From the NCBI RefSeq assembly GCF_003143775.1, contig NZ_QFRJ01000006.1, forward strand, positions 62,001 to 126,000: a stretch of DNA of 64,000 bases, given 5' to 3'. Both the position numbers and the translations under genes were made by a program. Below, piece after piece: positions 1 through 64,000 of this stretch. The DNA is from Brumimicrobium oceani. Lineage in GTDB: Bacteria > Bacteroidota > Bacteroidia > Flavobacteriales_D > Crocinitomicaceae. Each line of letters begins with the position of its first letter. The first letter of the stretch is position 1. Under the pieces are notes generated by a model, which had not been told where the DNA came from, did not search any database, and was given only the letters and a program-made list of their open reading frames with translations.

Positions 1-1
1 A

Positions 2-2617
2 AGATTACAAGAAATCACTTTTAATGAACCTGTTGAGCAATTATTAGCACTTGCATCAAAACACTTTGTAAATTCACTTGGAGAAACAAAAGAAACTGAA
101 TATTCAAAATCGTTAATTGAACTTCAAGAAAAAAAGAAGATTTTTTCAACTCAAGGAAATTATTTTTCTACGTTAAAAAACACATTATTTCCTTTAGACA
201 TATTCTCTGCCTATATATTGACACATGCTCTTCAGAGATATGGACAAAATGAGAGGTCTTTGTTTTCATTTTTACAAGCATCTGATGATTTAGGGCTAAA
301 TGATCCGAAAAGAAAAAACAATCATTTTAGTATTTCAGCGGTTTATGATTATTTACTAAATAATTTTTATCAACTTCTAACAACAAGAGCGGTATCAGAT
401 TTTTCAAAATGGAGCTCAATAAGATACTCTATCCAAAGAGCAGAAGCTATAGAAAGTGTTAATCTTTCAATAGCAGAGGACTTTTTGAAAACTATAGGTC
501 TTTTAGGAATGTTCTCATCAAAAGGAGCGAAAATAGATGAAGAGTTTATCGTTAATTATTTATCTGATTCCTTTGAAGTAAATGAAATTAGAGAGACTAT
601 AGAGTTACTTGAAAAACATAAAATCATTAAGTACTATAGGTTCAAATTTTCTTATGAATTATTTGAAGGAACTGATTTAGATATCGAAGATGAATTAGCA
701 AAGGTTGAGAACCAAGTTCCGGAGGTAGTAGACTTAGTTTATAAACTAGAAACCTATTTTGAATTTCCAGTTGTAACAGCAAAAGCAAATTCATATAAAA
801 CTGGTACACCACGACTATTCGAATATAAATTAAGTAATAAACCCATTTCAGAAGTTCCAAAAGGTGAAATAGATGGCTTTATCAACTTAGTTTTTAACAC
901 TAAATTGAGTGTTGACAAGATTAAAGCACAAACCAAAGGAGAGCCTAATGCAACTATTTATTGTTTCTTTAAGAACACAGAGAAGATATCATCTGCTCTT
1001 TTCGAAATTGAAAAAACAAATCAAGTACTAAAAAATATTGAAGACGATAATGATAAGGTAGCAATTCGCGAACTTCATAAAATCCTTAGAAGTAATCAGG
1101 TTTTATTGAATCATTATGTTCTTGATTCATTATATAATAAAAAGGATGTTGAATGGATTTATAAAGGTGAAAAGTTAAACCTTAAAAATAAAAAAGACTT
1201 AAATAAACAACTATCTGTAATTTGTGAAGAGGTTTATCACCTGACCCCAATTATCAGAAATGAGTTATTTAATAAACATAAACCTTCAGGTGCGATAGCC
1301 TCAGCTAGGAAAAGCTACTTTGATGCTCTTACAAATAATTTTGTCAAAGAAGACTTAGCTTTTGATTCAGATAAATTTCCGCCGGAGAAAACAATTTATC
1401 ATACACTTCTACGAAAAAATGATATTCATATAAAAACAGAAACTGGCTTTACTTTAACGAGACCAAATGAGAATTCAGATATTTATAAAATATGGGAAGT
1501 TTCTGAAGAGTTTTTATCATCTGCAAAGAAAGAACCTAAAAAAGTTACTGATTTAATAGATACCTTAACAGCGGCACCTTACAAATTAAAACAAGGTGTT
1601 ATAGATTTTTGGATTCCAACATTCTTATTCTTAAGAAGAGGCGATTATGCCTTATACTCAGAAGGGAAGTTTAAACCTTACATTAATAAGCAAGAACTAT
1701 ATTTAATTACACGAACTCCTGAGCTTTATTCTGTAAAATCGTTTGAATTGAATGATTTACGATTATCTTTTTTCAATAAATATAGAGAGTTGCTAAGTCA
1801 GGAAGACAGTAATAAGCTTAATTTAGATTCATTTATTGAGAGTATCCGTCCAATATTATTAACATTTAGAGGATTAATTCCTTACTCTCAGAAAACAAAT
1901 CGATTGTCAAAAGAAGCAATTGAATTAAGAAAAGCAATTGAGTTTGCACAAGATCCAGAAAAAGTGTTCTTTGATGAGTTCCCTCAGGCTCTTGGATTTA
2001 ATTCTTCTGATTTACTGGAGTCTAACCAAAAATTTGACGATTATATATATAAATTTCAAATAACTTTAGATGAGATAAAAAATTCATATAATGAATTACT
2101 GAATAGGTTTGAAAAATTTATCATCACAGAAATAATTGGAAGAAAATGTGATTTCGAAACCTATAAATCTGAACTTTCGAAAAGGTTTACTGCCCTAAAG
2201 GAACATCAATTATTAAATAAACAAAAAACATTCATTCAACGAGTAAACTCTCCTTTAAACGACAGAGATAGTTGGTTAGCGTCAATTTCGCAAGCATTAA
2301 TTGGTAAACCACTGACTTCCATTGAAGATAAAGATGAAAAAACACTAAAAGATAATTTAAAATCCATTATAACAGAACTTGATAACTTATCTGTGCTAGA
2401 AAAGCTTAGCTTTGATAGTGAAAAGGAAGAAGTTTTTAAATTAGATTTTACATCTAAAAAAACAGGATTAATCCCGCATATTGTTAGAATACCTAAAAGT
2501 AAACTTAAAAAAGCACAAAATAACATCGATATTATTGATAAAGAGTTAGGATCTGACAAACAAATGCGAATCGCAATTTTAACAAAATTGTTAAAACAAG
2601 AATTAGATAATGAGTAA
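2..2617 (+). CDS. Large putative defence-associated ATPase-family protein, C-terminal part (5' end outside window)
   Basis: The reading frame is open from base 2, so at least 871 residues are visible and the true start lies outside the window; the TTG at 218 is an internal codon. No P-loop is visible in this part. Near the start is an N-E-R-S-L-F-S-F-L motif, and further on a P-x-I-R-N-E-L...K-P-S-G block, a P-P-E-x-x-I-Y block and a P-Y-x-L-K-x-G block. From memory these recur in 1,100-1,300-residue ATPases of defence islands that carry their ATP-binding core N-terminally; that link is an inference. The end overlaps the next gene by 8 bases, so the two are probably co-translated. It could instead be a structural or sensor subunit without ATPase activity. 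Confidence 0.6.
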   Translation, partial: RLQEITFNEPVEQLLALASKHFVNSLGETKETEYSKSLIELQEKKKIFSTQGNYFSTLKNTLFPLDIFSAYILTHALQRYGQNERSLFSFLQASDDLGLNDPKRKNNHFSISAVYDYLLNNFYQLLTTRAVSDFSKWSSIRYSIQRAEAIESVNLSIAEDFLKTIGLLGMFSSKGAKIDEEFIVNYLSDSFEVNEIRETIELLEKHKIIKYYRFKFSYELFEGTDLDIEDELAKVENQVPEVVDLVYKLETYFEFPVVTAKANSYKTGTPRLFEYKLSNKPISEVPKGEIDGFINLVFNTKLSVDKIKAQTKGEPNATIYCFFKNTEKISSALFEIEKTNQVLKNIEDDNDKVAIRELHKILRSNQVLLNHYVLDSLYNKKDVEWIYKGEKLNLKNKKDLNKQLSVICEEVYHLTPIIRNELFNKHKPSGAIASARKSYFDALTNNFVKEDLAFDSDKFPPEKTIYHTLLRKNDIHIKTETGFTLTRPNENSDIYKIWEVSEEFLSSAKKEPKKVTDLIDTLTAAPYKLKQGVIDFWIPTFLFLRRGDYALYSEGKFKPYINKQELYLITRTPELYSVKSFELNDLRLSFFNKYRELLSQEDSNKLNLDSFIESIRPILLTFRGLIPYSQKTNRLSKEAIELRKAIEFAQDPEKVFFDEFPQALGFNSSDLLESNQKFDDYIYKFQITLDEIKNSYNELLNRFEKFIITEIIGRKCDFETYKSELSKRFTALKEHQLLNKQKTFIQRVNSPLNDRDSWLASISQALIGKPLTSIEDKDEKTLKDNLKSIITELDNLSVLEKLSFDSEKEEVFKLDFTSKKTGLIPHIVRIPKSKLKKAQNNIDIIDKELGSDKQMRIAILTKLLKQELDNE

Positions 2618-3752
2618 GGTAAAACATGTATTAGGAATTTCTGGAGGAAAGGATAGTGCCGCCTTGGCAATCTATCTGCATGAGAAATATCCACAAATAG
2701 ACTTCACCTACTATTACACGGATACAGGTAAAGAACTAGATGAAACATATCAGTTATTAGAGAACATTGAAATCTATTTAGGTAAGAAGATTCTACATTT
2801 AGTAGCGAATGACGCTGCTGAATCTTCTGAAAATCCATTTGATTTTTTCTATAAATCTTTTAAAGGTTATATACCTTCTGCCACTGCAAGATGGTGCACA
2901 AACATGATGAAGTTACAGCCCTTTGAAAAATTCGTTGGAGAAACCATTCCCACATTATCCTATGTTGGAATTAGGGGAGACGAAAATAGAGAAGGTTATA
3001 TTTCTAAAAAAAACAATATTCAATCCATTTTTCCATTCAGAAAAAATATGTGGAGTGAAGATGTGTTACATAAATTGTTTAATCCCGAAAACCAAGAAGT
3101 TGTATTAGATTATTACAATTCCGTTTTCAAAGGAGAAAAATTAGATAAAGTGGCTGAATTATTACATTCAGAGATTACTTTTAAGCGTCACCAACGATTA
3201 GCTACTGACCGTCAAATAAAATATAAGCTAAACGGTTTAATGGACCTTGGTGTTGTAGACTTTAACCATGCTACTTTCCAATTCCTAAAAGGAACTGAAT
3301 ATCCATTATCGTTTGAAGAGGATTATGCATTATTAGATAATGAAGACGTTCTAGTACGAGATGATGTTTTTAGAATTTTAAGAGAAAGTGGTGTTGGAGT
3401 ACCAGCGTACTATAATAAAATTGAATACGAAGTAGATGGACAAAAAGGAGAATACGCCAGAAGTCGTTCAGGCTGTTTCTTCTGTTTTTTCCAACAAAAA
3501 ATAGAATGGGTTTGGTTGTATGAACAACATCCTGAAAAGTTTAAAGAAGCTATGGCCTATGAAAACTTAAAAGAATCTTTTACATGGAACCAGCATGAAT
3601 CTTTGGAAGAGTTAATACATCCAGATAGAATAAGACAAATTAAATTAGATCACTTAAAGCGCACAAACAAACAAAAATCAGATGATTCACCATATCTTTT
3701 AGATATATTGGATGATACTGAAGGTGATGGTTGTACTGCTTGTTTTGTATAA
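2610..3752 (+). CDS. Phosphoadenosine phosphosulfate reductase-family protein (DndC/BrxP-like)
   Basis: A 380-residue protein of the PAPS reductase / N-type ATP pyrophosphatase superfamily. The P-loop S-G-G-K-D-S is at residues 11-16. Cysteines occur at 96 (R-W-C-T), 289/292 (C-F-F-C) and 375/378 (C-T-A-C, at the very end), enough to hold an iron-sulfur cluster as in DndC. It is much longer than assimilatory CysH (about 240 residues) and has no sulfate-assimilation neighbours. Instead it overlaps the large upstream protein by 8 bases and faces other defence-type genes. Family members act in DNA phosphorothioation (DndC) and in type 4 BREX (BrxP), so a DNA-modifying or sulfur-transfer role is plausible. 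The substrate cannot be read from the sequence. Confidence 0.8.
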   Translation: MSKVKHVLGISGGKDSAALAIYLHEKYPQIDFTYYYTDTGKELDETYQLLENIEIYLGKKILHLVANDAAESSENPFDFFYKSFKGYIPSATARWCTNMMKLQPFEKFVGETIPTLSYVGIRGDENREGYISKKNNIQSIFPFRKNMWSEDVLHKLFNPENQEVVLDYYNSVFKGEKLDKVAELLHSEITFKRHQRLATDRQIKYKLNGLMDLGVVDFNHATFQFLKGTEYPLSFEEDYALLDNEDVLVRDDVFRILRESGVGVPAYYNKIEYEVDGQKGEYARSRSGCFFCFFQQKIEWVWLYEQHPEKFKEAMAYENLKESFTWNQHESLEELIHPDRIRQIKLDHLKRTNKQKSDDSPYLLDILDDTEGDGCTACFV

Positions 3753-3829
3753 ATTAGGAAATGGTTGAAAGTAGTTAATTAAGTAATTCTAACTCCCCTA
3801 TAAATTTAACAAGGTTTCTAATTAACAAA

Positions 3830-5080
3830 CTATAAATACTTCTTTAGGTCAGTACCCATCGCAACATCTCTCATGAACTTTGATAAAGTTCTTTTTCCAA
3901 TCTTGGAATCTTCAACGAAGTTCCCAAGTATAAACCTTTTAGTTGACTCATCCAGTTTAATATCTTTAGACTTTTTATCAGCTAATTCATCATCAAAGAA
4001 TTCTGAAAGTTCAATAATTCGAGTCTCATTATAATAAAGCGCTTTCTCCAAAATCTCTTTTGCAATTTCTTTATGATTATTGTATAATTCAATTAATTTG
4101 AATGTTTGTATACTATTTTTTATTCTTAATATTTCGCTTTCATTTTCAGTCATTGTTTTCATAATAATTTTAAAGTCCTCAATTTCTGGAACCGCTTCAG
4201 CCATATCTGAATCATTCACATCAACAAAAAATTCAAACTTCTTTAGCAATTCGTTTCCATAAGGGTTGATATGTATTTTAGTGTGAAAATCAATACTTCC
4301 TTTAAAATTTGAATTACAAATATGACAGGATGGAATAAGGTTGTAAATAGATAGTGCTAAAAAAGGAAATTTTGATTTTGGATAAAAATGATCTAATTCA
4401 GGTCTAGTTTTTCCATTTTCTGTTTCAATAGTGTGGACATAATTTAGGTTGCAGTAGGGACAAACTGACACGCCTAAGGAAGTAGTTAGATGGTAAGCTC
4501 CCCAATTGTCAAATGAACTTGCGAATGCATCGTAATTAAAAACTTCACATAGTCTCGAACTTGACTCTGAATATAAACTGGCCAATTTGTTTTTAAGCTC
4601 TTTATAAAGACTTTTTATTTTAGAAATAGTAAATTGATTGTCATCCATGGATGAGGGGTCCTCATTAAATATTGCATTATCATATACATTTTCAATAACA
4701 CACAGTTTATCAATATCAACTAACCTCTGTAGTATTGATTTTTTGTTATTTAGCCTCTCTTCGGGTTTTAGACCATTTTTGGTATTAATACTCTGATAAA
4801 TTACTTTATAATTTGGTAATTGTGCAAATCGCAATTCTGGAAGGCCATTTACTAATTTCATAAACTTATCAATACATCTCGAGAGTTCGTCTGGAGTGCC
4901 GCAAACTAATTTCTTTAAAAATAATGAATTCAATTTCAACTCTGTGTATAAGTTCATCTCTTTTGGGCGAAGTGTATGGTCTTCCGAAAAAGTTGTAATT
5001 TTCTTATATCCATTAGTCTGTATAAAATAGTTCCAATGTTTATTGAGGATTAGATCTGGAATATTAGTTAGTTTTATCAT
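3830..5080 (-). CDS. HNH endonuclease, PtuB-like
   Basis: About 416 residues. The central region has two zinc-type C-x-x-C pairs (C-P-Y-C and C-H-I-C) framing an E-L-D-H-F-Y-P-K-S motif and an N-L-I-P-S-C...C-N-S-N-F-K-G segment, the layout of HNH nucleases of the PtuB kind. The flanks are helical and unassigned. I chose the ATG at 5080; the frame also has a TTG at 5089. The start lies inside the 3' end of the AAA ATPase gene, so translational coupling is likely. Known Septu systems pair such a nuclease with an ATPase that restrains or directs it, and the neighbour fits that. It is the last gene of a three-gene operon and converges on the PAPS-reductase gene, leaving 77 bases between them. 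Confidence 0.8.
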   Translation of the reverse strand: MIKLTNIPDLILNKHWNYFIQTNGYKKITTFSEDHTLRPKEMNLYTELKLNSLFLKKLVCGTPDELSRCIDKFMKLVNGLPELRFAQLPNYKVIYQSINTKNGLKPEERLNNKKSILQRLVDIDKLCVIENVYDNAIFNEDPSSMDDNQFTISKIKSLYKELKNKLASLYSESSSRLCEVFNYDAFASSFDNWGAYHLTTSLGVSVCPYCNLNYVHTIETENGKTRPELDHFYPKSKFPFLALSIYNLIPSCHICNSNFKGSIDFHTKIHINPYGNELLKKFEFFVDVNDSDMAEAVPEIEDFKIIMKTMTENESEILRIKNSIQTFKLIELYNNHKEIAKEILEKALYYNETRIIELSEFFDDELADKKSKDIKLDESTKRFILGNFVEDSKIGKRTLSKFMRDVAMGTDLKKYL

Positions 5081-6818
5081 TTGATTCAAGTTTTTCTATT
5101 TGTCTTTTATGCCAATTAATTTTATCCTCATCCGCAAAGTTTTCGCTAATATATTCCTTTAGTTTGTCTTGTAATCTATATCTTAAAATCGGCTCTCCAA
5201 TCATTTCTATTAAATGTTCAATCTCGCTTAACTCTGATGTTTTTATACTTGAAATTCTATTACTTAATTCTATGATTTTTTCCTTCGCAAATGCCCCCGT
5301 GGTTCCTTTATTGGCAAGAAAAAATTGATTAGCAAAAAGTTGATGAATATTTGCGCCAAATGAGGATTCTTCGCCTAATTGCCTATTCACAATACCATTC
5401 TTGTCCAATAATAATACATTCTCCTTTGGCAAGTCAGAAATTAAGAAAGGTGAATGTGAGGTAAGTAATATTTGTATATGTTTATTGTCAAAATTGGTAT
5501 TGATAAACTTAATTAAATCATTTAAAAAACTCCTTTGCCATTCAGGATGCATATATAAATCTCCTTCATCTATACATATTAGTAACGATTTTGAAATTGT
5601 TTGATTAATTGTTTCTTTCGTATTAAAAAGCTGTGAATAAAGATTTAGATAAGCTTTCATGCCAGAGCTAAGTCCTGACCAATCATGATGAATAATATCT
5701 GTTAAATTAAATAAGGAAATAAATGGTTGGATTAAAGATTTAAAATCGTTGTCGAAGTCTACTTCAATAAACTGGTTGTCTTTTTTAAATTCTCCTAATC
5801 TATAATTCGTTGTATCAAAAGCATCGATAAAATCTAAAAAAAGTTTAAATTGCTCTAGACTAGTAAAACATACCTCATTCGAATTAAAATCTTCTATTTC
5901 AATATTTGATAAGACTTCCCTTATTTTTGGTTGCAAAACTGCAATTTCTTCAGCAAATCCATTATTGAGTAATCTAATATCTGTCAAGCCCCCCTTTGAA
6001 ATATGCTCATTTTCAACTAAATAACTAAATAGCGCAATTGTCAGAGTATATTTGTATCGATTAGAGTTAGACTTTGATTCCTGAAAAATAGCCTTGTAAT
6101 ATCTCTGATACACTCCATTGATAATAGAATCTTTATTGTTGTTTCGCACCTTATTAAATACAACAGGCTCTAACTTAAACCTGATCATTTGAGAATTCTC
6201 AGTATTATTTGTAATTCTATTCCACGTTTGTTCAAAATCATTTGAAGATACATATTCTAGCTTATTGGATTGAGACCTTTGAATTTCACTGAAGGAATAA
6301 TTAAAGGTGATTTTATCCTCAAATATATAATTTCGATTATCTGCTACATTCGAGTAAAATACAGTATGCCAATTGCTATTCGGTTCAGTTTTTCCCACCT
6401 TAATCTCTAAGCAATTTATTTCAGAGTTTCGAATACTTTCTCGTCCAATCCTACCAGAAAATTTTAACTCTCCATCATCCTTAAACAGTAAAAAATAGTC
6501 GCTTGTTAGTTTGATTCTGTTACCAGTGTGTAATGCCGTAAGCAGGAAGTCCAAAACATTACTCTTACCAGTAGAGTTTTTACCAATAATAGCTGTTATG
6601 TTTGAAATGTTACCAGGGAAAAAACCAGCTAGATAGTTTGTCGTAGAATTAAGCTCTAATCTATTTTCTGTTACTGAAACTGCAGATTCTCCTTGGATAT
6701 CGTTTACGATTAACTCATTATTTGTTTTGTTATAAGAAACATCATATTGATTTGAGAAGTTATACCCCTTATCGTCTATGTTTCTAAACTTATCAATCCA
6801 TATGTATAATAATTCCAT
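5064..6818 (-). CDS. AAA family ATPase, RecF/OLD/PtuA-like
   Basis: A 584-residue ABC-type/RecF-like ATPase. It opens with the typical M-E-L-L-Y-I-W-I start, has Walker A G-K-N-S-T-G-K-S near residues 79-86, a signature-like L-S-S-G-M-K-A-Y segment, Walker B L-L-I-C-I-D-E-G-D followed by L-Y-M-H-P-E-W, and a switch histidine in L-L-T-S-H-S-P-F. The middle 250 residues are an unassigned insertion. An upstream TTG (6839) would overlap the previous gene; the ATG at 6818 leaves a 10-base gap and gives the family's usual N-terminus. The 3' end overlaps the HNH nuclease start. This order matches PtuA-PtuB of Septu, but the GHKL gene in front is extra, so it may be a Septu relative rather than a standard one. 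Confidence 0.85.
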   Translation of the reverse strand: MELLYIWIDKFRNIDDKGYNFSNQYDVSYNKTNNELIVNDIQGESAVSVTENRLELNSTTNYLAGFFPGNISNITAIIGKNSTGKSNVLDFLLTALHTGNRIKLTSDYFLLFKDDGELKFSGRIGRESIRNSEINCLEIKVGKTEPNSNWHTVFYSNVADNRNYIFEDKITFNYSFSEIQRSQSNKLEYVSSNDFEQTWNRITNNTENSQMIRFKLEPVVFNKVRNNNKDSIINGVYQRYYKAIFQESKSNSNRYKYTLTIALFSYLVENEHISKGGLTDIRLLNNGFAEEIAVLQPKIREVLSNIEIEDFNSNEVCFTSLEQFKLFLDFIDAFDTTNYRLGEFKKDNQFIEVDFDNDFKSLIQPFISLFNLTDIIHHDWSGLSSGMKAYLNLYSQLFNTKETINQTISKSLLICIDEGDLYMHPEWQRSFLNDLIKFINTNFDNKHIQILLTSHSPFLISDLPKENVLLLDKNGIVNRQLGEESSFGANIHQLFANQFFLANKGTTGAFAKEKIIELSNRISSIKTSELSEIEHLIEMIGEPILRYRLQDKLKEYISENFADEDKINWHKRQIEKLESNDKTN

Positions 6819-6828
6819 AATAATATTT

Positions 6829-9324
6829 TTAATCCCCAACCCCTTGCATCATCTCATCCATACCTCCAAAATTGAGAATAAAAGTAGAATAATAATTATC
6901 AAATAAGTCTTTTAGGTATTGGCCAACATCAATATCTTCTACTCTGTCGGAATCAAGTTGTTTTTGTCTTATTTCGTAACCTCTGTTTTTTGTAATGGTA
7001 TAAAGGAACAAGGTATGAAAATATACTGCCGTGTAAAACTTGCGATTTGCTATGGTAATTTGTTCTGAATTTGGGTTTTTGTATTTTGACATAAAGTTTT
7101 TAAGCACAGTACAATCCATGTTAATGAAAATACTATTCAAGCTCTCACCTTCAGCTTCAGGAACCATAACAGTTTTGTATTCCATTTCTAGGCCTGTGGC
7201 TTGCTCTACATCGTCCCAAGAAACTGTTCCCTCATCTCTTCCATCTTTATCCTTGTATGCAAATTTCATTTGAGGTAATCCAAGGGGTTCATTATCTTTT
7301 TCTGGTTTTGGTGCTTTTTCTTTTGGTTTTTCTGGATCAGCAATTTTCACCCAAAATATTTCATCAAAATCACCATTGGGCGAAGTTAGCGTTACTTTCA
7401 TTTGAACGGCATCACCAACTTTTAACTCATCTTTCGGATTTAAATTAATCCTAATTGTCCCTTTATTTGGACTACTCGTATTAACGTTAAAAACCTCGGT
7501 TATTTCCTTCGGTGATCCAGCCTCGTTGCCGCCTTTTGTTTCATTAGATTTTATTTTTAACACTCCAATTTTTAATTCTCCAGGCTCATCTATTCTATCA
7601 AAATATTCATTTTCGCAGTCTGTACTAAACTTGATAGTTTTATCTCCATTTAAAGGGATTTTGGCTACTTCCGTATCTCCCTCTACTTTAGAATCTAACT
7701 TAAATTGGCTCGGAAATCTTTGTGGTTTAAAAGGTATTTCTTCTTTATATTGATTCGTTTGTTTTTCTTTCTTTTTATCCTTTTTTTCTTTCTTTAAATC
7801 AAGCTTAAAAGTATCACCTAGTAATTTCAGTAAATCTGAATTAAGTGGTAAGTTTTTAGTGAAACTTCGAATTAGCTGATCAGTATTGCTAGATACATCG
7901 ATATTTACGGCTTGCTTCCTTAGTTTTTGAATTTCTTGCAAACGTCCGTCCTTGTCGCTCAGTTTAGAAGCCAAATAATGTCTTAACTGTTGTGTTTCTT
8001 CGCCTTCTTTCAATCGGTCTCTGGAGGCCATAAAAAGCTCTTTTCTGAACCCGTATTTCATCTCAGTGCAATCTACATGAATCAATAAATGATTCTTTAA
8101 TAAGTTTAGTTTTAGTGAACGTGTGATAAATTCGGATGTATAATAACCATGTACCTGTCCATTCATGGAAAACATAACGTTCATCCCGTTTTTAAAATAT
8201 CTTCTTTGTATTTCATCTTTAGATTTTTTCAAGTCAAAATCTTTTACTTTTACATTGAATACAAAACATGAGACTTTCATTTTTCCGAAAACATCATCGG
8301 TGTAGGTTTCTGTAAAATTGTCTGAAATATAGTTTTCTTTTTCCTTGTCTAATCTCCTTTTAAGACCAAATAAATCATTTTCTAACACCTTGTTATTGGG
8401 GTAACGTAATTTCGTGTCCTTAGTTAAAATTGGTAAAGCAGGGCTAAACAAAAATTCATTGATACTTTGATTTAAATCTTGAGCAAAACCAGAGTAGCCT
8501 TTAGGAAATTGGTAGGAATACATTTTTATAATTGTACCAGTTTCAAAAAGTCTATTTTCTAAACCTAAATCTAACTTTTCAATTGGAAACGAAGGAATGA
8601 TACCATCAATTAGTAAATATTCATACCATGTTTCCTTAGCATTATCGGTTTCTCTTTTAGGATGCTCTCTAATTAATGTGAAACCAAATTCACCTTTTTT
8701 ATCGTAACGTTTGGATGCTATTAATTGATAACGCTTCTTTCCACAAAAAACAATTGCACCACTTCCTCCCATGTTATATTTTCCCTGAACAAAGTGAATG
8801 TCGTTTTTATTACCACGTAAAAGGGACAAGAATGAATCTTCAAAATCTTTAGGATGTTGACCTTCTCCGTTATCGTAAATAATTACAGATGTTGGAAAAG
8901 CTCTTTTTTGATTTCGTGGACCTTTTCCATCTGCGATAATTTGTATTTCTTCTGCTTGTTTCTTTCTAAATGAAGGAATGTCCCAGTTTTTAGAATCAGG
9001 AAAGTATTTAAGAATGGCTTCATCCATGGTTCTAGGGGCTTCTTTAGATTTCGGATCATCACCAAATTCAACACATTGTTTTGTTAATATGGCATCAATA
9101 GAATTTGTTACTTTTTCTATGAGTGCTGCAATAGGGTTTGACTGTTGGTTTTTCACAACACCATAATTACTGGGGTTTTGTCCTAATGGTTTCCAATTAG
9201 CATCCTCAAAAATGGATTGATTGTTATCGACAACAGTTTGAACTTCGTCTTCATCTTTTGCAAAGTATAAATCATTAAATAACTCCTCTGTTACACTTAA
9301 ATCATTATTTTTAAATAAATCCAT
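6829..9324 (-). CDS. GHKL-type (Hsp90/MutL-like) ATPase of defence operon
   Basis: An 831-residue protein with a GHKL ATP-binding fold at the N-terminus: N-box E70-K-V-T-N74-S-I-D77, G1 box D151-N-G-E-G155 and G2 box G-K-Y-N-M-G-G-S-G-A near 181-190. A lysine-rich segment (about 520-535) separates it from a C-terminal half that looks beta-rich and has no domain I recognise. MutL, Hsp90 and gyrase architectures do not fit the length or the tail. It is the first gene of a three-gene - strand operon, and stands 10 bases ahead of the AAA ATPase. GHKL proteins are found in several anti-phage systems as sensors or switches; that role here is an inference. The 5' flank is AT-rich. Confidence 0.8.
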   Translation of the reverse strand: MDLFKNNDLSVTEELFNDLYFAKDEDEVQTVVDNNQSIFEDANWKPLGQNPSNYGVVKNQQSNPIAALIEKVTNSIDAILTKQCVEFGDDPKSKEAPRTMDEAILKYFPDSKNWDIPSFRKKQAEEIQIIADGKGPRNQKRAFPTSVIIYDNGEGQHPKDFEDSFLSLLRGNKNDIHFVQGKYNMGGSGAIVFCGKKRYQLIASKRYDKKGEFGFTLIREHPKRETDNAKETWYEYLLIDGIIPSFPIEKLDLGLENRLFETGTIIKMYSYQFPKGYSGFAQDLNQSINEFLFSPALPILTKDTKLRYPNNKVLENDLFGLKRRLDKEKENYISDNFTETYTDDVFGKMKVSCFVFNVKVKDFDLKKSKDEIQRRYFKNGMNVMFSMNGQVHGYYTSEFITRSLKLNLLKNHLLIHVDCTEMKYGFRKELFMASRDRLKEGEETQQLRHYLASKLSDKDGRLQEIQKLRKQAVNIDVSSNTDQLIRSFTKNLPLNSDLLKLLGDTFKLDLKKEKKDKKKEKQTNQYKEEIPFKPQRFPSQFKLDSKVEGDTEVAKIPLNGDKTIKFSTDCENEYFDRIDEPGELKIGVLKIKSNETKGGNEAGSPKEITEVFNVNTSSPNKGTIRINLNPKDELKVGDAVQMKVTLTSPNGDFDEIFWVKIADPEKPKEKAPKPEKDNEPLGLPQMKFAYKDKDGRDEGTVSWDDVEQATGLEMEYKTVMVPEAEGESLNSIFINMDCTVLKNFMSKYKNPNSEQITIANRKFYTAVYFHTLFLYTITKNRGYEIRQKQLDSDRVEDIDVGQYLKDLFDNYYSTFILNFGGMDEMMQGVGD

Positions 9325-9700
9325 AGTGGCTAAAAATTTAAATTGATTTCATAATTTTCATTTTTTCGAAAATTCAAACAACACTTATCACAAGTAAATA
9401 CACTCATAATCAAATATTTGATTATTTATTTTTCATTTGAGGATTTTCAATTGGAAACATTCTCTATTAAGAATGAGACCATTTAAAAAATACCAATTAA
9501 TAAATTTAATAATTTATTTGAACATCTAATGCGTTTTTCAAATCAATCTTATGGAACAACATCATAGAATTCAGTTATAAGATCAATGATAATTTGATGG
9601 GCATTTCAGAATTATAGAATGAAAGCCGTACGTTCTTCCAAAACTATAGCCCTTTTCTATTTTGCCAAAGCTTGAAAGTCCTTCAAACACTCAGCCTTCC
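9325..9700. other. AT-rich intergenic region upstream of the GHKL operon
   Basis: About 375 bases with no convincing gene. It must hold the promoter of the leftward GHKL-ATPase-HNH operon, but I could not place a clean TAnnTTTG element. It separates the operon from the tRNA-derived repeats that begin near 9691. Confidence 0.4.
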
Positions 9701-9704
9701 CAAA

Positions 9705-9740
9705 AAGGGAAAGCTTTTACTCTTAGTGACCCCGACAGGA
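9705..9740 (-). repeat. Degenerate copy of tRNA-Arg 3' end and downstream sequence (att-like)
   Basis: These 36 bases match 9879-9914 at 35 positions. The matched part covers the last 14 bases of the tRNA-Arg gene (acceptor and T-arm side) plus 22 bases of its 3' flank. The stretch after it (9741-9765) is only loosely similar to the tRNA and would not fold. Such a 3'-end duplication is the usual scar of site-specific integration next to a tRNA gene, or a decayed tandem tRNA copy. Confidence 0.6.
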
Positions 9741-9777
9741 GTAAAGATCGCTGCATGGCTCCGAATTCCGAATAAAA

Positions 9778-9812
9778 CCTTTTCGTTCTTAAGGAACGAA
9801 AGGCCTTTTTTA
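9778..9812 (+). terminator. Rho-independent terminator-like hairpin
   Basis: A stem of about 10 pairs (CCTTTTCGTTC against GAACGAAAGG, one bulge) with a five-base loop is followed by CCTTTTTTAG on the + strand. No + strand gene ends just before it, so it is orphaned, possibly left from a lost gene. Confidence 0.55.
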
Positions 9813-9860
9813 GTTCTAATCCCCTTGAAAGCTCTATGGAGCTCTCAGATGATTTAAAAC

Positions 9861-9892
9861 TAAAAAAAGCCTTCCCTGAAGGGAAAGCTTTT
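9861..9892 (-). terminator. Terminator of tRNA-Arg
   Basis: On the - strand, downstream of the tRNA, AAGCTTTCCC and GGGAAGGCTT form a 10-pair stem (one G-U) around a TTCA loop, followed by a run of T. A near copy of the hairpin arms, with a changed loop and no T-run on this strand, lies at 9693-9714. Confidence 0.75.
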
Positions 9893-9900
9893 ATTCTTAG

Positions 9901-9974
9901 TGACCCCGACAGGATTCAAACCTGTAACCGCTGGAGCCGAAATCCAGTGCGCTATTCAGTTGCGCCACGGGGCC
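9901..9974 (-). tRNA. tRNA-Arg (anticodon UCG)
   Basis: Seventy-four bases fold as a cloverleaf on the - strand. The acceptor GGCCCCG pairs with CGGGGUC (one G-U), the D-stem is GCGC/GCGC, the anticodon stem CUGGA/UCCAG encloses loop UUUCGGC giving anticodon UCG, and the T-stem ACAGG/CCUGU encloses UUUGAAU. The discriminator is A and CCA is not encoded. UCG reads CGA-type arginine codons. A strong terminator follows. The gene's 3' end points towards the defence-like island. Confidence 0.93.
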
Positions 9975-9986
9975 TTTTTTTTGGAC

Positions 9987-10034
9987 ACGTGGGGCAACTA
10001 AATATTTTTTTAGCATTCAGTTGCGCCACATGCC
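9987..10034. repeat. Inverted and direct fragments of the tRNA-Arg 5' half
   Basis: Bases 10015-10029 are identical to 9954-9968 of the tRNA gene (15 of 15), and 9987-10003 carries the same tRNA 5' sequence in the opposite orientation with two changes. The two fragments can pair as a hairpin. They look like rearranged tRNA remnants just upstream of the intact gene. Confidence 0.55.
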
Positions 10035-10039
10035 TTTTT

Positions 10040-10755
10040 TAGGTGGTACAAAATTAGAAGAATTATCAAAACCCCACCTAATTTAATGGCATATTGATTT
10101 ATTTTTTTGCTTTACTACTTAAAAAGAAAGTCAAACGTACATTTCCAAGAACGAAATATCAAGTTAGCATTAGATTTCGAAGCTAAAAACGGAAATTCAG
10201 GCAAGCTATTTAAAGAAAAAACAACTAAACAGCTATGCAACCATACCATTTAAAAGCTCAATTTTAGAATCACACAACTTTGACTTTATAAATAGCGTAA
10301 TTATGAAAAGGCATCATTTAAATCCAGCCCGTTCCCCAAACGATAAAATAAATACAACTTACGACGAACATATGTTTTTTATCGACGAATGCACCAAAAA
10401 CTCATACCAATCGTTTTTAATGAAATTAATTTGATAAAAATTCAGTTTTTTTGAAAGAAAACATTGAACTGTCATTTTTTTTTAAAAACTAGGTAATGAA
10501 TAAGTAAAAATGATCTCTTTAGAGAAGCTTATGAACTACCTGAAGCCAATAATATCAAGCATTAAGCCGGGAAGGAAAAGCAAAAAGTGCTTCCGTTCAA
10601 AAACTTTAAATATATCAAAAATGAAGATAAAAATGCTTTACGTATTACGTAAAAACAACACAGTTAAAGGGCTTACAGGCTATTTCAAGGCAGATGACAT
10701 ATTGTTTTTCAAAACTTTATAAGTAATTTAGCAGCGAATTAAAATACCAATTATT
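10040..10755. other. Gene-poor stretch with decayed coding fragments
   Basis: About 700 bases without an intact gene. One + frame is open for 86 codons (10174-10434) without an early start. Another + frame (10506-10652) translates to protein-like sequence broken by a stop at 10563. I recognise neither. Together they suggest relics of lost genes next to the tRNA, but chance open frames in AT-rich DNA are possible. Confidence 0.35.
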
Positions 10756-11121
10756 ATGAACACATTAAAATATAACCTGTACTATTTAGAGTCACAATTT
10801 GTTGGTTATCCAGTAGTGATTCGAGTAACAGTTTTTTTAATTACCATTTTAGCAATTATATACTTGGTATCCCTTCTAAGAATATTCTTTTTGGCACGTA
10901 ATAGAACAAAAATGGATAATCGAGAAAAGGAAATTCAAAAGAAATACGAGAAAAAGCTAAAAACCATTCTGTTCTCTAATGAGAACATAACACCAGAAGA
11001 AATTAGAACTAAGCTAGGAATGAATAATGAAACACTTAAAGATTGGGAGAAAGCCTATGTTTCAAAACTCATGATAAAATTGATAAGACAGAATGAAAAA
11101 GTTGAAATGAATTCAAATTAA
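10756..11121 (+). CDS. Small membrane protein, truncated paralogue of the following HEAT-repeat protein
   Basis: A 121-residue protein whose whole length aligns with the first 120 or so residues of the next gene: shared N-x-x-Y-Y-x-E-S-x-F-x-G-Y-P start, one membrane segment (about residues 21-43), the R-I-F-F-x-A-x-N-R stop-transfer and a charged helical region. It ends where the paralogue enters its HEAT repeats. It either arose by partial duplication or acts as an independent membrane anchor. It lies 99 bases before the paralogue in the same orientation, so it may be the first gene of the exopolysaccharide operon. Confidence 0.6.
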   Translation: MNTLKYNLYYLESQFVGYPVVIRVTVFLITILAIIYLVSLLRIFFLARNRTKMDNREKEIQKKYEKKLKTILFSNENITPEEIRTKLGMNNETLKDWEKAYVSKLMIKLIRQNEKVEMNSN

Positions 11122-11220
11122 TCGTATCTTTGGTAAAGTAGCGTTTGCTCTATGCTAAGAGTAAATTCTAAAAAACAAATTACTTGTCTATTTCTTTATG
11201 CTTAGATCAATATATATTAA

Positions 11221-12363
11221 GTGAGTTCAATAAAATATTATTTCTATTATTTCGAGTCAAAGTTTATCGGCTACCCTTTCGTGATAAGAGTAACGCTGTT
11301 TCTTATAGTGCTGCTAGTCATAATCTACTTAGGCTCTATGATAAGGATTTTCTTTATTGCAAAAAACAGAAAGAAAACAGAAACGAGAAAAAAACAGATT
11401 AAAGATCAATATGAAGACAAGCTGGAAGATATACTGTTCGCCGAAAAAGATTTATCACAGCAAGAAATTAGTAATAAATTAATAAACGATAAAAACCCGG
11501 TTTTAGAATGGAGTAAACCTTACCTATCTAAGTTAATTTTAACTTTAACTAATCAAGAAATGAAATTAAACGTTAACAACTATAGAGAAACATTAAAAGC
11601 TTTTGAACTTCATGAATATTGGGAAAACCAACTGAAGAACAAAAACATTGAAGATGAAGGTACAGCGTTAAGAATTCTTGATGACATGAGTGAAGATGCC
11701 TCAAGTAATGCAATTTCAAATAAAGCAACATCACAGAACAACAATCTTCGAAAGCATGCTAAAAGTATTTTCATGAAATTTGATTCAAATGATGCTTTTA
11801 AGTTTTTAGATGATGATTTTGACAAGGATTTCAACGCCTTGGATGAAGTACGAATTCATGACGCATTAAAGGACAAATCTAAGGAAAGACCTCTGCCTCC
11901 TCTCATAAGATGGGTAAGTACAGCAGAAAATGAATTTTTCAAATCATTCCTTATACAGGAAATAGGTTACTTTAACCAAATTGATTCAGCGGATCAATTG
12001 GTCGAAATTTTCAAAGATCCAAACACAACACACAGAGTAAAAGCACAAGTAGCAAAAACATTGGGCACATTAAAATATGCTCCAGCTATCCCTTATCTAA
12101 TTGAAAATTACGGAACAAGTGTTCAAGAGGTGCAGGAAAATATAATATATGCAATGGGTGAAATAAAAAATCCTGAAACATTAGACTTTCTAGAAAAAAT
12201 ATATCACGAAACGCATAACAAAGAAACATTAATCAAAGTATTACAGAATATTTATTTAGTAGATGACAGTAAAGTTGTATTTAATAAGCTTAAAGAAGCC
12301 AGTACAACAGAGTTTGAAAAATCGATATTCGACTATATTGACCAAGGATTCTCGGTTAGGTAA
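11221..12363 (+). CDS. Membrane-anchored HEAT-repeat protein
   Basis: A 380-residue protein with one N-terminal membrane helix (about 21-43, then R-I-F-F-I-A-K-N-R), a charged linker and a C-terminal domain of alpha-alpha repeats from about residue 230. The repeats include D-P-N-T-T-H-R-V-K-A-Q-V-A and I-Y-A-M-G-E-I-K-N-P, typical of HEAT/PBS-lyase-like scaffolds. The start is GTG; I see no better ATG upstream. The domain should face the cytoplasm and could bind the adjacent membrane glycosyltransferase. The gene stands 31 bases before that glycosyltransferase, so co-transcription is likely. The precise role is not known from sequence. Confidence 0.75.
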   Translation: MSSIKYYFYYFESKFIGYPFVIRVTLFLIVLLVIIYLGSMIRIFFIAKNRKKTETRKKQIKDQYEDKLEDILFAEKDLSQQEISNKLINDKNPVLEWSKPYLSKLILTLTNQEMKLNVNNYRETLKAFELHEYWENQLKNKNIEDEGTALRILDDMSEDASSNAISNKATSQNNNLRKHAKSIFMKFDSNDAFKFLDDDFDKDFNALDEVRIHDALKDKSKERPLPPLIRWVSTAENEFFKSFLIQEIGYFNQIDSADQLVEIFKDPNTTHRVKAQVAKTLGTLKYAPAIPYLIENYGTSVQEVQENIIYAMGEIKNPETLDFLEKIYHETHNKETLIKVLQNIYLVDDSKVVFNKLKEASTTEFEKSIFDYIDQGFSVR

Positions 12364-12394
12364 TTTTACTTAATAGGGAACATAAAAAAATTAA

Positions 12395-13846
12395 ATGGAA
12401 GGTACAATTTACTTATATCAATACCTGATATTTTTCTACTCATTTCTAATGACAGTTATTTATATTAGTCTAGCTATTCTAGGTTATGTAAACATTGTTA
12501 GAAACAAAAGAAAATATACCACTAAGGAAGAAGAGGATTTACTTCTACTTCCAGAAATTGCTCCCGGCATCTCGGTGGTTGCACCTGCATATAATGAAGA
12601 GGTCATTATTATTGAAAATGTAAGGTCTTTACTTAATCTAGATTATCCAAACTTTGAAATAGTCATTGTTAATGATGGTAGTAAAGATAAAACATTAGAC
12701 TTACTAATTGAGGAGTTTGATTTAATTCCGATTCCCTTTCCTTATATTCAAAAAGTAATATGTAAACCAGTAAAAAAGATATATCGATCCTCAAACAGTA
12801 GATTTAGCAGACTTACTGTTGTAGATAAAGTGAATGGAGGTACAAAGGCAGATGCCATGAACGCTGGAATTAATGTGGCGCAATATGACTACTTCATTAA
12901 TACAGATGTAGATTGCTTGCTTGCCCGTGATACGCTTACCAAATGTATTTTGCCCGTACTGGATTCAAAAATAAGGGTTATTGCCGTGGGTGCAACGCTA
13001 AGAATGGTTAACAATTGCGAAGTAAAAGATGGTGAAATAACTAGGGTTAAACCTCCAAAAGCATTTATACCTACTTTCCAGGAAACAGAATACCTTCGCT
13101 CTTACTTACTAGCAAAGATGGGATGGTCAATGTTTAATCTTATTCCAAACGTTTCGGGCGGATTTGGTCTCTTCTACAGGCCTTTAATTATTGACGCAGG
13201 AGGTTATGATCCCTTATCACACGCCGAAGACATGGACATGACTTTGAGAATAATAGCCAACATGAAAGACAATAAGAAAAAGTATAAAATTGTTCAAATC
13301 CCTGATACTTTATGTTGGACAGAAGGACCTCCTAACATGAAGGTTCTGCAAAGACAAAGGTCTAGATGGGGACGAGGTTTATTACAAATTTTCGTTGTTC
13401 ACAGGAAATTGCTTTTCAACAGAAAGTACGGAAGAATGGGGCTGTGGGTTATGCCTTATGCATTAATTTTTGAGTTCCTAGCGCCACTAATTGAGGTGAT
13501 TGGTTTAGCCTTTATGATTTTCCTTTTATTTACTAACCAGATCAACTTCGACACTTTTTGGTTAATGTTATTCTTTGTTTATTTGCTCGGAGTAACTATT
13601 TCATTAGTGGCTATTTCATTCGACATACTTACCAAAAAACATTATCAAAGCTACACAGAATATATTAGACTCGTCATTTTTTCTTCCTTGGAAGCAGTGC
13701 TTTACCATCCACTTATTGTTGTCTTCAGTATAAATGGATATTTTCAGTTTTTAACAAGAAAAGACTTTAGCTGGGGAGCTATGACAAGACAAGGATTTAA
13801 GCAGTCTGAAACCCCAACTGTTACACAACCAGCAAACCCAGAATGA
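12395..13846 (+). CDS. Processive family 2 glycosyltransferase (polysaccharide synthase, PgaC/HasA-like)
   Basis: A 483-residue inner-membrane GT2 enzyme. One N-terminal membrane helix (about 9-34) is followed by the cytoplasmic GT-A domain with V-A-P-A-Y-N-E, D94 in V-N-D-G-S, D-V-D at 171-173, E-D at 278-279 as acceptor base, and Q-R-S-R-W at 321-325, the Q-x-x-R-W motif of processive synthases. Three or four membrane helices follow (about 352-385, 390-410, 425-445). This is the layout of PgaC, hyaluronan and cellulose synthases, which polymerise a UDP-sugar and push the chain across the membrane. Its end overlaps the TPR/barrel gene by 4 bases. The sugar cannot be told from sequence. Confidence 0.9.
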   Translation: MEGTIYLYQYLIFFYSFLMTVIYISLAILGYVNIVRNKRKYTTKEEEDLLLLPEIAPGISVVAPAYNEEVIIIENVRSLLNLDYPNFEIVIVNDGSKDKTLDLLIEEFDLIPIPFPYIQKVICKPVKKIYRSSNSRFSRLTVVDKVNGGTKADAMNAGINVAQYDYFINTDVDCLLARDTLTKCILPVLDSKIRVIAVGATLRMVNNCEVKDGEITRVKPPKAFIPTFQETEYLRSYLLAKMGWSMFNLIPNVSGGFGLFYRPLIIDAGGYDPLSHAEDMDMTLRIIANMKDNKKKYKIVQIPDTLCWTEGPPNMKVLQRQRSRWGRGLLQIFVVHRKLLFNRKYGRMGLWVMPYALIFEFLAPLIEVIGLAFMIFLLFTNQINFDTFWLMLFFVYLLGVTISLVAISFDILTKKHYQSYTEYIRLVIFSSLEAVLYHPLIVVFSINGYFQFLTRKDFSWGAMTRQGFKQSETPTVTQPANPE

Positions 13847-16677
13847 CATTTAATATTAAAATATTAACATCTAGAGTGGAAATAATAGCATCGCTAAAGC
13901 GAAACACATCCTTAGTCATGATTGTTTTGTTTTGCCATCAGTTTTCATTTGCTCAAACGGAAATAAATCTGGATGGTAGGGATAGCTATATAGAAAAAGC
14001 GATGACACAATTTGATCGCGGAAACTGGGACGAGGGAAAAAAAACTGTTGATCTAGGGCTAAAAAGATATCCTTTTGATTCAGATCTTAAAATGCTATCT
14101 GGTAAATATCACCACCACAAAGGCCAAAACGAAAAGGCAAGATATGACCTTGTAAAAGCATTACAAATCAACCCTGACAATGTTGATGCAAAACAAATAT
14201 TAGTCAACGTAGAACTAGAAACAGAGCGCTACTCCAGTGCTATTTGCTATGTAAACGAGCTCCTGGAGGTTAATCCCTATTGGAGAGGTTTGTGGCGAAA
14301 GAAAATTGAACTATACAAACTACAAGGGAATTTTGTTGAAGCGAACCGACTGCAGGAGCGTATCAGCCAAATTTATCCTGACGATAAAAAGCTAAAAGAG
14401 GACTACATTTACGCTATGGAACTCGATGCTGCTGCTAAAAGAAAAGAAGGTGACATTGATGGCGCGATTGAAATCAGTAAAAAACTACTAAAGGAAAATC
14501 CAGAAAAGGTAGAAAACTACATTCTTATGGCAAATGATTATCTTAAAGCTGGTGATCTAAACACAGCCTTAAGTTATCTTGATCGTGGTTTAAATAGCTT
14601 TCCAGAAAACAGTGAATTAATTAATAAAAAGGCAGGAGTTTTAGCACAGCAAAAAAAGTATGATGAATTACTTCCTTTCCTTCAGAAAAAAGGATATGCT
14701 CAACAGTACAGCTACTATTTGATGGAGGCTGCCCGCTATTCAAAAAATCAACAAACCCACATTTTATATGGTAAGATATTTGAAGAAAACCCGGGTAATG
14801 AAGAAGCTTTTGACAATATCTATAACTATACAGTAGCGGTTCAACAATATGATGAAGCACTGCGTCTGATTAAGGTTCAGAGAAGGGTCAATGGAGACTC
14901 AAAAGAGCTCTATCTTAAGGAACTTGCTGTGTATGAAATGATGGGAAATGATTCGAAAAGCATTGCATTAACGAAAAGACTATTTGAGCGTTACCCTAAC
15001 GATTATGATGTTCAAAATGCCTATGTGAAAGTGATCTTTGAAGAAGCAAAATACAAAATGTCTGAAAAGAGGTATGCTGAAGCTATTGACGATTGGTATA
15101 AAGTAATTCAGTATGGTGATGAAGACTATGTTTACGTTGCAAGAAATTCGATTTTTAATGCGCACGTGGAACTCGGAGAATACCTGGATGCACTTAACGT
15201 GCTTAATGAGCTGATTGCAAACGACAAGGACAACAAGGACTTCTATTTGAAAAGAGCAGACTTATACTACAGGCAAAAGAACTTCAATATGGCACTTTCT
15301 GCTTACGAAAACATTTTAGATCAAACTGAAGGGAATCAGCGAAATAGATTTCTATCTGGTTATGGAAATTTATCAACACTCATCATTAAAGATTTAGTTG
15401 AAGTATTCCGATATGATCAAGCACTGCAATATGCAGAAAGATGGCTAGAACAGGACCCTAAAAATGAATTGGCTTTGCGATATGCTATTAACTTATCCTA
15501 CCAAACAAATAGCCTTGAAAAAGCTTATTTATACGCAGAAAGTGGAAACCGTGCGCATCCAAATAGTACTTTCTTCATTGTAAAAATGGCGGAAATTACG
15601 GCTGAAAACCCAGAAAACTACGAAGAAGTATACAATTTACTGCTAGAAAAAGTAAGTGCTGACCCCTATAATCAAGATTTAATAAATGCTTATGCGCAAA
15701 TTACAGAAGATTATAGTCACCAACTTATTCGTGGTGAAAGAAGTCCTGATGCCATTGAAAATTTGGATAATGCTTTGCGTTATGCCCCAAATAACAATAC
15801 ACTCAAGTACACAAAAGGAATAGCCTACGAGAAAATTAAAAATTATGATTCGGCCTATTATTATCAATCATTTTATGTGCCATCACCACAAGAAGAAAAG
15901 CAGTTTAATCACTATTTATACTATTTATATTACAAAAGTTTAGACAACGAAATTGGACTACATCATTTGCGAAGTCGACCAGGAGACATTGATGTCATCA
16001 ATCCCATATCAGCCATTAGCTATAGTCACATCGACAATAATAACACGTATTCTGGAAGAATAAATTATGCGGGACGACCACCAGGAAAAGGATACCAAAT
16101 TCAAGCGGCTTGGATGCGGGAATGGAACTACAAAACCACAACATTAATTGATGCTGCTTGGGCAAATCAATTTTTCCCTACAATAAGTATAAATGCATCT
16201 ATTTTTAGAGATATTACCAAGCTAAAAGAGGTGAATCTTGAATTGGGAATTGGATACAGAATCCTTGATACGGTGAGCAGTAATGCCAATTTAGGCAATA
16301 GAAATATGTTTAATTTCGTTGTTGGAGCTACTAAAGTAATTGATGATTTTAGAATTAACGCCAGGTTGAACAATTTTATTTTAGATGGGCGCTACCTTTA
16401 TAATCTGACAGTAAACGGAAGATACACACTTTGGTCTCCTAAGCACTATGTCACCGCAATGGCAGGTGTTGGTTCCTCACCAGATGTTGAGCTTCTAGAT
16501 TATCAAGTTTACGATGGCTTCTCGGCACTAAACACAATGGTAGGCGCTGGATTCACCTACATGTTTGCAAAAAATGTTTCTTTCGGAGTATTAGGAACTT
16601 GGTACAATTATAGAAACAATGACGGAATTTACAGAAATCATCACAATATATTCTTGAACTTAAATGTTGCTTTTTAA
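13843..16677 (+). CDS. TPR protein with C-terminal YaiO-like outer-membrane beta-barrel
   Basis: A 944-residue secreted protein. After a long basic N-terminus and a hydrophobic stretch ending in F-S-F-A-Q (about residues 24-38) come many TPR-like helical repeats to about residue 690. The last 220 residues are alternating aromatic strands ending in F-L-N-L-N-V-A-F, the C-terminal phenylalanine typical of outer-membrane barrels; they resemble the YaiO barrel family. TPR plus barrel in one chain is also the plan of PgaA, which guides and exports PNAG. Between a GT2 synthase (4-base overlap) and a DUF4838 lipoprotein (14-base overlap), it is most likely the periplasmic guide and outer-membrane exporter of the polymer. 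Confidence 0.85.
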   Translation: MTFNIKILTSRVEIIASLKRNTSLVMIVLFCHQFSFAQTEINLDGRDSYIEKAMTQFDRGNWDEGKKTVDLGLKRYPFDSDLKMLSGKYHHHKGQNEKARYDLVKALQINPDNVDAKQILVNVELETERYSSAICYVNELLEVNPYWRGLWRKKIELYKLQGNFVEANRLQERISQIYPDDKKLKEDYIYAMELDAAAKRKEGDIDGAIEISKKLLKENPEKVENYILMANDYLKAGDLNTALSYLDRGLNSFPENSELINKKAGVLAQQKKYDELLPFLQKKGYAQQYSYYLMEAARYSKNQQTHILYGKIFEENPGNEEAFDNIYNYTVAVQQYDEALRLIKVQRRVNGDSKELYLKELAVYEMMGNDSKSIALTKRLFERYPNDYDVQNAYVKVIFEEAKYKMSEKRYAEAIDDWYKVIQYGDEDYVYVARNSIFNAHVELGEYLDALNVLNELIANDKDNKDFYLKRADLYYRQKNFNMALSAYENILDQTEGNQRNRFLSGYGNLSTLIIKDLVEVFRYDQALQYAERWLEQDPKNELALRYAINLSYQTNSLEKAYLYAESGNRAHPNSTFFIVKMAEITAENPENYEEVYNLLLEKVSADPYNQDLINAYAQITEDYSHQLIRGERSPDAIENLDNALRYAPNNNTLKYTKGIAYEKIKNYDSAYYYQSFYVPSPQEEKQFNHYLYYLYYKSLDNEIGLHHLRSRPGDIDVINPISAISYSHIDNNNTYSGRINYAGRPPGKGYQIQAAWMREWNYKTTTLIDAAWANQFFPTISINASIFRDITKLKEVNLELGIGYRILDTVSSNANLGNRNMFNFVVGATKVIDDFRINARLNNFILDGRYLYNLTVNGRYTLWSPKHYVTAMAGVGSSPDVELLDYQVYDGFSALNTMVGAGFTYMFAKNVSFGVLGTWYNYRNNDGIYRNHHNIFLNLNVAF

Positions 16678-18805
16678 CAAACATATCATTCTATTTTTAA
16701 TTTTGATGACGTCGACTTTTAGTTGCTCTGCAAAAAACAATTTGGGTTTAAAAGCTGAAAAATATGTTATCTATGCCAGCGCAAATCAAGACAGTAAGTA
16801 TTTAGCGCAAATCGCCCTTGATCAATTACAGAAGCATACAAACCAAAAAGACATCATTAGCTTAATTAATGATAACGAAATAAAAAACAATAAGCAGAAA
16901 TACATCCAATTCTTAGTTGAACAGAGTGCCAAAGACGATTATTGCATTGTTCATGACTCCGATAAACTTATAATTACGGTTAGAAAAAAAGCCGATGGAA
17001 TATGGATGATTCATCAACTAATAGAAGAAATAGGCAAAACTGACAACAGATTTAGCACGATCGACTTACCTCCATCAACAATCAAATTCATCACTCAATG
17101 TGAAAATTTTGATTTTGACTATAGAGACCCCCATTATTCAAACAACCTTATCCCAGGTAATGCACTCATTTTAGGAAACAACAATGTAGATCTTGATTGG
17201 GGAATTTGGGGGCATAACATCAAGAAGGTGATTGGTGAAATAAATGATTCTACAATATTTGCTCTTATAGATGAAAAACGTGTGAAAGAACAATTTTCTT
17301 TTAGTTCGCCTGTGTTGTTAGAACACCTAACACAATATATTTTAAACTATTTCGGGAATGGTGATGAAAAAGCATACCACTTCATGATTATGCCAAGAGA
17401 TAATAATCTGGTTTGCCTGTGCGAAGAATGTAAAAAATTAGGCAATACAAAAAACAACGCAACACCAGCAGTCACTTATTTCATTCAAAAAATGGCGGCT
17501 AGATTCCCAAAACACCAGTTTTTCACCTCTTCTTACAATTCCACAAAAGCAATTCCGAAGGATACACTGAGAGAAAATACTGGAGCTTTTTTAAGTACAA
17601 TACTCTTAAAAAAGGGTGTAGAATTAAATTTAAAGCAAGCGAAAACCGCAAAATTTGTTGAGGAACTAAAAGCCTGGCGAGACATTACACCTAATATTTA
17701 CGTTTGGGATTACTCGGCAAACTTCGATGACTACCTCACTCCTATTCCCGTATTGTACAGTTTGCAAAAACAACTTCAGTTTTATAAAAGTCAAGAAGTA
17801 AAAGGAGTATTTCTTAACGCTAGTGGATATGACTACTCCACATTTGGAGATTTAAAATCCTTTGTTTCTGGTGCCCTATTAAAAAATACAAATGCTGATA
17901 TAGATCAACTGTGTACGAGCTTCTTTCAGAAATATTACCCAAAGAACCACCAACTTTTAAGTAATTACTATTTGTCATTAGAAAAAAGTTTTGCCCTAAA
18001 AAACCAAAGCTATAATTTATATGGAGGCTTCGATGAAATAACAAATACCTATTTGGATACAGAGGCTTTTTTAGAGTTTTACAACGCGCTAGAGAAAGTT
18101 TTACGACAAACAACGGGAGCAGAAAAGGAAAGACTTTTAATGTTATACACCGCTCTATCCTATACCAAATTACAAATCGCCTATCACCAAGTTACAGGAA
18201 AAAATGGGTGCATGACTATTGATGAATTTGAATTAAAATTAAATCCCGCAATAAACCAAACAATTGAAATACTAAACAATTCATCACGCTATTCTGATTT
18301 GAATAAGTATAAGGAAGCCCATGGCGAAATACAACAGTATATTGATTTTTGGAAAAACGAAATCATCAATCAGAAGCTTGAAAACGAAATTATACAGGAA
18401 AAAATCACAATTTTATCTGCACCAGATTCAGAATTTGAAAATTCAAAAAAACTAAACAATGGTTTACCTGGCTATTCAAAAGACTATCATCAAGGTTGGT
18501 ATATTAGCAGTAAAGACCTAAAAATAGAATTCCCAACAAACAAAATAAGTGGTACAAAAAAGATGAAATTTCGTTTTCTAAATAATGAAAGACACGGTTT
18601 TTATCCACCAGAGAAGATTGAAATATGGTCCAAGGACATACTCCTTAAAACAATTAACAATTTTGATAGCTCATCTGCTTTGGAGTCTGTAGAATTTAAT
18701 TTAACTTTAGACTTAACTAATACAGATAAAGTGAAAGTTCTATTCTTTAGAAAATCACTCAGCAATAGCAAAATCGCCATAGACGAAGTACGCGTATTAA
18801 ATTAA
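16664..18805 (+). CDS. DUF4838-domain lipoprotein, putative carbohydrate-active enzyme
   Basis: A 713-residue protein with a lipoprotein signal (T-F-S-C21), so membrane-anchored after export. The body matches the DUF4838 family as I remember it: an N-terminal alpha-glucuronidase-like domain, then W-G-I-W-G-H and C-L-C-E-E-C motifs around residues 180-265 and a conserved Y-V-W-D-Y-S-A-N-F-D stretch near 345. The last 130 residues look like a beta-sandwich. DUF4838 proteins are related to glycoside hydrolases and common in polysaccharide loci of Bacteroidota. Its 14-base overlap with the barrel gene suggests it trims, modifies or holds the exported polymer, the place PgaB takes in PNAG systems; that is an inference. 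Confidence 0.75.
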   Translation: MLLFNKHIILFLILMTSTFSCSAKNNLGLKAEKYVIYASANQDSKYLAQIALDQLQKHTNQKDIISLINDNEIKNNKQKYIQFLVEQSAKDDYCIVHDSDKLIITVRKKADGIWMIHQLIEEIGKTDNRFSTIDLPPSTIKFITQCENFDFDYRDPHYSNNLIPGNALILGNNNVDLDWGIWGHNIKKVIGEINDSTIFALIDEKRVKEQFSFSSPVLLEHLTQYILNYFGNGDEKAYHFMIMPRDNNLVCLCEECKKLGNTKNNATPAVTYFIQKMAARFPKHQFFTSSYNSTKAIPKDTLRENTGAFLSTILLKKGVELNLKQAKTAKFVEELKAWRDITPNIYVWDYSANFDDYLTPIPVLYSLQKQLQFYKSQEVKGVFLNASGYDYSTFGDLKSFVSGALLKNTNADIDQLCTSFFQKYYPKNHQLLSNYYLSLEKSFALKNQSYNLYGGFDEITNTYLDTEAFLEFYNALEKVLRQTTGAEKERLLMLYTALSYTKLQIAYHQVTGKNGCMTIDEFELKLNPAINQTIEILNNSSRYSDLNKYKEAHGEIQQYIDFWKNEIINQKLENEIIQEKITILSAPDSEFENSKKLNNGLPGYSKDYHQGWYISSKDLKIEFPTNKISGTKKMKFRFLNNERHGFYPPEKIEIWSKDILLKTINNFDSSSALESVEFNLTLDLTNTDKVKVLFFRKSLSNSKIAIDEVRVLN

Positions 18806-18810
18806 TTTTC

Positions 18811-19332
18811 ATGAACAGTTTTATTAATATCCTTATTGCAATTGTGTTGATTGTATCTTTGAGTGGCTGTGATGACCTTTCTGAAAGTAACACTACCTTG
18901 GAGATTGTTGACAATGGAAGACACTATTACCCGATTTTAAGAGGTCAGGATTTAGATGTCGTTTTCACAATTAGAAACACAGGATCAAAGCCTTTTGTAC
19001 TCAACGACATGCTGATCACTTGTGGGTGTATTGTGCCAAAAAAATCTTCAATTCGGTCGATTCCTGCGGGAAAAGAGGGAAAGTTACATCTTATTTACAA
19101 CAGCAATAAAAACATTGGCTTCGTGGAGCACCATGTAGATATTTATGGAAATTTAAAAGACAAAGATAAAGTAACCCTTGTTTTCGATGTGAATGTTGTA
19201 CCTGAAGGGCTTTACACAAAGGATTATGAAGAACTTCACAAAGAAGAACGAGAAAAAGCAGGTGTTGACTTTGAAGGAATGGTAGATGGAGAGGAAAACA
19301 ATAAAGGGTTTTATATGGATGAAGATTTTTAG
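18811..19332 (+). CDS. DUF1573 lipoprotein
   Basis: A 173-residue lipoprotein (signal ending S-L-S-G-C20) with an Ig-like DUF1573 domain: F-T-I-R-N-T-G-S-K-P-F, then the characteristic C-G-C in I-T-C-G-C-I-V-P, and a G-x-x-G-x-L-x-L-x-Y strand. The tail is very acidic. DUF1573 proteins are frequent in Bacteroidota and have no assigned activity. It begins 5 bases after the DUF4838 gene, so it is the last member of this operon; no clear terminator follows. Confidence 0.8.
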   Translation: MNSFINILIAIVLIVSLSGCDDLSESNTTLEIVDNGRHYYPILRGQDLDVVFTIRNTGSKPFVLNDMLITCGCIVPKKSSIRSIPAGKEGKLHLIYNSNKNIGFVEHHVDIYGNLKDKDKVTLVFDVNVVPEGLYTKDYEELHKEEREKAGVDFEGMVDGEENNKGFYMDEDF

Positions 19333-19715
19333 AATTTTGAACAAGCGCAATCCTACCAGTTATGCTTTATATCTAATCAACTGAAATTCTGAAATTTTTT
19401 AAGGTTTAAATAATTTGTAATAATCTAAAAGAGTTACCTCAGTTACTGCATTCCATAGAATAAGAGATAATTTATAGTATTAATTTGGGAAAGTTGATGA
19501 TTATTTCGAGAACATACAGTATCGAAGAGTTCTCCCTCATCCAACTGAGCCCTTCTTTTCTTGGATGGAAAAATGATTGGCAGCTCATATTCAAATTAAC
19601 CTCACTGGTTTTAGTAAAGGATTAAATTGGGATTATTCTGAACTTTAAGTGGCATCCATTTAAATAATATCTATCTTAGTGCTTGATGCCTGTCTAACAA
19701 AACAAGATAAACTGA
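19333..19715. other. Intergenic region between exopolysaccharide operon and regulators
   Basis: About 380 bases with no gene. A weak 7-pair inverted repeat (CATCCAA at 19539, TTGGATG at 19562) is the only structure I see. The promoter of the following regulator should lie here, but I cannot place it. Confidence 0.4.
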
Positions 19716-21284
19716 ATGATAAAAACTATTTTCGTACTATTATTAACCCTTTTCAGTTTTCGCTCTATTGCTCAAAATCCATACTATGACAGTATTTATA
19801 GAGTTACGGCTCAAGAATTAATTGCATCTGATCCAAAACAAGCCCTAAAAAATGTTGAGCAACTTTCCTCCATTTCAACAAACAGAGCAGAACAGTTAAA
19901 GTCTTTGCTTTTAAAAGCTGCCTTACTAAGAACTTATGGTATAAACAATGAGGCCTTAGACATTTTATTTAAGACAGATAGTATTGCTCATCTCGAGAAA
20001 GACTATGTTTCTATAACAAGAATAAATGGTTTAATAGCGACCATATATCGCGAGTCGCAGCTTAATGCAGCAGCCACGATTTATTTCAAAAAGACCAAAG
20101 AGGCAATAGAAAAAATAGAAAATGAAAATCTAAAAAATCGATTTAGAGGCAGCATTGAGCAAGAATCAGCTCAAATCGAACTCAAAAAAGAAAATTACTT
20201 AAAAACAATTAAGCACATAAATCAATCGAATGAATATTTTCTCTTGGCAGGAGAAACAGCTGATATCCCCTTTCATTTATCCTCTAACTACGGACAAATA
20301 GGCACAGTTTACTTACTGCTTGATGAGATTGATTCCACCTTCTTTTACCTCAATAGGGCACTGAATGAATTAACAAAGGCACAAGCGGCAAACAGCCCCA
20401 AAAAAGGGTTTATATATACAGGGCTTGCCGAAGCCTATATAAAAATTGACTCTTTAGAATTAGCCGAAGATTACCTTCACAAATCCAAGAGTATTGCTGA
20501 AAAATCAAATTATTTTGAGTTAAAGAAAGAGACCTACTTCAAGCTGAGTAACTTTTACAAGAAAACTGGAGACCATGATAAGTTCATTCAAAGCAATGAG
20601 CAATACCTTAAACTAATTAATGATGATCAAGAAGAAAAGAAACGCATATCCAATTTACTTATTGAAAGTCTTTATGAAAAAGAACAAAACTCAATAACTA
20701 AACAGCGTTCTAGTTCAAAAAAAATTACGCTATTAACAAGCTCTGTGTTTCTATTGATCATTCTATTGGGCTGGTATATTTACAGCAAAAGGCAAAGTAA
20801 AAAGAAGTTTTTAGCCTATATTGAAAATAAAAACAATTACGAAAACAAAGCAAAAGATCCGAGCCCAGAAAAGCCAACTGCTGCTCCTGAAACGAAGAGC
20901 AAAAGCTATATGTCGGAAGAAAAAGAGACTGAAATTCTTAAAAAGTTACTTGAAATTGAGAAAACCAATTTTTACTTAGACGAGAATATCTCTCTAAGCA
21001 CTTTGTCAGGTAAATTAGGTGTCAACCAAAGGTATTTAACCCACGTGATTAAAACACACAAAAAATCCGATTTCTCATCCTATATTAACGCCTTGAGAAT
21101 AAACTATATCGTAGATTGCATAAAAAGTGACCCCAAATTTCTAATGTATAAAATAAGTTACCTCGCAGAGCTTTGTGGGTTTGCTTCTCACAGCAGGTTT
21201 TCAATTAACTTTAAGAAAGTTACAGGTACTACTCCTTCGGCTTTCATTGCCTATGTCAAGAACGAAAACGAAAAAATAAATTAA
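19716..21284 (+). CDS. TPR-transmembrane-AraC family transcriptional regulator (copy 1)
   Basis: A 522-residue one-protein signalling regulator. It has a signal-like N-terminus (ends S-I-A-Q), helical TPR-like repeats over residues 30-330 that should face the periplasm, one membrane helix (about 341-360, L-L-T-S-S-V-F-L-L-I-I-L-L-G-W-Y-I-Y), a charged linker and a C-terminal AraC-type double helix-turn-helix (about 405-515) with the family ending C-G-F-A-S-H-S-R-F-S...G-T-T-P-S-A-F. It senses something outside the inner membrane and binds DNA inside. The next gene is a close paralogue. Both sit just after the exopolysaccharide operon and may control it. Confidence 0.88.
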   Translation: MIKTIFVLLLTLFSFRSIAQNPYYDSIYRVTAQELIASDPKQALKNVEQLSSISTNRAEQLKSLLLKAALLRTYGINNEALDILFKTDSIAHLEKDYVSITRINGLIATIYRESQLNAAATIYFKKTKEAIEKIENENLKNRFRGSIEQESAQIELKKENYLKTIKHINQSNEYFLLAGETADIPFHLSSNYGQIGTVYLLLDEIDSTFFYLNRALNELTKAQAANSPKKGFIYTGLAEAYIKIDSLELAEDYLHKSKSIAEKSNYFELKKETYFKLSNFYKKTGDHDKFIQSNEQYLKLINDDQEEKKRISNLLIESLYEKEQNSITKQRSSSKKITLLTSSVFLLIILLGWYIYSKRQSKKKFLAYIENKNNYENKAKDPSPEKPTAAPETKSKSYMSEEKETEILKKLLEIEKTNFYLDENISLSTLSGKLGVNQRYLTHVIKTHKKSDFSSYINALRINYIVDCIKSDPKFLMYKISYLAELCGFASHSRFSINFKKVTGTTPSAFIAYVKNENEKIN

Positions 21285-21302
21285 TTTCCTAAATAATTTG
21301 TG

Positions 21303-21310
21303 TAGTTTTG
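21303..21310 (+). promoter_or_regulatory. Putative Bacteroidota -7 promoter element
   Basis: TAGTTTTG matches TAnnTTTG and lies in the 105-base gap before the second regulator. No good TTTG -33 element is seen 19-20 bases upstream. It suggests that the two paralogues have separate promoters. Confidence 0.4.
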
Positions 21311-21389
21311 CATTGAGCATCAATTGAATTGACCTCAAGTAGTGAATGTTATATTTCGCTACAAACAAAAACTATAACTTTTAGATTCA

Positions 21390-22988
21390 ATGCACATTAA
21401 TAGAATTTCATTCTTTATGAAATCCGTAATGATCCTTCTACTATCCTTCACGATAGTCTTTCCTGTTACATCTCAAAAAGCAAACTATGACAGTTTGTAT
21501 TTATCCATAACAAGAAAACTTCCCCAAACAGAACCTGAAGAATCTCTTAAAAATGTAGACTTCCTTTACAGTATTTCTAAAAATGATCAAGAAAAGATAA
21601 GGTCACTGATTCTAAAGGCAGGATTTCTAAATTACTATGGATTAAACGAAGAGGCCTATCCCATTTTCTTAGCGGCTGAAAAAATAGCGCAAAAAAATGA
21701 GGACTATATTTCTCTTACAAGAATTTATGGCTACATTTCATCTATACATCGCGAATCTGAATTGTTTACGTCAGCCTTAAAGTACCTGGAAAAAGCCAGC
21801 CTCGCAAGCGGAAAGATTGAAGACAAAGATGTAGGTTTTAGGTTTAAGGCCAATCTAGAACAAGAGAAAGCCAATGTTTTTTTTGAAAAGGCTAAGCATC
21901 TTGAATCGATTAAACATGCCCGAAAATCACTCGATTACTTATCTCGATTATCTGCCAATAAACTTTTTGATAAAAACTATCATTCTGTCATTAGTAACGG
22001 AATTATATTCAGAAACTATTTAGCGTTGAACGAAATCGATTCTTCCTTTTACTATCTGGAGCAAGCCCAAAAAAGCTATGACAAATCAAATGGAGCGGAT
22101 CCAACGATGCAAGGCTCTATTTTCAACGGATATGGTCAAGCCAATAGGGTAATCAAAAACTATGACAAAGCAGAACATTTTTTTCTACAAGCAAAAGAAA
22201 TAGCAGATGAAACCAATTTTTTCTCTCTAAAGCAAGAGGTCTACGAATCGCTTTCTGCATTCTATAAAGAACTAGGAGCGAATGAAAAGTTCATGACAAT
22301 CAATGAAGAATACCTCTACATGATAAATCAAGACAAGGAGTCCCGCGAGCAGGTGGCAGAAAAGCTACTTAGCTCTCTTTATGCCCAACAATTAATTGCC
22401 GATAAAAACGTAAAAAGCAAGTCAAAAACCATACTCTATTTAACATTACTTTCTTTTTTCCTCGCTGCGGTACTGTCTTGGTACATATACAACAAAAAGC
22501 AAAACAAAAAGAAGTTTGAAGCCTATATCAACAGTATGAATAATCCCCTCCAACAAGAAAGGAAAGAGATTACACTAGAACCAGAAAGCAAGAAGAGTTA
22601 CATCTCGAAGGAAAAAGAAAAGAGTATTATTGATGCATTAAAGGAGCTGGAAGAAAAACAATTCTACTTGGATCAGAATATTTCTTTAACTAATTTATCT
22701 TCTCAAGTAGGCGTTAACCAACGTTACCTGACCTATGTCATAAAAAAGAAACTGGACGCAGACTTCGCATCCTATGTCAATAAATTAAGAATCGATTACA
22801 TTGTTAATTGCATTAAAACAGATCCTCAATATCTAAATTACAAGATAAGCTATTTGGCCTCAGAATGCGGGTTTTCTTCGCACAGCAGGTTTTCAATAAA
22901 CTTCAAGAAAGTTACAGGAACAACCCCTTCTGCCTTTATTAATTTCGTGAAAGAAGAAATGGCTGATAACAATAATAAATCCGCTTAA
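21390..22988 (+). CDS. TPR-transmembrane-AraC family transcriptional regulator (copy 2)
   Basis: A 532-residue paralogue of the preceding regulator, with the same order: signal peptide (ends V-T-S-Q), TPR-like helices (about 35-335), one membrane helix (I-L-Y-L-T-L-L-S-F-F-L-A-A-V-L-S-W-Y-I-Y) and an AraC-type DNA-binding domain. The DNA-binding halves are nearly interchangeable (N-Q-R-Y-L-T...C-G-F-S-S-H-S-R-F-S-I-N-F-K-K-V-T-G-T-T-P-S-A-F split by short gaps), while the sensor halves have diverged. That implies shared target sites but different signals. A second ATG at 21417 would align better with copy 1's start. The gene converges on the response-regulator gene 12 bases away, without a visible terminator. 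Confidence 0.88.
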   Translation: MHINRISFFMKSVMILLLSFTIVFPVTSQKANYDSLYLSITRKLPQTEPEESLKNVDFLYSISKNDQEKIRSLILKAGFLNYYGLNEEAYPIFLAAEKIAQKNEDYISLTRIYGYISSIHRESELFTSALKYLEKASLASGKIEDKDVGFRFKANLEQEKANVFFEKAKHLESIKHARKSLDYLSRLSANKLFDKNYHSVISNGIIFRNYLALNEIDSSFYYLEQAQKSYDKSNGADPTMQGSIFNGYGQANRVIKNYDKAEHFFLQAKEIADETNFFSLKQEVYESLSAFYKELGANEKFMTINEEYLYMINQDKESREQVAEKLLSSLYAQQLIADKNVKSKSKTILYLTLLSFFLAAVLSWYIYNKKQNKKKFEAYINSMNNPLQQERKEITLEPESKKSYISKEKEKSIIDALKELEEKQFYLDQNISLTNLSSQVGVNQRYLTYVIKKKLDADFASYVNKLRIDYIVNCIKTDPQYLNYKISYLASECGFSSHSRFSINFKKVTGTTPSAFINFVKEEMADNNNKSA

Positions 22989-23000
22989 TACCGTGTGTTT

Positions 23001-23696
23001 TTAGTTATTTTGTTCAAGGTTAAGTTTAAATCCAATTCCATGAATATTTTCAATAACAACTGTGGGATCGCTGGCAATATATTTTCTTAATTTAGTTATA
23101 AAAACATCCAAACTTCGGCCTACAAAATAATCATCTTTCCCCCAAACAGCGTTGAGCACCATTTCCCTTGCGACCACTTGGTTTTGAAACTTAGCTAGGA
23201 TTTTCAAAATTTGTGCTTCTTTCTTTGTGAGCTTTTTTTCAGAATCAGGTCCAGTTAGCGTGAAATTAGAAATATCAAAAACAAAATGTCCAATCTGCAC
23301 TTCATTTTCGTTTTCTTTCCCAATGTGTATATCAACTCGCTTCATCAAGGCACGCACCCTAACTTTTAGTTCTTCGGTGCTAAACGGTTTAGTTAAATAA
23401 TCATCTCCTCCAACATTAAACCCTTTAACCTTATCTTCTGTCATGGCTTTTGCAGTAAGAAATAAAATAGGGATATTCTTATTAATTTTTCGAACATCTT
23501 CGGCCAAGCTAAAGCCGTCCTTTTTGGGCATCATGACATCAAAAATACACATATCAAAATGCTCTTCATTAAAGCGCTTAAAACCTTCCATTCCATCGGA
23601 CGAAAGTGCGACTTCATAGCCTTGCATTTTCAACTGATCGGAAATTATAAATCCCAAATTTGTGTCGTCTTCTACTAATAATATCTTAGGTTTCAT
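23001..23696 (-). CDS. OmpR/PhoB-family response regulator (RprY-like)
   Basis: A 231-residue two-component regulator. The receiver domain begins M-K-P-K-I-L-L-V-E-D-D, with phosphoacceptor D53 in C-I-F-D-V-M-M-P and the conserved lysine in Y-L-T-K-P-F-S. The C-terminal winged helix has the T-K-K-E-A-Q-I-L and V-W-G-K-D-D-Y-F-V-G-R-S-L-D-V pattern seen in the Bacteroides RprY group. I chose the ATG at 23696 over an upstream TTG (23726), which would overlap the kinase gene. It is 5 bases downstream of its kinase and is the 3' gene of the pair. Confidence 0.92.
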   Translation of the reverse strand: MKPKILLVEDDTNLGFIISDQLKMQGYEVALSSDGMEGFKRFNEEHFDMCIFDVMMPKKDGFSLAEDVRKINKNIPILFLTAKAMTEDKVKGFNVGGDDYLTKPFSTEELKVRVRALMKRVDIHIGKENENEVQIGHFVFDISNFTLTGPDSEKKLTKKEAQILKILAKFQNQVVAREMVLNAVWGKDDYFVGRSLDVFITKLRKYIASDPTVVIENIHGIGFKLNLEQNN

Positions 23697-23701
23697 ATCT
23701 C

Positions 23702-25051
23702 TTAATTTGTAATTGTGGGAATCCAAAAAGAAAAGGTACTTCCGTATCCTACTCTACTTTTCACATTCATTTTACCACCATGTTTATCTATAATTAATTT
23801 CACATAGTACAAGCCTAAACCGAATCCTTTCACATCGTGACGATCTCCCGTAGGAACACGATAAAACTTTTCAAACACTTGTTTTAACTGTTCTTTTTCA
23901 ATTCCAATTCCCTTGTCTTCTATGCTCACTTCAATTCCTTTACTTCTATTTTTTGAACTTACTTTAATTTTTGCAGCTTGTTCAGAATATTTCACCGCGT
24001 TGTCTAAAAGATTTAAAATTACGTTTGTAATATGAACTAAATCTACGTTTACAACGAAATCTTGCGCTGTCAAATCCAACTCTATTTCTCCCCCTGAAAA
24101 AGTTTGGTTGAACCTGTAATTGTCTGCTGTTTCCTCAATCAGTTCATGCATATCTACATGCTCCAAGCGCAATTCGAGCTTATTTCTATCCAATTTAGCC
24201 ATGTTTAATACACGCTCAACCTGCTCTTCTAAACGTTTATTCTCCTTATAAATTACCTCAGCATATCTTTTTAATTTCTCTGGTTCCTGAGTAAAATCAT
24301 TCATCATTAACATCTCACTCGATAAACCTATGGTTGAAATAGGTGTTTTTAATTCGTGAGTCATGTTATTTACAAAATCAGCTTTCACCTCAGAAATTCT
24401 CTTTTGTCGGATGATTACAGAGACTGAGAAAGCAAAGAAAATAAGAAGCACCCCAACTATAATTGCTACATACAACCAAGGAGAACTGGCTACATTTAAG
24501 TCATTACTGGGTTGTGATAATAATTCGGGGAAGAAAACAGTAAAATAATGTCCATCTCTCTTCCATAACAATTCTGGAGAAGTTACTCCAATAGCGCTAT
24601 CAGAGACAGGTGCGTATAAGGAATCAATTGAAAAACGTATTAAATTTCCATAAACTATACTGTCGTTGAAACAATCATAAATTCCGTATTGAAAATCTTG
24701 TGTAATATTGTGTTCATAAAACGTACGTTTTAGGAGTTGCTCGAGGTAATAGGGATGTAAATCCTCGTTGATGTCCACCAAAAAATAGTTTGAACTCTTC
24801 TGTTTCACAGCTCCATATAAGAAAGAGCTATCCACATGCTGAGAACCAATCTCTTCAACTGTATTCCTCAATGCAACACGAACAGACTCTTCAAATTGGC
24901 GAATATTTAAACTGTCTTGACGCTCTTGAATTGTTACCGCGTCTTTTTGGGCTTTGATGGTTCTGTTGATCCAAAAAACTTGTACCATCAAAATACTGAT
25001 AATCGATAAAACTCCGATTATTATAACAGCATTAATGGTCCTTCTATTCAT
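23702..25051 (-). CDS. Two-component sensor histidine kinase (RprX-like)
   Basis: A 449-residue membrane kinase. Membrane helices at about 9-28 and 192-214 enclose a periplasmic domain of about 160 residues. The dimerisation motif F-V-N-N-M-T-H232-E-L-K-T-P is followed by the N-box N-L-L-D-N-A-V-K-Y, D-K-G-I-G-I and G-F-G-L-G-L-Y-Y-V. The layout and partner resemble RprX/RprY of Bacteroides. It is cotranscribed with the regulator immediately downstream. What it senses is not visible. Confidence 0.92.
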   Translation of the reverse strand: MNRRTINAVIIIGVLSIISILMVQVFWINRTIKAQKDAVTIQERQDSLNIRQFEESVRVALRNTVEEIGSQHVDSSFLYGAVKQKSSNYFLVDINEDLHPYYLEQLLKRTFYEHNITQDFQYGIYDCFNDSIVYGNLIRFSIDSLYAPVSDSAIGVTSPELLWKRDGHYFTVFFPELLSQPSNDLNVASSPWLYVAIIVGVLLIFFAFSVSVIIRQKRISEVKADFVNNMTHELKTPISTIGLSSEMLMMNDFTQEPEKLKRYAEVIYKENKRLEEQVERVLNMAKLDRNKLELRLEHVDMHELIEETADNYRFNQTFSGGEIELDLTAQDFVVNVDLVHITNVILNLLDNAVKYSEQAAKIKVSSKNRSKGIEVSIEDKGIGIEKEQLKQVFEKFYRVPTGDRHDVKGFGLGLYYVKLIIDKHGGKMNVKSRVGYGSTFSFWIPTITN

Positions 25052-25215
25052 GGTCTAAAAATACTGAGATTTGTATTAAAAATGTGCTATTCTCCGATTA
25101 AATCGTAAATCAAAAAAGAAACCTCTGCTATCAAAATTATGAATTTTACTAACAGAGGTGTTTTCTTTCCAAAAGTTAAATTCACGCATCAAGAAATCCG
25201 CCTACCTCTGAATGT

Positions 25216-25301
25216 TGCCTTCGACAAGCTCAGTCAACGGATTGCTCTTAGATGTCTTCAGTGACTTCGTTGCCTTCGGTGACTGAACCTGTCCGAAGGC
25301 A
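25216..25301. repeat. Imperfect inverted repeat (TGCCTTCG...CGAAGGCA type)
   Basis: Arms 25216-25238 and 25278-25301 are about 80% complementary and carry the TTCGACAAGCTCAGTC-like core seen in many Bacteroidota intergenic repeats. The element is more GC-rich than its surroundings. It lies just past the 3' end of the leftward glycine C-acetyltransferase gene, so it could serve as its terminator or be a REP/MITE-like insertion. Confidence 0.6.
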
Positions 25302-25318
25302 GCGAAGGCATAAAACTA

Positions 25319-26533
25319 TTAATCAATAACTTTTAATTCTTTCCCCACTTTAATGAAGGCTGCAATTGCTTTGTCTAGCTGTGCTTTTGTATGTCCAGCA
25401 GAAATTTGAGTACGAATTCTTGCCTTTTCTTTAGGAACTACAGGATAGAAGAATCCAATAGCATAAACTCCTTCATCTAATAGTCGATCTGCAAACTTTT
25501 GAGATAAAGCTGCATCATACAACATGATAGGAACAATTGGAGAATCTCCTTTTACAATGTCAAACCCAGCCTCCAGAATGGCTTTTTTGAAATAAGCAGT
25601 ATTTTCTTCTAAAGTATCTCTTAATTCTGTTGAAGAATTTAAAATATCAAACACTTTTAATGACGCTCCAACAATTGCTGGCGCTAGAGAATTTGAGAAT
25701 AAATATGGACGAGAACGCTGACGTAACATATCAATTACTTCTTGGTTTGCAACAGTATAACCTCCCATTGCCCCACCTAAAGCTTTTCCTAAGGTTCCTG
25801 TAATAATATCTACTCTGTCCATACAGTTGTAGAATTCCGGAACACCACGTCCTGTCTTTCCAATAAATCCAGCAGAGTGACACTCATCACTCATTACAAG
25901 CGCATCATATTTATCTGCTAAATCACAAATTTCATTCATTTTTGCAAAATCACCATCCATAGAGAACACGCCATCTGTAACGATGATTCTGTGTCGCTGA
26001 TCTTGTGCTTTTTTCAATTGCTCTTCAAGGTCGGCCATATCGCTGTGTTTGTAGCGGTAACGTTGTGCTTTACACAAACGCACTCCATCAATAATAGAAG
26101 CATGATTTAATTCATCAGATATTATTGCATCTTCTTTTCCAAACAAAGGCTCAAAAAGCCCACCATTGGCATCAAAGGCTGCAGCGTATAAAATGGTATC
26201 CTCTTTTCCGTAGAAATCTGCTATTTTACGTTCCAAATCCTTGTGAATATCTTGTGTTCCACAAATAAAACGTACTGATGACATTCCAAAACCGTGAGAA
26301 TCTAGCGTATCTTTGGATGCTTGAACGACATCCGGATGGGATGACAAACCTAAATAGTTATTGGCACACATGATCACAACCTCTTCTCCATTATCCACTT
26401 TTACCGCTGAACCTTGTGGGGTGATGATTATACGCTCTCTTTTATAAACGCCATCATCCTTTATTTCTTCTAATTCTTTTGCTAAATGAGCTTTTAAATT
26501 TCCGTACATCTGCTTTGTTTTTGTTTCTAACAA
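25319..26533 (-). CDS. kbl: Glycine C-acetyltransferase (2-amino-3-ketobutyrate CoA ligase)
   Basis: A 404-residue PLP enzyme that converts 2-amino-3-ketobutyrate and CoA to glycine and acetyl-CoA, the second step of threonine breakdown. Visible hallmarks are C-A-N-N-Y-L-G-L-S near the start, [30 protein letters not shown] and the PLP lysine in [13 protein letters not shown]. These fit Kbl better than BioF or ALA synthase, which share the fold. No threonine dehydrogenase gene lies next to it. The gene appears monocistronic. Confidence 0.95.
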
Positions 26534-26624
26534 AGCTAAACATTTTAGGGATAATTGAGTGGGAAATAATGGATAATTGAAATCACAAAAGGGATATGAT
26601 AAAGTTTATTTAAGGTACAGTTTT

Positions 26625-29600
26625 TTACCTCAACAAATTAACATGCCCTACCAATTCTTTTTTATTGTTTTCTAAATCTTCATAAACGATTTTCCAAACG
26701 TAAGTACCATCTTGACAAACCTTGTTCCCATAGGTCCCATTCCAACCGGCATTCATATCGAAACTTTCAAATAAAACTTCTCCCCATCGGTCGAAAATTA
26801 AAAGATGAAATTCTTTAATATTTCCTCCTTCCACAAAGAAATTGTCATTAATCCCATCTCCGTCAGGTGTAAAAGAATTCGGAACATAGATTATTCCCTC
26901 ATAAATAATCTCCACCTCATCTGTTGCCAAACAACCGTTTTCATCTGTAAAGTTAACGGTATAAGTCATAGACTGATCCGGTTTAGCAGTGGTGCTTTTA
27001 CACTCTACGCAAGACAAGAACTGTGGCGGAGACCAAACATAATTTCCTCCAGGATTATTGCTACTAGCGCTTAAATCAACCTCATCTCCTACAAAACCAT
27101 AATAGTCTGCACTTGCACTTACAAAAGGTGTTGGAAAATGATCAATTTCAACAGTGGCACTTGCACCACAACCATATTTATCGGTAATATACACAGTGAA
27201 AATCGTTGGGTTATTTGGTGTAGCCATTGTCACAGAAGAGCTGGGTGAATCCACAAGCGATGAAGGAACCCACTCATAAGCGACTCCTCCACTGGCCCAA
27301 AGATTCACAGGTTGACCTGAACAAACAATCGTATCATTTCCTGCCATTGGACTAACCCCAATAACTTTTATAAAAACACTGTCCCGAACCGTTCCGCAAG
27401 GATTTGTAAAGTCTACATAATACCACCGATCCACCGGCGATGAAATAATAACATTTTGACCTGTGGTCGTATTGATATCCATATTTGGAGACCAAATAAT
27501 CTCAGGTGCAAAATTCACGGATAAGTAGGCTTTATCTCCTTCGCACACATAAGCTGTATCTCTGAGTTCAGGTTGCGGTGGTCCTGAGAAAACACTAACT
27601 TCAACTTCTTCCGAAACCGAGCAGCCGTCAACCGTAATCACTTCCACAGTATAAGATGCATCTATATTCGGTGAGATCAATAAAGAATCATCATTTAAGG
27701 GACCAATTACAGAGGTCAGATCGGAGGATGACCACAAATAATCAACACCTCCACTAGCCCAAATGTAAACGGAATCTCCCTGACAAATTTCCTGGTTGCT
27801 TATAGAACTAGCAGTAGTTTCAAAAGTTTCTAAGACTACAGTTAAAGTATCTGCACCACAAGAATCAGAAACAATTACTGTAAAGGTTGTGGTCGAATCT
27901 ATTGTCGCAATTGGATTTGGAATATTTGGATCATCTAAAAACAAGGCTGGCGACCATTCGTAATTTACTCCTCCAGAGGCCTCCAACGGAAAGCTATCAC
28001 CTGGACAAATCTCTCCAGTAGGTTGAACAACAGCTCCATTAAAATCACCTATTTCTACTGTTAAAAAACTAGTATCTGCATCGAAACAACCTTGGTTGTC
28101 GCTTACTACTAACATTACATCGTAAATCCCTGGTGATGTATAAACATGGAACGGATTTACTGCTGTGCTTGTACTTCCATCGCCAAAATCCCAGTAAAAT
28201 TCGTTTCCGTTTAAAGACTGATTATCGAAGAAAGTTGTATCATTCAAACATTGTGTTCCTGTCGGACCAGACATCGCAGAGTACATTGCACCTAAATCAA
28301 ATTTCCATGCTGCTAGATTACAATTTGAACTATTGTTGGTCTCTGAATATACTCCTGGTGTTGTTGTAAAGCCATTCGGATTTCCTTGACAAGCTGCACA
28401 TACGGCATGATAAATTCTTCCTTGCTTATCGAATCTACTCGTGCCTCCATCTACATGATTAGAACTACTGGCTACTCCTCCCATAAAAGTTCCGTAATTG
28501 AGTGCAGCGGCATTTTCAGATAGCACTCCTATATAAAAGTTATTGCCATTTGTAACGGTTTGATAAGCATTTGCTGTAGTAGGGAAACCTTGCGAAGTAC
28601 TTCCTGTAGCTTGCACCGATTGGTTAACCTGTCCTCCCCACCCCGTATAATAAATTTCATTACAATTGGAGACCAAAAAAGCAGTCGGTGAAATCTCTAC
28701 AGTATTGTTTCCTCCTCCTACTCGTGTAGACCAATTTAAAGTGGATAAGTCAGTATTATATTGGCGTATAAATTGACCCGAATTGGCGTTATTGTAAACC
28801 CCTGGACTAATCACCATAGGTCCAGAAGTTTGTCCAAAAACATAAACACGATCCAGTTGATCCAGTTGAACAAAAAAGGATTGGTCATAAAGGTTTGTTC
28901 CAATATATGTTCCTCCTACTAAGTTTGAATTTAAACCATTCATTTCAACCAAAAATCCATCTGCAGATCCGCCTTGGTAACTTGATTGGTGTCCGCCAGT
29001 TGCAGGAAAATTGCTTGAATTTGTTCCTCCGCTGATATAAATACTATTGGAAGATGAAACCTGAATCGAATATCCCGCTTCATCATTGGAGCCCCCAAGA
29101 TAAGTAGACCAATATAAACTGGACAAAGCTGGATTAAACTTCGCTACGATAGCGTCTTGGGCTCCTCCCAAAGAATTGTCTGAACCATTAAAAATAGGAA
29201 AATCAGCGGATTGAGTTGAACTTGTAATTAAAACATCGCCATTGTTGTCCAAAATAATCTCTCCTCTAAATACATCTCCATAGTTATAATTCAAATTACT
29301 TACATTTAATCCATCATTCCCTGAACCACCTAAAAATGTACTTCCCAACAAAGCTGATCCATCTGAACTTAATTTGGCTACGACTATATCTGTTCCGTTA
29401 AAAGTTATTGCAATTTGTGTAGTCATCGTTCCACCATTGTGCGTTGACTGGTAAGCGTTCCCAGTAATTGGAAAATCTGTAGAAGTTGTTCCTCCTAAGA
29501 TATAGAGCTCACCTTGGTCATTGGTTACGATAGAATTAGGCGTTTCATTTCCTGAGCCACCAATATATGTGGAGTAAATTAAGGCTGTTCCATCACTAGA

Positions 29601-30509
29601 AAATTTACTGATCCCCATGTCAATTTGAAATGCGCCAAATCCTCCATTAAAACTAGCATCATAAGCGCCAGTTGAAGTAGGATACCCCGTTCCAAACACA
29701 ATTCCTCCAGCATATAAATTAGCATCTAAATCGGGAGCTGCTGTAAAGCCCCAATTATCTGCTGTTGAACCAGTGAATGTAGAAAAGGTCAAACTGGGAT
29801 CAATTATTAAGGTGGCAGTTGTGTCGTAAGCATCAGGAAAATAGTAGCTCACCGTATCTTGATTTACCTTAAATTCAGCTTCTACCTCTTGGTGAGGATT
29901 TTCTTCTGATTCGCTCCAAACGTGTAACCCATCTTCGATTATTGCTCCAAAACGCGAATGAATTTCAACTCTTTTTTTCCCTACGTTCAAAGCTCCCATT
30001 CCTTCATGAAAAATTTGAATAATAGAAGGGTCTATCCCTGGAGCAACTTCAAAAGAATATTTGATGTTGTCGGAATCTATTTGTAAAAGCATATCAATTC
30101 CCGGATAAAACTCAACAAAACGAAGCATTTTAAAAGAAACTACTTTCGACTTCCATTTAGAGGTATCTTTTCCTAGGAAATAGTTTTTATAAAATTTGGA
30201 GTTTTCTGATTCTACAACCTTACCTTTCCAAGATGAATTTATAAAATGGCTGTGAATGGTGTGGAGCTTAACCAAATCAAAATCTTTATCACCATGAGCT
30301 GCATCATGGAGCTCTCCGATATTGCTTAAAGCATAGGTAAACTTATCTCTCTCAATAAAGAAATTTCCTTTTTGTAAAGCTACTTTATAAAGTATTTGAT
30401 TGTCCCACTGACCTCGATTAGGTTCAAACCATGCTTCTCCACTCTGTCCAAGAATACTTGGAACAAAGCATAAAACCAGCAGTAAAAATGAAATAAATCG
30501 TGCCATCAT
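26625..30509 (-). CDS. Large type IX secreted protein with SBBP-type propeller, PKD and gliding-motility C-terminal domain
   Basis: A 1,294-residue exported protein. A signal peptide (ends I-L-G-Q) is followed by an N-terminal domain opening W-F-E-P-N-R-G-Q-W-D, then SBBP-like beta-propeller repeats (about 250-740, many S-T-Y-I-G-G / S-T-F-L-G-G-S-G-N units with F-P-x-T-G-N-A-Y). A PKD domain (about 750-830, Y-W-D-F-G-D-G-S) and four or five Ig-like repeats with W-S-P come next. The last 85 residues form a type B sorting domain: Y-V-P-N-S-F-T-P-D-G-D-G-I-N-D, then I-F-D-R-W-G-E and D-G-T-Y-V-W. It is likely displayed or released by the type IX system. Confidence 0.93.
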   Translation of the reverse strand: MMARFISFLLLVLCFVPSILGQSGEAWFEPNRGQWDNQILYKVALQKGNFFIERDKFTYALSNIGELHDAAHGDKDFDLVKLHTIHSHFINSSWKGKVVESENSKFYKNYFLGKDTSKWKSKVVSFKMLRFVEFYPGIDMLLQIDSDNIKYSFEVAPGIDPSIIQIFHEGMGALNVGKKRVEIHSRFGAIIEDGLHVWSESEENPHQEVEAEFKVNQDTVSYYFPDAYDTTATLIIDPSLTFSTFTGSTADNWGFTAAPDLDANLYAGGIVFGTGYPTSTGAYDASFNGGFGAFQIDMGISKFSSDGTALIYSTYIGGSGNETPNSIVTNDQGELYILGGTTSTDFPITGNAYQSTHNGGTMTTQIAITFNGTDIVVAKLSSDGSALLGSTFLGGSGNDGLNVSNLNYNYGDVFRGEIILDNNGDVLITSSTQSADFPIFNGSDNSLGGAQDAIVAKFNPALSSLYWSTYLGGSNDEAGYSIQVSSSNSIYISGGTNSSNFPATGGHQSSYQGGSADGFLVEMNGLNSNLVGGTYIGTNLYDQSFFVQLDQLDRVYVFGQTSGPMVISPGVYNNANSGQFIRQYNTDLSTLNWSTRVGGGNNTVEISPTAFLVSNCNEIYYTGWGGQVNQSVQATGSTSQGFPTTANAYQTVTNGNNFYIGVLSENAAALNYGTFMGGVASSSNHVDGGTSRFDKQGRIYHAVCAACQGNPNGFTTTPGVYSETNNSSNCNLAAWKFDLGAMYSAMSGPTGTQCLNDTTFFDNQSLNGNEFYWDFGDGSTSTAVNPFHVYTSPGIYDVMLVVSDNQGCFDADTSFLTVEIGDFNGAVVQPTGEICPGDSFPLEASGGVNYEWSPALFLDDPNIPNPIATIDSTTTFTVIVSDSCGADTLTVVLETFETTASSISNQEICQGDSVYIWASGGVDYLWSSSDLTSVIGPLNDDSLLISPNIDASYTVEVITVDGCSVSEEVEVSVFSGPPQPELRDTAYVCEGDKAYLSVNFAPEIIWSPNMDINTTTGQNVIISSPVDRWYYVDFTNPCGTVRDSVFIKVIGVSPMAGNDTIVCSGQPVNLWASGGVAYEWVPSSLVDSPSSSVTMATPNNPTIFTVYITDKYGCGASATVEIDHFPTPFVSASADYYGFVGDEVDLSASSNNPGGNYVWSPPQFLSCVECKSTTAKPDQSMTYTVNFTDENGCLATDEVEIIYEGIIYVPNSFTPDGDGINDNFFVEGGNIKEFHLLIFDRWGEVLFESFDMNAGWNGTYGNKVCQDGTYVWKIVYEDLENNKKELVGHVNLLR

Positions 30510-30666
30510 TCAAATATACAAAATGTAATTTTATCCATATAATTCTAAAGGCTAAATGTCTTTAACACAACCTATAATAAAACTCTTCTCCAAACACTTT
30601 AGTTGCTTTTAGGAGTAAATAAACAACACTCACGCATTTTTATATGGTTAAAAGAGATAATAAAAC

Positions 30667-30674
30667 TATTTTTG
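30667..30674 (+). promoter_or_regulatory. Putative Bacteroidota -7 promoter element
   Basis: TATTTTTG matches TAnnTTTG exactly, 21 bases before the start codon of the amidophosphoribosyltransferase gene. The -33 region lacks a clear TTTG. Confidence 0.5.
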
Positions 30675-30695
30675 TAGAAGAAAAATATCAAGTCC

Positions 30696-32597
30696 ATGAG
30701 TGATGCAATCAAGCATGAGTGCGGAATAGCACTTCTTCGTTTAAAAAAACCTTTAGAATACTACGTAGATAAATACGGAACAGCCTTTTACGGCTTAAAC
30801 AAGATGTATTTATTAATGGAAAAACAACACAATCGCGGTCAGGATGGTGCTGGTTTAGCCAATATTAAGCTAGACATGAAACCGGGTGAACGCTATATTT
30901 CAAGAAGTAGATCTGTTGATCCTAAACCAATTCAGGACATCTTTACGACCATTAATAGTCGATTTGAAGAAATCTCAAAACAAAACCCCGATTTATTGAG
31001 GGACATCGATTATTTAAAGAAAAACGTTGGTTTTACTGGTGAATTATTCTTAGGGCATTTACGTTATGGAACTTCAGGAAAAAATGGAATTGAAAGTTGT
31101 CACCCCTTCTTACGCCAAAATAATTGGATGACAAGAAACCTTGTGGTTGCAGGTAACTTCAATTTAACAAACGTTGATGAATTGTTTGAAGTGCTTTCTA
31201 ATTTGGGACAGCATCCTAAAGAAAAGTCGGATACCGTTACGGTTTTAGAAAAAATCGGACATTTCTTGGATGTTGAGAACGAAGGCCTTTTTAAGCAATA
31301 CAAAACACAAGGATACAACAATAAAGAAATCACTTCTAAAATTGCAGAGCACTTAGATATTCAAAACATATTGAAACGTGCCTCAGAAGATTGGGATGGT
31401 GGATATACCATGTCAGGACTTTTTGGTCATGGAGACGCTTTTGTTTTGAGAGATCCAGCAGGAATTCGTCCAGCTTTTTGGTATGAAGATGAAGAGATAT
31501 GTGTAGTTGCCTCGGAGCGACCTGTTATTCAAACAGCTTTCGATTTAAAGAAGGACGACATTAAAGAATTAACACCAGGACACGCATTAATCATCAAAAA
31601 ATCTGGTGAATTAAGCGAAGTGAAAATTAACGAACCAACACAAAGAGCTGCCTGTTCTTTTGAAAGAATTTACTTCTCTAGAGGGAATGACTACGACATT
31701 TATAAAGAGAGAAAACTATTAGGTCAATATTTAATTCCTCAGATAATTGAAAGTATCGACAATGAGCTTGATAATGCTGTATTCTCTTTTATTCCAAACA
31801 CGGCAGAAATGTCATTTTACGGAATGATGAAAGGCTTAGAGGATTTCTTGAATGTGGAAAAAATGGAAGCCATCAAAGCTTTAGGAAGTGATATGACAGA
31901 TGAAAATCTGAGTAAAATCCTGACTAGAAAAACCCGCTTTGAAAAAATTGCGATTAAGGATGCCAAACTAAGAACTTTCATTACCCAAGAGGAGGCGCGA
32001 GACGATATGGTTGCGCACGTTTATGACATTACCTACGGAACAGTGAAGAGAAATGTCGATAATTTAGTGGTAATCGATGATTCTATTGTACGTGGTACAA
32101 CATTAAAACAAAGTATCCTTCGCATTTTAGATCGTTTAGAACCTAAGAGAATTGTTGTTGTTTCCTCTGCACCGCAAATTCGCTATCCTGATTGTTATGG
32201 AATTGACATGGCAAAAATGAGTGAGTTTATTGCTTTCGAAGCAGCTATTGAACTCCTAAAAGACAAAGGAAAAGCTTATATAATTGACGAGGTTTACAAA
32301 AAATGTGTTGAGCAACAAAATTATCCAAAAGAACAAATTAAGAACTACGTAAAAGAAATTTACGAACCGTTTACCGCCAACGAAATCTCAGCCAAAATTG
32401 CAGAACTTTTAACACCTGTAGATATGAAGTCTGAAGTGGTCATTGTTTATCAAACCATTGAAAATCTTCATAAGGCTTGCCCAGACAACACAGGTGATTG
32501 GTACTTTACAGGAAATTACCCAACACCTGGAGGAAACAAGGTAGTCAACAGAGCATTTATGAATTACATCGAAGGAATTGGCGGTCGCGCTTATTAG
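30696..32597 (+). CDS. Amidophosphoribosyltransferase, long Bacteroidota form (PurF-like)
   Basis: A 633-residue glutamine PRPP amidotransferase homologue. The N-terminal nucleophile cysteine is C9 (H-E-C-G-I-A-L), within the Ntn glutaminase domain with R-G-Q-D-G-A-G and H-L-R-Y-G-T-S-G. The PRTase domain has the PRPP loop V-V-I-D-D-S-I-V-R-G-T-T around residue 460. Standard PurF is 450-510 residues; this one has extra segments in the glutaminase domain and a C-terminal extension of about 100 residues. Eight residues precede the cysteine, so processing or removal would be needed. It may be a second PurF or a specialised paralogue, hence no symbol. The histidine kinase gene follows 9 bases later. 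Confidence 0.88.
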   Translation: MSDAIKHECGIALLRLKKPLEYYVDKYGTAFYGLNKMYLLMEKQHNRGQDGAGLANIKLDMKPGERYISRSRSVDPKPIQDIFTTINSRFEEISKQNPDLLRDIDYLKKNVGFTGELFLGHLRYGTSGKNGIESCHPFLRQNNWMTRNLVVAGNFNLTNVDELFEVLSNLGQHPKEKSDTVTVLEKIGHFLDVENEGLFKQYKTQGYNNKEITSKIAEHLDIQNILKRASEDWDGGYTMSGLFGHGDAFVLRDPAGIRPAFWYEDEEICVVASERPVIQTAFDLKKDDIKELTPGHALIIKKSGELSEVKINEPTQRAACSFERIYFSRGNDYDIYKERKLLGQYLIPQIIESIDNELDNAVFSFIPNTAEMSFYGMMKGLEDFLNVEKMEAIKALGSDMTDENLSKILTRKTRFEKIAIKDAKLRTFITQEEARDDMVAHVYDITYGTVKRNVDNLVVIDDSIVRGTTLKQSILRILDRLEPKRIVVVSSAPQIRYPDCYGIDMAKMSEFIAFEAAIELLKDKGKAYIIDEVYKKCVEQQNYPKEQIKNYVKEIYEPFTANEISAKIAELLTPVDMKSEVVIVYQTIENLHKACPDNTGDWYFTGNYPTPGGNKVVNRAFMNYIEGIGGRAY

Positions 32598-32606
32598 AAA
32601 ACTAAA

Positions 32607-33503
32607 ATGAAGAAGCAAACAGCTATATTTTTCTATATTCTAGGAGTGTATGTAGTCATGCAGTTTGTTTGGTGGGGCTACCACCTCATAGAGCTTTCCT
32701 CAGAAATAAATACGAAGGATTCAGCAAATAAGAGAATGATAATGATCATTGGAGAAGGATTAGTTTTCTTCTTCATTCTTATGCTGGGCTTATGGAAAAT
32801 TAGAAACTCTATACAAAAGGAGATGAAACTTTCTAGGCGTCAGAATAACTTCCTACTTTCGGTAACACATGAACTCAAAACACCACTAACTTCCAACAAA
32901 CTGTACCTCCAAACCTTGTTAAAAAGAAAAAGCTTGGAAAGAGAACAACAGGAAGATATGCTAAATCAAGCCATTGTAGAAAACAAGCGTTTAGAAGATA
33001 TGATAGAAAATATCCTCACGGCTACGCGCATCGAAAACCACCGACTACAATTAAACATTGAAGAGTATAATTTGAGCGAGCAGATCACCCAAATAGTCCA
33101 AAAATGGGCCAAAAACAGAATTCCCGTAAAACTTTCAATCGAGGAAAACATCATCTCAAAAGTTGATTTATTCATCATTGAAACCGTATTGCATAACCTT
33201 CTAGAAAACGCCTTAAAATACGCAGGAGATCAACCCAAAATTGAAGTTTATTTAAACAGAAAAAAGAATGTGATCACTTGGGGTGTAAAAGATGATGGAA
33301 AAGGAGTTCCTCCTGAATATATCGGAGAGGTTTTTAGCAAATTTGTTCGCATCGGAAACGAAGAAACCAGAGCGCAAAAGGGGACGGGATTAGGACTCTA
33401 TATCGTAAAAAGCCTCCTTCAATTTCATGGAGATACAATAGTTTACCTCCCTAACAAACCAGAAGGAGCGCATTTTAAAATCACTAGACATGAAAGAAAA
33501 TAA
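32607..33503 (+). CDS. Orphan sensor histidine kinase
   Basis: A 298-residue compact kinase with two membrane helices (about 7-28 and 44-63) enclosing only about 15 residues outside, so it probably senses within the membrane. Hallmarks are S-V-T-H88-E-L-K-T-P, N-L-L-E-N-A-L-K-Y, D-D-G-K-G-V and G-T-G-L-G-L-Y-I-V. No response regulator is next to it. It lies between the amidophosphoribosyltransferase gene and gpmI, overlapping the latter by 14 bases. Confidence 0.9.
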   Translation: MKKQTAIFFYILGVYVVMQFVWWGYHLIELSSEINTKDSANKRMIMIIGEGLVFFFILMLGLWKIRNSIQKEMKLSRRQNNFLLSVTHELKTPLTSNKLYLQTLLKRKSLEREQQEDMLNQAIVENKRLEDMIENILTATRIENHRLQLNIEEYNLSEQITQIVQKWAKNRIPVKLSIEENIISKVDLFIIETVLHNLLENALKYAGDQPKIEVYLNRKKNVITWGVKDDGKGVPPEYIGEVFSKFVRIGNEETRAQKGTGLGLYIVKSLLQFHGDTIVYLPNKPEGAHFKITRHERK

Positions 33504-35010
33504 GAAAGTTGGATTAATAATTTTAGATGGTTGGGGAATTGGAGACAAAAGTAAATCAGACGCGATTTATAATGCTAATACTCCAATTATGGATAATTTA
33601 TTGAAACAATATCCTAACGCTCATCTCACTACTTTTGGCGAACAAGTTGGTTTACCTAAAGGACAAATGGGAAACTCTGAGGTTGGGCATTTGAATATTG
33701 GCGCGGGAAGAATAGTTTATCAAGAACTCACCCGCATCAATAAATCTATTCGTGATGGTGATTTTTTTAAATTAGACACATTAACAAAAGCTTTTGAAAA
33801 AGCGAAAGAAACTAATCAGAAAGTTCACTTTATTGGATTAGTTTCTGAAGGTGGGGTGCACAGTTCACAACAACATCTACATGCACTATGCGATATGGCC
33901 AATCAGCATGCATTAGAAAAAGTATATATCCACGGATTTACAGATGGAAGAGATTGCGATCCTAAAAGTGGAAAGCTATTTTTTGAAAATTTAGAAAACC
34001 ATATTGCTGAAAGCCCAATCAAAATAGCTTCCATTATTGGTCGTTATTACGCCATGGACAGAGATCAACGCTGGGAAAGGGTTGAAGAATCCTATAATTT
34101 GATGACACAATTGAAAGGAAAACGTTTCAATTCCGTTGAAAACGTTTTTGACCACTGTTATACTGAAGAAATAACAGACGAATTCATCACGCCTTCGGTA
34201 ATCAATCATGGAGATGAAAACACAAGAATTGAAGAAGGAGATTTGGTGATTAGTTTTAATTTCAGAACAGATAGACCAAGAGAAATTGTTACGGTACTCA
34301 ATCAAAAAGCGATTGAAGGCTATGAAATGAAACCGCTAAGCATAGACCTTTTAACAATGACCTCCTATGATGATACATTCCAAAATGTAGAAGTTATTTT
34401 TAACAAGGACAATTTAGAAAATACCTTGGGTGAAGTTCTTGAATCGCATTCAAAAACACAAGTTCGAATCGCAGAAACAGAGAAATACCCCCATGTAACA
34501 TTTTTCTTTTCTGGCGGGAGAGAACTGCCTTTTAAAGGTGAAAAAAGAATCTTGGTCAACTCTCCTAAAGTGGCTACCTATGATTTACAACCAGAAATGA
34601 GTGCTCTGGAAGTAACACAAAAAATAAGCGCAGACATCATTCAAGAATCACCAGATTTCTTTTGCCTAAACTTTGCAAATCCAGATATGGTTGGACACAC
34701 TGGAGTTTATGAGGCGATTATAAAAGCCGTTGAAACGGTAGACCATTGTTTAGGAAATGTGATTGATGCGGGGAAAACTAAAGGATACGAATTTATCGTA
34801 ATTGCAGACCATGGGAATGCGGATATGGCAATTAACCCTGATGGTTCACCCAATACAGCTCATTCACTAAATCCAGTGCCCGTAGTGTATGTTACAGATG
34901 ATTCTTTAACGTTGAAAAGTGGAATTCTTGCAGATGTAGCACCAACAATACTGAATAGAATGGGGATAGAAAAACCTGTTGAAATGACAGGAAAATGTTT
35001 ATTGAGTTAG
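33490..35010 (+). CDS. gpmI: 2,3-bisphosphoglycerate-independent phosphoglycerate mutase
   Basis: A 506-residue glycolytic enzyme interconverting 3- and 2-phosphoglycerate with two manganese ions. Visible are the metal ligand D13 in I-L-D-G-W-G, the phosphoserine S63 in M-G-N-S-E-V-G-H, H-G-F-T-D-G-R-D, N-F-R-T-D-R-P-R-E and the C-terminal metal sites N-P-D-M-V-G-H-T-G and A-D-H-G-N-A-D. The length is normal for the family. The start overlaps the preceding kinase gene by 14 bases. Confidence 0.97.
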   Translation: MKENKKVGLIILDGWGIGDKSKSDAIYNANTPIMDNLLKQYPNAHLTTFGEQVGLPKGQMGNSEVGHLNIGAGRIVYQELTRINKSIRDGDFFKLDTLTKAFEKAKETNQKVHFIGLVSEGGVHSSQQHLHALCDMANQHALEKVYIHGFTDGRDCDPKSGKLFFENLENHIAESPIKIASIIGRYYAMDRDQRWERVEESYNLMTQLKGKRFNSVENVFDHCYTEEITDEFITPSVINHGDENTRIEEGDLVISFNFRTDRPREIVTVLNQKAIEGYEMKPLSIDLLTMTSYDDTFQNVEVIFNKDNLENTLGEVLESHSKTQVRIAETEKYPHVTFFFSGGRELPFKGEKRILVNSPKVATYDLQPEMSALEVTQKISADIIQESPDFFCLNFANPDMVGHTGVYEAIIKAVETVDHCLGNVIDAGKTKGYEFIVIADHGNADMAINPDGSPNTAHSLNPVPVVYVTDDSLTLKSGILADVAPTILNRMGIEKPVEMTGKCLLS

Positions 35011-35133
35011 ATAAACAGTAAGAAACAAATAGGCTGTATATGAAATACTGTGGGTAATCAATTTTAATCCTTTGAAAAATGAATAGTTCTGCTACGTATT
35101 TAACTGTAACCTACATGAGCTGTATTTTATAGT

Positions 35134-35518
35134 ATTGGGTTACCAAGATAAATCGTTAGCTAAAGTTTATTTGAAGAAAATCTTATCGTCACCGTCAAGC
35201 TTTTTTTCAGCCAATTGAGAAGTTTTAAAAAAAAATGAATTATTTGGATTCGACTTATCATTAATTTGTTTTGAAATTTATAATTGCCAGGAGTGGCGAC
35301 ACATGGTTACAAGTCAAGTTATTAGTACCCTTTCTTTTCTAAAAAAAGAACTAGTATAGGTTAATGAAAGTATTAATTCTGGTTTGTGTCACCACTCCTG
35401 TGGCTTGATAAAAAACGCAAGCCGTTTTTTATTGACATATCACCCACTCTGTGGGCTTAGCTAGGATTACAGCACAGAAAAATCTCCTTCCATAAACGAC
35501 CTAACTTGGTAACCCAAT
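35134..35518. mobile_element. 385-bp element with terminal inverted repeats (MITE-like)
   Basis: Fourteen bases, ATTGGGTTACCAAG at 35134, recur as a perfect inverse complement at 35505-35518, and the match continues imperfectly for about ten bases inward (shared TCGTT). Inside is a second inverted repeat (35286-35302 with 35386-35404, core GAGTGGNGACAC) and a perfect 10-pair hairpin with a T-run (35408-35432). No coding frame is present. I could not find a clear target-site duplication. A nonautonomous transposable element is the simplest reading; a structured RNA is the alternative. Confidence 0.5.
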
Positions 35519-35561
35519 TTTTTTTATTTTCCGAGGGACGACAAGCTTAATAGTGTTCAAC

Positions 35562-35594
35562 AAAAAAAGAGGAGTCAATAACTCCTCTTTTTTC
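35562..35594 (-). terminator. Bidirectional rho-independent terminator
   Basis: AAAAAAGAGGAGT and ACTCCTCTTTTTT form a perfect stem of 13 pairs around a five-base loop, with A and T runs on the two sides. It lies 21 bases past the leftward choice-of-anchor-L gene and can also stop transcription from gpmI. Confidence 0.85.
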
Positions 35595-35615
35595 GTAATA
35601 TAAATTTTATGATTT

Positions 35616-37802
35616 CTAGTCATTCACCAATTGAACAAAACCGTGTTCTTTCTTTTCTTGACCTGATAGATCTACAATCGTAAATGTATAAAAGTAAGTT
35701 CCATCAGCACATTCTGTTCCTGAATTATTCACTTTACCATTCCAAAGGAAGTTTAAGTCGGTGCTTTCAAATACAACATTCCCCCAACGATTTACAATAA
35801 CAATCTCAACGCTTTGTGCATTTTCCACATTCATTGTGAAGAAGTCATTTTGACCATCACCGTTTGGTGTAAATACGTTTGGCAAGTTATAACCCAATGG
35901 TAGTGTTACAACAACATTACGCGCAGTTTCATCACTACACTCTCCTTTCTCGGTGATTAAAGTCACAGTGTAGACGCCTTCCTCGAAGTAAGTTGTGTAC
36001 TGATCATCTGTATTGTTAACAACAGCAGTTTGTCCATTTCCGAAATCCCAATAATAAGTTGTTGCTGGATCTGAATTATTAATAAATGTAACATCAAGAG
36101 GCGCATACCCAAAATCTGGACTTGCTTCGAAATCTGCATTTGGTGGCGGATCTTGCTCCAAAAATATACTATCAATCACTGTACAAACATCGTCGGTAAT
36201 AGAATAATAATACCATCCTGAAGGCTTGTTTGGCCAAACCGATGCGTTTGTAAAATCATTGGTGTTTGTTCCAGGGCCTGTCCATTTAAACAAAGGCGTT
36301 CCCGTATATCCTGGCACGTGACCATATCCAACTACATATCCATTTTCTGCTCCACAATCTGCAGGATTTTGGATTAAGGAATCTATTTTTAATGTCTGAT
36401 TCAATGTAATGGTTGTGGTGTCTGAACTCGTAAATCCACAATCATCCGTAGCGGTTACAATATAAGTCGTTGGTCCATTAGTTGTCGCGGAAGCAAAGGA
36501 ATTAGCTCCTGTTGTTCCGTTACTCCAATTATAGGTATAAGGTGGAAATCCGTTATCTGTGGTTGCCCAAACCGGCACACTATCATTTGCACAAAGTGTT
36601 GTTGTGTCGGAAGCTATAGTTGTGGAGACGGGCTCATCATCAATCCAAATCGTTCCGTAAGAATAAACGGTATCACCACAGACGGTGACCGAATACGCAG
36701 AAATAATTATACTTTCTGGACCCTCAACTAATCCATCCGCAAACGGAGTAATTGTAACGATCAAGGTATCTTGTCCTGGTACAAATATGAGTGAATCACC
36801 TGGCGCAAAAATAGGGTAATCTACATCTGGAATTGCCGTTCCGCCTACTTGAATGTCAATGATTAAAGAATCTGAAATTTGGTTAATTGGTCGCGTAAAA
36901 GCAACAGTAGCCTCCATACATCCTTCGATTAATAAGGTATCTGAATAATCTGCATTCGTTTCTATACTAATATCTACAATGTTAGAAGAAAATGAATTCG
37001 CTTCTAAAAAAACACCTGAGTTTAGACCTTGGTCAAATACATTTGAAATTGCTAATTTAATATGGAATGTATCATTACAACTCAAGTTAGAATTAGCAGG
37101 CAACAATACTGTACTTCCGTTGTAAGCCGCCATTGGTTGACCCGCCGCAGTATATATTGGAGTATAAGAAGTTGTAAAATAAATAGCATCTGCCACCCAG
37201 TTTGGATTTGCGTTAAAACAATTCCCACCAATATCTGCATTATTTCCTGAATTTACGGAATTAATTCCCACTGGAGTAGTAGATCCAGGTATGGTCGCAA
37301 TATTCACAGCATTATTAGAGAAAGGACCATTGATTCCTGGACCTGAAATAAAGAATCCGAATACATCATTATAATTGGAACAGGTAAAACCTGAATACTC
37401 CATTGATGAAAAGATATAGTTAAATGAAAGTGTATCTCCCGATGGAACAAAATCGAATTCAATAATAGAACCATTCGTGATATTACCTCCAATGACGGTT
37501 AAATCCGGATCCCCTGTAACTACTGGTGCTCCCTCAGTATGCATCAAAACCCCGCCTGAAATAGGAAAGTTAGGGTCAGTATTGTTAAAGCGCTTAACAC
37601 CCTGTTGCACCTGATTTGCGTTTGCTGCAGAACCGTTATAGGTAATATTAAAAGCGTTAATCCCCGCTCCCAAAAGGACATCCTGAACAGCCTGTTGAGG
37701 TGTCATTGATGGCTGAATTAAATTCATCTGTTGGGCAATTAATCCAGAAATAGGAAAAAGGAAAATCGAAAGTAAAAGTAGAATGTGCTTCTTCATAGTC
37801 AT
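35616..37802 (-). CDS. Type IX secreted choice-of-anchor-L protein with Calx-beta, PKD and gliding-motility C-terminal domains
   Basis: About 728 residues. The frame is open to an ATG at 37862, but the signal peptide M-K-K-H-I-L-L-L-L...L-I-A-Q starts at 37796-37802, so the inner start is preferred. Domains in order are a choice-of-anchor-L module (about 25-290, S-G-G-V-L-M-H-T and F-G-F-F-I-S-G-P-G-I), a Calx-beta-like module (V-D-Y and E-G-P-E-S), an Ig-like repeat, a PKD domain (Y-Y-W-D-F-G-N-G) and a type B sorting domain (N-V-F-T-P-N-G-D-G-Q-N-D, I-V-N-R-W-G). Export by the type IX system and attachment or release at the surface follow from the family. Confidence 0.92.
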   Translation of the reverse strand: MTMKKHILLLLSIFLFPISGLIAQQMNLIQPSMTPQQAVQDVLLGAGINAFNITYNGSAANANQVQQGVKRFNNTDPNFPISGGVLMHTEGAPVVTGDPDLTVIGGNITNGSIIEFDFVPSGDTLSFNYIFSSMEYSGFTCSNYNDVFGFFISGPGINGPFSNNAVNIATIPGSTTPVGINSVNSGNNADIGGNCFNANPNWVADAIYFTTSYTPIYTAAGQPMAAYNGSTVLLPANSNLSCNDTFHIKLAISNVFDQGLNSGVFLEANSFSSNIVDISIETNADYSDTLLIEGCMEATVAFTRPINQISDSLIIDIQVGGTAIPDVDYPIFAPGDSLIFVPGQDTLIVTITPFADGLVEGPESIIISAYSVTVCGDTVYSYGTIWIDDEPVSTTIASDTTTLCANDSVPVWATTDNGFPPYTYNWSNGTTGANSFASATTNGPTTYIVTATDDCGFTSSDTTTITLNQTLKIDSLIQNPADCGAENGYVVGYGHVPGYTGTPLFKWTGPGTNTNDFTNASVWPNKPSGWYYYSITDDVCTVIDSIFLEQDPPPNADFEASPDFGYAPLDVTFINNSDPATTYYWDFGNGQTAVVNNTDDQYTTYFEEGVYTVTLITEKGECSDETARNVVVTLPLGYNLPNVFTPNGDGQNDFFTMNVENAQSVEIVIVNRWGNVVFESTDLNFLWNGKVNNSGTECADGTYFYTFTIVDLSGQEKKEHGFVQLVND

Positions 37803-37862
37803 GTCTTTATGTGGATATTCATAGCAAAGACGCAAATATGCAGAAAATAGTTGCTTAAGCAT

Positions 37863-38327
37863 GCTGAGCTTTTATTTAAAAGAGACCAAAATATATTGCT
37901 TATATTGGAATCTCAAAAACGAAAAAACAACTTAATAAATTGATTTAAAATGAAATCCCCCGAACTTCACCAGTTCTTACCAGAAGAGAAATGATTCTAT
38001 TTCATGGATTATCGTTGATCGAAAACACCTCCAAATAAACCACTTTAGATTAAAAACAACTAAGCCTCAGGCCAGAAAAAATCCCTTAAGCATTCAGGAA
38101 TTTGACTTTCCACTTTTATCCAATGTCTGTTATCTGATTTTTTTGAAGCCTAAAGCTGAGCACGCTAAAGTGGATAGTTTTAACTACTTATTAGACCAAT
38201 AGCACCATCAATGTTTAAGGAAGCACGCCAAAAAAAACACTGGAAACGTTAGCCTTTGACAGAATCTAAAGCAGTTCGCTTCTCATAAATTGTGATAATT
38301 TCATAACTTTACGAAAAAAGAAAATTC
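37863..38327. other. Intergenic region, possible transposase relic
   Basis: About 465 bases without an intact gene. From 37950 on the + strand, broken frames read M-K-S-P-E-L-H-Q-F-L-P-E and, later, I-Q-E-F-D-F-P-L-L, faintly like the N-terminal part of ISAon1-type transposases, interrupted by stops. This is only suggestive. The promoter of the following peptidase gene must be near 38290-38325. Confidence 0.25.
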
Positions 38328-39719
38328 ATGAAAAAGACACAAGACTTTATACAAAATAATCAACAACGATTTTTAGACGAATTATTTGAACTTTTAAGAA
38401 TTCCATCAGTATCTGCTGATCCTGCGCACAATGGAGATGTAAGAAAAGGAGCTGAATTGGTGGCTCAACACCTAACAGAAGCCGGAGCAGATAAAGTGGA
38501 AGTTTGTGATACTGCAGGACACCCTATTGTCTATGGAGAAAAAATTATAGACCCTAGCTTACCCACAGTTTTGGTTTACGGACATTATGATGTGCAACCA
38601 GCAGACCCAATTGAATTATGGGATTCACCTGCATTCGAACCGGTTATTAAAAAAACAGATATTCACCCAGACGGAGCAATATTTGCACGTGGAGCTTGTG
38701 ATGATAAAGGACAAGTTTTCATGCATATCAAAGCTTTTGAAGCCATGAGTAAAAGCGGAGAATTGCCATGTAATGTGAAATTCATGATCGAGGGTGAAGA
38801 AGAAGTAGGGAGTGAAAACTTGGGTGTGTTTATTAAAGAACATACTGAGAGACTTGCTGCAGACATAATTCTGGTCTCTGATACTGGAATTATTTCCAAT
38901 GACAATCCATCAATAACAACGGGTTTACGAGGATTAAGTTACGTTGAAGTTGAGGTTACGGGTCCAAACCGCGATTTACATTCTGGACTATATGGTGGAG
39001 CGGTGGCTAACCCAATCAATGTGCTATCAGATATGATTTCGCAACTACAAGACGATAAACATAAAATTACAATTCCAGGTTTCTATGATAAAGTGGAAGT
39101 AATCTCTGAAGAAGAAAGAGCTGAAATGGCCAAAGCACCTTATGACGAGGAAGAGTATAAATCTTCAATCGACATTAAAAATGTGCAAGGTGAAGAAGGA
39201 TATTCAACACGCGAAAGAGCTTCTATTCGACCAACTTTAGATGTGAATGGAATTTGGGGTGGTTATATTGGAGAAGGAGCAAAAACAGTTCTTCCTTCAA
39301 AAGCGTTTGCTAAAATTTCTATGCGTTTGGTCCCTCATCAAGAACCAGAGGAAATTACAGCTCAATTTAAAGACTATTTTGAAAGCATTGCACCAGATTC
39401 TGTTACCGTAAAGGTAAATCCACATCACGGAGGTTTACCCGCTGTAACGCCAATTGATTCAGACGGATATATGGCAGCGAGCAATGCGATGGAAAAAACA
39501 TTCGGTAAAAAACCAGTTCCATTAAGAAGTGGAGGAAGTATTCCAATTGTAGCACTATTTGAACAAGTACTTGGATTGAAAACAGTTTTAATGGGCTTCG
39601 GATTAAACAGTGATGCTATTCACTCGCCAAATGAGCATTATGGATTATTTAATTTCTACAAGGGAATTGAGACGATTCCTTACTTTTTTGAAGAATTCAC
39701 GAAATTAAGCCAAAAATAA
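38328..39719 (+). CDS. M20 family dipeptidase (CNDP-like)
   Basis: A 463-residue zinc peptidase of the carnosinase-like M20 group. Zinc ligands and catalytic residues are seen in V-Y-G-H-Y-D-V-Q-P, A-R-G-A-C-D-D-K-G-Q, E-G-E-E-E-V-G-S-E and S-D-T-G-I-I; the lid/dimerisation domain has D-L-H-S-G-L-Y-G-G. The final histidine is in D-A-I-H-S-P-N-E-H. It should hydrolyse dipeptides in the cytoplasm. No signal peptide. The stop codon shares bases with the next gene's start region, so the two are coupled. Confidence 0.93.
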   Translation: MKKTQDFIQNNQQRFLDELFELLRIPSVSADPAHNGDVRKGAELVAQHLTEAGADKVEVCDTAGHPIVYGEKIIDPSLPTVLVYGHYDVQPADPIELWDSPAFEPVIKKTDIHPDGAIFARGACDDKGQVFMHIKAFEAMSKSGELPCNVKFMIEGEEEVGSENLGVFIKEHTERLAADIILVSDTGIISNDNPSITTGLRGLSYVEVEVTGPNRDLHSGLYGGAVANPINVLSDMISQLQDDKHKITIPGFYDKVEVISEEERAEMAKAPYDEEEYKSSIDIKNVQGEEGYSTRERASIRPTLDVNGIWGGYIGEGAKTVLPSKAFAKISMRLVPHQEPEEITAQFKDYFESIAPDSVTVKVNPHHGGLPAVTPIDSDGYMAASNAMEKTFGKKPVPLRSGGSIPIVALFEQVLGLKTVLMGFGLNSDAIHSPNEHYGLFNFYKGIETIPYFFEEFTKLSQK

Positions 39720-40201
39720 TGAGAAGTATACAATTCATTTCAGCCCTGTTTGCGATTTTATTTATCGCAACGGGCTGCATGGAGAATCCACAATTTAAAG
39801 GAGTTTCCAACTTCAAAATTGATGAAGTCAATAGAGAAAAGGTTTCATTTAATGTGGATGTTTCTGCTTTTAATCCGAATGGATACAGTTTGAAAGTACG
39901 AAAGTCTGACTTCAATTTGTACCTCAATGATTTATATGTTGGTCAAGCTTTTTTACTTCAAAAGTATAAGATGAAAAGAAAGACCACAACTTTAGACAAC
40001 GTACCCGTCGAAATTCTACTTGAAAAAGGAGTTTTCATGAAGCTAATGAAAATAGCCATGGGCGGAACAGTAAAACTGAGAATGGAAGGAACATTAAAAG
40101 CTTCTGCACTTGGAATTCCTGTGAGAAAACAAATCGACCAAACAAGAGAAGTTAATCTATCCGACTTAAATATCAACTTTAGACAATTACTTGGTTTTTA
40201 A
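39719..40201 (+). CDS. LEA type 2-like lipoprotein
   Basis: A 160-residue protein with a lipoprotein signal (F-I-A-T-G-C20). The remainder resembles an LEA14/WHy domain: [20 protein letters not shown], split by a short gap from S-L-K-V-R-K-S-D-F. Such domains are beta-sandwiches of unknown task in bacteria. It starts on the last base of the M20 peptidase gene. Confidence 0.75.
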
Positions 40202-40224
40202 AAAATAGTTTTAAAACAGTTAAA

Positions 40225-42246
40225 ATGGCAAAGCATACCAACGAACTCATCAATTCCAGTAGTCCTTATTTACTGCAACACGCTCACAATCCTGTAAATT
40301 GGGTTGAATGGAGTGACGTTGCTTTCGAAAAGGCAAAAAACGAAAACAAACTAATCTTAATTAGCGTTGGATATTCCGCTTGTCATTGGTGTCATGTCAT
40401 GGAGCGCGAAAGTTTCGAAAACGAAGAGGTTGCAGCGTTGATGAATGAATACCTCGTTTGTATAAAAGTGGATAGAGAGGAGCGACCAGATGTTGATCAA
40501 ATTTACATGAATGCAGTTCAGCTGATGACCCAACAGGGTGGCTGGCCATTAAATTGTTTTGCTCTGCCCGATGGAAGGCCTATATACGGAGGAACGTACT
40601 TCAAAAAAGACCAGTGGATGTCCATTATTGAACAACTTTGGAGTACCTACAAAAAAGACAGAAAACGAGTTCTAGAGTATGCGAAGCAATTAACCGATGG
40701 AGTGATCAATTCAGAGTTGATTGAGGCGGTTGAATCAAAAGAAGAATTTGAGCCTGCCCGCCTTGAAGAATTGGTACAAAAATGGAAGCAGAATTTTGAT
40801 TTTGATGAAGGAGGAAACAACAGAGCACCGAAATTTCCCATGCCAAATAATTGGGAATTCCTTTTAAATTACGGTGTCATAAAAAATGACAAAACCATCC
40901 TTAATCACGCGCACAAAACCATAAGAAAAATGGCCTTGGGTGGAATTTACGATCAATTAGGAGGAGGGTTCTCGCGCTATTCTGTTGATGATTTATGGAA
41001 AGTTCCACATTTCGAAAAAATGCTTTATGACAATGGTCAACTCTTGTCTTTATACGCGAAAGCATACCAACATTCTGGCAACGCGCTTTATAAAGATGTT
41101 CTGGACCAAACGATCGCCTGGTTATTGAGAGAAATGAGACATTCTGATAACGGTTTCTACTCTGCATTAGATGCCGACTCAGAAGGTATTGAAGGAAAGT
41201 ACTACACTTGGAAAAAAGAAGAGTTGAAAGCTATTTTAGGTGACGATTTTGAATGGTTTGCTGAATTTTATAATATTAACCCAAAAGGATATTGGGAAGA
41301 GGGAGTTTATATTCTTTTGCGTTCTTTCACTAAAAAAGAATGGTGTGAATTGAAAAAGATCAACCTTGAAGATTTTGAAAAACAAATTTCAGAAGTTCAC
41401 GAAAAACTAAATAAAGCTAGAAATAAACGAATTCGACCGGGATTAGACGACAAACAACTGACTGCGTGGAATGCGATGACTGTAAAAGGACTGGTAGACG
41501 CAGGTTTGGCTTTGCAAAACGAAACTTACATTCAAGAAGCAAAAAATACCGCCAACTGGATTTTGGAGCACCAAATGAATGAAGAAACAGGGCAATTGTT
41601 TCGCACAAGGAAAGATGGTGTTTCAAAAATAAATGGATTTCTAGAGGATTACGCCAATGTTATCGATACTTTTATTGCATTATACGAAGCTACATTTGAA
41701 GTCATTTGGATAGAAAAAGCGAATCAAATCATGGATTTCACGATAGCACATTTCTTTGATGACCAATCAAAAATGTTCTTTTTTACTGATAAAGACACAG
41801 ACCTACTCACAAGAAAGCTAGAAGTAAATGACAATGTAATTCCTGCATCAAACAGTATTATGGCAAGGAATTTATTTCGATTAAGTAAGCTCAATCATCT
41901 GACAAAATATAGGGAAATGTCACAACAGATGCTTTCCAACATCTATGACTTAATGCCTGCTTATGGTTCTGGCTACTCCAATTGGGCAATGTTGGCCTTG
42001 TCCTTTACCGAGAAATTTTACGAAGTAGCCATTACTGGCGAAAATTCAACCGAAAAACGTTTTGAATTAGGGAATTATTACATTCCCAATGCGCTATTTG
42101 CAGGAGGAAAGGAAATGAACATTCCTTTTTTGGAGGATAAATCTTTCACCCAAGAAAGTACAATCTACGTATGTGAGAATTTTAGTTGCCAAGCACCTAC
42201 TCAATCTTTAGAAGAGACCGTTTTAAAACTAAAAGCTAGGATTTGA
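40225..42246 (+). CDS. Thioredoxin-fold DUF255 protein (YyaL/SSP411 family)
   Basis: A 673-residue protein with an N-terminal thioredoxin-like DUF255 domain carrying [10 protein letters not shown] in place of C-G-P-C, followed by E-R-P-D-V-D and Q-G-G-W-P-L-N. An (alpha/alpha)6-barrel domain of the N-acylglucosamine-epimerase type follows ([23 protein letters not shown]). The architecture and length match the widespread YyaL/SSP411 family, whose reaction is not established. It is probably cytoplasmic, and lies 23 bases after the LEA-like gene. Confidence 0.92.
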
Positions 42247-42360
42247 TGACTGCTATTTAAAGATTGAAGAAAATAATTTGTAGTGTAAAGATTAAGGCCT
42301 CCAACAGTTATCACGTCTCGTGATCACAATTTAGTGTCAAAAATATTAAGAGTAAACCAT

Positions 42361-42390
42361 AAAAAAAGCTCACCTATTAAAGTGAGCTTT
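42361..42390 (-). terminator. Rho-independent terminator
   Basis: AAAGCTCAC and GTGAGCTTT form a perfect 9-pair stem around an 8-base loop; on the - strand it is followed by a run of seven T. It ends transcription of the small secreted-protein gene and may also serve the DUF255 gene from the other side. Confidence 0.85.
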
Positions 42391-42412
42391 GATATAAATA
42401 TTGTTTTGAATT

Positions 42413-42775
42413 TTATTCCAAGTAATTGGCGTAGAACTCCATAATGGTGAAATCTTTTCCTTCGAAGTTTACAGTTCTCACACCAGTAGAAAGTAAAAAT
42501 CTTGAAATTACTCTTCGCGGCTGATCGGCCTGAGGCAAAATATTAATTTTTGCAAGCTTACTTTCAGGTGAAAAATCTACTGTAAAATAGTCCGTGTAAT
42601 ACTGTGCAGATTTATCAACCACTTCGGAAGTAACTTCACTTGGCATTTTAAAGGTTACAAAATTTTTATCCAGATTTTCCTTTAGCGTCGCTGCAGTCCC
42701 TTCAACATAAGCTGTTTGAGCGAATCCAACTCCCGTAAAAATCATTATGGCGAATAGTAATATTAATTTTTTCAT
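42413..42775 (-). CDS. Small exported protein of unknown function
   Basis: A 120-residue protein with a clear signal peptide (M-K-K-L-I-L-L...V-G-F-A-Q, cleaved near residue 20). The mature 100 residues are predicted beta/alpha without a motif I recognise (Y-T-D-Y-F-T-V-D-F-S near the middle). It is monocistronic, with its own terminator, and divergent from the RNase HII gene. Confidence 0.7.
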   Translation of the reverse strand: MKKLILLFAIMIFTGVGFAQTAYVEGTAATLKENLDKNFVTFKMPSEVTSEVVDKSAQYYTDYFTVDFSPESKLAKINILPQADQPRRVISRFLLSTGVRTVNFEGKDFTIMEFYANYLE

Positions 42776-42959
42776 AGTTCCATGTTTAATATAAAGACTA
42801 AAATTGCAAATAAAAAGTTGCCTTTACAACAAATTACTTGTCTTTTTTTATTATTCATCAGTTCAAAAACAAGAATGTTTGTATCTGAACATCCTGTTTC
42901 CACTTACTTTACAAAGCTTATGCCAAATAAAATAGTCATTTTTGCAAAAACTCAAATCA

Positions 42960-43544
42960 ATGAATCCTTTTTTTTCACCAGATAAAATAGAAGCTGGATG
43001 CGACGAAGCTGGCAGAGGCTGTCTAGCAGGCCCCGTAGTTGCAGCTGCAGTAATTCTCCCAAAAAAACATGGAATTAAAGCCCTCAACGATTCCAAACAA
43101 ATCAGCGAGAAAAAAAGACAAGAACTTGTTCCTATTATTAAAGAAAAGGCAATTGCTTACGGGATATCTTTTATTGACCAAGCAAAAATTGACGAAATCA
43201 ACATTCTCAATGCCAGTTTTCTGGCCATGCATCAAGCTATTGACGCGTTGAATGTTCGTCCAGAATTATTACTCATAGACGGCAACCGATTCACCCCCTA
43301 CCCTAACATTGCGCATGAATGCATTATTAAAGGAGATAGTTTATACCAAAGTATTGCGGCTGCTTCAATTCTAGCAAAAGAAGCTCGTGATGATTTCATG
43401 AGGGAATTACACATGAAAAGACCCGTCTATAATTGGCAAAAAAATAAAGGTTACCCTACAAAGGAACATAAGCAAGCACTGATAGAGCACGGAGTTACGG
43501 AATACCACAGAAAATCGTTTACACTTTTTACAAAGACAAAGTAA
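42960..43544 (+). CDS. rnhB: Ribonuclease HII
   Basis: A 194-residue enzyme that cuts the RNA strand of RNA-DNA hybrids and removes single ribonucleotides. Catalytic acids are in G-C-D-E-A-G-R-G (D15, E16) and L-L-I-D-G-N-R; K-G-D-S-L-Y-Q-S-I-A-A-A-S-I-L-A-K is the family signature. I chose the ATG at 42960 rather than a TTG 18 bases upstream, which gives the normal family N-terminus. Monocistronic as far as visible. Confidence 0.95.
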   Translation: MNPFFSPDKIEAGCDEAGRGCLAGPVVAAAVILPKKHGIKALNDSKQISEKKRQELVPIIKEKAIAYGISFIDQAKIDEINILNASFLAMHQAIDALNVRPELLLIDGNRFTPYPNIAHECIIKGDSLYQSIAAASILAKEARDDFMRELHMKRPVYNWQKNKGYPTKEHKQALIEHGVTEYHRKSFTLFTKTK

Positions 43545-43602
43545 AAACAATAAATCTTTAATAATTATAGTCAAAGCATGATGAATGTTTATTTTTAAGC
43601 TT

Positions 43603-43610
43603 TAGTTTTG
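43603..43610 (+). promoter_or_regulatory. Putative Bacteroidota -7 promoter element
   Basis: TAGTTTTG fits TAnnTTTG, 14 bases before the start codon of the following exported-protein gene. The -33 element is not clear. Confidence 0.4.
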
Positions 43611-43624
43611 AAAAAAATAGACGA

Positions 43625-45802
43625 ATGAAACGTTTCCTTCTTATTTGCATTGTTTTAAGTGCTGTTCTCTGGATTGGCTATTCTAGCTATGAGCTGTGGT
43701 TAAACACCGATAATTCTATTCATCCAGAACAAGTTTTCTGTGAAGAAGATGAATCTATATTGCTTATTCATAAATACAGCGAAACAAAAAACGCAAACTA
43801 TTTTTCAGCCATAGACAAAAATCCTTTGGCGCTGTCCCTAAACAATCTAGAAGAATTAGCTTACCTCAATGCAAAAATTTATGCCAGTGGAAATCGTGCG
43901 ATTGTCATTTTTGAGAAAGACACCAAATGGAAAACAGAAGAAATTGATCACATAAAGTCTTTTTTTAAGCTCAATAATTTAGATTTTAAAGTCGAAGCTG
44001 GACATTTAATGATTTCTCAAAATTACCAGCCTTGTCAAAAAGAAAGCGATAAAAACAAAATCGACTTTCTTATTGAAGGAGATAAAAAAGCATCAGCTAA
44101 TTTCTGGACCCAAGAAGAAACCCAATGGAAAAGAACAGATGTCTATAATCTGAACAAAGGTTTTTTTGAGTACAGATCTAGTGATCCAAGATCAATTTAT
44201 GGAAACGCTATTCAAGATATCCCCATGTTTGTTTCTGTTATTCCTTACACCAGCTCTTCCTACCTCTTCAAAGAACGTTTTTATGCCGCTTCAACAGATT
44301 CTGTTTTCAAAAATGGACCAATGAATCTATGGGTAGACAAGGGGTTTGTAAGCATAGATTATGAAGGGCAACACCTTATCGTTAGTGATTACCGCTCTCA
44401 ACAAAAGCCAAGTTTAATCCTTATTGAACAATCAAATAATGAAGACTCTGTAATGGTTATGGAGGATATGCATTCTTTTAGCGGCTTTCAATTAACGCAA
44501 GATTTCCCTAAAAAGAAAAACTCCAGGATTTATGTGATAGAGATTGAAGACAAAGTTTTATTCGTAGATTCCAAAAGTACTGCAAGAAAAATACTTGTGG
44601 ACTATCAACTCGGAAAAACACTGGCATTAAGTCCAGAAAGACAAGAACAGTTTTTTGGAGGCCTACCTTCCCATGTGAATTTGAGAGATATTTCTGTAGA
44701 TAAAAAAGCCAGTTTAACATGGAAAGACCAGCTTTTATTTGAAGTAAATACGAAACCACCAAACGAACAATTAAGCGTTCAAGATAAAACTACTTGGTCT
44801 ACCTCGGTTGACCATGAGCCTTTCAACTTAGCGCCTATCACAGATCATTTAAGAAAAGGAACTTCTGTTTTGAGTTACAGCAGTTCAGGAAAATACGAAC
44901 TCATTAGTCCAAACGGTAAAACCATTTGGAAAGGAGATTTAAAAGCGCCCATTAAAGGAGAAGTTCAAGTAATTGATGTTTTCGACAATAAAAAACACCA
45001 ATTCTTGATCAGGACAGATAAACAAATTCACTTATTGGATTTGAATGGAAATACCGTTGGAGGATTCCCATATCAATCTGAGCACCTATTAACTTCAAAC
45101 ATCAGCGATTTTGTTTGGAACGGAACAAAACGATTTTTAATTGGAAATGAAAAGGGGGAAATCATCATGCTGAACAGCGCAGGGATGGAATTGAACATTA
45201 TTCAATTAGGAAAAGAAGCAATCATCTCCACTCCTTATGCTTTAAACATAAGAGGAAATCTGCGTGTTTGGGCAGTTAATTCAGGTTTACAAGAACTTCT
45301 GGGCTACCTAGAAACTCCTGCCAAAGCTTCTGTACTCGGAAAAACCAGCGCTCAACACTCCATAAAGCACAGAGGAAAAGTGATTTCCTACTTTGAAAAA
45401 GAGGGCAAAATTTACAGTCAGCTTTTAAAATCTGACGGGAAAAATGAAGACGTAAAAATGTTAGATGAAGGAAAACTTTTCCATGTTAATGACCAGCACC
45501 TTGTAATTGCAAGTGACAATTACTTTAAGGTGATGAATCACAATCATGACATTATTTACAGTAAACAGTTGCCATTTAACGAAGTGGGAAGCTTTATTTA
45601 TATAGATGAAAAGTCTTTGGTTACCGTTTTAGATTATCTTCAAAATAAAATTCATGCCTACGACAAAACTGGCGAAGAATTAGAGGCATATCCAAAGGAA
45701 GGACGAAATCAATCTTTTACAGCGTATAACAAATACGATAAAACGTTGTATACATATACCATCATATCAAAATCCATCATTTGCTTTAAAAGTAAAATAT
45801 AA
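43625..45802 (+). CDS. Membrane-anchored protein of unknown function with propeller-like C-terminal half
   Basis: A 725-residue protein with one N-terminal membrane segment (about 4-22) that may act as uncleaved anchor. Residues 30-400 match nothing I recognise. The second half (about 430-720) is made of repeated beta segments such as G-K-T-I-W-K-G-D-L, K-Q-I-H-L-L-D-L-N-G-N and H-A-Y-D-K-T-G-E-E-L that look like blades of a beta-propeller. It is followed 22 bases later by a lipoprotein gene, so the two probably form an operon and an envelope complex. Confidence 0.6.
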   Translation: MKRFLLICIVLSAVLWIGYSSYELWLNTDNSIHPEQVFCEEDESILLIHKYSETKNANYFSAIDKNPLALSLNNLEELAYLNAKIYASGNRAIVIFEKDTKWKTEEIDHIKSFFKLNNLDFKVEAGHLMISQNYQPCQKESDKNKIDFLIEGDKKASANFWTQEETQWKRTDVYNLNKGFFEYRSSDPRSIYGNAIQDIPMFVSVIPYTSSSYLFKERFYAASTDSVFKNGPMNLWVDKGFVSIDYEGQHLIVSDYRSQQKPSLILIEQSNNEDSVMVMEDMHSFSGFQLTQDFPKKKNSRIYVIEIEDKVLFVDSKSTARKILVDYQLGKTLALSPERQEQFFGGLPSHVNLRDISVDKKASLTWKDQLLFEVNTKPPNEQLSVQDKTTWSTSVDHEPFNLAPITDHLRKGTSVLSYSSSGKYELISPNGKTIWKGDLKAPIKGEVQVIDVFDNKKHQFLIRTDKQIHLLDLNGNTVGGFPYQSEHLLTSNISDFVWNGTKRFLIGNEKGEIIMLNSAGMELNIIQLGKEAIISTPYALNIRGNLRVWAVNSGLQELLGYLETPAKASVLGKTSAQHSIKHRGKVISYFEKEGKIYSQLLKSDGKNEDVKMLDEGKLFHVNDQHLVIASDNYFKVMNHNHDIIYSKQLPFNEVGSFIYIDEKSLVTVLDYLQNKIHAYDKTGEELEAYPKEGRNQSFTAYNKYDKTLYTYTIISKSIICFKSKI

Positions 45803-45824
45803 TTCTTAAAACACTGAAATCGAA

Positions 45825-46655
45825 ATGAAAAGAACAATAACTATTTTTAGCGCGCTTTTATTGGGAACCATCATAGGCTCTTGCGATCAAAAAGAGGTTC
45901 AAGATACTTCAAGTGAAAGTCTTGAAACAATTCAAGAAACGGAAGAAAATCACTCATTTTTGGAAGAATACCCGAATGCAAAAAAAATGAAAGAAATAGA
46001 TATGCGCATTGATCCCGAAAATCGAGTTGAATCTTTGTATTGGGAAAAACAAAGCAAAAACGGTTCGGAATTCACTCAAGTAGTGGCTTACCTCAATGAA
46101 GATGGATTACCAATGAAAATCACGGAACACTTCGTGGATGGTAATTATCAACCCGAAGGGAGAAGGCATTACTATTTAGACGAGAATAAACTTATTGCTT
46201 TTTCAGAAGAATCTAATCAATGGATTGACTCATTGAACACTAATTACTCTGAAAAAAGAACAATTTATAACGCAGCAGAACCTGTGATTTCTCAGGTTCG
46301 TTATGCAGACAGTTATGACGAAATTGAAGATGTACAATGGAAAAACATTAGAGCCGAACACCATTCATTAAAGAAAGTAAATAAAATCCTTTCTGGTGTG
46401 GAAGAATTTCAGCCGCATTTCATAAGCGTAATAAAGACGGATCAGCTCTTCTTGCTTTTGGGTGAAGCAAAACCACAAACAGAAGAACGCTACACCACGG
46501 CTGTTCGTGTAGATGAAATGACCCCATTCATAAAGGATTTACTTGAAAATTTAGACAAATATAAATTTAGACCCGTTGAAATCGCATTTGAGGTTGTAGG
46601 AGGAAATAACACGCCAGAATATCGCGTTTTAACCAATATTGCTTGGAAAGAGTAG
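45825..46655 (+). CDS. Lipoprotein of unknown function
   Basis: A 276-residue protein with a lipoprotein signal (I-I-G-S-C20). The mature part starts with an acidic, glutamine-rich linker and then alternating strands resembling toxin-antidote or MORN-type variants (Y-L-N-E-D-G-L-P, R-H-Y-Y-L-D-E-N-K), but no family is recognised. It lies 22 bases after the preceding membrane protein and 44 bases before nadC. Confidence 0.6.
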   Translation: MKRTITIFSALLLGTIIGSCDQKEVQDTSSESLETIQETEENHSFLEEYPNAKKMKEIDMRIDPENRVESLYWEKQSKNGSEFTQVVAYLNEDGLPMKITEHFVDGNYQPEGRRHYYLDENKLIAFSEESNQWIDSLNTNYSEKRTIYNAAEPVISQVRYADSYDEIEDVQWKNIRAEHHSLKKVNKILSGVEEFQPHFISVIKTDQLFLLLGEAKPQTEERYTTAVRVDEMTPFIKDLLENLDKYKFRPVEIAFEVVGGNNTPEYRVLTNIAWKE

Positions 46656-46699
46656 ACAGAAGTTAGAAAGCAATCCATTATTCTCATTAATTTTACAAA

Positions 46700-47539
46700 A
46701 TGATTGATCAAATAATAAAATTCGCATTCGAAGAAGATATTCAAGATGGAGACCACACCTCATTGTCTTGTGTACCCGCAAACGCAAAAGGAAAAGCCAA
46801 ATTACTAGTAAAAGAAGATGGAATTCTCGCTGGAATAGAATTGGCCGAACGCATCTTCAACTATTACGATGCTGATTTAAAAATCACGAAATTCATCAAC
46901 GATGGTGAGAAAATAAAAATAGGTGATATTGCTTTCGAAATTGAAGGGAAATCTCAATCTATTTTAGCCACAGAGCGAATCGTGTTGAACTTTATGCAGA
47001 GAATGAGTGCCATTGCAACGCAGACCAGAAAAATTGCTGACAGCATTGATCACACAGATGCAAAATTATTAGACACAAGAAAAACTACTCCGGGAATAAG
47101 AGCGATAGAAAAATGGGCCGTGAAAATTGGCGGTGGTCACAATCACAGATTTGGTTTGTATGATATGATTATGATTAAAGATAATCACATTGATTACTCT
47201 GGTGGTATAGAAGCGGCGATTACAAAAGCCAATGCATACATCAAAGAAAAAAATCTGGATATAAAAATTGAAATTGAAGTTCGCGATGAGCAAGAACTCG
47301 ATGAAGTTTTGGCCATTGGAAATGTAGACAGAGTAATGCTCGACAATTTTACTCCAGCAAAGATTAAAGAAGTATTAGCGAAAATTCCTTCGCACATAGA
47401 AACGGAAGCTTCTGGAGGAATTACCCAAGAAAACATTGTAGGATATGCAGAAACAGGAATTAACTTCATTTCCTCTGGAGCACTTACACATTCAGTAAAA
47501 TCAATGGATTTAAGCTTAAAAGCAGTTTACGAAAAATAA
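46700..47539 (+). CDS. nadC: Nicotinate-nucleotide diphosphorylase (carboxylating)
   Basis: A 279-residue enzyme making nicotinate mononucleotide from quinolinate and PRPP in NAD synthesis. Recognisable are E-E-D-I-Q-D-G-D-H-T-S near the start, E-R-I-V-L-N-F-M-Q-R-M-S, D-T-R-K-T-T-P-G-I-R, G-G-G-H-N-H-R-F-G-L-Y-D and the C-terminal E-A-S-G-G-I, all typical of quinolinate phosphoribosyltransferase. Length is normal. Two short genes follow at 16 and 17 bases, likely in one transcript. Confidence 0.97.
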   Translation: MIDQIIKFAFEEDIQDGDHTSLSCVPANAKGKAKLLVKEDGILAGIELAERIFNYYDADLKITKFINDGEKIKIGDIAFEIEGKSQSILATERIVLNFMQRMSAIATQTRKIADSIDHTDAKLLDTRKTTPGIRAIEKWAVKIGGGHNHRFGLYDMIMIKDNHIDYSGGIEAAITKANAYIKEKNLDIKIEIEVRDEQELDEVLAIGNVDRVMLDNFTPAKIKEVLAKIPSHIETEASGGITQENIVGYAETGINFISSGALTHSVKSMDLSLKAVYEK

Positions 47540-47555
47540 ATTTACAATTATAGAA

Positions 47556-48038
47556 ATGACTCAAATTACAGAGAAATACATTACCGAAGCAACGCTAAAA
47601 ATAGACGGATTAACCGAAGATAGTTTAGAAAAATTATCAGAAGCACATGTACTTGCACAAGAAGCTTTTGTAGGCTATATATTATCTTCTGCCGTTGAAT
47701 ATGAAAACGACGCTTTATTAGATTATCTAATTTATTACTTCAACATCTTTTCTGAAGCTTTCGCCTTACAAGGTGTAAAAATGAACAAGATTGATGAAGC
47801 CATGATTGACGAATTTCAAGAAGAATACATTCAAACTTTGGATGAATACATGGAAACCGATGACGAGGATTTAATCGGAAGTTTATGTAATCAACCTATG
47901 ATGGTTTCTTTCTTGTTGCATGAAATTACTGGCGAAGACGAAACAGGTGAAGTAATGGAAGAAGATTTAGCATCGCACGTATTTATCGTTGGAGTGGCTT
48001 TAATTGCGCTAATGAATCGTGCTATCGTTAGAGATTAG
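47556..48038 (+). CDS. Conserved-looking cytoplasmic protein of unknown function
   Basis: A 160-residue acidic, helical protein without signal peptide. It has long amphipathic helices and aromatic clusters (L-L-D-Y-L-I-Y-Y-F-N-I-F) and no recognised domain. Sandwiched between nadC and a hotdog thioesterase with 16-17 base gaps, it is almost certainly translated and co-transcribed. Confidence 0.65.
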   Translation: MTQITEKYITEATLKIDGLTEDSLEKLSEAHVLAQEAFVGYILSSAVEYENDALLDYLIYYFNIFSEAFALQGVKMNKIDEAMIDEFQEEYIQTLDEYMETDDEDLIGSLCNQPMMVSFLLHEITGEDETGEVMEEDLASHVFIVGVALIALMNRAIVRD

Positions 48039-48055
48039 AATTTTATAAAAAAGCA

Positions 48056-48463
48056 ATGGAAGCAAAAGCGATTGTTCAAAAAATGATGGAAAAGGATGCC
48101 TTTTCTCAATGGCTGAACATCGAAGTGCTTGAGATAAAACCCGGATTTTGTAAACTAAAAACCGTTGTTGCACCAGAAATGGTCAATGGATTCAACATTG
48201 CACACGGTGGAATTTCTTACAGTCTTTCGGATTCAGCACTCGCTTTTGCAGCCAATGCCCATGGAAAACAATGTGTGAGCATTGAAACTTCTATTTCTCA
48301 CACAAGACCAGCCAAAATCGGCGACGTTTTAACTGCCATTTGCACCGAAATGAACCGCGGAAGAACAATTGGAATTTACCAAGTTGTAGTTACGAATCAA
48401 CAGGAAAAGAAAATTGCGCTTTTTAAAGGGATTGTTCATGTTTCCGAGAAGGAATGGGAGTGA
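48056..48463 (+). CDS. Hotdog-fold thioesterase, PaaI-like
   Basis: A 135-residue acyl-CoA thioesterase family protein. The signature V-N-G-F-N-I-A-H-G-G-I-S-Y-S-L-S-D-S-A-L spans residues about 42-61 and contains the catalytic-type H-G-G and D; V-S-I-E-T-S-I-S follows, as in PaaI. It probably acts on aromatic or other acyl-CoA. Its place with nadC has no obvious metabolic logic. Confidence 0.88.
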   Translation: MEAKAIVQKMMEKDAFSQWLNIEVLEIKPGFCKLKTVVAPEMVNGFNIAHGGISYSLSDSALAFAANAHGKQCVSIETSISHTRPAKIGDVLTAICTEMNRGRTIGIYQVVVTNQQEKKIALFKGIVHVSEKEWE

Positions 48464-48506
48464 AAAAATGAATTTTTTGAATTACATTGTGTTTTAATAA
48501 TGACAA

Positions 48507-48592
48507 GGGCGATTTGTAAATCGTCCTTACATTATCTCTTCGGATAATGATCTCTCTTTGATGATCTAGTACGGACGATTTACAAATCGTCC
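48507..48592. repeat. Pair of short palindromic repeats (GGACGATTT...AAATCGTCC)
   Basis: Two copies of a 20-base palindrome, at 48507-48526 and 48573-48592, are each followed by TTACATT/CTACATT and ATCTCTTCG. Two more copies with the same right flank occur at 52287-52306 and 52321-52339. They form short hairpins and lie only in intergenic DNA. Confidence 0.75.
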
Positions 48593-48738
48593 CTACATTA
48601 TCTCTTCGATCAATGTTTTTTTGTTTTGATGGTGGGGTGGGAATAAAGGTAAAATTACAGTTTTGGCATCTAAGATTGGTAAAGGAATGTTTATTTATTC
48701 ACGTGCAACGCAGAAAGCGGATTTTATATCCAACAAAA

Positions 48739-50115
48739 TTATGCTCCCATAATCCAGCGGACAATCTTCAACTTCTTCATCGAATATGGCGGATATTTCA
48801 CACTTGGATCCAGCCATGTTGCTTTATCTAAGACACTTTTCTGATGAGTAAAAGCATCGAAACCGGCTTTTCCGTGGTAATTTCCCATTCCGCTATTCCC
48901 TACTCCACCAAATGGCAACTTAGGATTTGCAATGTGCATTACAGCATCGTTTACTGCTCCACCTCCAAAAGAAATTTCATCCAAAATGCGCGTCTTTACA
49001 GCACTTTCTCCTGTAAAAATATAGCACGATAACGGTTTAGCTAGCTTTTTGACTGCTCCTATTGCTTCAGATAAATTATCAAAAGTCAGCACAGGTAAGA
49101 TAGGACCAAAGATTTCCTCTTCCATTATTTTGTCTGAAAAGTCTACATCACTCATTATCGTTGGTGGAAAATAGCGAGATGTTACATCAAAGTCTCCAGA
49201 ATAATAGATTTTTTCTTCCGAAATCATTCCCTTTAAACGTTGGTAATTTTTATCGTCAATGATTTGAACATAATTATCGTTTTTAAACGAAAAGTCCATT
49301 TCCAGAATTCTTTCTTTCAGTTTTTGAAGGAATTTATCTTTAATTGAAGATTCTACCATTACATAATCTGGCGCAATACAGGTTTGTCCAGCATTTAAGA
49401 ATTTCCCCCAAACAATTCTATTTACGGTGACATCCAAACTGCAACTTGCAGTAACAAAAGCAGGACTTTTCCCGCCCAACTCAAGAGTAACGGGAGTTAA
49501 ATGTTCAGCTGCCGCTTTGTAAACAATTCGACCGACATTTACACTTCCAGTAAAAAATATTTTATCCCATTTTAACTCGAGCAGATTTGTGGTCACTTCC
49601 ACTCCACCTTCTACGACGTGGAAAAATGATTTCTCGAAATTAGAATTTACAATTTCAGCAATACTATTACTGGTCGCAGAAGGAATTTCACTGGGTTTTA
49701 AAACAACCGTATTTCCTGCAGCAATGGCAGCAATTACAGGGGCAAAAGAAAGTTGAATTGGATAATTCCAAGCACCAATCACCAAACATGTTCCCAATGG
49801 TTCTGGATAGATATAACTTTTGGCCGGAAAATTTAGAAGATTGGTTCCCACCCTTTTTCGCTTCGACCATTTTTGAACTTTAGAAACCGCTTCGTCAATA
49901 TCAGTGTACAAAAGTGCTAATTCAGTAGTAAAAGTATCAAATTTTGATTTCTTAAAATCCTTATAAATTGCTTCATACAATTCATCTTCCTTCGATTTTA
50001 AAATTGATTTTAATTTCTTTAATTTCTGAACTCTATAGCCAATTTCTTTGGTTGAATTGGTATTAAAAAGTACATTTTGTTCCTTTATGAGTGCCTTTAA
50101 ATCATCTTTTTCCAT
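48739..50115 (-). CDS. Aldehyde dehydrogenase, class 3-like
   Basis: A 458-residue NAD(P)-dependent enzyme. The Rossmann part has P-L-G-T-C-L-V-I-G-A-W-N-Y-P and F-T-G-S-V-N-V-G; catalytic Glu is in L-E-L-G-G-K-S-P and nucleophile Cys in N-A-G-Q-T-C-I-A-P. F-G-G-V-G-N-S-G-M-G-N-Y-H-G-K is near the C-terminus. The length and the short N-terminus fit the fatty-aldehyde (ALDH3) type. Start placed at ATG 50115; a TTG at 50130 is less likely. Substrate is probably a medium or long aliphatic aldehyde. Confidence 0.93.
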   Translation of the reverse strand: MEKDDLKALIKEQNVLFNTNSTKEIGYRVQKLKKLKSILKSKEDELYEAIYKDFKKSKFDTFTTELALLYTDIDEAVSKVQKWSKRKRVGTNLLNFPAKSYIYPEPLGTCLVIGAWNYPIQLSFAPVIAAIAAGNTVVLKPSEIPSATSNSIAEIVNSNFEKSFFHVVEGGVEVTTNLLELKWDKIFFTGSVNVGRIVYKAAAEHLTPVTLELGGKSPAFVTASCSLDVTVNRIVWGKFLNAGQTCIAPDYVMVESSIKDKFLQKLKERILEMDFSFKNDNYVQIIDDKNYQRLKGMISEEKIYYSGDFDVTSRYFPPTIMSDVDFSDKIMEEEIFGPILPVLTFDNLSEAIGAVKKLAKPLSCYIFTGESAVKTRILDEISFGGGAVNDAVMHIANPKLPFGGVGNSGMGNYHGKAGFDAFTHQKSVLDKATWLDPSVKYPPYSMKKLKIVRWIMGA

Positions 50116-50345
50116 GCTTAAAAATATCAATTATAGTTGAATAACAAGTCAGAATTATGATTTGTTGTGGATAGTGACTTATTGCAAATAAATCATTTTT
50201 GATTTTAAAAGCTTTTGGAAAATTCTCAGGCGCTTAATAGATATAACGAACCAACATTAGAAGTTGAACAATTCACTTCTCGTCCAACATCTTAGCTTAA
50301 CCATTCCTTTTATTATATTTACGACCTTATACTAAGGTGTCTTTC

Positions 50346-51791
50346 ATGCAAAAGAAATTTTTCAGTAATCTATTTTTTATCATTCTGCTTAATCTGCTGA
50401 TCAAGCCATTTTATATTTTTGGTATTGATGTGCAAGTGCAGAATATTGTGGGCGCAGAAGATTACGGTTTATACTTTTCTTTACTCAACTTTTCGTTTTT
50501 ACTCAATATGTTTTTGGACATTGGAGTAACGAATTACAACACCAAAAACACCGCTCAGAATCCGAATACATTAACCAAGTACATCGGTTCTTTTTTTGGT
50601 TTAAAAATAATGCTAGGCCTTCTTTACGCTGTTATTTCCATCGGATTTGCTTTGATTTTGGGCTATTCTGATCGGGAAATGTATTTATTGAGCTTCTTTA
50701 TTCTCAATCAAATATTTTTAGGACTTATTCTTTACCTCCGAAGTAATTTCGCGGGTTTGCACCTGTTTAAACTCGATGCCATACTCTCAGTTCTTGATCG
50801 ATTACTGCTCATCATCATTTCTCTGTTTCTCATTTATGGATATTGGTTTCAGCAAGGTTTCCAAATCGAATGGTTTATTTATGCCCAAACTTTCGCCTAC
50901 GGAACAACATTTATTATAGGCGTAATTTTAACAAGATCCAAAATTGGGAAAATTAAAATTAAAGCCAATAAAGTGCTTTCTATGGCCATTTTAAAGAAAA
51001 GTACACCATTCGCTATTTTAATACTTTTGATGATGCTGTACACCAGAATGGATGCAGTAATGTTGGAAAGAATGCTACCCAACGGTAAAGAACAAGCGGG
51101 AATTTATGCCCAAGGATTTAGATTATTGGACGCCGTAAATATGTTTGCTTTTTTGGTTGCCGGATTGCTTCTACCAATGTTTGCAAGACTCATAGGAGAA
51201 AAAAGTCCTGTGAAACCCATTTTACAAGTAGCTGGGAAATTCTTAATTGGAGTTTCTATTATAGTGGGATTTGGTTTAGCCATCAATTCAGAATTAACGA
51301 TTTCCACGATATACACAAACAACATTGAAATCGCATCTTCGGTATTCTTTTGGTTAATTTTAAGTTTTATTCCATTATCATTTTCGCATGTTTTTGGAAC
51401 CTTACTCACCGCGAACAACAATTTAAGACTGCTGAATCAAATGGCAATTTTTGGAGTCGCTTTAAATGTTGGGTTAAACCTAGTCTTAATTCCTAGAATG
51501 GAAGCCCAAGGTGCAGCAATTGCAACGATAATTACGCAGTCCGTAACGGCTTTATTCCAGTTAATTCTGGTTATGCGGGTTTTCAAATTTTCTATTCATT
51601 GGAACAGTGTTTCAAGACTCGCAGTATTTATTGCGATTTACGTTCCAACGGCATTCCTATTGCATCAAAACTTCAATCAACTGTGGAGTTTACTGGCAAC
51701 TATAGGAGTAGGATTTTCTTTATTGATTGTATTAAAACTACTGCATTTTAAAGACCTTTTAGATTTAGTTAAATCAAAAAACAGTAATTAA
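50346..51791 (+). CDS. Polysaccharide flippase / membrane exporter of the MOP superfamily (Wzx-like)
   Basis: A 481-residue inner-membrane protein with about 12-14 hydrophobic helices over its whole length. The N-terminal G-A-E-D-Y-G-L-Y-F-S-L-L-N-F motif and the gap-separated D-I-G-V-T-N-Y match polysaccharide biosynthesis flippases. It should move a lipid-linked oligosaccharide or lipid across the membrane. I preferred ATG at 50346 to a GTG at 50337. It has no glycosyltransferase next to it, so the substrate is unknown. Confidence 0.9.
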   Translation: MQKKFFSNLFFIILLNLLIKPFYIFGIDVQVQNIVGAEDYGLYFSLLNFSFLLNMFLDIGVTNYNTKNTAQNPNTLTKYIGSFFGLKIMLGLLYAVISIGFALILGYSDREMYLLSFFILNQIFLGLILYLRSNFAGLHLFKLDAILSVLDRLLLIIISLFLIYGYWFQQGFQIEWFIYAQTFAYGTTFIIGVILTRSKIGKIKIKANKVLSMAILKKSTPFAILILLMMLYTRMDAVMLERMLPNGKEQAGIYAQGFRLLDAVNMFAFLVAGLLLPMFARLIGEKSPVKPILQVAGKFLIGVSIIVGFGLAINSELTISTIYTNNIEIASSVFFWLILSFIPLSFSHVFGTLLTANNNLRLLNQMAIFGVALNVGLNLVLIPRMEAQGAAIATIITQSVTALFQLILVMRVFKFSIHWNSVSRLAVFIAIYVPTAFLLHQNFNQLWSLLATIGVGFSLLIVLKLLHFKDLLDLVKSKNSN

Positions 51792-51845
51792 CTTTAAAGA
51801 AAACTGTTTGTTTTTTAATTTAAAAAGTGATCTCATAAAGTCAAA

Positions 51846-52163
51846 TTAAGCTCTAATTTGTTTAATGCGTTGAAGTGGTGTAAATTCATTTATTACCACA
51901 TTATCCCATCCTTTTTTCTCAAAATTCAAAGTGTACAACATTCCTTCCTCCGTTGGGTAATACTCAAAATCTTCTGTTAATGATAAGGAAAGTCCCTTTG
52001 CATTCAATTTTGCCAATAATTGATTTAAGTCCGTTGGTCCTAACATCAAAACAGTTTCAATAAGAATTTTTCCTTGAATAAACTGAACCTCTACCTCAGC
52101 CAATTGTGTACGCTCTTCGATTTGTATATGCTGAATTGTCATCTTGTTAAATACGCTTTTCAT
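51846..52163 (-). CDS. Small protein of unknown function
   Basis: A 105-residue cytoplasmic protein with a beta-rich first half (I-E-E-R-T-Q-L-A-E-V-E-V-Q-F) and no recognised domain; a second ATG at 52142 is possible. It converges on the flippase gene from the right. Coding status rests on intact length and protein-like composition. Confidence 0.55.
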   Translation of the reverse strand: MKSVFNKMTIQHIQIEERTQLAEVEVQFIQGKILIETVLMLGPTDLNQLLAKLNAKGLSLSLTEDFEYYPTEEGMLYTLNFEKKGWDNVVINEFTPLQRIKQIRA

Positions 52164-52492
52164 ATCTTTTGTTTTTAATTACGGTACAAATCTAATACGG
52201 AAGAACGTAATCTATTTACGTTGTGAAAATTTAATTCAATGAGTCGATTATGGAATTATAGAAATATCAATTTGCACCAATCTTTAGGACGATTTGCAAA
52301 TGCTCGAATCCCACAGAGCAGACGATTTTCAAATCGTCCCTACATTCAACTTCGATCAATCATTTTCCGAATTCCATTCAACGTATCATTAAATTCCCGT
52401 TAATTGCTTTATAAAAACCTATAGAATTCCTATCTTGCCCAAACGCTAGAAAAAGGGTGTTTTTCTAGCTTAAAACAGAAAAATACAAACCG
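52164..52492. other. Intergenic region with palindromic repeats and a leader hairpin
   Basis: About 330 bases without a gene. It holds two copies of the GGACGATTT palindrome (52287-52306 degenerate, 52321-52339), a weak promoter candidate (TTG at 52405, TATCTTG at 52432) and a strong hairpin at 52445-52469 close to the aminopeptidase start. Confidence 0.55.
52445..52469 (+). promoter_or_regulatory. Perfect 10-pair hairpin in the aminopeptidase leader
   Basis: GCTAGAAAAA and TTTTTCTAGC pair without mismatch around a GGGTG loop, 23 bases before the start codon at 52493. No T-run follows, so it is not a standard terminator. It may affect mRNA stability or translation, or be an operator dyad. 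Confidence 0.45.
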
Positions 52493-53785
52493 ATGAAATA
52501 CGAAAGAATAGACAAAAGATTATTTGAAAGAAACCGAACTAAATTCATGCAGCAGATGAAAGAAAACACTGTTGCGGTTTTCAATTCCAACGATATTTAT
52601 CCAATTAGTGCAGACAGTTCTATGCCATTTGAGCAACACAGAGATATTTTTTATTTATCTGGAGTTGACCAAGAAGAGAGTATATTGGTTTTATTTCCTG
52701 ATGCTTCGGATCCAAAGCACAGAGAGGTTTTATTCTTGAAAGAAACAAATGACCACATTGCAGTTTGGGAAGGTGAAAAACTAACAAAAGAAGCTGCTTT
52801 TGAAAGTACTGGTGTAAAAACAGTGTATTGGTTGCAAGAATTTGATACGATTTTCAAGCAAATGATGGCAGAGGCTGAGGGAGTTTACTTCAACACCAAC
52901 GAGCATTTAAGAGCGAATACGGAAACGCAAACAAGAGAAGACCGATTCATTAAAAAGTACAAAAAAATATATCCAGCACATCAGGTTCACAAAAGTGCAC
53001 CAATTTTACACCGCATCAGAAGTGTAAAAGAAGACATCGAGCTGGACTTAATGCAAAAAGCGTGTGACATCACGGAAAAAGCATATAAACGAGTTTTAAA
53101 GTTTATTGAGCCAGGAGTTTGGGAACACGAAATAGAAGCTGAAATTATTCACGAATTTATTCGTAATCGCTCAAACGGATTCGCATACACTCCAATTATT
53201 GCCTCTGGTAAAAATGCCTGCGTTTTACATTACGTGGAAAACAACCAAGAGTGTAAAGATGGAGACGTAATTTTGATGGATTTTGGAGCCAAATATGCAA
53301 ATTATGCTTCTGATCAAACACGTTCTGTTCCTGTAAGCGGTCGTTATAGTGCTCGTCAAAAAGAAGTTTACAACGCTGTTCTTCATGTAAAGAAAGAAGC
53401 AGAGAAACTTTTGGTTCCAGGAACATTAATTCCAGAATACCATAAGGAAGTGGGGCATTTAATGGAAGAACAATTATTAAAATTGAATTTACTTGACAAA
53501 ACAGACATTAAAAATCAAGATCCAAATTGGCCAGCATACAAGAAGTACTTTATGCACGGAACATCTCACTTTATTGGTTTAGACACGCACGATTCGGGAT
53601 TATATCACAAGCCAATCGAAGCAGGAATGGTTTTCACATGTGAACCGGGAATCTATATTCCAGAAGAAAATTTAGGAATTCGTTTAGAAGATGATTTGAT
53701 CATTCAAGATGGAAAAGCGCCTAAAAACATGATGCCAGGATTGCCTTTGGAGCTTGAGGAGATAGAGGACTACATGAACAGTTAA
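52493..53785 (+). CDS. Xaa-Pro aminopeptidase (aminopeptidase P)
   Basis: A 430-residue M24B metallopeptidase that removes an N-terminal residue preceding proline. The N-terminal creatinase-like domain (D-I-F-Y-L-S-G-V-D) is followed by the pita-bread domain with metal ligands in L-M-D-F-G-A-K-Y-A-N-Y-A-S-D, H-G-T-S-H-F-I-G-L-D-T-H-D, T-C-E-P-G-I-Y and R-L-E-D-D. Both dinuclear-metal aspartates are visible. Cytoplasmic. It is followed 12 bases later by an alpha/beta hydrolase gene. Confidence 0.95.
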   Translation: MKYERIDKRLFERNRTKFMQQMKENTVAVFNSNDIYPISADSSMPFEQHRDIFYLSGVDQEESILVLFPDASDPKHREVLFLKETNDHIAVWEGEKLTKEAAFESTGVKTVYWLQEFDTIFKQMMAEAEGVYFNTNEHLRANTETQTREDRFIKKYKKIYPAHQVHKSAPILHRIRSVKEDIELDLMQKACDITEKAYKRVLKFIEPGVWEHEIEAEIIHEFIRNRSNGFAYTPIIASGKNACVLHYVENNQECKDGDVILMDFGAKYANYASDQTRSVPVSGRYSARQKEVYNAVLHVKKEAEKLLVPGTLIPEYHKEVGHLMEEQLLKLNLLDKTDIKNQDPNWPAYKKYFMHGTSHFIGLDTHDSGLYHKPIEAGMVFTCEPGIYIPEENLGIRLEDDLIIQDGKAPKNMMPGLPLELEEIEDYMNS

Positions 53786-53797
53786 TGTCTATTAAAA

Positions 53798-54622
53798 ATG
53801 AATGAAAAACAAAAATTAAATTACAGGATAGTCGGAGAAGGCTATCCTGTTGTTTTTTTACATGGATTTTTAGAATCCAATTCAATGTGGGAAAACGTAA
53901 TTACTCAGCTTCCCAACATTCAAGCGATTTGCATTGAACTGCCCGGTCATGGAAAATCTGAATTATTGGACGAAAAATTAAGTTTATCGAATATTACTGA
54001 AGCGGTAAAAAGTACCATTTTAGAAATCAAAAAAGAAAAACAAGAAGAAAAACAAGAAGAAAAGAAAGACGGATTTTCGATTGTTGGACATTCGCTAGGA
54101 GGATATGTTGCTTTGCATTTGGCAGAGGATAAAGATTTAAAAATTGATCAAATCACATTATTACATTCCCACCCTTGGGCAGATTCTGAAAGTAAAAAAG
54201 TAGACAGAGGAAGAGTAGCTCGAATTGTTGAATACAACAAAATGCTCTTTTTAAAAGAAGCCATTCCAAGTTTATATTTCAAACCTGAATTTTTCGAAAC
54301 AAAGATCAATCATTTGATAGAGGAAGCTTATGAAATGTCGGAAGAAGCCATTGTGCAAACTTTATTTGCGATGCGCAACAGAGAAGACAAAAGTGAGGTT
54401 TTAAGAAAATGGAAAGAAAGAATTCACATTATTCAAGGAGAGTTTGATTCTTTAATTGATGCCAAAACATTACAAAAGCAAGCGCTAGAAAGCGGAAATA
54501 TTTTTCATCTCATAAAATCTATTGGTCACATGGGACATCATGAAAATGAAAAAGAGGTGATTAGCTTATTGACTTTCACAGAAAAAACTGAGAAAATCAA
54601 CTCATCTCAAGGCTTTGATTAG
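53798..54622 (+). CDS. Alpha/beta hydrolase
   Basis: A 274-residue hydrolase with H-G-F-L-E at the oxyanion hole, nucleophile serine in V-G-H-S-L-G-G, and the catalytic histidine probably in I-G-H-M-G-H-H. A lid of about 70 residues lies in the middle. Residues 80-89 (K-Q-E-E-K-Q-E-E-K-K) come from a 12-base unit repeated twice (54038-54061) just before the nucleophile strand, an unusual charged insertion. Substrate unknown; MenH-like esterases have the same plan. Probably co-transcribed with the aminopeptidase. Confidence 0.88.
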   Translation: MNEKQKLNYRIVGEGYPVVFLHGFLESNSMWENVITQLPNIQAICIELPGHGKSELLDEKLSLSNITEAVKSTILEIKKEKQEEKQEEKKDGFSIVGHSLGGYVALHLAEDKDLKIDQITLLHSHPWADSESKKVDRGRVARIVEYNKMLFLKEAIPSLYFKPEFFETKINHLIEEAYEMSEEAIVQTLFAMRNREDKSEVLRKWKERIHIIQGEFDSLIDAKTLQKQALESGNIFHLIKSIGHMGHHENEKEVISLLTFTEKTEKINSSQGFD

Positions 54623-54990
54623 AAAACTCTAAAACCAACACAATGCAGCATTTGGAGTTTCCTTGCAAAGACCAATTAGAATTAATTTCCATTATCATTG
54701 AAAACCCAGATATCAGTTAATTTAATTGAAGTGTATAATTTTTTCATGACGTTTAATTTTAAATTCATTACCAATATAGGCTCAATTTTATCGCTTAAAA
54801 AATTAAAAATGCGAATCTACCGAACCATTGAGTTAAATGGTGATTTTAGGCAGTGAATAGAATTTACGCATTGTAAAACGTTGCTGTATTCAACTTCTAG
54901 TTAACAAAATCATATTTTTATTTCATTCATTTTATCACTCCAATTTCAAAACCCAAAATATTATTCTTAATTTAGTTCAAAAGAAAATAT
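54623..54990. other. Intergenic region without recognised feature
   Basis: About 370 AT-rich bases before the LytTR regulator gene. I see no gene, strong hairpin or exact TAnnTTTG element; the regulator's promoter should be near its 3' end. Confidence 0.4.
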
Positions 54991-55770
54991 ATGGATTTAC
55001 GCGCTATTATAGTTGATGATGAAGAATTGGCTAGAAAAAACCTCATGATAATGCTGGAAAACTACTGTCCAGAAATAAATGTCGTAGGCGAAGCTGGTGA
55101 TATTGATGAAGCAGAAGAGATGATTAAAAGCGAAAAACCAGATGTTGTTTTCTTGGATATTAGAATGCCTTCTGGCTCTGAAGGATTTGATTTATTGGAG
55201 CGATTGGAAGACCGAAATTTCCTTGTTGTATTTGTTACTGCATTTAAAGACTATGCCATTCGTGCATTTCAAACCAATGCAGTTCACTATATATTAAAAC
55301 CAATAGACGATGAAGATTTAAGAACAGCTGTCGATAAACTAATTGCCACGAAAGAGACTTTCTCGAAACACCCAGAAAATTACGACAACTATTTTAATGC
55401 CTTGCAAAACTTAGCCGATCGACTGGTACATAATAAAACCAACAACCGCATTGCTATTTCGCACACAAAAGGAGTGAAAATCGTGGAAGATGATAATATT
55501 GCCTACTTGGAAGCAAGCGGCAACTGTTCCATGATTTATTTTAAAGATGAAACAAGGTACTTAGATACACGAACTTTAAAAATATATGAAGGAATTCTAA
55601 ACACCATGAAATTTTACAGAATACATAAATCCTACATCATAAATTTAGATATGATTAAAGAATATGTAAGCGAAGATGGCTACACAGTTATTCTGAAAAA
55701 TGGAGTTCAGCTTCCTGTGGCCAGAAATAGAGTAAGCGCGTTTTTAAAGACAATCAAAGGAAAAGCATGA
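54991..55770 (+). CDS. LytTR-family response regulator
   Basis: A 259-residue regulator with a receiver domain (D9-D10, phosphoacceptor D56 in V-F-L-D-I-R-M-P, lysine in I-L-K-P-I-D) and a C-terminal LytTR DNA-binding domain (about 155-255; Y-L-E-A-S-G-N-C-S and F-Y-R-I-H-K-S-Y-I-I-N-L). Such regulators bind direct repeats upstream of envelope or secreted-protein genes. Its stop overlaps the start of the kinase gene, so the two are translationally coupled. Confidence 0.93.
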   Translation: MDLRAIIVDDEELARKNLMIMLENYCPEINVVGEAGDIDEAEEMIKSEKPDVVFLDIRMPSGSEGFDLLERLEDRNFLVVFVTAFKDYAIRAFQTNAVHYILKPIDDEDLRTAVDKLIATKETFSKHPENYDNYFNALQNLADRLVHNKTNNRIAISHTKGVKIVEDDNIAYLEASGNCSMIYFKDETRYLDTRTLKIYEGILNTMKFYRIHKSYIINLDMIKEYVSEDGYTVILKNGVQLPVARNRVSAFLKTIKGKA

Positions 55771-58691
55771 GACTGCTTATTTCTCTTTTATTTTTAGTTA
55801 GCGTTTTTAGTCCGCTAAGGGCTCAAAAGTTTTCTTTCATTCAATACAATACCAGCAAGGGCTTACCTCAATCTCAGGTATACACCATAGCTCAGGATCA
55901 AGATGGATATATTTGGGTGGGTACTTTTGGGGGCTTGGCGCGTTTTAATGGTGAAAACTTCACAAATTATGGTCGTAACAATGGGCTACTGAATAACAGA
56001 ATCACTAAGCTCGAAATCATAGATGGTAGCCTATACATTGGCCATCCACAAGGAATATCAATAAAGAATTCAGACAACACATTTACATCAATTCCACACA
56101 CAAAAGATAAGGTATTAAATAAGGTTTCCGATTTTTCGAAATTGGATTCATCGATTTACATCGCTACCAATGGAGGAGGTTTATACTTACTTAATAAAGA
56201 AAAAAAGAGACTAGAACCAATTAAAGATAGTCCTAAACGAATAAGGGAATTAATCAATTATAAGGGAAAGCTTTTCCTCGCCACCAGAACAGGATTGCAT
56301 GTGTACAACGGAAAATCTTTTGCACTCATAGAACAATCCAGTGAAAATTCATTTTCGGGATTGGAACGAAAAGGTGAGTTCATCTTTGCAAGTTCATTTA
56401 ACGGAACCTTATACAAGTTAAATACGAAAACACTAAACATCGAAGAAACACTTTACGATGAAGACCACATGTTCCGAGATGTAACCATAGATCATAAAAA
56501 CAACTTTTGGTTGAGTTCTAGAAATGGAATTCTATTAGTGAAAGAGGGAGATACCATAAAAATGACTGAAAAGTCAGGATTGCCCACAGATGACGTTTAT
56601 GAAATATTTGAAGACAGTGAAGACAATATTTGGATAGGAACCAATGGAAAAGGAATTATTAGATTTACAGATGAAGTTTTCACCTATTACAACGAAAGCA
56701 GCGGACTACCCAGTGATTTGATTATTGCTATGGATCTGGATAGTCAGAAAAACAAATGGATTTCTACAATTGACAGAGGTGTTTTTAAAATTGACTCAAC
56801 GGGGAATATAAAAAAAATAGATTTTATTCAGAGCGCTGCGTGGCAAATTGTGTGTGCGGATGACATTGTTTTGTTCGCCACCAACTTTGGTCTTTTTGTT
56901 TATGATTATAAGGAGTTTAAAAGTTATTACAAAGAGGAAGACGGACTTCCTTCAAACAGTGTAAAAGGAATACATACGCTAAATGACAGTACATTTCTGG
57001 TGAGCACAACAGAAGGAAGCATACTCTTTGACAAGAAATCGCAGACACTGTATGAAGGCGATAAATCATTAAAAAACATTATTGGAGCGCGGGATTTCGA
57101 GGTAAAACACGGCGTTATTTATGCTGCAGCCAGTAAGGGAATCTATACTATTAAAGAAGACTTCAGCGTTAAAACAGATTATTTTGATTCTGGAATTAAC
57201 TGCATAGAGATTGATCCCAAAGGAGACCTTTGGGTGGGAACAGAAAACGGACTTTATATTAAAAAAGAAGGAACATATAAACGTCAATTTCTAGAAAAGG
57301 AACAAAACCTAGAATTTGTAAACTTCCTCCAGCTATATGATACTTTAATGTTTGTAGGTACCAATAATGGCCTGTATGAAGTGGGCACGAAATTAAAACA
57401 TAAATACCACTACGGAATTACATCTGGACTGATTGACTTGGAAACCAACATCAATTCAAATTACCTAGAAAAAAATAGATTCTTGTGGTTTGGAACGGCC
57501 TCTGGTCTAATGAAAATGGACTTAGAAAACAGAAGTTCCTTAATGAAAAATGCCAAGCCAAAACTACAATTAACGGGGATTACGATAAACAATAAATCTC
57601 TCACGAATAAAGAAGTTGATGTTTTCAATACCAAAGGAGAAAAAAGTACACTAATCATGAAGTACGTTGACAAAAACATCTCTTTATCCTTTGATGGTAT
57701 CTATATGACAAACCCGGGAAGCTTGAGATACAGCTACTTTTTAGAAGGTTTTTCAACCGACTGGACTCCGCCAAGCAACATTTCTACCGCGAGCTTTACC
57801 AACCTACCTCCAGGCGAATATGTTTTCAAACTAAAAGTTGACAATGGAAACAATAGATTTTCAAAGATTTTTTCTCTCCCCATCGAAGTTACTCCCCCGT
57901 TCTACCGTACTTGGTGGTTCTATTTTATCATTGGAATAGTCATTTCTGCCTTCGTTTTGTCCGTAGATAGAGCACGTCAAAAGAGAAGAGATAATAAGAA
58001 TTACCAAATCAAATTAGAATTCCAAAATAAATTATCGAAGCTTGAACAGCAATCTCTAAACGCCAGTATGAATAGGCATTTTATCTTCAACGCTTTAAAT
58101 TCAATACAATATTACATTAACGCCTCCGACAATAAATCAGCCAATAAATACCTCTCGAGATTTGCCAAATTGATTAGAAAAAACTTAGACAGCTCCTATC
58201 ACGAAGATGGTATGGTTGCCTTATCCGATGAAATTGAACGGTTGAAACTCTATTTAGACTTAGAAAGTATGCGGTTTAAGGATCGTTTCAACTATTCCAT
58301 TAACGTTGAAGAAGAAGTGGAAACTGAATTATTGAAAGTTCCAGCAATGTTCTTGCAACCATTTGTAGAAAACAGTATAATTCACGGAGTTCTTCCAATC
58401 AAGGATAGAATGGGAGAAATCGAAGTCAACATTACTGAACACCTCGACCATATTAGAATTGAAATTAAAGACAATGGAATTGGGATCGAAAACTCTCGCA
58501 AAAACAAGGTTAATGACCACAGTAATCATCAATCTCAGGGCATGATGATTGCAAAAGGTAGAATAGAATTGTTGCAGAAAATTTCTGCCCGATCAATAGA
58601 GATGGTTGGCCCCTTTCAAATCAAAGAAAATAACCATTCAATCAATGGAACGGTGGTTACCTTTAAAATTATGAAGCAATATTTGGGATAA
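55767..58691 (+). CDS. Propeller-type sensor histidine kinase (LytS/His_kinase family)
   Basis: A 974-residue kinase. A signal peptide (ends L-R-A-Q) precedes a large periplasmic sensor made of regulator-propeller repeats (about 25-620; N-x-G-L-x-x-x-x-x and W-I/V-G-T-x-G-G-L), a Y_Y_Y domain (about 625-705), one membrane helix (about 711-732) and a His_kinase domain with N-R-H-F-I-F-N-A-L-N-S-I-Q, F-V-E-N-S-I-I-H-G and D-N-G-I-G-I. Unlike the hybrid two-component proteins of gut Bacteroides, the receiver is a separate protein encoded just upstream (4-base overlap). It probably senses a ligand in the periplasm. Confidence 0.93.
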   Translation: MRLLISLLFLVSVFSPLRAQKFSFIQYNTSKGLPQSQVYTIAQDQDGYIWVGTFGGLARFNGENFTNYGRNNGLLNNRITKLEIIDGSLYIGHPQGISIKNSDNTFTSIPHTKDKVLNKVSDFSKLDSSIYIATNGGGLYLLNKEKKRLEPIKDSPKRIRELINYKGKLFLATRTGLHVYNGKSFALIEQSSENSFSGLERKGEFIFASSFNGTLYKLNTKTLNIEETLYDEDHMFRDVTIDHKNNFWLSSRNGILLVKEGDTIKMTEKSGLPTDDVYEIFEDSEDNIWIGTNGKGIIRFTDEVFTYYNESSGLPSDLIIAMDLDSQKNKWISTIDRGVFKIDSTGNIKKIDFIQSAAWQIVCADDIVLFATNFGLFVYDYKEFKSYYKEEDGLPSNSVKGIHTLNDSTFLVSTTEGSILFDKKSQTLYEGDKSLKNIIGARDFEVKHGVIYAAASKGIYTIKEDFSVKTDYFDSGINCIEIDPKGDLWVGTENGLYIKKEGTYKRQFLEKEQNLEFVNFLQLYDTLMFVGTNNGLYEVGTKLKHKYHYGITSGLIDLETNINSNYLEKNRFLWFGTASGLMKMDLENRSSLMKNAKPKLQLTGITINNKSLTNKEVDVFNTKGEKSTLIMKYVDKNISLSFDGIYMTNPGSLRYSYFLEGFSTDWTPPSNISTASFTNLPPGEYVFKLKVDNGNNRFSKIFSLPIEVTPPFYRTWWFYFIIGIVISAFVLSVDRARQKRRDNKNYQIKLEFQNKLSKLEQQSLNASMNRHFIFNALNSIQYYINASDNKSANKYLSRFAKLIRKNLDSSYHEDGMVALSDEIERLKLYLDLESMRFKDRFNYSINVEEEVETELLKVPAMFLQPFVENSIIHGVLPIKDRMGEIEVNITEHLDHIRIEIKDNGIGIENSRKNKVNDHSNHQSQGMMIAKGRIELLQKISARSIEMVGPFQIKENNHSINGTVVTFKIMKQYLG

Positions 58692-58713
58692 CTATTTAAA
58701 TTTTATATTTTTG
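58682..58713 (+). promoter_or_regulatory. Bacteroidota promoter of the small lipoprotein gene
   Basis: TTTG at 58682-58685 and TATTTTTG at 58706-58713 are 20 bases apart, an almost ideal match to the Bacteroidota TTTG/TAnnTTTG promoter. The start codon of the small lipoprotein gene follows at 58740. It overlaps the end of the kinase gene. Confidence 0.65.
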
Positions 58714-58739
58714 GATGTAATACTCTGAAAGTAGCCGTT

Positions 58740-58988
58740 ATGAAAAAATTGTCATTTATATTATCAGGAATAGTTCTACTAACGATTGGTAGCTGTCAAA
58801 AAGAAGAAATCAAACCTAAGCAGTACGATGATTCTTATCAAAGAAATGTAATAATTGAAGATTGTGGCAATAATAAATCCAATGGCAATGACGTCATTCT
58901 TGGAAAAGGAATTATAGCAGATACGCTTATAAATATTACCGATCCAAATGGTGATGAAGACGACGAAAGAAGAGTGAAAAAGAAATAG
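58740..58988 (+). CDS. Small lipoprotein of unknown function
   Basis: An 82-residue protein with a lipoprotein signal (T-I-G-S-C19) and a mature part of about 64 residues, rich in D, N and K and probably disordered, ending D-D-E-R-R-V-K-K-K. No family is recognised. It has its own strong-looking promoter and a terminator, so it is expressed separately, and lies directly behind a LytTR/propeller-kinase pair that could control it. Confidence 0.65.
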   Translation: MKKLSFILSGIVLLTIGSCQKEEIKPKQYDDSYQRNVIIEDCGNNKSNGNDVILGKGIIADTLINITDPNGDEDDERRVKKK

Positions 58989-59012
58989 AATTAGTGATTA
59001 TATAAATAAAGA

Positions 59013-59039
59013 GAGTTGCAAAATTGCAGCTCTTTTTTT
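59013..59039 (+). terminator. Rho-independent terminator
   Basis: GAGTTGCA and TGCAGCTC form an 8-pair stem (one G-U) around AAAT and are followed by seven T, 25 bases after the small lipoprotein gene. Confidence 0.8.
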
Positions 59040-59198
59040 GTTTAGGAACTTTCTTTGTGAATGTAAAAAACTTGACTTTTAAAGAACAGAACACCTTCAA
59101 AAATAAACAGGTCAATAAACGAAATAGTCTTTTCAAAAACTATTTTTCACCCAATGAATAAATAAAAGTATATTAGAAGTGTACCATTAAAAAACAAC

Positions 59199-60755
59199 AT
59201 GTCTAAAACAGCTTCTCCCGCGCTATTTGAGCTTATAAAAAGCTTAACAAAAAGTGAAAAAAGATACTTTAAAATTTATGCATCTCGCCATACTATAGGT
59301 GAAGAAAACAATGGTGTTCGGATTTTTGACTTTATTGATCAACAAGAAAAATTCGATGAAGAGGAGATTTATGAGAATTTTAAAGGTGAAGCTTTTTTGA
59401 ATCAATTTCCAATAACTAAAAACAGATTATATGAACAAATTATTAGTGCACTGGATGCTTTTTATGCTTCAAAAGACCTAGAGGCACAGCTTTACAAAAT
59501 GTTGCATAGTATTAATATACTTTACAGTAAAGGATTATATGATCATGCGGTCAACGAGCTAAAAAAAGCAAAAAGACTTGCAAATAAGCACAACAAGGTT
59601 GCCATACTTTTGCAACTGGCAAACAAAGAGAAAATGATTCTTGAAACCCGAGGCTATCAAAAAGCAAACACCAAAAGTATAGATAAGCACAAACAAGAAA
59701 CCCTCGATTTAGCAAATCAATACAGTTTGTACAATTCATTATGGAGCCTAAAAAGTAAACTTTTCATTCAACTAAACCAGTATGGCCAAGCAAGATCTTC
59801 GGCAGAACTAGAACGCTACAATGAATTGTATGAGGGATTCAAACAAATTGAGCAGCCAAAAGAAATATCATTTGAAAATCAATATTTAATTAATCATTTT
59901 AAAAGCGCTTATTACTTTGCGATTCTAGAAAATGAAAAATCTTTAGAATTACTTAAAGAAAACTTAGCTCATTTTAAGGCGAATCAAAATAAAATGAGTG
60001 AGCATCCCAATCAATATTTTTCAATTTTAACCAACATCATTCATTCAGAATCTAAATTAGGAAACTCAAAAGCAATCCATATTCATTTAAATGAATTGAA
60101 AGCGTTCCCGCATCAATTGAAGAGTAACATTACAGAAGATTTGGCAATAAAATTATTTTCTAGCATAAACAGTATTGAACTAAAAATATTAAATCAGGAA
60201 GGAAACTTTAATAAGGCCATAGCCTTATCAGAAGAAATTAAAAATGGTTTAGAAAAATACGAGGAAGAAATTACTCCATTCAGAAAAGCTTATCTCGCTT
60301 TTAACATGTCAATTGCTCATTTTGGAAATGAAGATTTTAATCAAAGCCTGAAGTGGATTAACGTAATATTAAACAATAAGGATTTGGATCAAAAAGAGGA
60401 TATTGTTTCCTTTGCTCACCTACTGAACCTACTTATACATTTCGAATTAAAAAATGATGATTTACTCCCATATGCGATAAAAAGCACCAAAAGATTTTTA
60501 TCAAAACGTAAAAGGACATTTAAATTTGAATCGCTCTTCCTCAAAAATTTAACAAAGATTTCTAATGCTCAAAACAAATATGAAATAGAAGATTTACTTC
60601 AAAATATAGATGAGGAAATAAAAGATTTAAAAAATGATCCTTTTGAATCTGTAGCCTTTGAATATTTCGATTTTCATCTGTGGCTTATTTCCAAAGTGAA
60701 AAACAAATCCTTTCAAGAAGTAAAACGGGAAGATTATTTGATAAAAAGAGCGTAA
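59199..60755 (+). CDS. Helical-repeat (TPR-like) protein of unknown function
   Basis: A 518-residue cytoplasmic protein without signal peptide, made almost wholly of alpha helices with TPR-like spacing (A-L-L-L-Q-L-A-N-K-E-type segments, A-Y-L-A-F-N-M-S-I-A-H-F). The N-terminus L-I-K-S-L-T-K-S-E-K-R-Y-F-K opens many Bacteroidota proteins of this kind, which remain uncharacterised. Likely a protein-protein interaction scaffold. Monocistronic. Confidence 0.7.
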   Translation: MSKTASPALFELIKSLTKSEKRYFKIYASRHTIGEENNGVRIFDFIDQQEKFDEEEIYENFKGEAFLNQFPITKNRLYEQIISALDAFYASKDLEAQLYKMLHSINILYSKGLYDHAVNELKKAKRLANKHNKVAILLQLANKEKMILETRGYQKANTKSIDKHKQETLDLANQYSLYNSLWSLKSKLFIQLNQYGQARSSAELERYNELYEGFKQIEQPKEISFENQYLINHFKSAYYFAILENEKSLELLKENLAHFKANQNKMSEHPNQYFSILTNIIHSESKLGNSKAIHIHLNELKAFPHQLKSNITEDLAIKLFSSINSIELKILNQEGNFNKAIALSEEIKNGLEKYEEEITPFRKAYLAFNMSIAHFGNEDFNQSLKWINVILNNKDLDQKEDIVSFAHLLNLLIHFELKNDDLLPYAIKSTKRFLSKRKRTFKFESLFLKNLTKISNAQNKYEIEDLLQNIDEEIKDLKNDPFESVAFEYFDFHLWLISKVKNKSFQEVKREDYLIKRA

Positions 60756-60912
60756 AGATTTGTTTTTGGGATTCATTCAATGATTGATTTTTTTGGATTC
60801 GTTGAATCATTAAAATTTTTAGATTCAAGAATTGCATAGCACATTAATAATGAAATGTACAGTTTACCAACCGTCCGTAAATTATTCCTCCATAAAAAAA
60901 TTCATTTTGGCT

Positions 60913-61551
60913 CTACCACAAAATTGGATTGCTCTTTTTTTCCTCTCCAATGGTTGTTTCTGGGCCGTGACCTGTATACACCAAGGTATTGTCGGGTAAC
61001 GTAAACATTTTTTTCGTTATCGAATTTTTCAATGTCTGCATATCTCCTCCGGGTAAATCAACTCTCCCATAACTCCCTTTAAAAAGAACATCACCATTAA
61101 TTACCAATTCCTCTTTTGCGCTGTAAAAAACCACATGACCTGGTGCATGCCCTGGACAAAATATAACCTCGAAGGAGATATCACCAAAATTTAAAACGTC
61201 GCCTTCTTCAATAAATTTATCTGGCATCGGTGAAGCTTGAAATTGGTTTAAACCATACATTTGAGCACTTCTTTCGCCCATTTGCAATGTAACCACATCG
61301 TCTTTATGCAAATATAAATCAACGCCATATTCACGCTTCACAAAGTCATTTCCCATGATGTGATCCAAATGACCATGCGTATTCAGTAAAGCTTTTACTG
61401 TTAAATCGTTCTTTGAAATATAGTCTCTCAACAATTGACGCTCTTCTTCAAAATAACAACCAGGATCAATAATTACGACATTTTTTTGGTCATCTATTGC
61501 TAGATAAGTATTTTCTTGAATCGGATTAAAAGTGAATTTAACTATTTTCAT
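60913..61551 (-). CDS. Metallo-beta-lactamase fold hydrolase (glyoxalase II-like)
   Basis: A 212-residue zinc hydrolase with the motif T-H-G-H-L-D-H (H-x-H-x-D-H), further ligands in G-H-A-P-G-H, N-G-D-V-L-F and Y-T-G-H-G-P. The size and the G-S-Y-G-R-V-D-L-P-G-G loop match the YcbL-type hydroxyacylglutathione-hydrolase-like group rather than true glyoxalase II. Substrate not assigned. Monocistronic. Confidence 0.93.
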   Translation of the reverse strand: MKIVKFTFNPIQENTYLAIDDQKNVVIIDPGCYFEEERQLLRDYISKNDLTVKALLNTHGHLDHIMGNDFVKREYGVDLYLHKDDVVTLQMGERSAQMYGLNQFQASPMPDKFIEEGDVLNFGDISFEVIFCPGHAPGHVVFYSAKEELVINGDVLFKGSYGRVDLPGGDMQTLKNSITKKMFTLPDNTLVYTGHGPETTIGEEKKSNPILW

Positions 61552-61751
61552 AATTGGAATTTTTATCTGTTACAACAAATTTGAATTGTTCAATTTTTGC
61601 AATTGCTATTCATCTACAAAATTAGCATCTTTGTGATTGATCGTACGCAATATTCGCAGAAAAAGCGGAATTAAAGATTAAATTAGTGAATTCACCTGTG
61701 AAGACGAGATTGATCTCAGATCAGTAAACAATTGCAAAAAAAGGAAAAATC

Positions 61752-62939
61752 ATGAATCAAAATATACGTGAATCAGTAATACAGCAATCAGAAGATCTTT
61801 TTGAAAAAGTGCTTGGCTACAGAAAACACATTCATAAAAACCCTGAATTATCGTATCAAGAATTTGAAACCATGAAGTTCATTTCTGAGCAACTGACTAA
61901 AATTGGAATTCCTCATGAGACTGGAGTTGCAGAAACAGGAATTGTTGGAGTTATTCGTGGAAATCGTCATTCAGAAAATCAAGAATGCATTGGTTTACGC
62001 GCTGATATTGATGCACTGCCTATTCAGGAGCAAAATGATGTTGATTATAAATCGAAAAACGATGGAATAATGCACGCTTGTGGTCATGATGTGCATACAT
62101 CCGTCCTATTGGGAGCTGCTGAGATTCTATTTGGGATGAGAAATGAACTAAAAGATCCAGTAAAGTTAATTTTCCAACCAGGCGAAGAGAAAAATCCCGG
62201 AGGAGCAAGCTTAATGATTGAGGCGGGTTGTTTGGAAAACCCAAAAGTGAAAGAAATGTATGCCTTGCATGTTTTTCCAGATTTTGCTGTTGGTCAAGTT
62301 GGTACTAAAGAAGGACTATATATGGCTTCTTGCGATGAAGTCTATATCGACATTATTGGAAAAAGTGGTCACGGAGCCACTCCTCACGAAACAATCGACA
62401 GCATACTGGTTGGAGCAGAAATAGTTACCTCACTTCAGCAAATTGTGAGTAGAAAATGTGATCCAAAAATTCCTTGTGTTTTAAACTTTGGACATTTTGA
62501 AGCTCTGGGAACAACAAATGTAGTTCCAGAAAAAGTACATATCAAAGGAACATTCAGGACCATGAATGAAGAATGGCGAGCAAAAGCGCTACAACAAATC
62601 ACAAAGCAAGCAGAACTCATTGCAGAAGCTCACGGAGCAAAAGCCATTGTTGAAATTAGTAAGGGCTATCCATTTTTAGAAAATGACGTTGAACTGACAA
62701 GAAAATTTGTACAAAAAGCCAACAACTGGCTAGGCGAGGAAAATGTACATGATTTACCGATTCGTTTAACAGCTGAAGACTTCTCTTTCTACGCACAAGA
62801 AATCCCAACATGCTTTTTTAGAATTGGCGTGAGAAACGAAGAAAAAGGAATCGTGCATGGAGTTCACAATTCCAGATTTAATATCGACCATGAAGCCTTA
62901 AAAACGGGGATGCAAATGATGGTGATGGCTTGTTTGTAA
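61752..62939 (+). CDS. M20 family amidohydrolase (N-acyl-amino-acid/hippurate hydrolase-like)
   Basis: A 395-residue metal hydrolase. Ligands are in H-A-C-G-H-D-V-H-T, G-E-E-K-N-P-G-G and the C-terminal R-L-T-A-E-D-F-S-F-Y; the early R-K-H-I-H-K-N-P-E-L-S and G-L-R-A-D-I-D-A-L-P-I are typical of the AmhX/HipO/IAA-amino-acid hydrolase group. It cleaves N-acyl amino acids in the cytoplasm. A second M20 enzyme of another subfamily is encoded at 38328-39719. Confidence 0.93.
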   Translation: MNQNIRESVIQQSEDLFEKVLGYRKHIHKNPELSYQEFETMKFISEQLTKIGIPHETGVAETGIVGVIRGNRHSENQECIGLRADIDALPIQEQNDVDYKSKNDGIMHACGHDVHTSVLLGAAEILFGMRNELKDPVKLIFQPGEEKNPGGASLMIEAGCLENPKVKEMYALHVFPDFAVGQVGTKEGLYMASCDEVYIDIIGKSGHGATPHETIDSILVGAEIVTSLQQIVSRKCDPKIPCVLNFGHFEALGTTNVVPEKVHIKGTFRTMNEEWRAKALQQITKQAELIAEAHGAKAIVEISKGYPFLENDVELTRKFVQKANNWLGEENVHDLPIRLTAEDFSFYAQEIPTCFFRIGVRNEEKGIVHGVHNSRFNIDHEALKTGMQMMVMACL

Positions 62940-63022
62940 ATAATTACGAATTACCAATCATTTAATTACGAATGTATGGGGCGTGAAGATGAGTTTGTTC
63001 TTATCGGATAAAAAATTAAAAA

Positions 63023-63139
63023 TTAACCGCAATGGCGCAAAGGTCTCAAAGTAAAATTGAGCAAAACTTGTTTACTCAATTCACCTTGGTAAAAAAAACT
63101 CAGCGAACTTTGCGTTAACCTCTGCGACTTCGCGGTAAA
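63023..63139. repeat. Imperfect inverted repeat (AACTTTGCG / GCGGTTAA type)
   Basis: Arms 63023-63044 and 63118-63139 are complementary at about 17 of 22 positions, with further ACTTTG similarity inward. Related sequence occurs between genes in many Bacteroidota, probably as a small nonautonomous element. It abuts the stop codon of the methyltransferase gene. Confidence 0.55.
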
Positions 63140-63142
63140 AAA

Positions 63143-64000
63143 TCAACAACAACCTCCTCCAACACTCTCGTTACTCTCTGACTTACTCGCAAATGGAATA
63201 TCCGTCCCACAGCCTTCGTAAATGCCGTAATGTGTTGACCAATCTCCAAAGAAATCGAAATGTTTATTGTAACGCGTATCGTTTAGCATTCGAAATGTAT
63301 TTCCGCAAACACTCATTATCTTACCTTTAGGAAACTCATGGTGATCGTCCAAAAATAAATTTTCTTTCTCTGTTGAAAGCGTTCCTTTATAGCGCACTGC
63401 TTGACCATAATCTTCACAGTATTGTTCTAAGCCATCAATTTTAAACAAGCGATAAGTCACTGAGAAGAACTTAATATTACCTACTTTTTCCTCAAGCTCC
63501 TCGTTTTCTATGGTGATAGGCTCGTCTTCCGCAACTCTTGGGTCAGAGAACCCTGCTTTTCTTGCAGCGTTTAAAAAATCGTTCCAATACAATGCACCAC
63601 TGAGACATTCACCCCAAAGCACTTGATCTTTTTGCAGTTCCTGTGGTATTCTTCTATCGGAATACACATCAGAAAAATACATTTCTCCACCTGGCTTTAG
63701 AAGCTTGAATGCATCTGACAACACTTTATCTTTGTTAGAAGCTAAGTTAATTACACAATTAGAAATAATCAAATCAAAAGACTCTGGCGCAAAACCCAAC
63801 TCATCTAATTTCTCAATATTACCATTAACGAATTCAACATTAGATTTAGAATAACCAAATTTTTCTTTGTGATATTCCAAATGTTTATTGGCAACGTCCA
63901 ACTGCTCTTGTGTCATGTCTACACCCACAATTTCACCTGCTTCACCCACAAGTTGAGCAGCAATATAACAATCGCGACCACTCCCAGAACCCAAATCAAG
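63143..64000 (-). CDS. Arsenite methyltransferase-like SAM-dependent methyltransferase, 3' part (cut by window end)
   Basis: The frame is open to the window edge, so the start lies beyond it; about 285 residues are visible. The SAM-binding L-D-L-G-S-G-S-G-R-D is at the edge, with G-V-D-M-T-Q-E-Q-L next. N-C-V-I-N-L, G-E-C-L-S-G-A-L and E-Q-Y-C-E-D-Y-G-Q-A-V-R-Y-K-G place cysteines where ArsM enzymes hold arsenite. The C-terminus ends G-G-G-C-C, an extra pair of thiols. It probably methylates arsenite or a related metalloid; no other ars gene is visible in the window. Confidence 0.85.
   Translation of the reverse strand, partial: LDLGSGSGRDCYIAAQLVGEAGEIVGVDMTQEQLDVANKHLEYHKEKFGYSKSNVEFVNGNIEKLDELGFAPESFDLIISNCVINLASNKDKVLSDAFKLLKPGGEMYFSDVYSDRRIPQELQKDQVLWGECLSGALYWNDFLNAARKAGFSDPRVAEDEPITIENEELEEKVGNIKFFSVTYRLFKIDGLEQYCEDYGQAVRYKGTLSTEKENLFLDDHHEFPKGKIMSVCGNTFRMLNDTRYNKHFDFFGDWSTHYGIYEGCGTDIPFASKSESNESVGGGCC

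Follow-up and report, generated by a model that had tools for sequence, protein, structure and literature searches.

A 12 kb cassette (10756-22988) in the window, as we call the whole stretch of 64,000 nucleotides of Brumimicrobium oceani DNA analysed here, on balance probably encodes a synthase-dependent exopolysaccharide system, in which a membrane HEAT protein would act as partner of the synthase and a GH163-type DUF4838 lipoprotein would trim the beta-polymer. This polymer probably contains HexNAc. Relatives of the gene set are found across Bacteroidota.

Gene content and borders of the cassette

The cassette consists of five genes, joined by a short paralogue of HEAT and a pair of TPR-HTH regulators (Table 1). 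A frame check of the window returned the five genes as a sequence-only reading had given them, at 11221-19332 and all on the plus strand, and Pfam scores bore out their families: a membrane protein with HEAT repeats, a GT2 of processive type, a long TPR protein ending in a YaiO-family barrel, and two lipoproteins (DUF4838, then DUF1573), in this order. The GT2 gene overlaps the TPR-barrel gene by 4 bases and the latter overlaps the DUF4838 gene by 14, with gaps of 31 bases between HEAT and GT2 and of 5 bases between DUF4838 and DUF1573. The family of the barrel, the borders at 10756 and 22988, and the response regulators and sulfatase-fold enzymes of sister loci are additions to that reading.

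Table 1. Features of the cassette and of its two borders (positions in the window)
Feature	Coordinates	Strand	Basis or remark
tRNA-Arg(TCG), left border	9900..9974	-	
Short HEAT paralogue, 121 aa	10756..11121	+	Matches HEAT N-terminal part: membrane segment and next ~80 residues
HEAT-repeat membrane protein, GTG start, 380 aa	11221..12363	+	HEAT_2 match
GT2 synthase, 483 aa	12395..13846	+	Glycos_transf_2 match, motifs, hydrophobic segments
TPR superhelix and C-terminal YaiO-family barrel, 944 aa	13843..16677	+	TPR_19 and YaiO barrel matches
DUF4838 (GH163-type) lipoprotein, 713 aa	16664..18805	+	DUF4838 match; proposed polymer-trimming glycosidase
DUF1573 lipoprotein, 173 aa	18811..19332	+	DUF1573 match; LSGC read by eye
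TPR-HTH_18 (AraC-type) regulator	19716..21284	+	Pfam match
Second TPR-HTH_18 regulator	21390..22988	+	Pfam match
Response regulator/histidine kinase pair, right border	23001..25051	-	

The short paralogue has a hydrophobic segment at residues 20-38 and lacks HEAT repeats; it is also present in the sister loci L007 (69%) and L008 (57%). Of the two regulators, the first has a signal-like start and a central hydrophobic stretch, both read by eye, and is probably a membrane one-component regulator; TPR-HTH genes occur in 5/7 of the DUF1573-type loci. The DUF1573 protein itself (55.9 bits, over the Pfam cut-off) is restricted to the branch of the window among 65 loci. Since the histidine kinase at the right border is present in all ten genomes of the genus, it probably belongs to the core genome. 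The cassette is present in three of the ten, and its site is empty in five of the remaining seven.

Proposed synthase and exporter compared with known systems

The GT2 scores 71.9 bits with Glycos_transf_2 (over the Pfam cut-off), has hydrophobic segments at 11-35 and within 348-444, and carries the motifs N93-D94-G-S-x-D98, D144-K145...K151-A-D, D171-x-D173, E278-D279 and Q321-R-x-R-W325, each of them kept in 90% or more of the 65 relatives compared. It is therefore a membrane GT2 with the processive motif set, as expected of synthase-dependent exopolysaccharide systems, although such motifs are also known in enzymes whose products are not exported. The second expected component, a TPR/outer-membrane barrel exporter, is found in the same operon (the barrel by family), which supports the export plan of the sequence-only reading. 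In the exporter, TPR_19 scores 117.9 bits and the YaiO barrel PF19413 scores 43.8 bits against a cut-off of 23.9. The structure model predicts a TPR superhelix of some 17 helix pairs at about residues 44-665, with pLDDT mostly 70-90, and lacks confidence in the barrel part, which is assigned by its family match. By hhalign the barrel profile matches YaiO with 85% and PgaA with 0.3% probability; a plain HMM search with the same profile at E 10 left YaiO, PgaA and BcsC all unmatched, so it is Pfam and hhalign that connect the barrel with YaiO. The match to the PgaA porin TIGR03939 covers the TPR part only (29.7 bits, cut-off 366.65). Hence the PgaA plan proposed earlier holds for the architecture and fails for the barrel.

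Like E. coli pgaABCD (PMC9384988), the operon follows a plan of membrane GT2 and partner, periplasmic hydrolase and TPR-barrel exporter; it differs in having a HEAT protein instead of PgaD, a barrel of another family, and neither domain of PgaB (deacetylase and GHL13 hydrolase), the place of the periplasmic hydrolase being occupied by DUF4838, as had been read. It could be argued that this is merely a divergent PNAG system, whose GT2 makes poly-beta-1,6-GlcNAc, with HEAT replacing PgaD and DUF4838 replacing PgaB. We consider this unlikely. PgaC is indeed the nearest of three E. coli GT2s (121.7 bits, as opposed to 57.1 for YaiP and 31.4 for BcsA), the PgaC/IcaA equivalog TIGR03937 is the best NCBIfam match, and a Bacteroides GH163 is reported to remove GlcNAc-containing antennae in endo fashion (PMC10154615). 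However, the TIGR03937 match reaches 118.2 bits where the cut-off is 422.3, the barrel is unlike PgaA, no deacetylase match lies in the operon and no GHL13 match in the genome (the E. coli control was positive), and a separate PgaC-like GT2 (159.6 bits) stands elsewhere in the genome beside a weak deacetylase match. Altogether, four deacetylase-domain matches lie elsewhere in the genome, outside the operon. These results agree with the earlier suggestion of a polymer other than PNAG.

Cellulose synthesis offers a looser parallel. E. coli bcs shares the GT2 synthase, the long TPR-barrel and a periplasmic hydrolase (BcsZ), and its phosphoethanolamine transferase BcsG is reminiscent of the sulfatase-fold enzyme found at sister loci; on the other hand, the operon of the window has no BcsB-like or PilZ match, its barrel is unlike BcsC, and its GT2 scores 41.1 bits with the UDP-forming cellulose synthase TIGR03030 (cut-off 699.1). 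The nearest known layout is that of E. coli yaiS-yaiP-yaiX-yaiO, to our knowledge uncharacterised, which combines a GT2 (YaiP, hhalign 98.9%) with a YaiO-family barrel; it differs in having a PIG-L deacetylase and a putative acyltransferase, with no TPR, HEAT or DUF4838 gene annotated. In MG1655, yaiX is interrupted by IS2.

The DUF4838 lipoprotein: trimming or foraging

The DUF4838 protein scores 122.6 bits with PF16126 (cut-off 26.6). It shares with the Bacteroides GH163/DUF4838 enzymes of N-glycan degradation the Pfam family and the family-wide invariant residues, the GH163 label itself coming from a relative (PMC9870897); it differs from them in its synthesis-type operon, its own branch and 15 changed positions. 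In an alignment of 28 rows, 17 positions are invariant in all and Asp349 is kept in 27, while in the branch of the window 15 positions are wholly or mostly changed where the other 21 rows are at least 85% conserved. Identity with L007 is 61% for DUF4838 versus 88% for the GT2, meaning that DUF4838 diverges faster. To judge from these changes, the window-branch enzymes may have a different substrate, or weakened activity. The putative lipidation Cys, followed by eye in 16 rows, aligns in the seven DUF1573-type loci and L048 and does not in the other eight.

The folds nearest to the structure model are those of GH115, GH84, GH20 and GH67 glycosidases. The model is mediocre (4 rows, mean pLDDT 60.6, global TM-scores at most 0.29), and its fold lists held no GH163-labelled entry, which excludes nothing. 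Against the PDB, sequence comparison gave nothing useful and a profile search gave weak GH20/GH115 matches. A GH84-type Asp-Asp pair at positions 246-247 was rejected as a family-wide feature, since D-N is found there in 7/7 window-branch and 10/12 unlinked rows; D-D is found in 8/9 of the other linked rows.

DUF4838 matches occur in 25 of 395 Bacteroidota genomes and in 13 of these lie no more than about 6 kb from a GT2 of the family, in a ranking biased by a profile made from 16 linked proteins, with at most two candidates scored per genome. All 16 DUF4838-linked GT2s fall within one supported set of 20 (98/92), and the linked DUF4838s separate from 12 unlinked ones at 92/89, which together would suit a single recruitment followed by occasional losses. 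L007, L008 and L010 share the 14-base overlap with the barrel gene, which is thus seen in four genomes including that of the window; L010 keeps it even though its DUF4838 has just 33% identity to that of the window.

An alternative, which we consider equally unlikely as PNAG, is that DUF4838 is a foraging enzyme that happens to stand beside a polymer operon responding to algal glycans, and that trimming the cell's own polymer is not its job. Unlinked DUF4838 genes are indeed often in glycan-degrading surroundings (glycosidases make up 6/10 neighbouring proteins at 8 of 12 loci). In addition, Polaribacter in algal co-culture raised MED152_03905 (GT2) 8.8-fold and MED152_03915 (DUF4838/GH163) 18.5-fold, two genes that lie one gene apart by their tags and rise together; the study interprets the response as a way of reaching N-acetylglucosamine, and lists marine Bacteroidota DUF4838/GH163 among catabolic CAZymes (PMC9870897). 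Against foraging speak the linkage in 13 of the 25 genomes, the single GT2 set, the overlap kept in four genomes, and the lack of glycosidases among flanking proteins of linked genes (0/10, at 8 of 16 loci). Marine Bacteroidota DUF4838/GH163 genes may in part serve polymer synthesis.

The HEAT protein as proposed partner, possible signalling and the wider family

The HEAT protein (HEAT_2, 51.3 bits, 1.5e-13, over the Pfam cut-off) has one hydrophobic segment at 20-38, a basic stretch and C-terminal HEAT repeats, and its 380-aa frame aligns along the whole length in two sister species. We propose it as the partner or adaptor of the synthase, with its repeats presumably on the cytoplasmic side. 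A single-domain response regulator lies at most five genes from 50 of 65 GT2s, with the phospho-accepting Asp in 46/50 and the Lys in 50/50. As genes for response regulators are common, their proximity to the GT2 does not by itself prove contact. In the branch of the window this regulator is gone and the two TPR-HTH regulators are found instead.

A usual switch in the PNAG, cellulose, alginate and Pel systems, where synthase-dependent export has mainly been worked out, is c-di-GMP. In PNAG synthesis it acts with PgaD-PgaC (PMC7112194). No GGDEF match was found in the genome of the window or in 9/10 genomes of the genus, the tenth having one.

On the reading preferred here, the system would work as follows. 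The GT2, judging by its motifs and membrane segments, would build the polymer from a nucleotide sugar within the inner membrane and move it into the periplasm. Its constant partner would be the HEAT protein, anchored next to it with the repeats on the cytoplasmic side; in most relatives, linkage suggests that the HEAT protein relays a phospho-signal from the single-domain response regulator to the synthase, filling the role of c-di-GMP binding in known systems. By analogy with PgaA/BcsC, the long TPR superhelix would guide the chain to the YaiO-type barrel. DUF4838 would then clip the beta-polymer, probably one with N-acetylhexosamine, freeing jams or setting length, much as the PgaB hydrolase domain or BcsZ possibly do. 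In the branch of the window, the two TPR-HTH regulators would control transcription.

More tentatively, there might be a Bacteroidota-wide class of polysaccharide synthases controlled by protein phosphorylation instead of c-di-GMP, from single-domain response regulator through an obligatory HEAT adaptor to GT2, into which lineages plug differing periplasmic finishing enzymes (an LtaS/OpgB-like phospho-transferase, which some of them fuse to the synthase, or else a glycosidase of GH163 type taken over from glycan foraging) and so make different polymers.

The family GT2 was detected in 74 of the 395 sampled genomes, and 58 of 83 non-window GT2 matches were read with their surroundings. A six-frame check around 65 loci found HEAT in 65, the barrel in 53, DUF4838 in 16 and DUF1573 in 7; the linkage in relatives expected by the sequence-only reading thus holds for HEAT and barrel and mostly fails for the two lipoproteins, so that the full five-gene set marks one branch of a wider family. 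Mechanical gene calling (longest frames, overlaps removed) gave some wrong starts, such as 341 instead of 380 aa for the window HEAT, and overlapping frames hid the GT2 and HEAT of L104 and the HEAT of L098, which the six-frame check recovered; counts based on called genes (HEAT 64 and barrel 51 within 4 genes, per 65 GT2s) are for this reason small underestimates. Motif, tree and neighbour counts use 65 GT2s from 64 of these loci, since L054 has two and L104 is missing.

Least likely of all is that no polymer is made, the GT2 glycosylating a lipid or surface protein with one sugar only, beside generic HEAT and TPR scaffolds: many GT2s do act so, and 12/65 loci have no barrel match within the stretch read, but the QxxRW motif with the full processive set, the several C-terminal hydrophobic segments and the barrel in 53/65 loci all speak against it.

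Among the literature matches listed, with subscription journals and preprints outside the search, the operon is undescribed except for the two Polaribacter genes tabulated in PMC9870897, and the main text of a survey of synthase operons (PMC7112194) has 0 occurrences of 'bacteroid' and 'flavobacter'. As a possible relative that has been studied, we looked at Flavobacterium psychrophilum FpgA and rejected it, its cloned fragment being about 1.1 kb and paired with a WbhW-like gene (PMC4293000). With its GT2 in 74 of the 395 genomes, and here in a genus where 9/10 genomes lack a GGDEF match, the GT2-HEAT-YaiO family suggests a matrix system that is still unexplored and has another switch.

A single-domain response regulator, a sulfatase-fold enzyme or both are present in many relatives. 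Among called genes, the sulfatase-fold enzyme lies near 19/65 GT2s, a single L054 gene being counted for two of them, and within 4 genes 33/65 GT2s have neither DUF4838 nor a sulfatase-fold enzyme; neither enzyme is thus essential to the family. The two occur together in two true cases, L060 and L061.

Core genes, their family and its possible control

The sequence-only reading had proposed a new synthase-dependent exopolysaccharide export system for a polymer other than PNAG, and its five frames (table) stand at the positions it gave and in the families it named, as checked by frames and family profiles. The layout of this operon matches the synthase-dependent export plan, in which the polymer and the enzyme of the periplasm are both bound by TPR proteins (PMC9384988, available text). 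On the features tested the operon belongs to neither Pga nor Bcs; it shares the GT2+YaiO pair with the E. coli yai locus. The YaiO family profile matches the barrel at 43.8 bits (cut-off 23.9), and hhalign of the barrel gives 84.9% for E. coli YaiO, 0.3% for PgaA and 0.1% for BcsC; in an ordinary HMM search, that barrel profile matched none of the three. In the structure model the TPR part forms a long superhelix of about 17 helix pairs, the barrel part being of low confidence.

Features of the window and their positions
Feature	Position	Remark
SspC- and SspD-like genes	218-3752	PADLOC, 949.6 and 300.2 bits
PDC-M62A/B pair	3830-9324	PADLOC candidate defence system; 3' side of tRNA-Arg
Short HEAT paralogue	10756-11121	5' of core genes; retained in two sister species
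HEAT	11221-12363 (+)	
GT2	12395-13846 (+)	
TPR-barrel	13843-16677 (+)	
DUF4838	16664-18805 (+)	
DUF1573	18811-19332 (+)	
Two TPR-HTH_18 regulators	19716-21284, 21390-22988	3' of core genes; family profile match

The GT2 is 89% and 81% identical to those of two Brumimicrobium contigs, which places the genome near this genus. A scan at E <= 1e-90 found relatives of this GT2 in 74 genomes out of 395 Bacteroidota sampled. Across 65 loci (57 regions from that scan, three from a genus search, four further loci and the window), a six-frame search found HEAT at every locus, the barrel at 53, DUF4838 at 16 and DUF1573 at seven. We rate HEAT+GT2+YaiO as a family in its own right, to which the window's branch (the seven loci with DUF1573) adds DUF4838, DUF1573, the long TPR part and the TPR-HTH regulators. 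Among called genes around the 65 GT2s, a sulfatase-fold enzyme (PF00884) lies within four genes of 19, its closest NCBIfam models being LtaS and OpgB at scores far under cut-off, and 33 GT2s have neither this enzyme nor DUF4838. At six loci (L057, L060, L061, L068, L074, L075) the GT2 and an LtaS/OpgB-like sulfatase-fold domain are fused in one protein of 1144-1270 aa. A family of eight proteins of about 390 aa recurs beside sister systems (L066, L068, L072, L074, L078 and others); its member L066:6614-7798 has no match in Pfam or NCBIfam.

GT2 enzymes are inverting, so the polymer that this GT2 would assemble is expected to be beta-linked. It may contain HexNAc, given the GH163 activity described in the available text of PMC10154615 and the likeness of the GT2 to PgaC.

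By the same gene calls, a single-domain response regulator lies within five genes of 50 of the 65 GT2s, with the Asp kept in 46/50 and the Lys in 50/50; it is absent from all seven DUF1573 loci, five of which have TPR-HTH regulators. HEAT could act as a signal adaptor. Control by c-di-GMP is unlikely here, since a GGDEF search found no match in the organism's own genome and a match in one of ten genomes of the genus.

DUF4838 near and away from the GT2

DUF4838 (E <= 1e-20) occurs in 25 of the 395 genomes; 13 of these have it near a family GT2, at a distance of up to about 6 kb, and the other 12 do not. The 16 DUF4838-linked GT2s fall within one set of 20 in the GT2 tree (support 98/92), where linkage requires five changes, against 14.5 when shuffled. 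In the DUF4838 tree linked and unlinked proteins split at 92/89, less than full support, and the seven proteins of the window's branch form one set (100/100). Ten proteins neighbouring unlinked DUF4838 (from eight of the 12 unlinked loci) include six glycosidases of GH29, GH38, GH92 and GH94 types, at five loci, and one protein with a TonB-receptor plug; the remaining three loci have a transporter in two and no match in one. None of ten proteins flanking linked DUF4838 (eight of 16 loci) is a glycosidase.

Seventeen positions are invariant in the 28-row alignment, including R154, H184, D246, C253, C256, Y291, N305, W338, W348, Y350, Y425, Y435 and E551, and D349 is kept in 27 rows. Fifteen positions at least 85% conserved in the other 21 rows are wholly or mostly changed in the window's branch, some conservatively. 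The folds closest to the DUF4838 model are GH115, GH84, GH20 and GH67 glycosidases, with a weak global fit. DUF4838 may trim the predicted polymer.

In Polaribacter dokdonensis co-cultured with Micromonas, the available text of PMC9870897 reports MED152_03905 (GT2) up 8.8-fold and MED152_03915 (DUF4838, GH163) up 18.5-fold; its authors place a GT2 and the GH163 outside PULs. Judging by locus tags and protein numbers (WP_015480551, WP_015480553), a single gene separates the two, a spacing shared by the linked loci of our sample, and this gene is presumably the barrel gene.

Against a sister-species stretch (L007), DUF4838 is 61% identical and the GT2 88%, with HEAT, GT2, TPR-barrel and DUF1573 spanning 73-88%; DUF4838 thus diverges faster, at about the rate of the TPR-HTH regulators (best pairs 66% and 55%).

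The cassette, its site and other loci

The unit is a 12-kb cassette; both in the window and in the two sister species, a tRNA-Arg(TCG) gene adjoins it. The right-flank kinase is present in all ten genomes of the genus, the GT2 in three. From tRNA-Arg to the kinase-side regulator gene there are 13 kb in the window and about 0.8-1.3 kb in five of the seven GT2-less genomes, so the cassette was gained or lost as one block; of the other two, one contig ends too early and one has no tRNA-Arg within the stretch read. Sphingobacterium arenae (L010) has nearly the same gene order, with a GT2 of 61% identity, and, to judge from sequence, the cassette has probably been transferred between families. The TPR-HTH regulators and those of the nearest sister (L126:1350-4652) form their best pairs in swapped order.

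Left of tRNA-Arg, the Ssp-like genes read as a phosphorothioation-type defence locus; the SspC match begins at profile position 265, so either the edge of the window or the choice of start truncates this gene. The PDC-M62A/B pair, adjoined by an 831-aa gene with no PADLOC match, likely marks a defence island.

Elsewhere in the genome (C1:4000-23500, L133), a second synthase-like locus at 7384-15457 holds a PgaC-like GT2 (159.6 bits), a TackOD1 protein, an HlyD-type adaptor, a 696-aa protein that matches no family and a protein with a T9SS tail and a weak match to deacetylases. At C30:242213 and C30:268542, 26 kb apart, two deacetylase matches score identically, perhaps through duplication.
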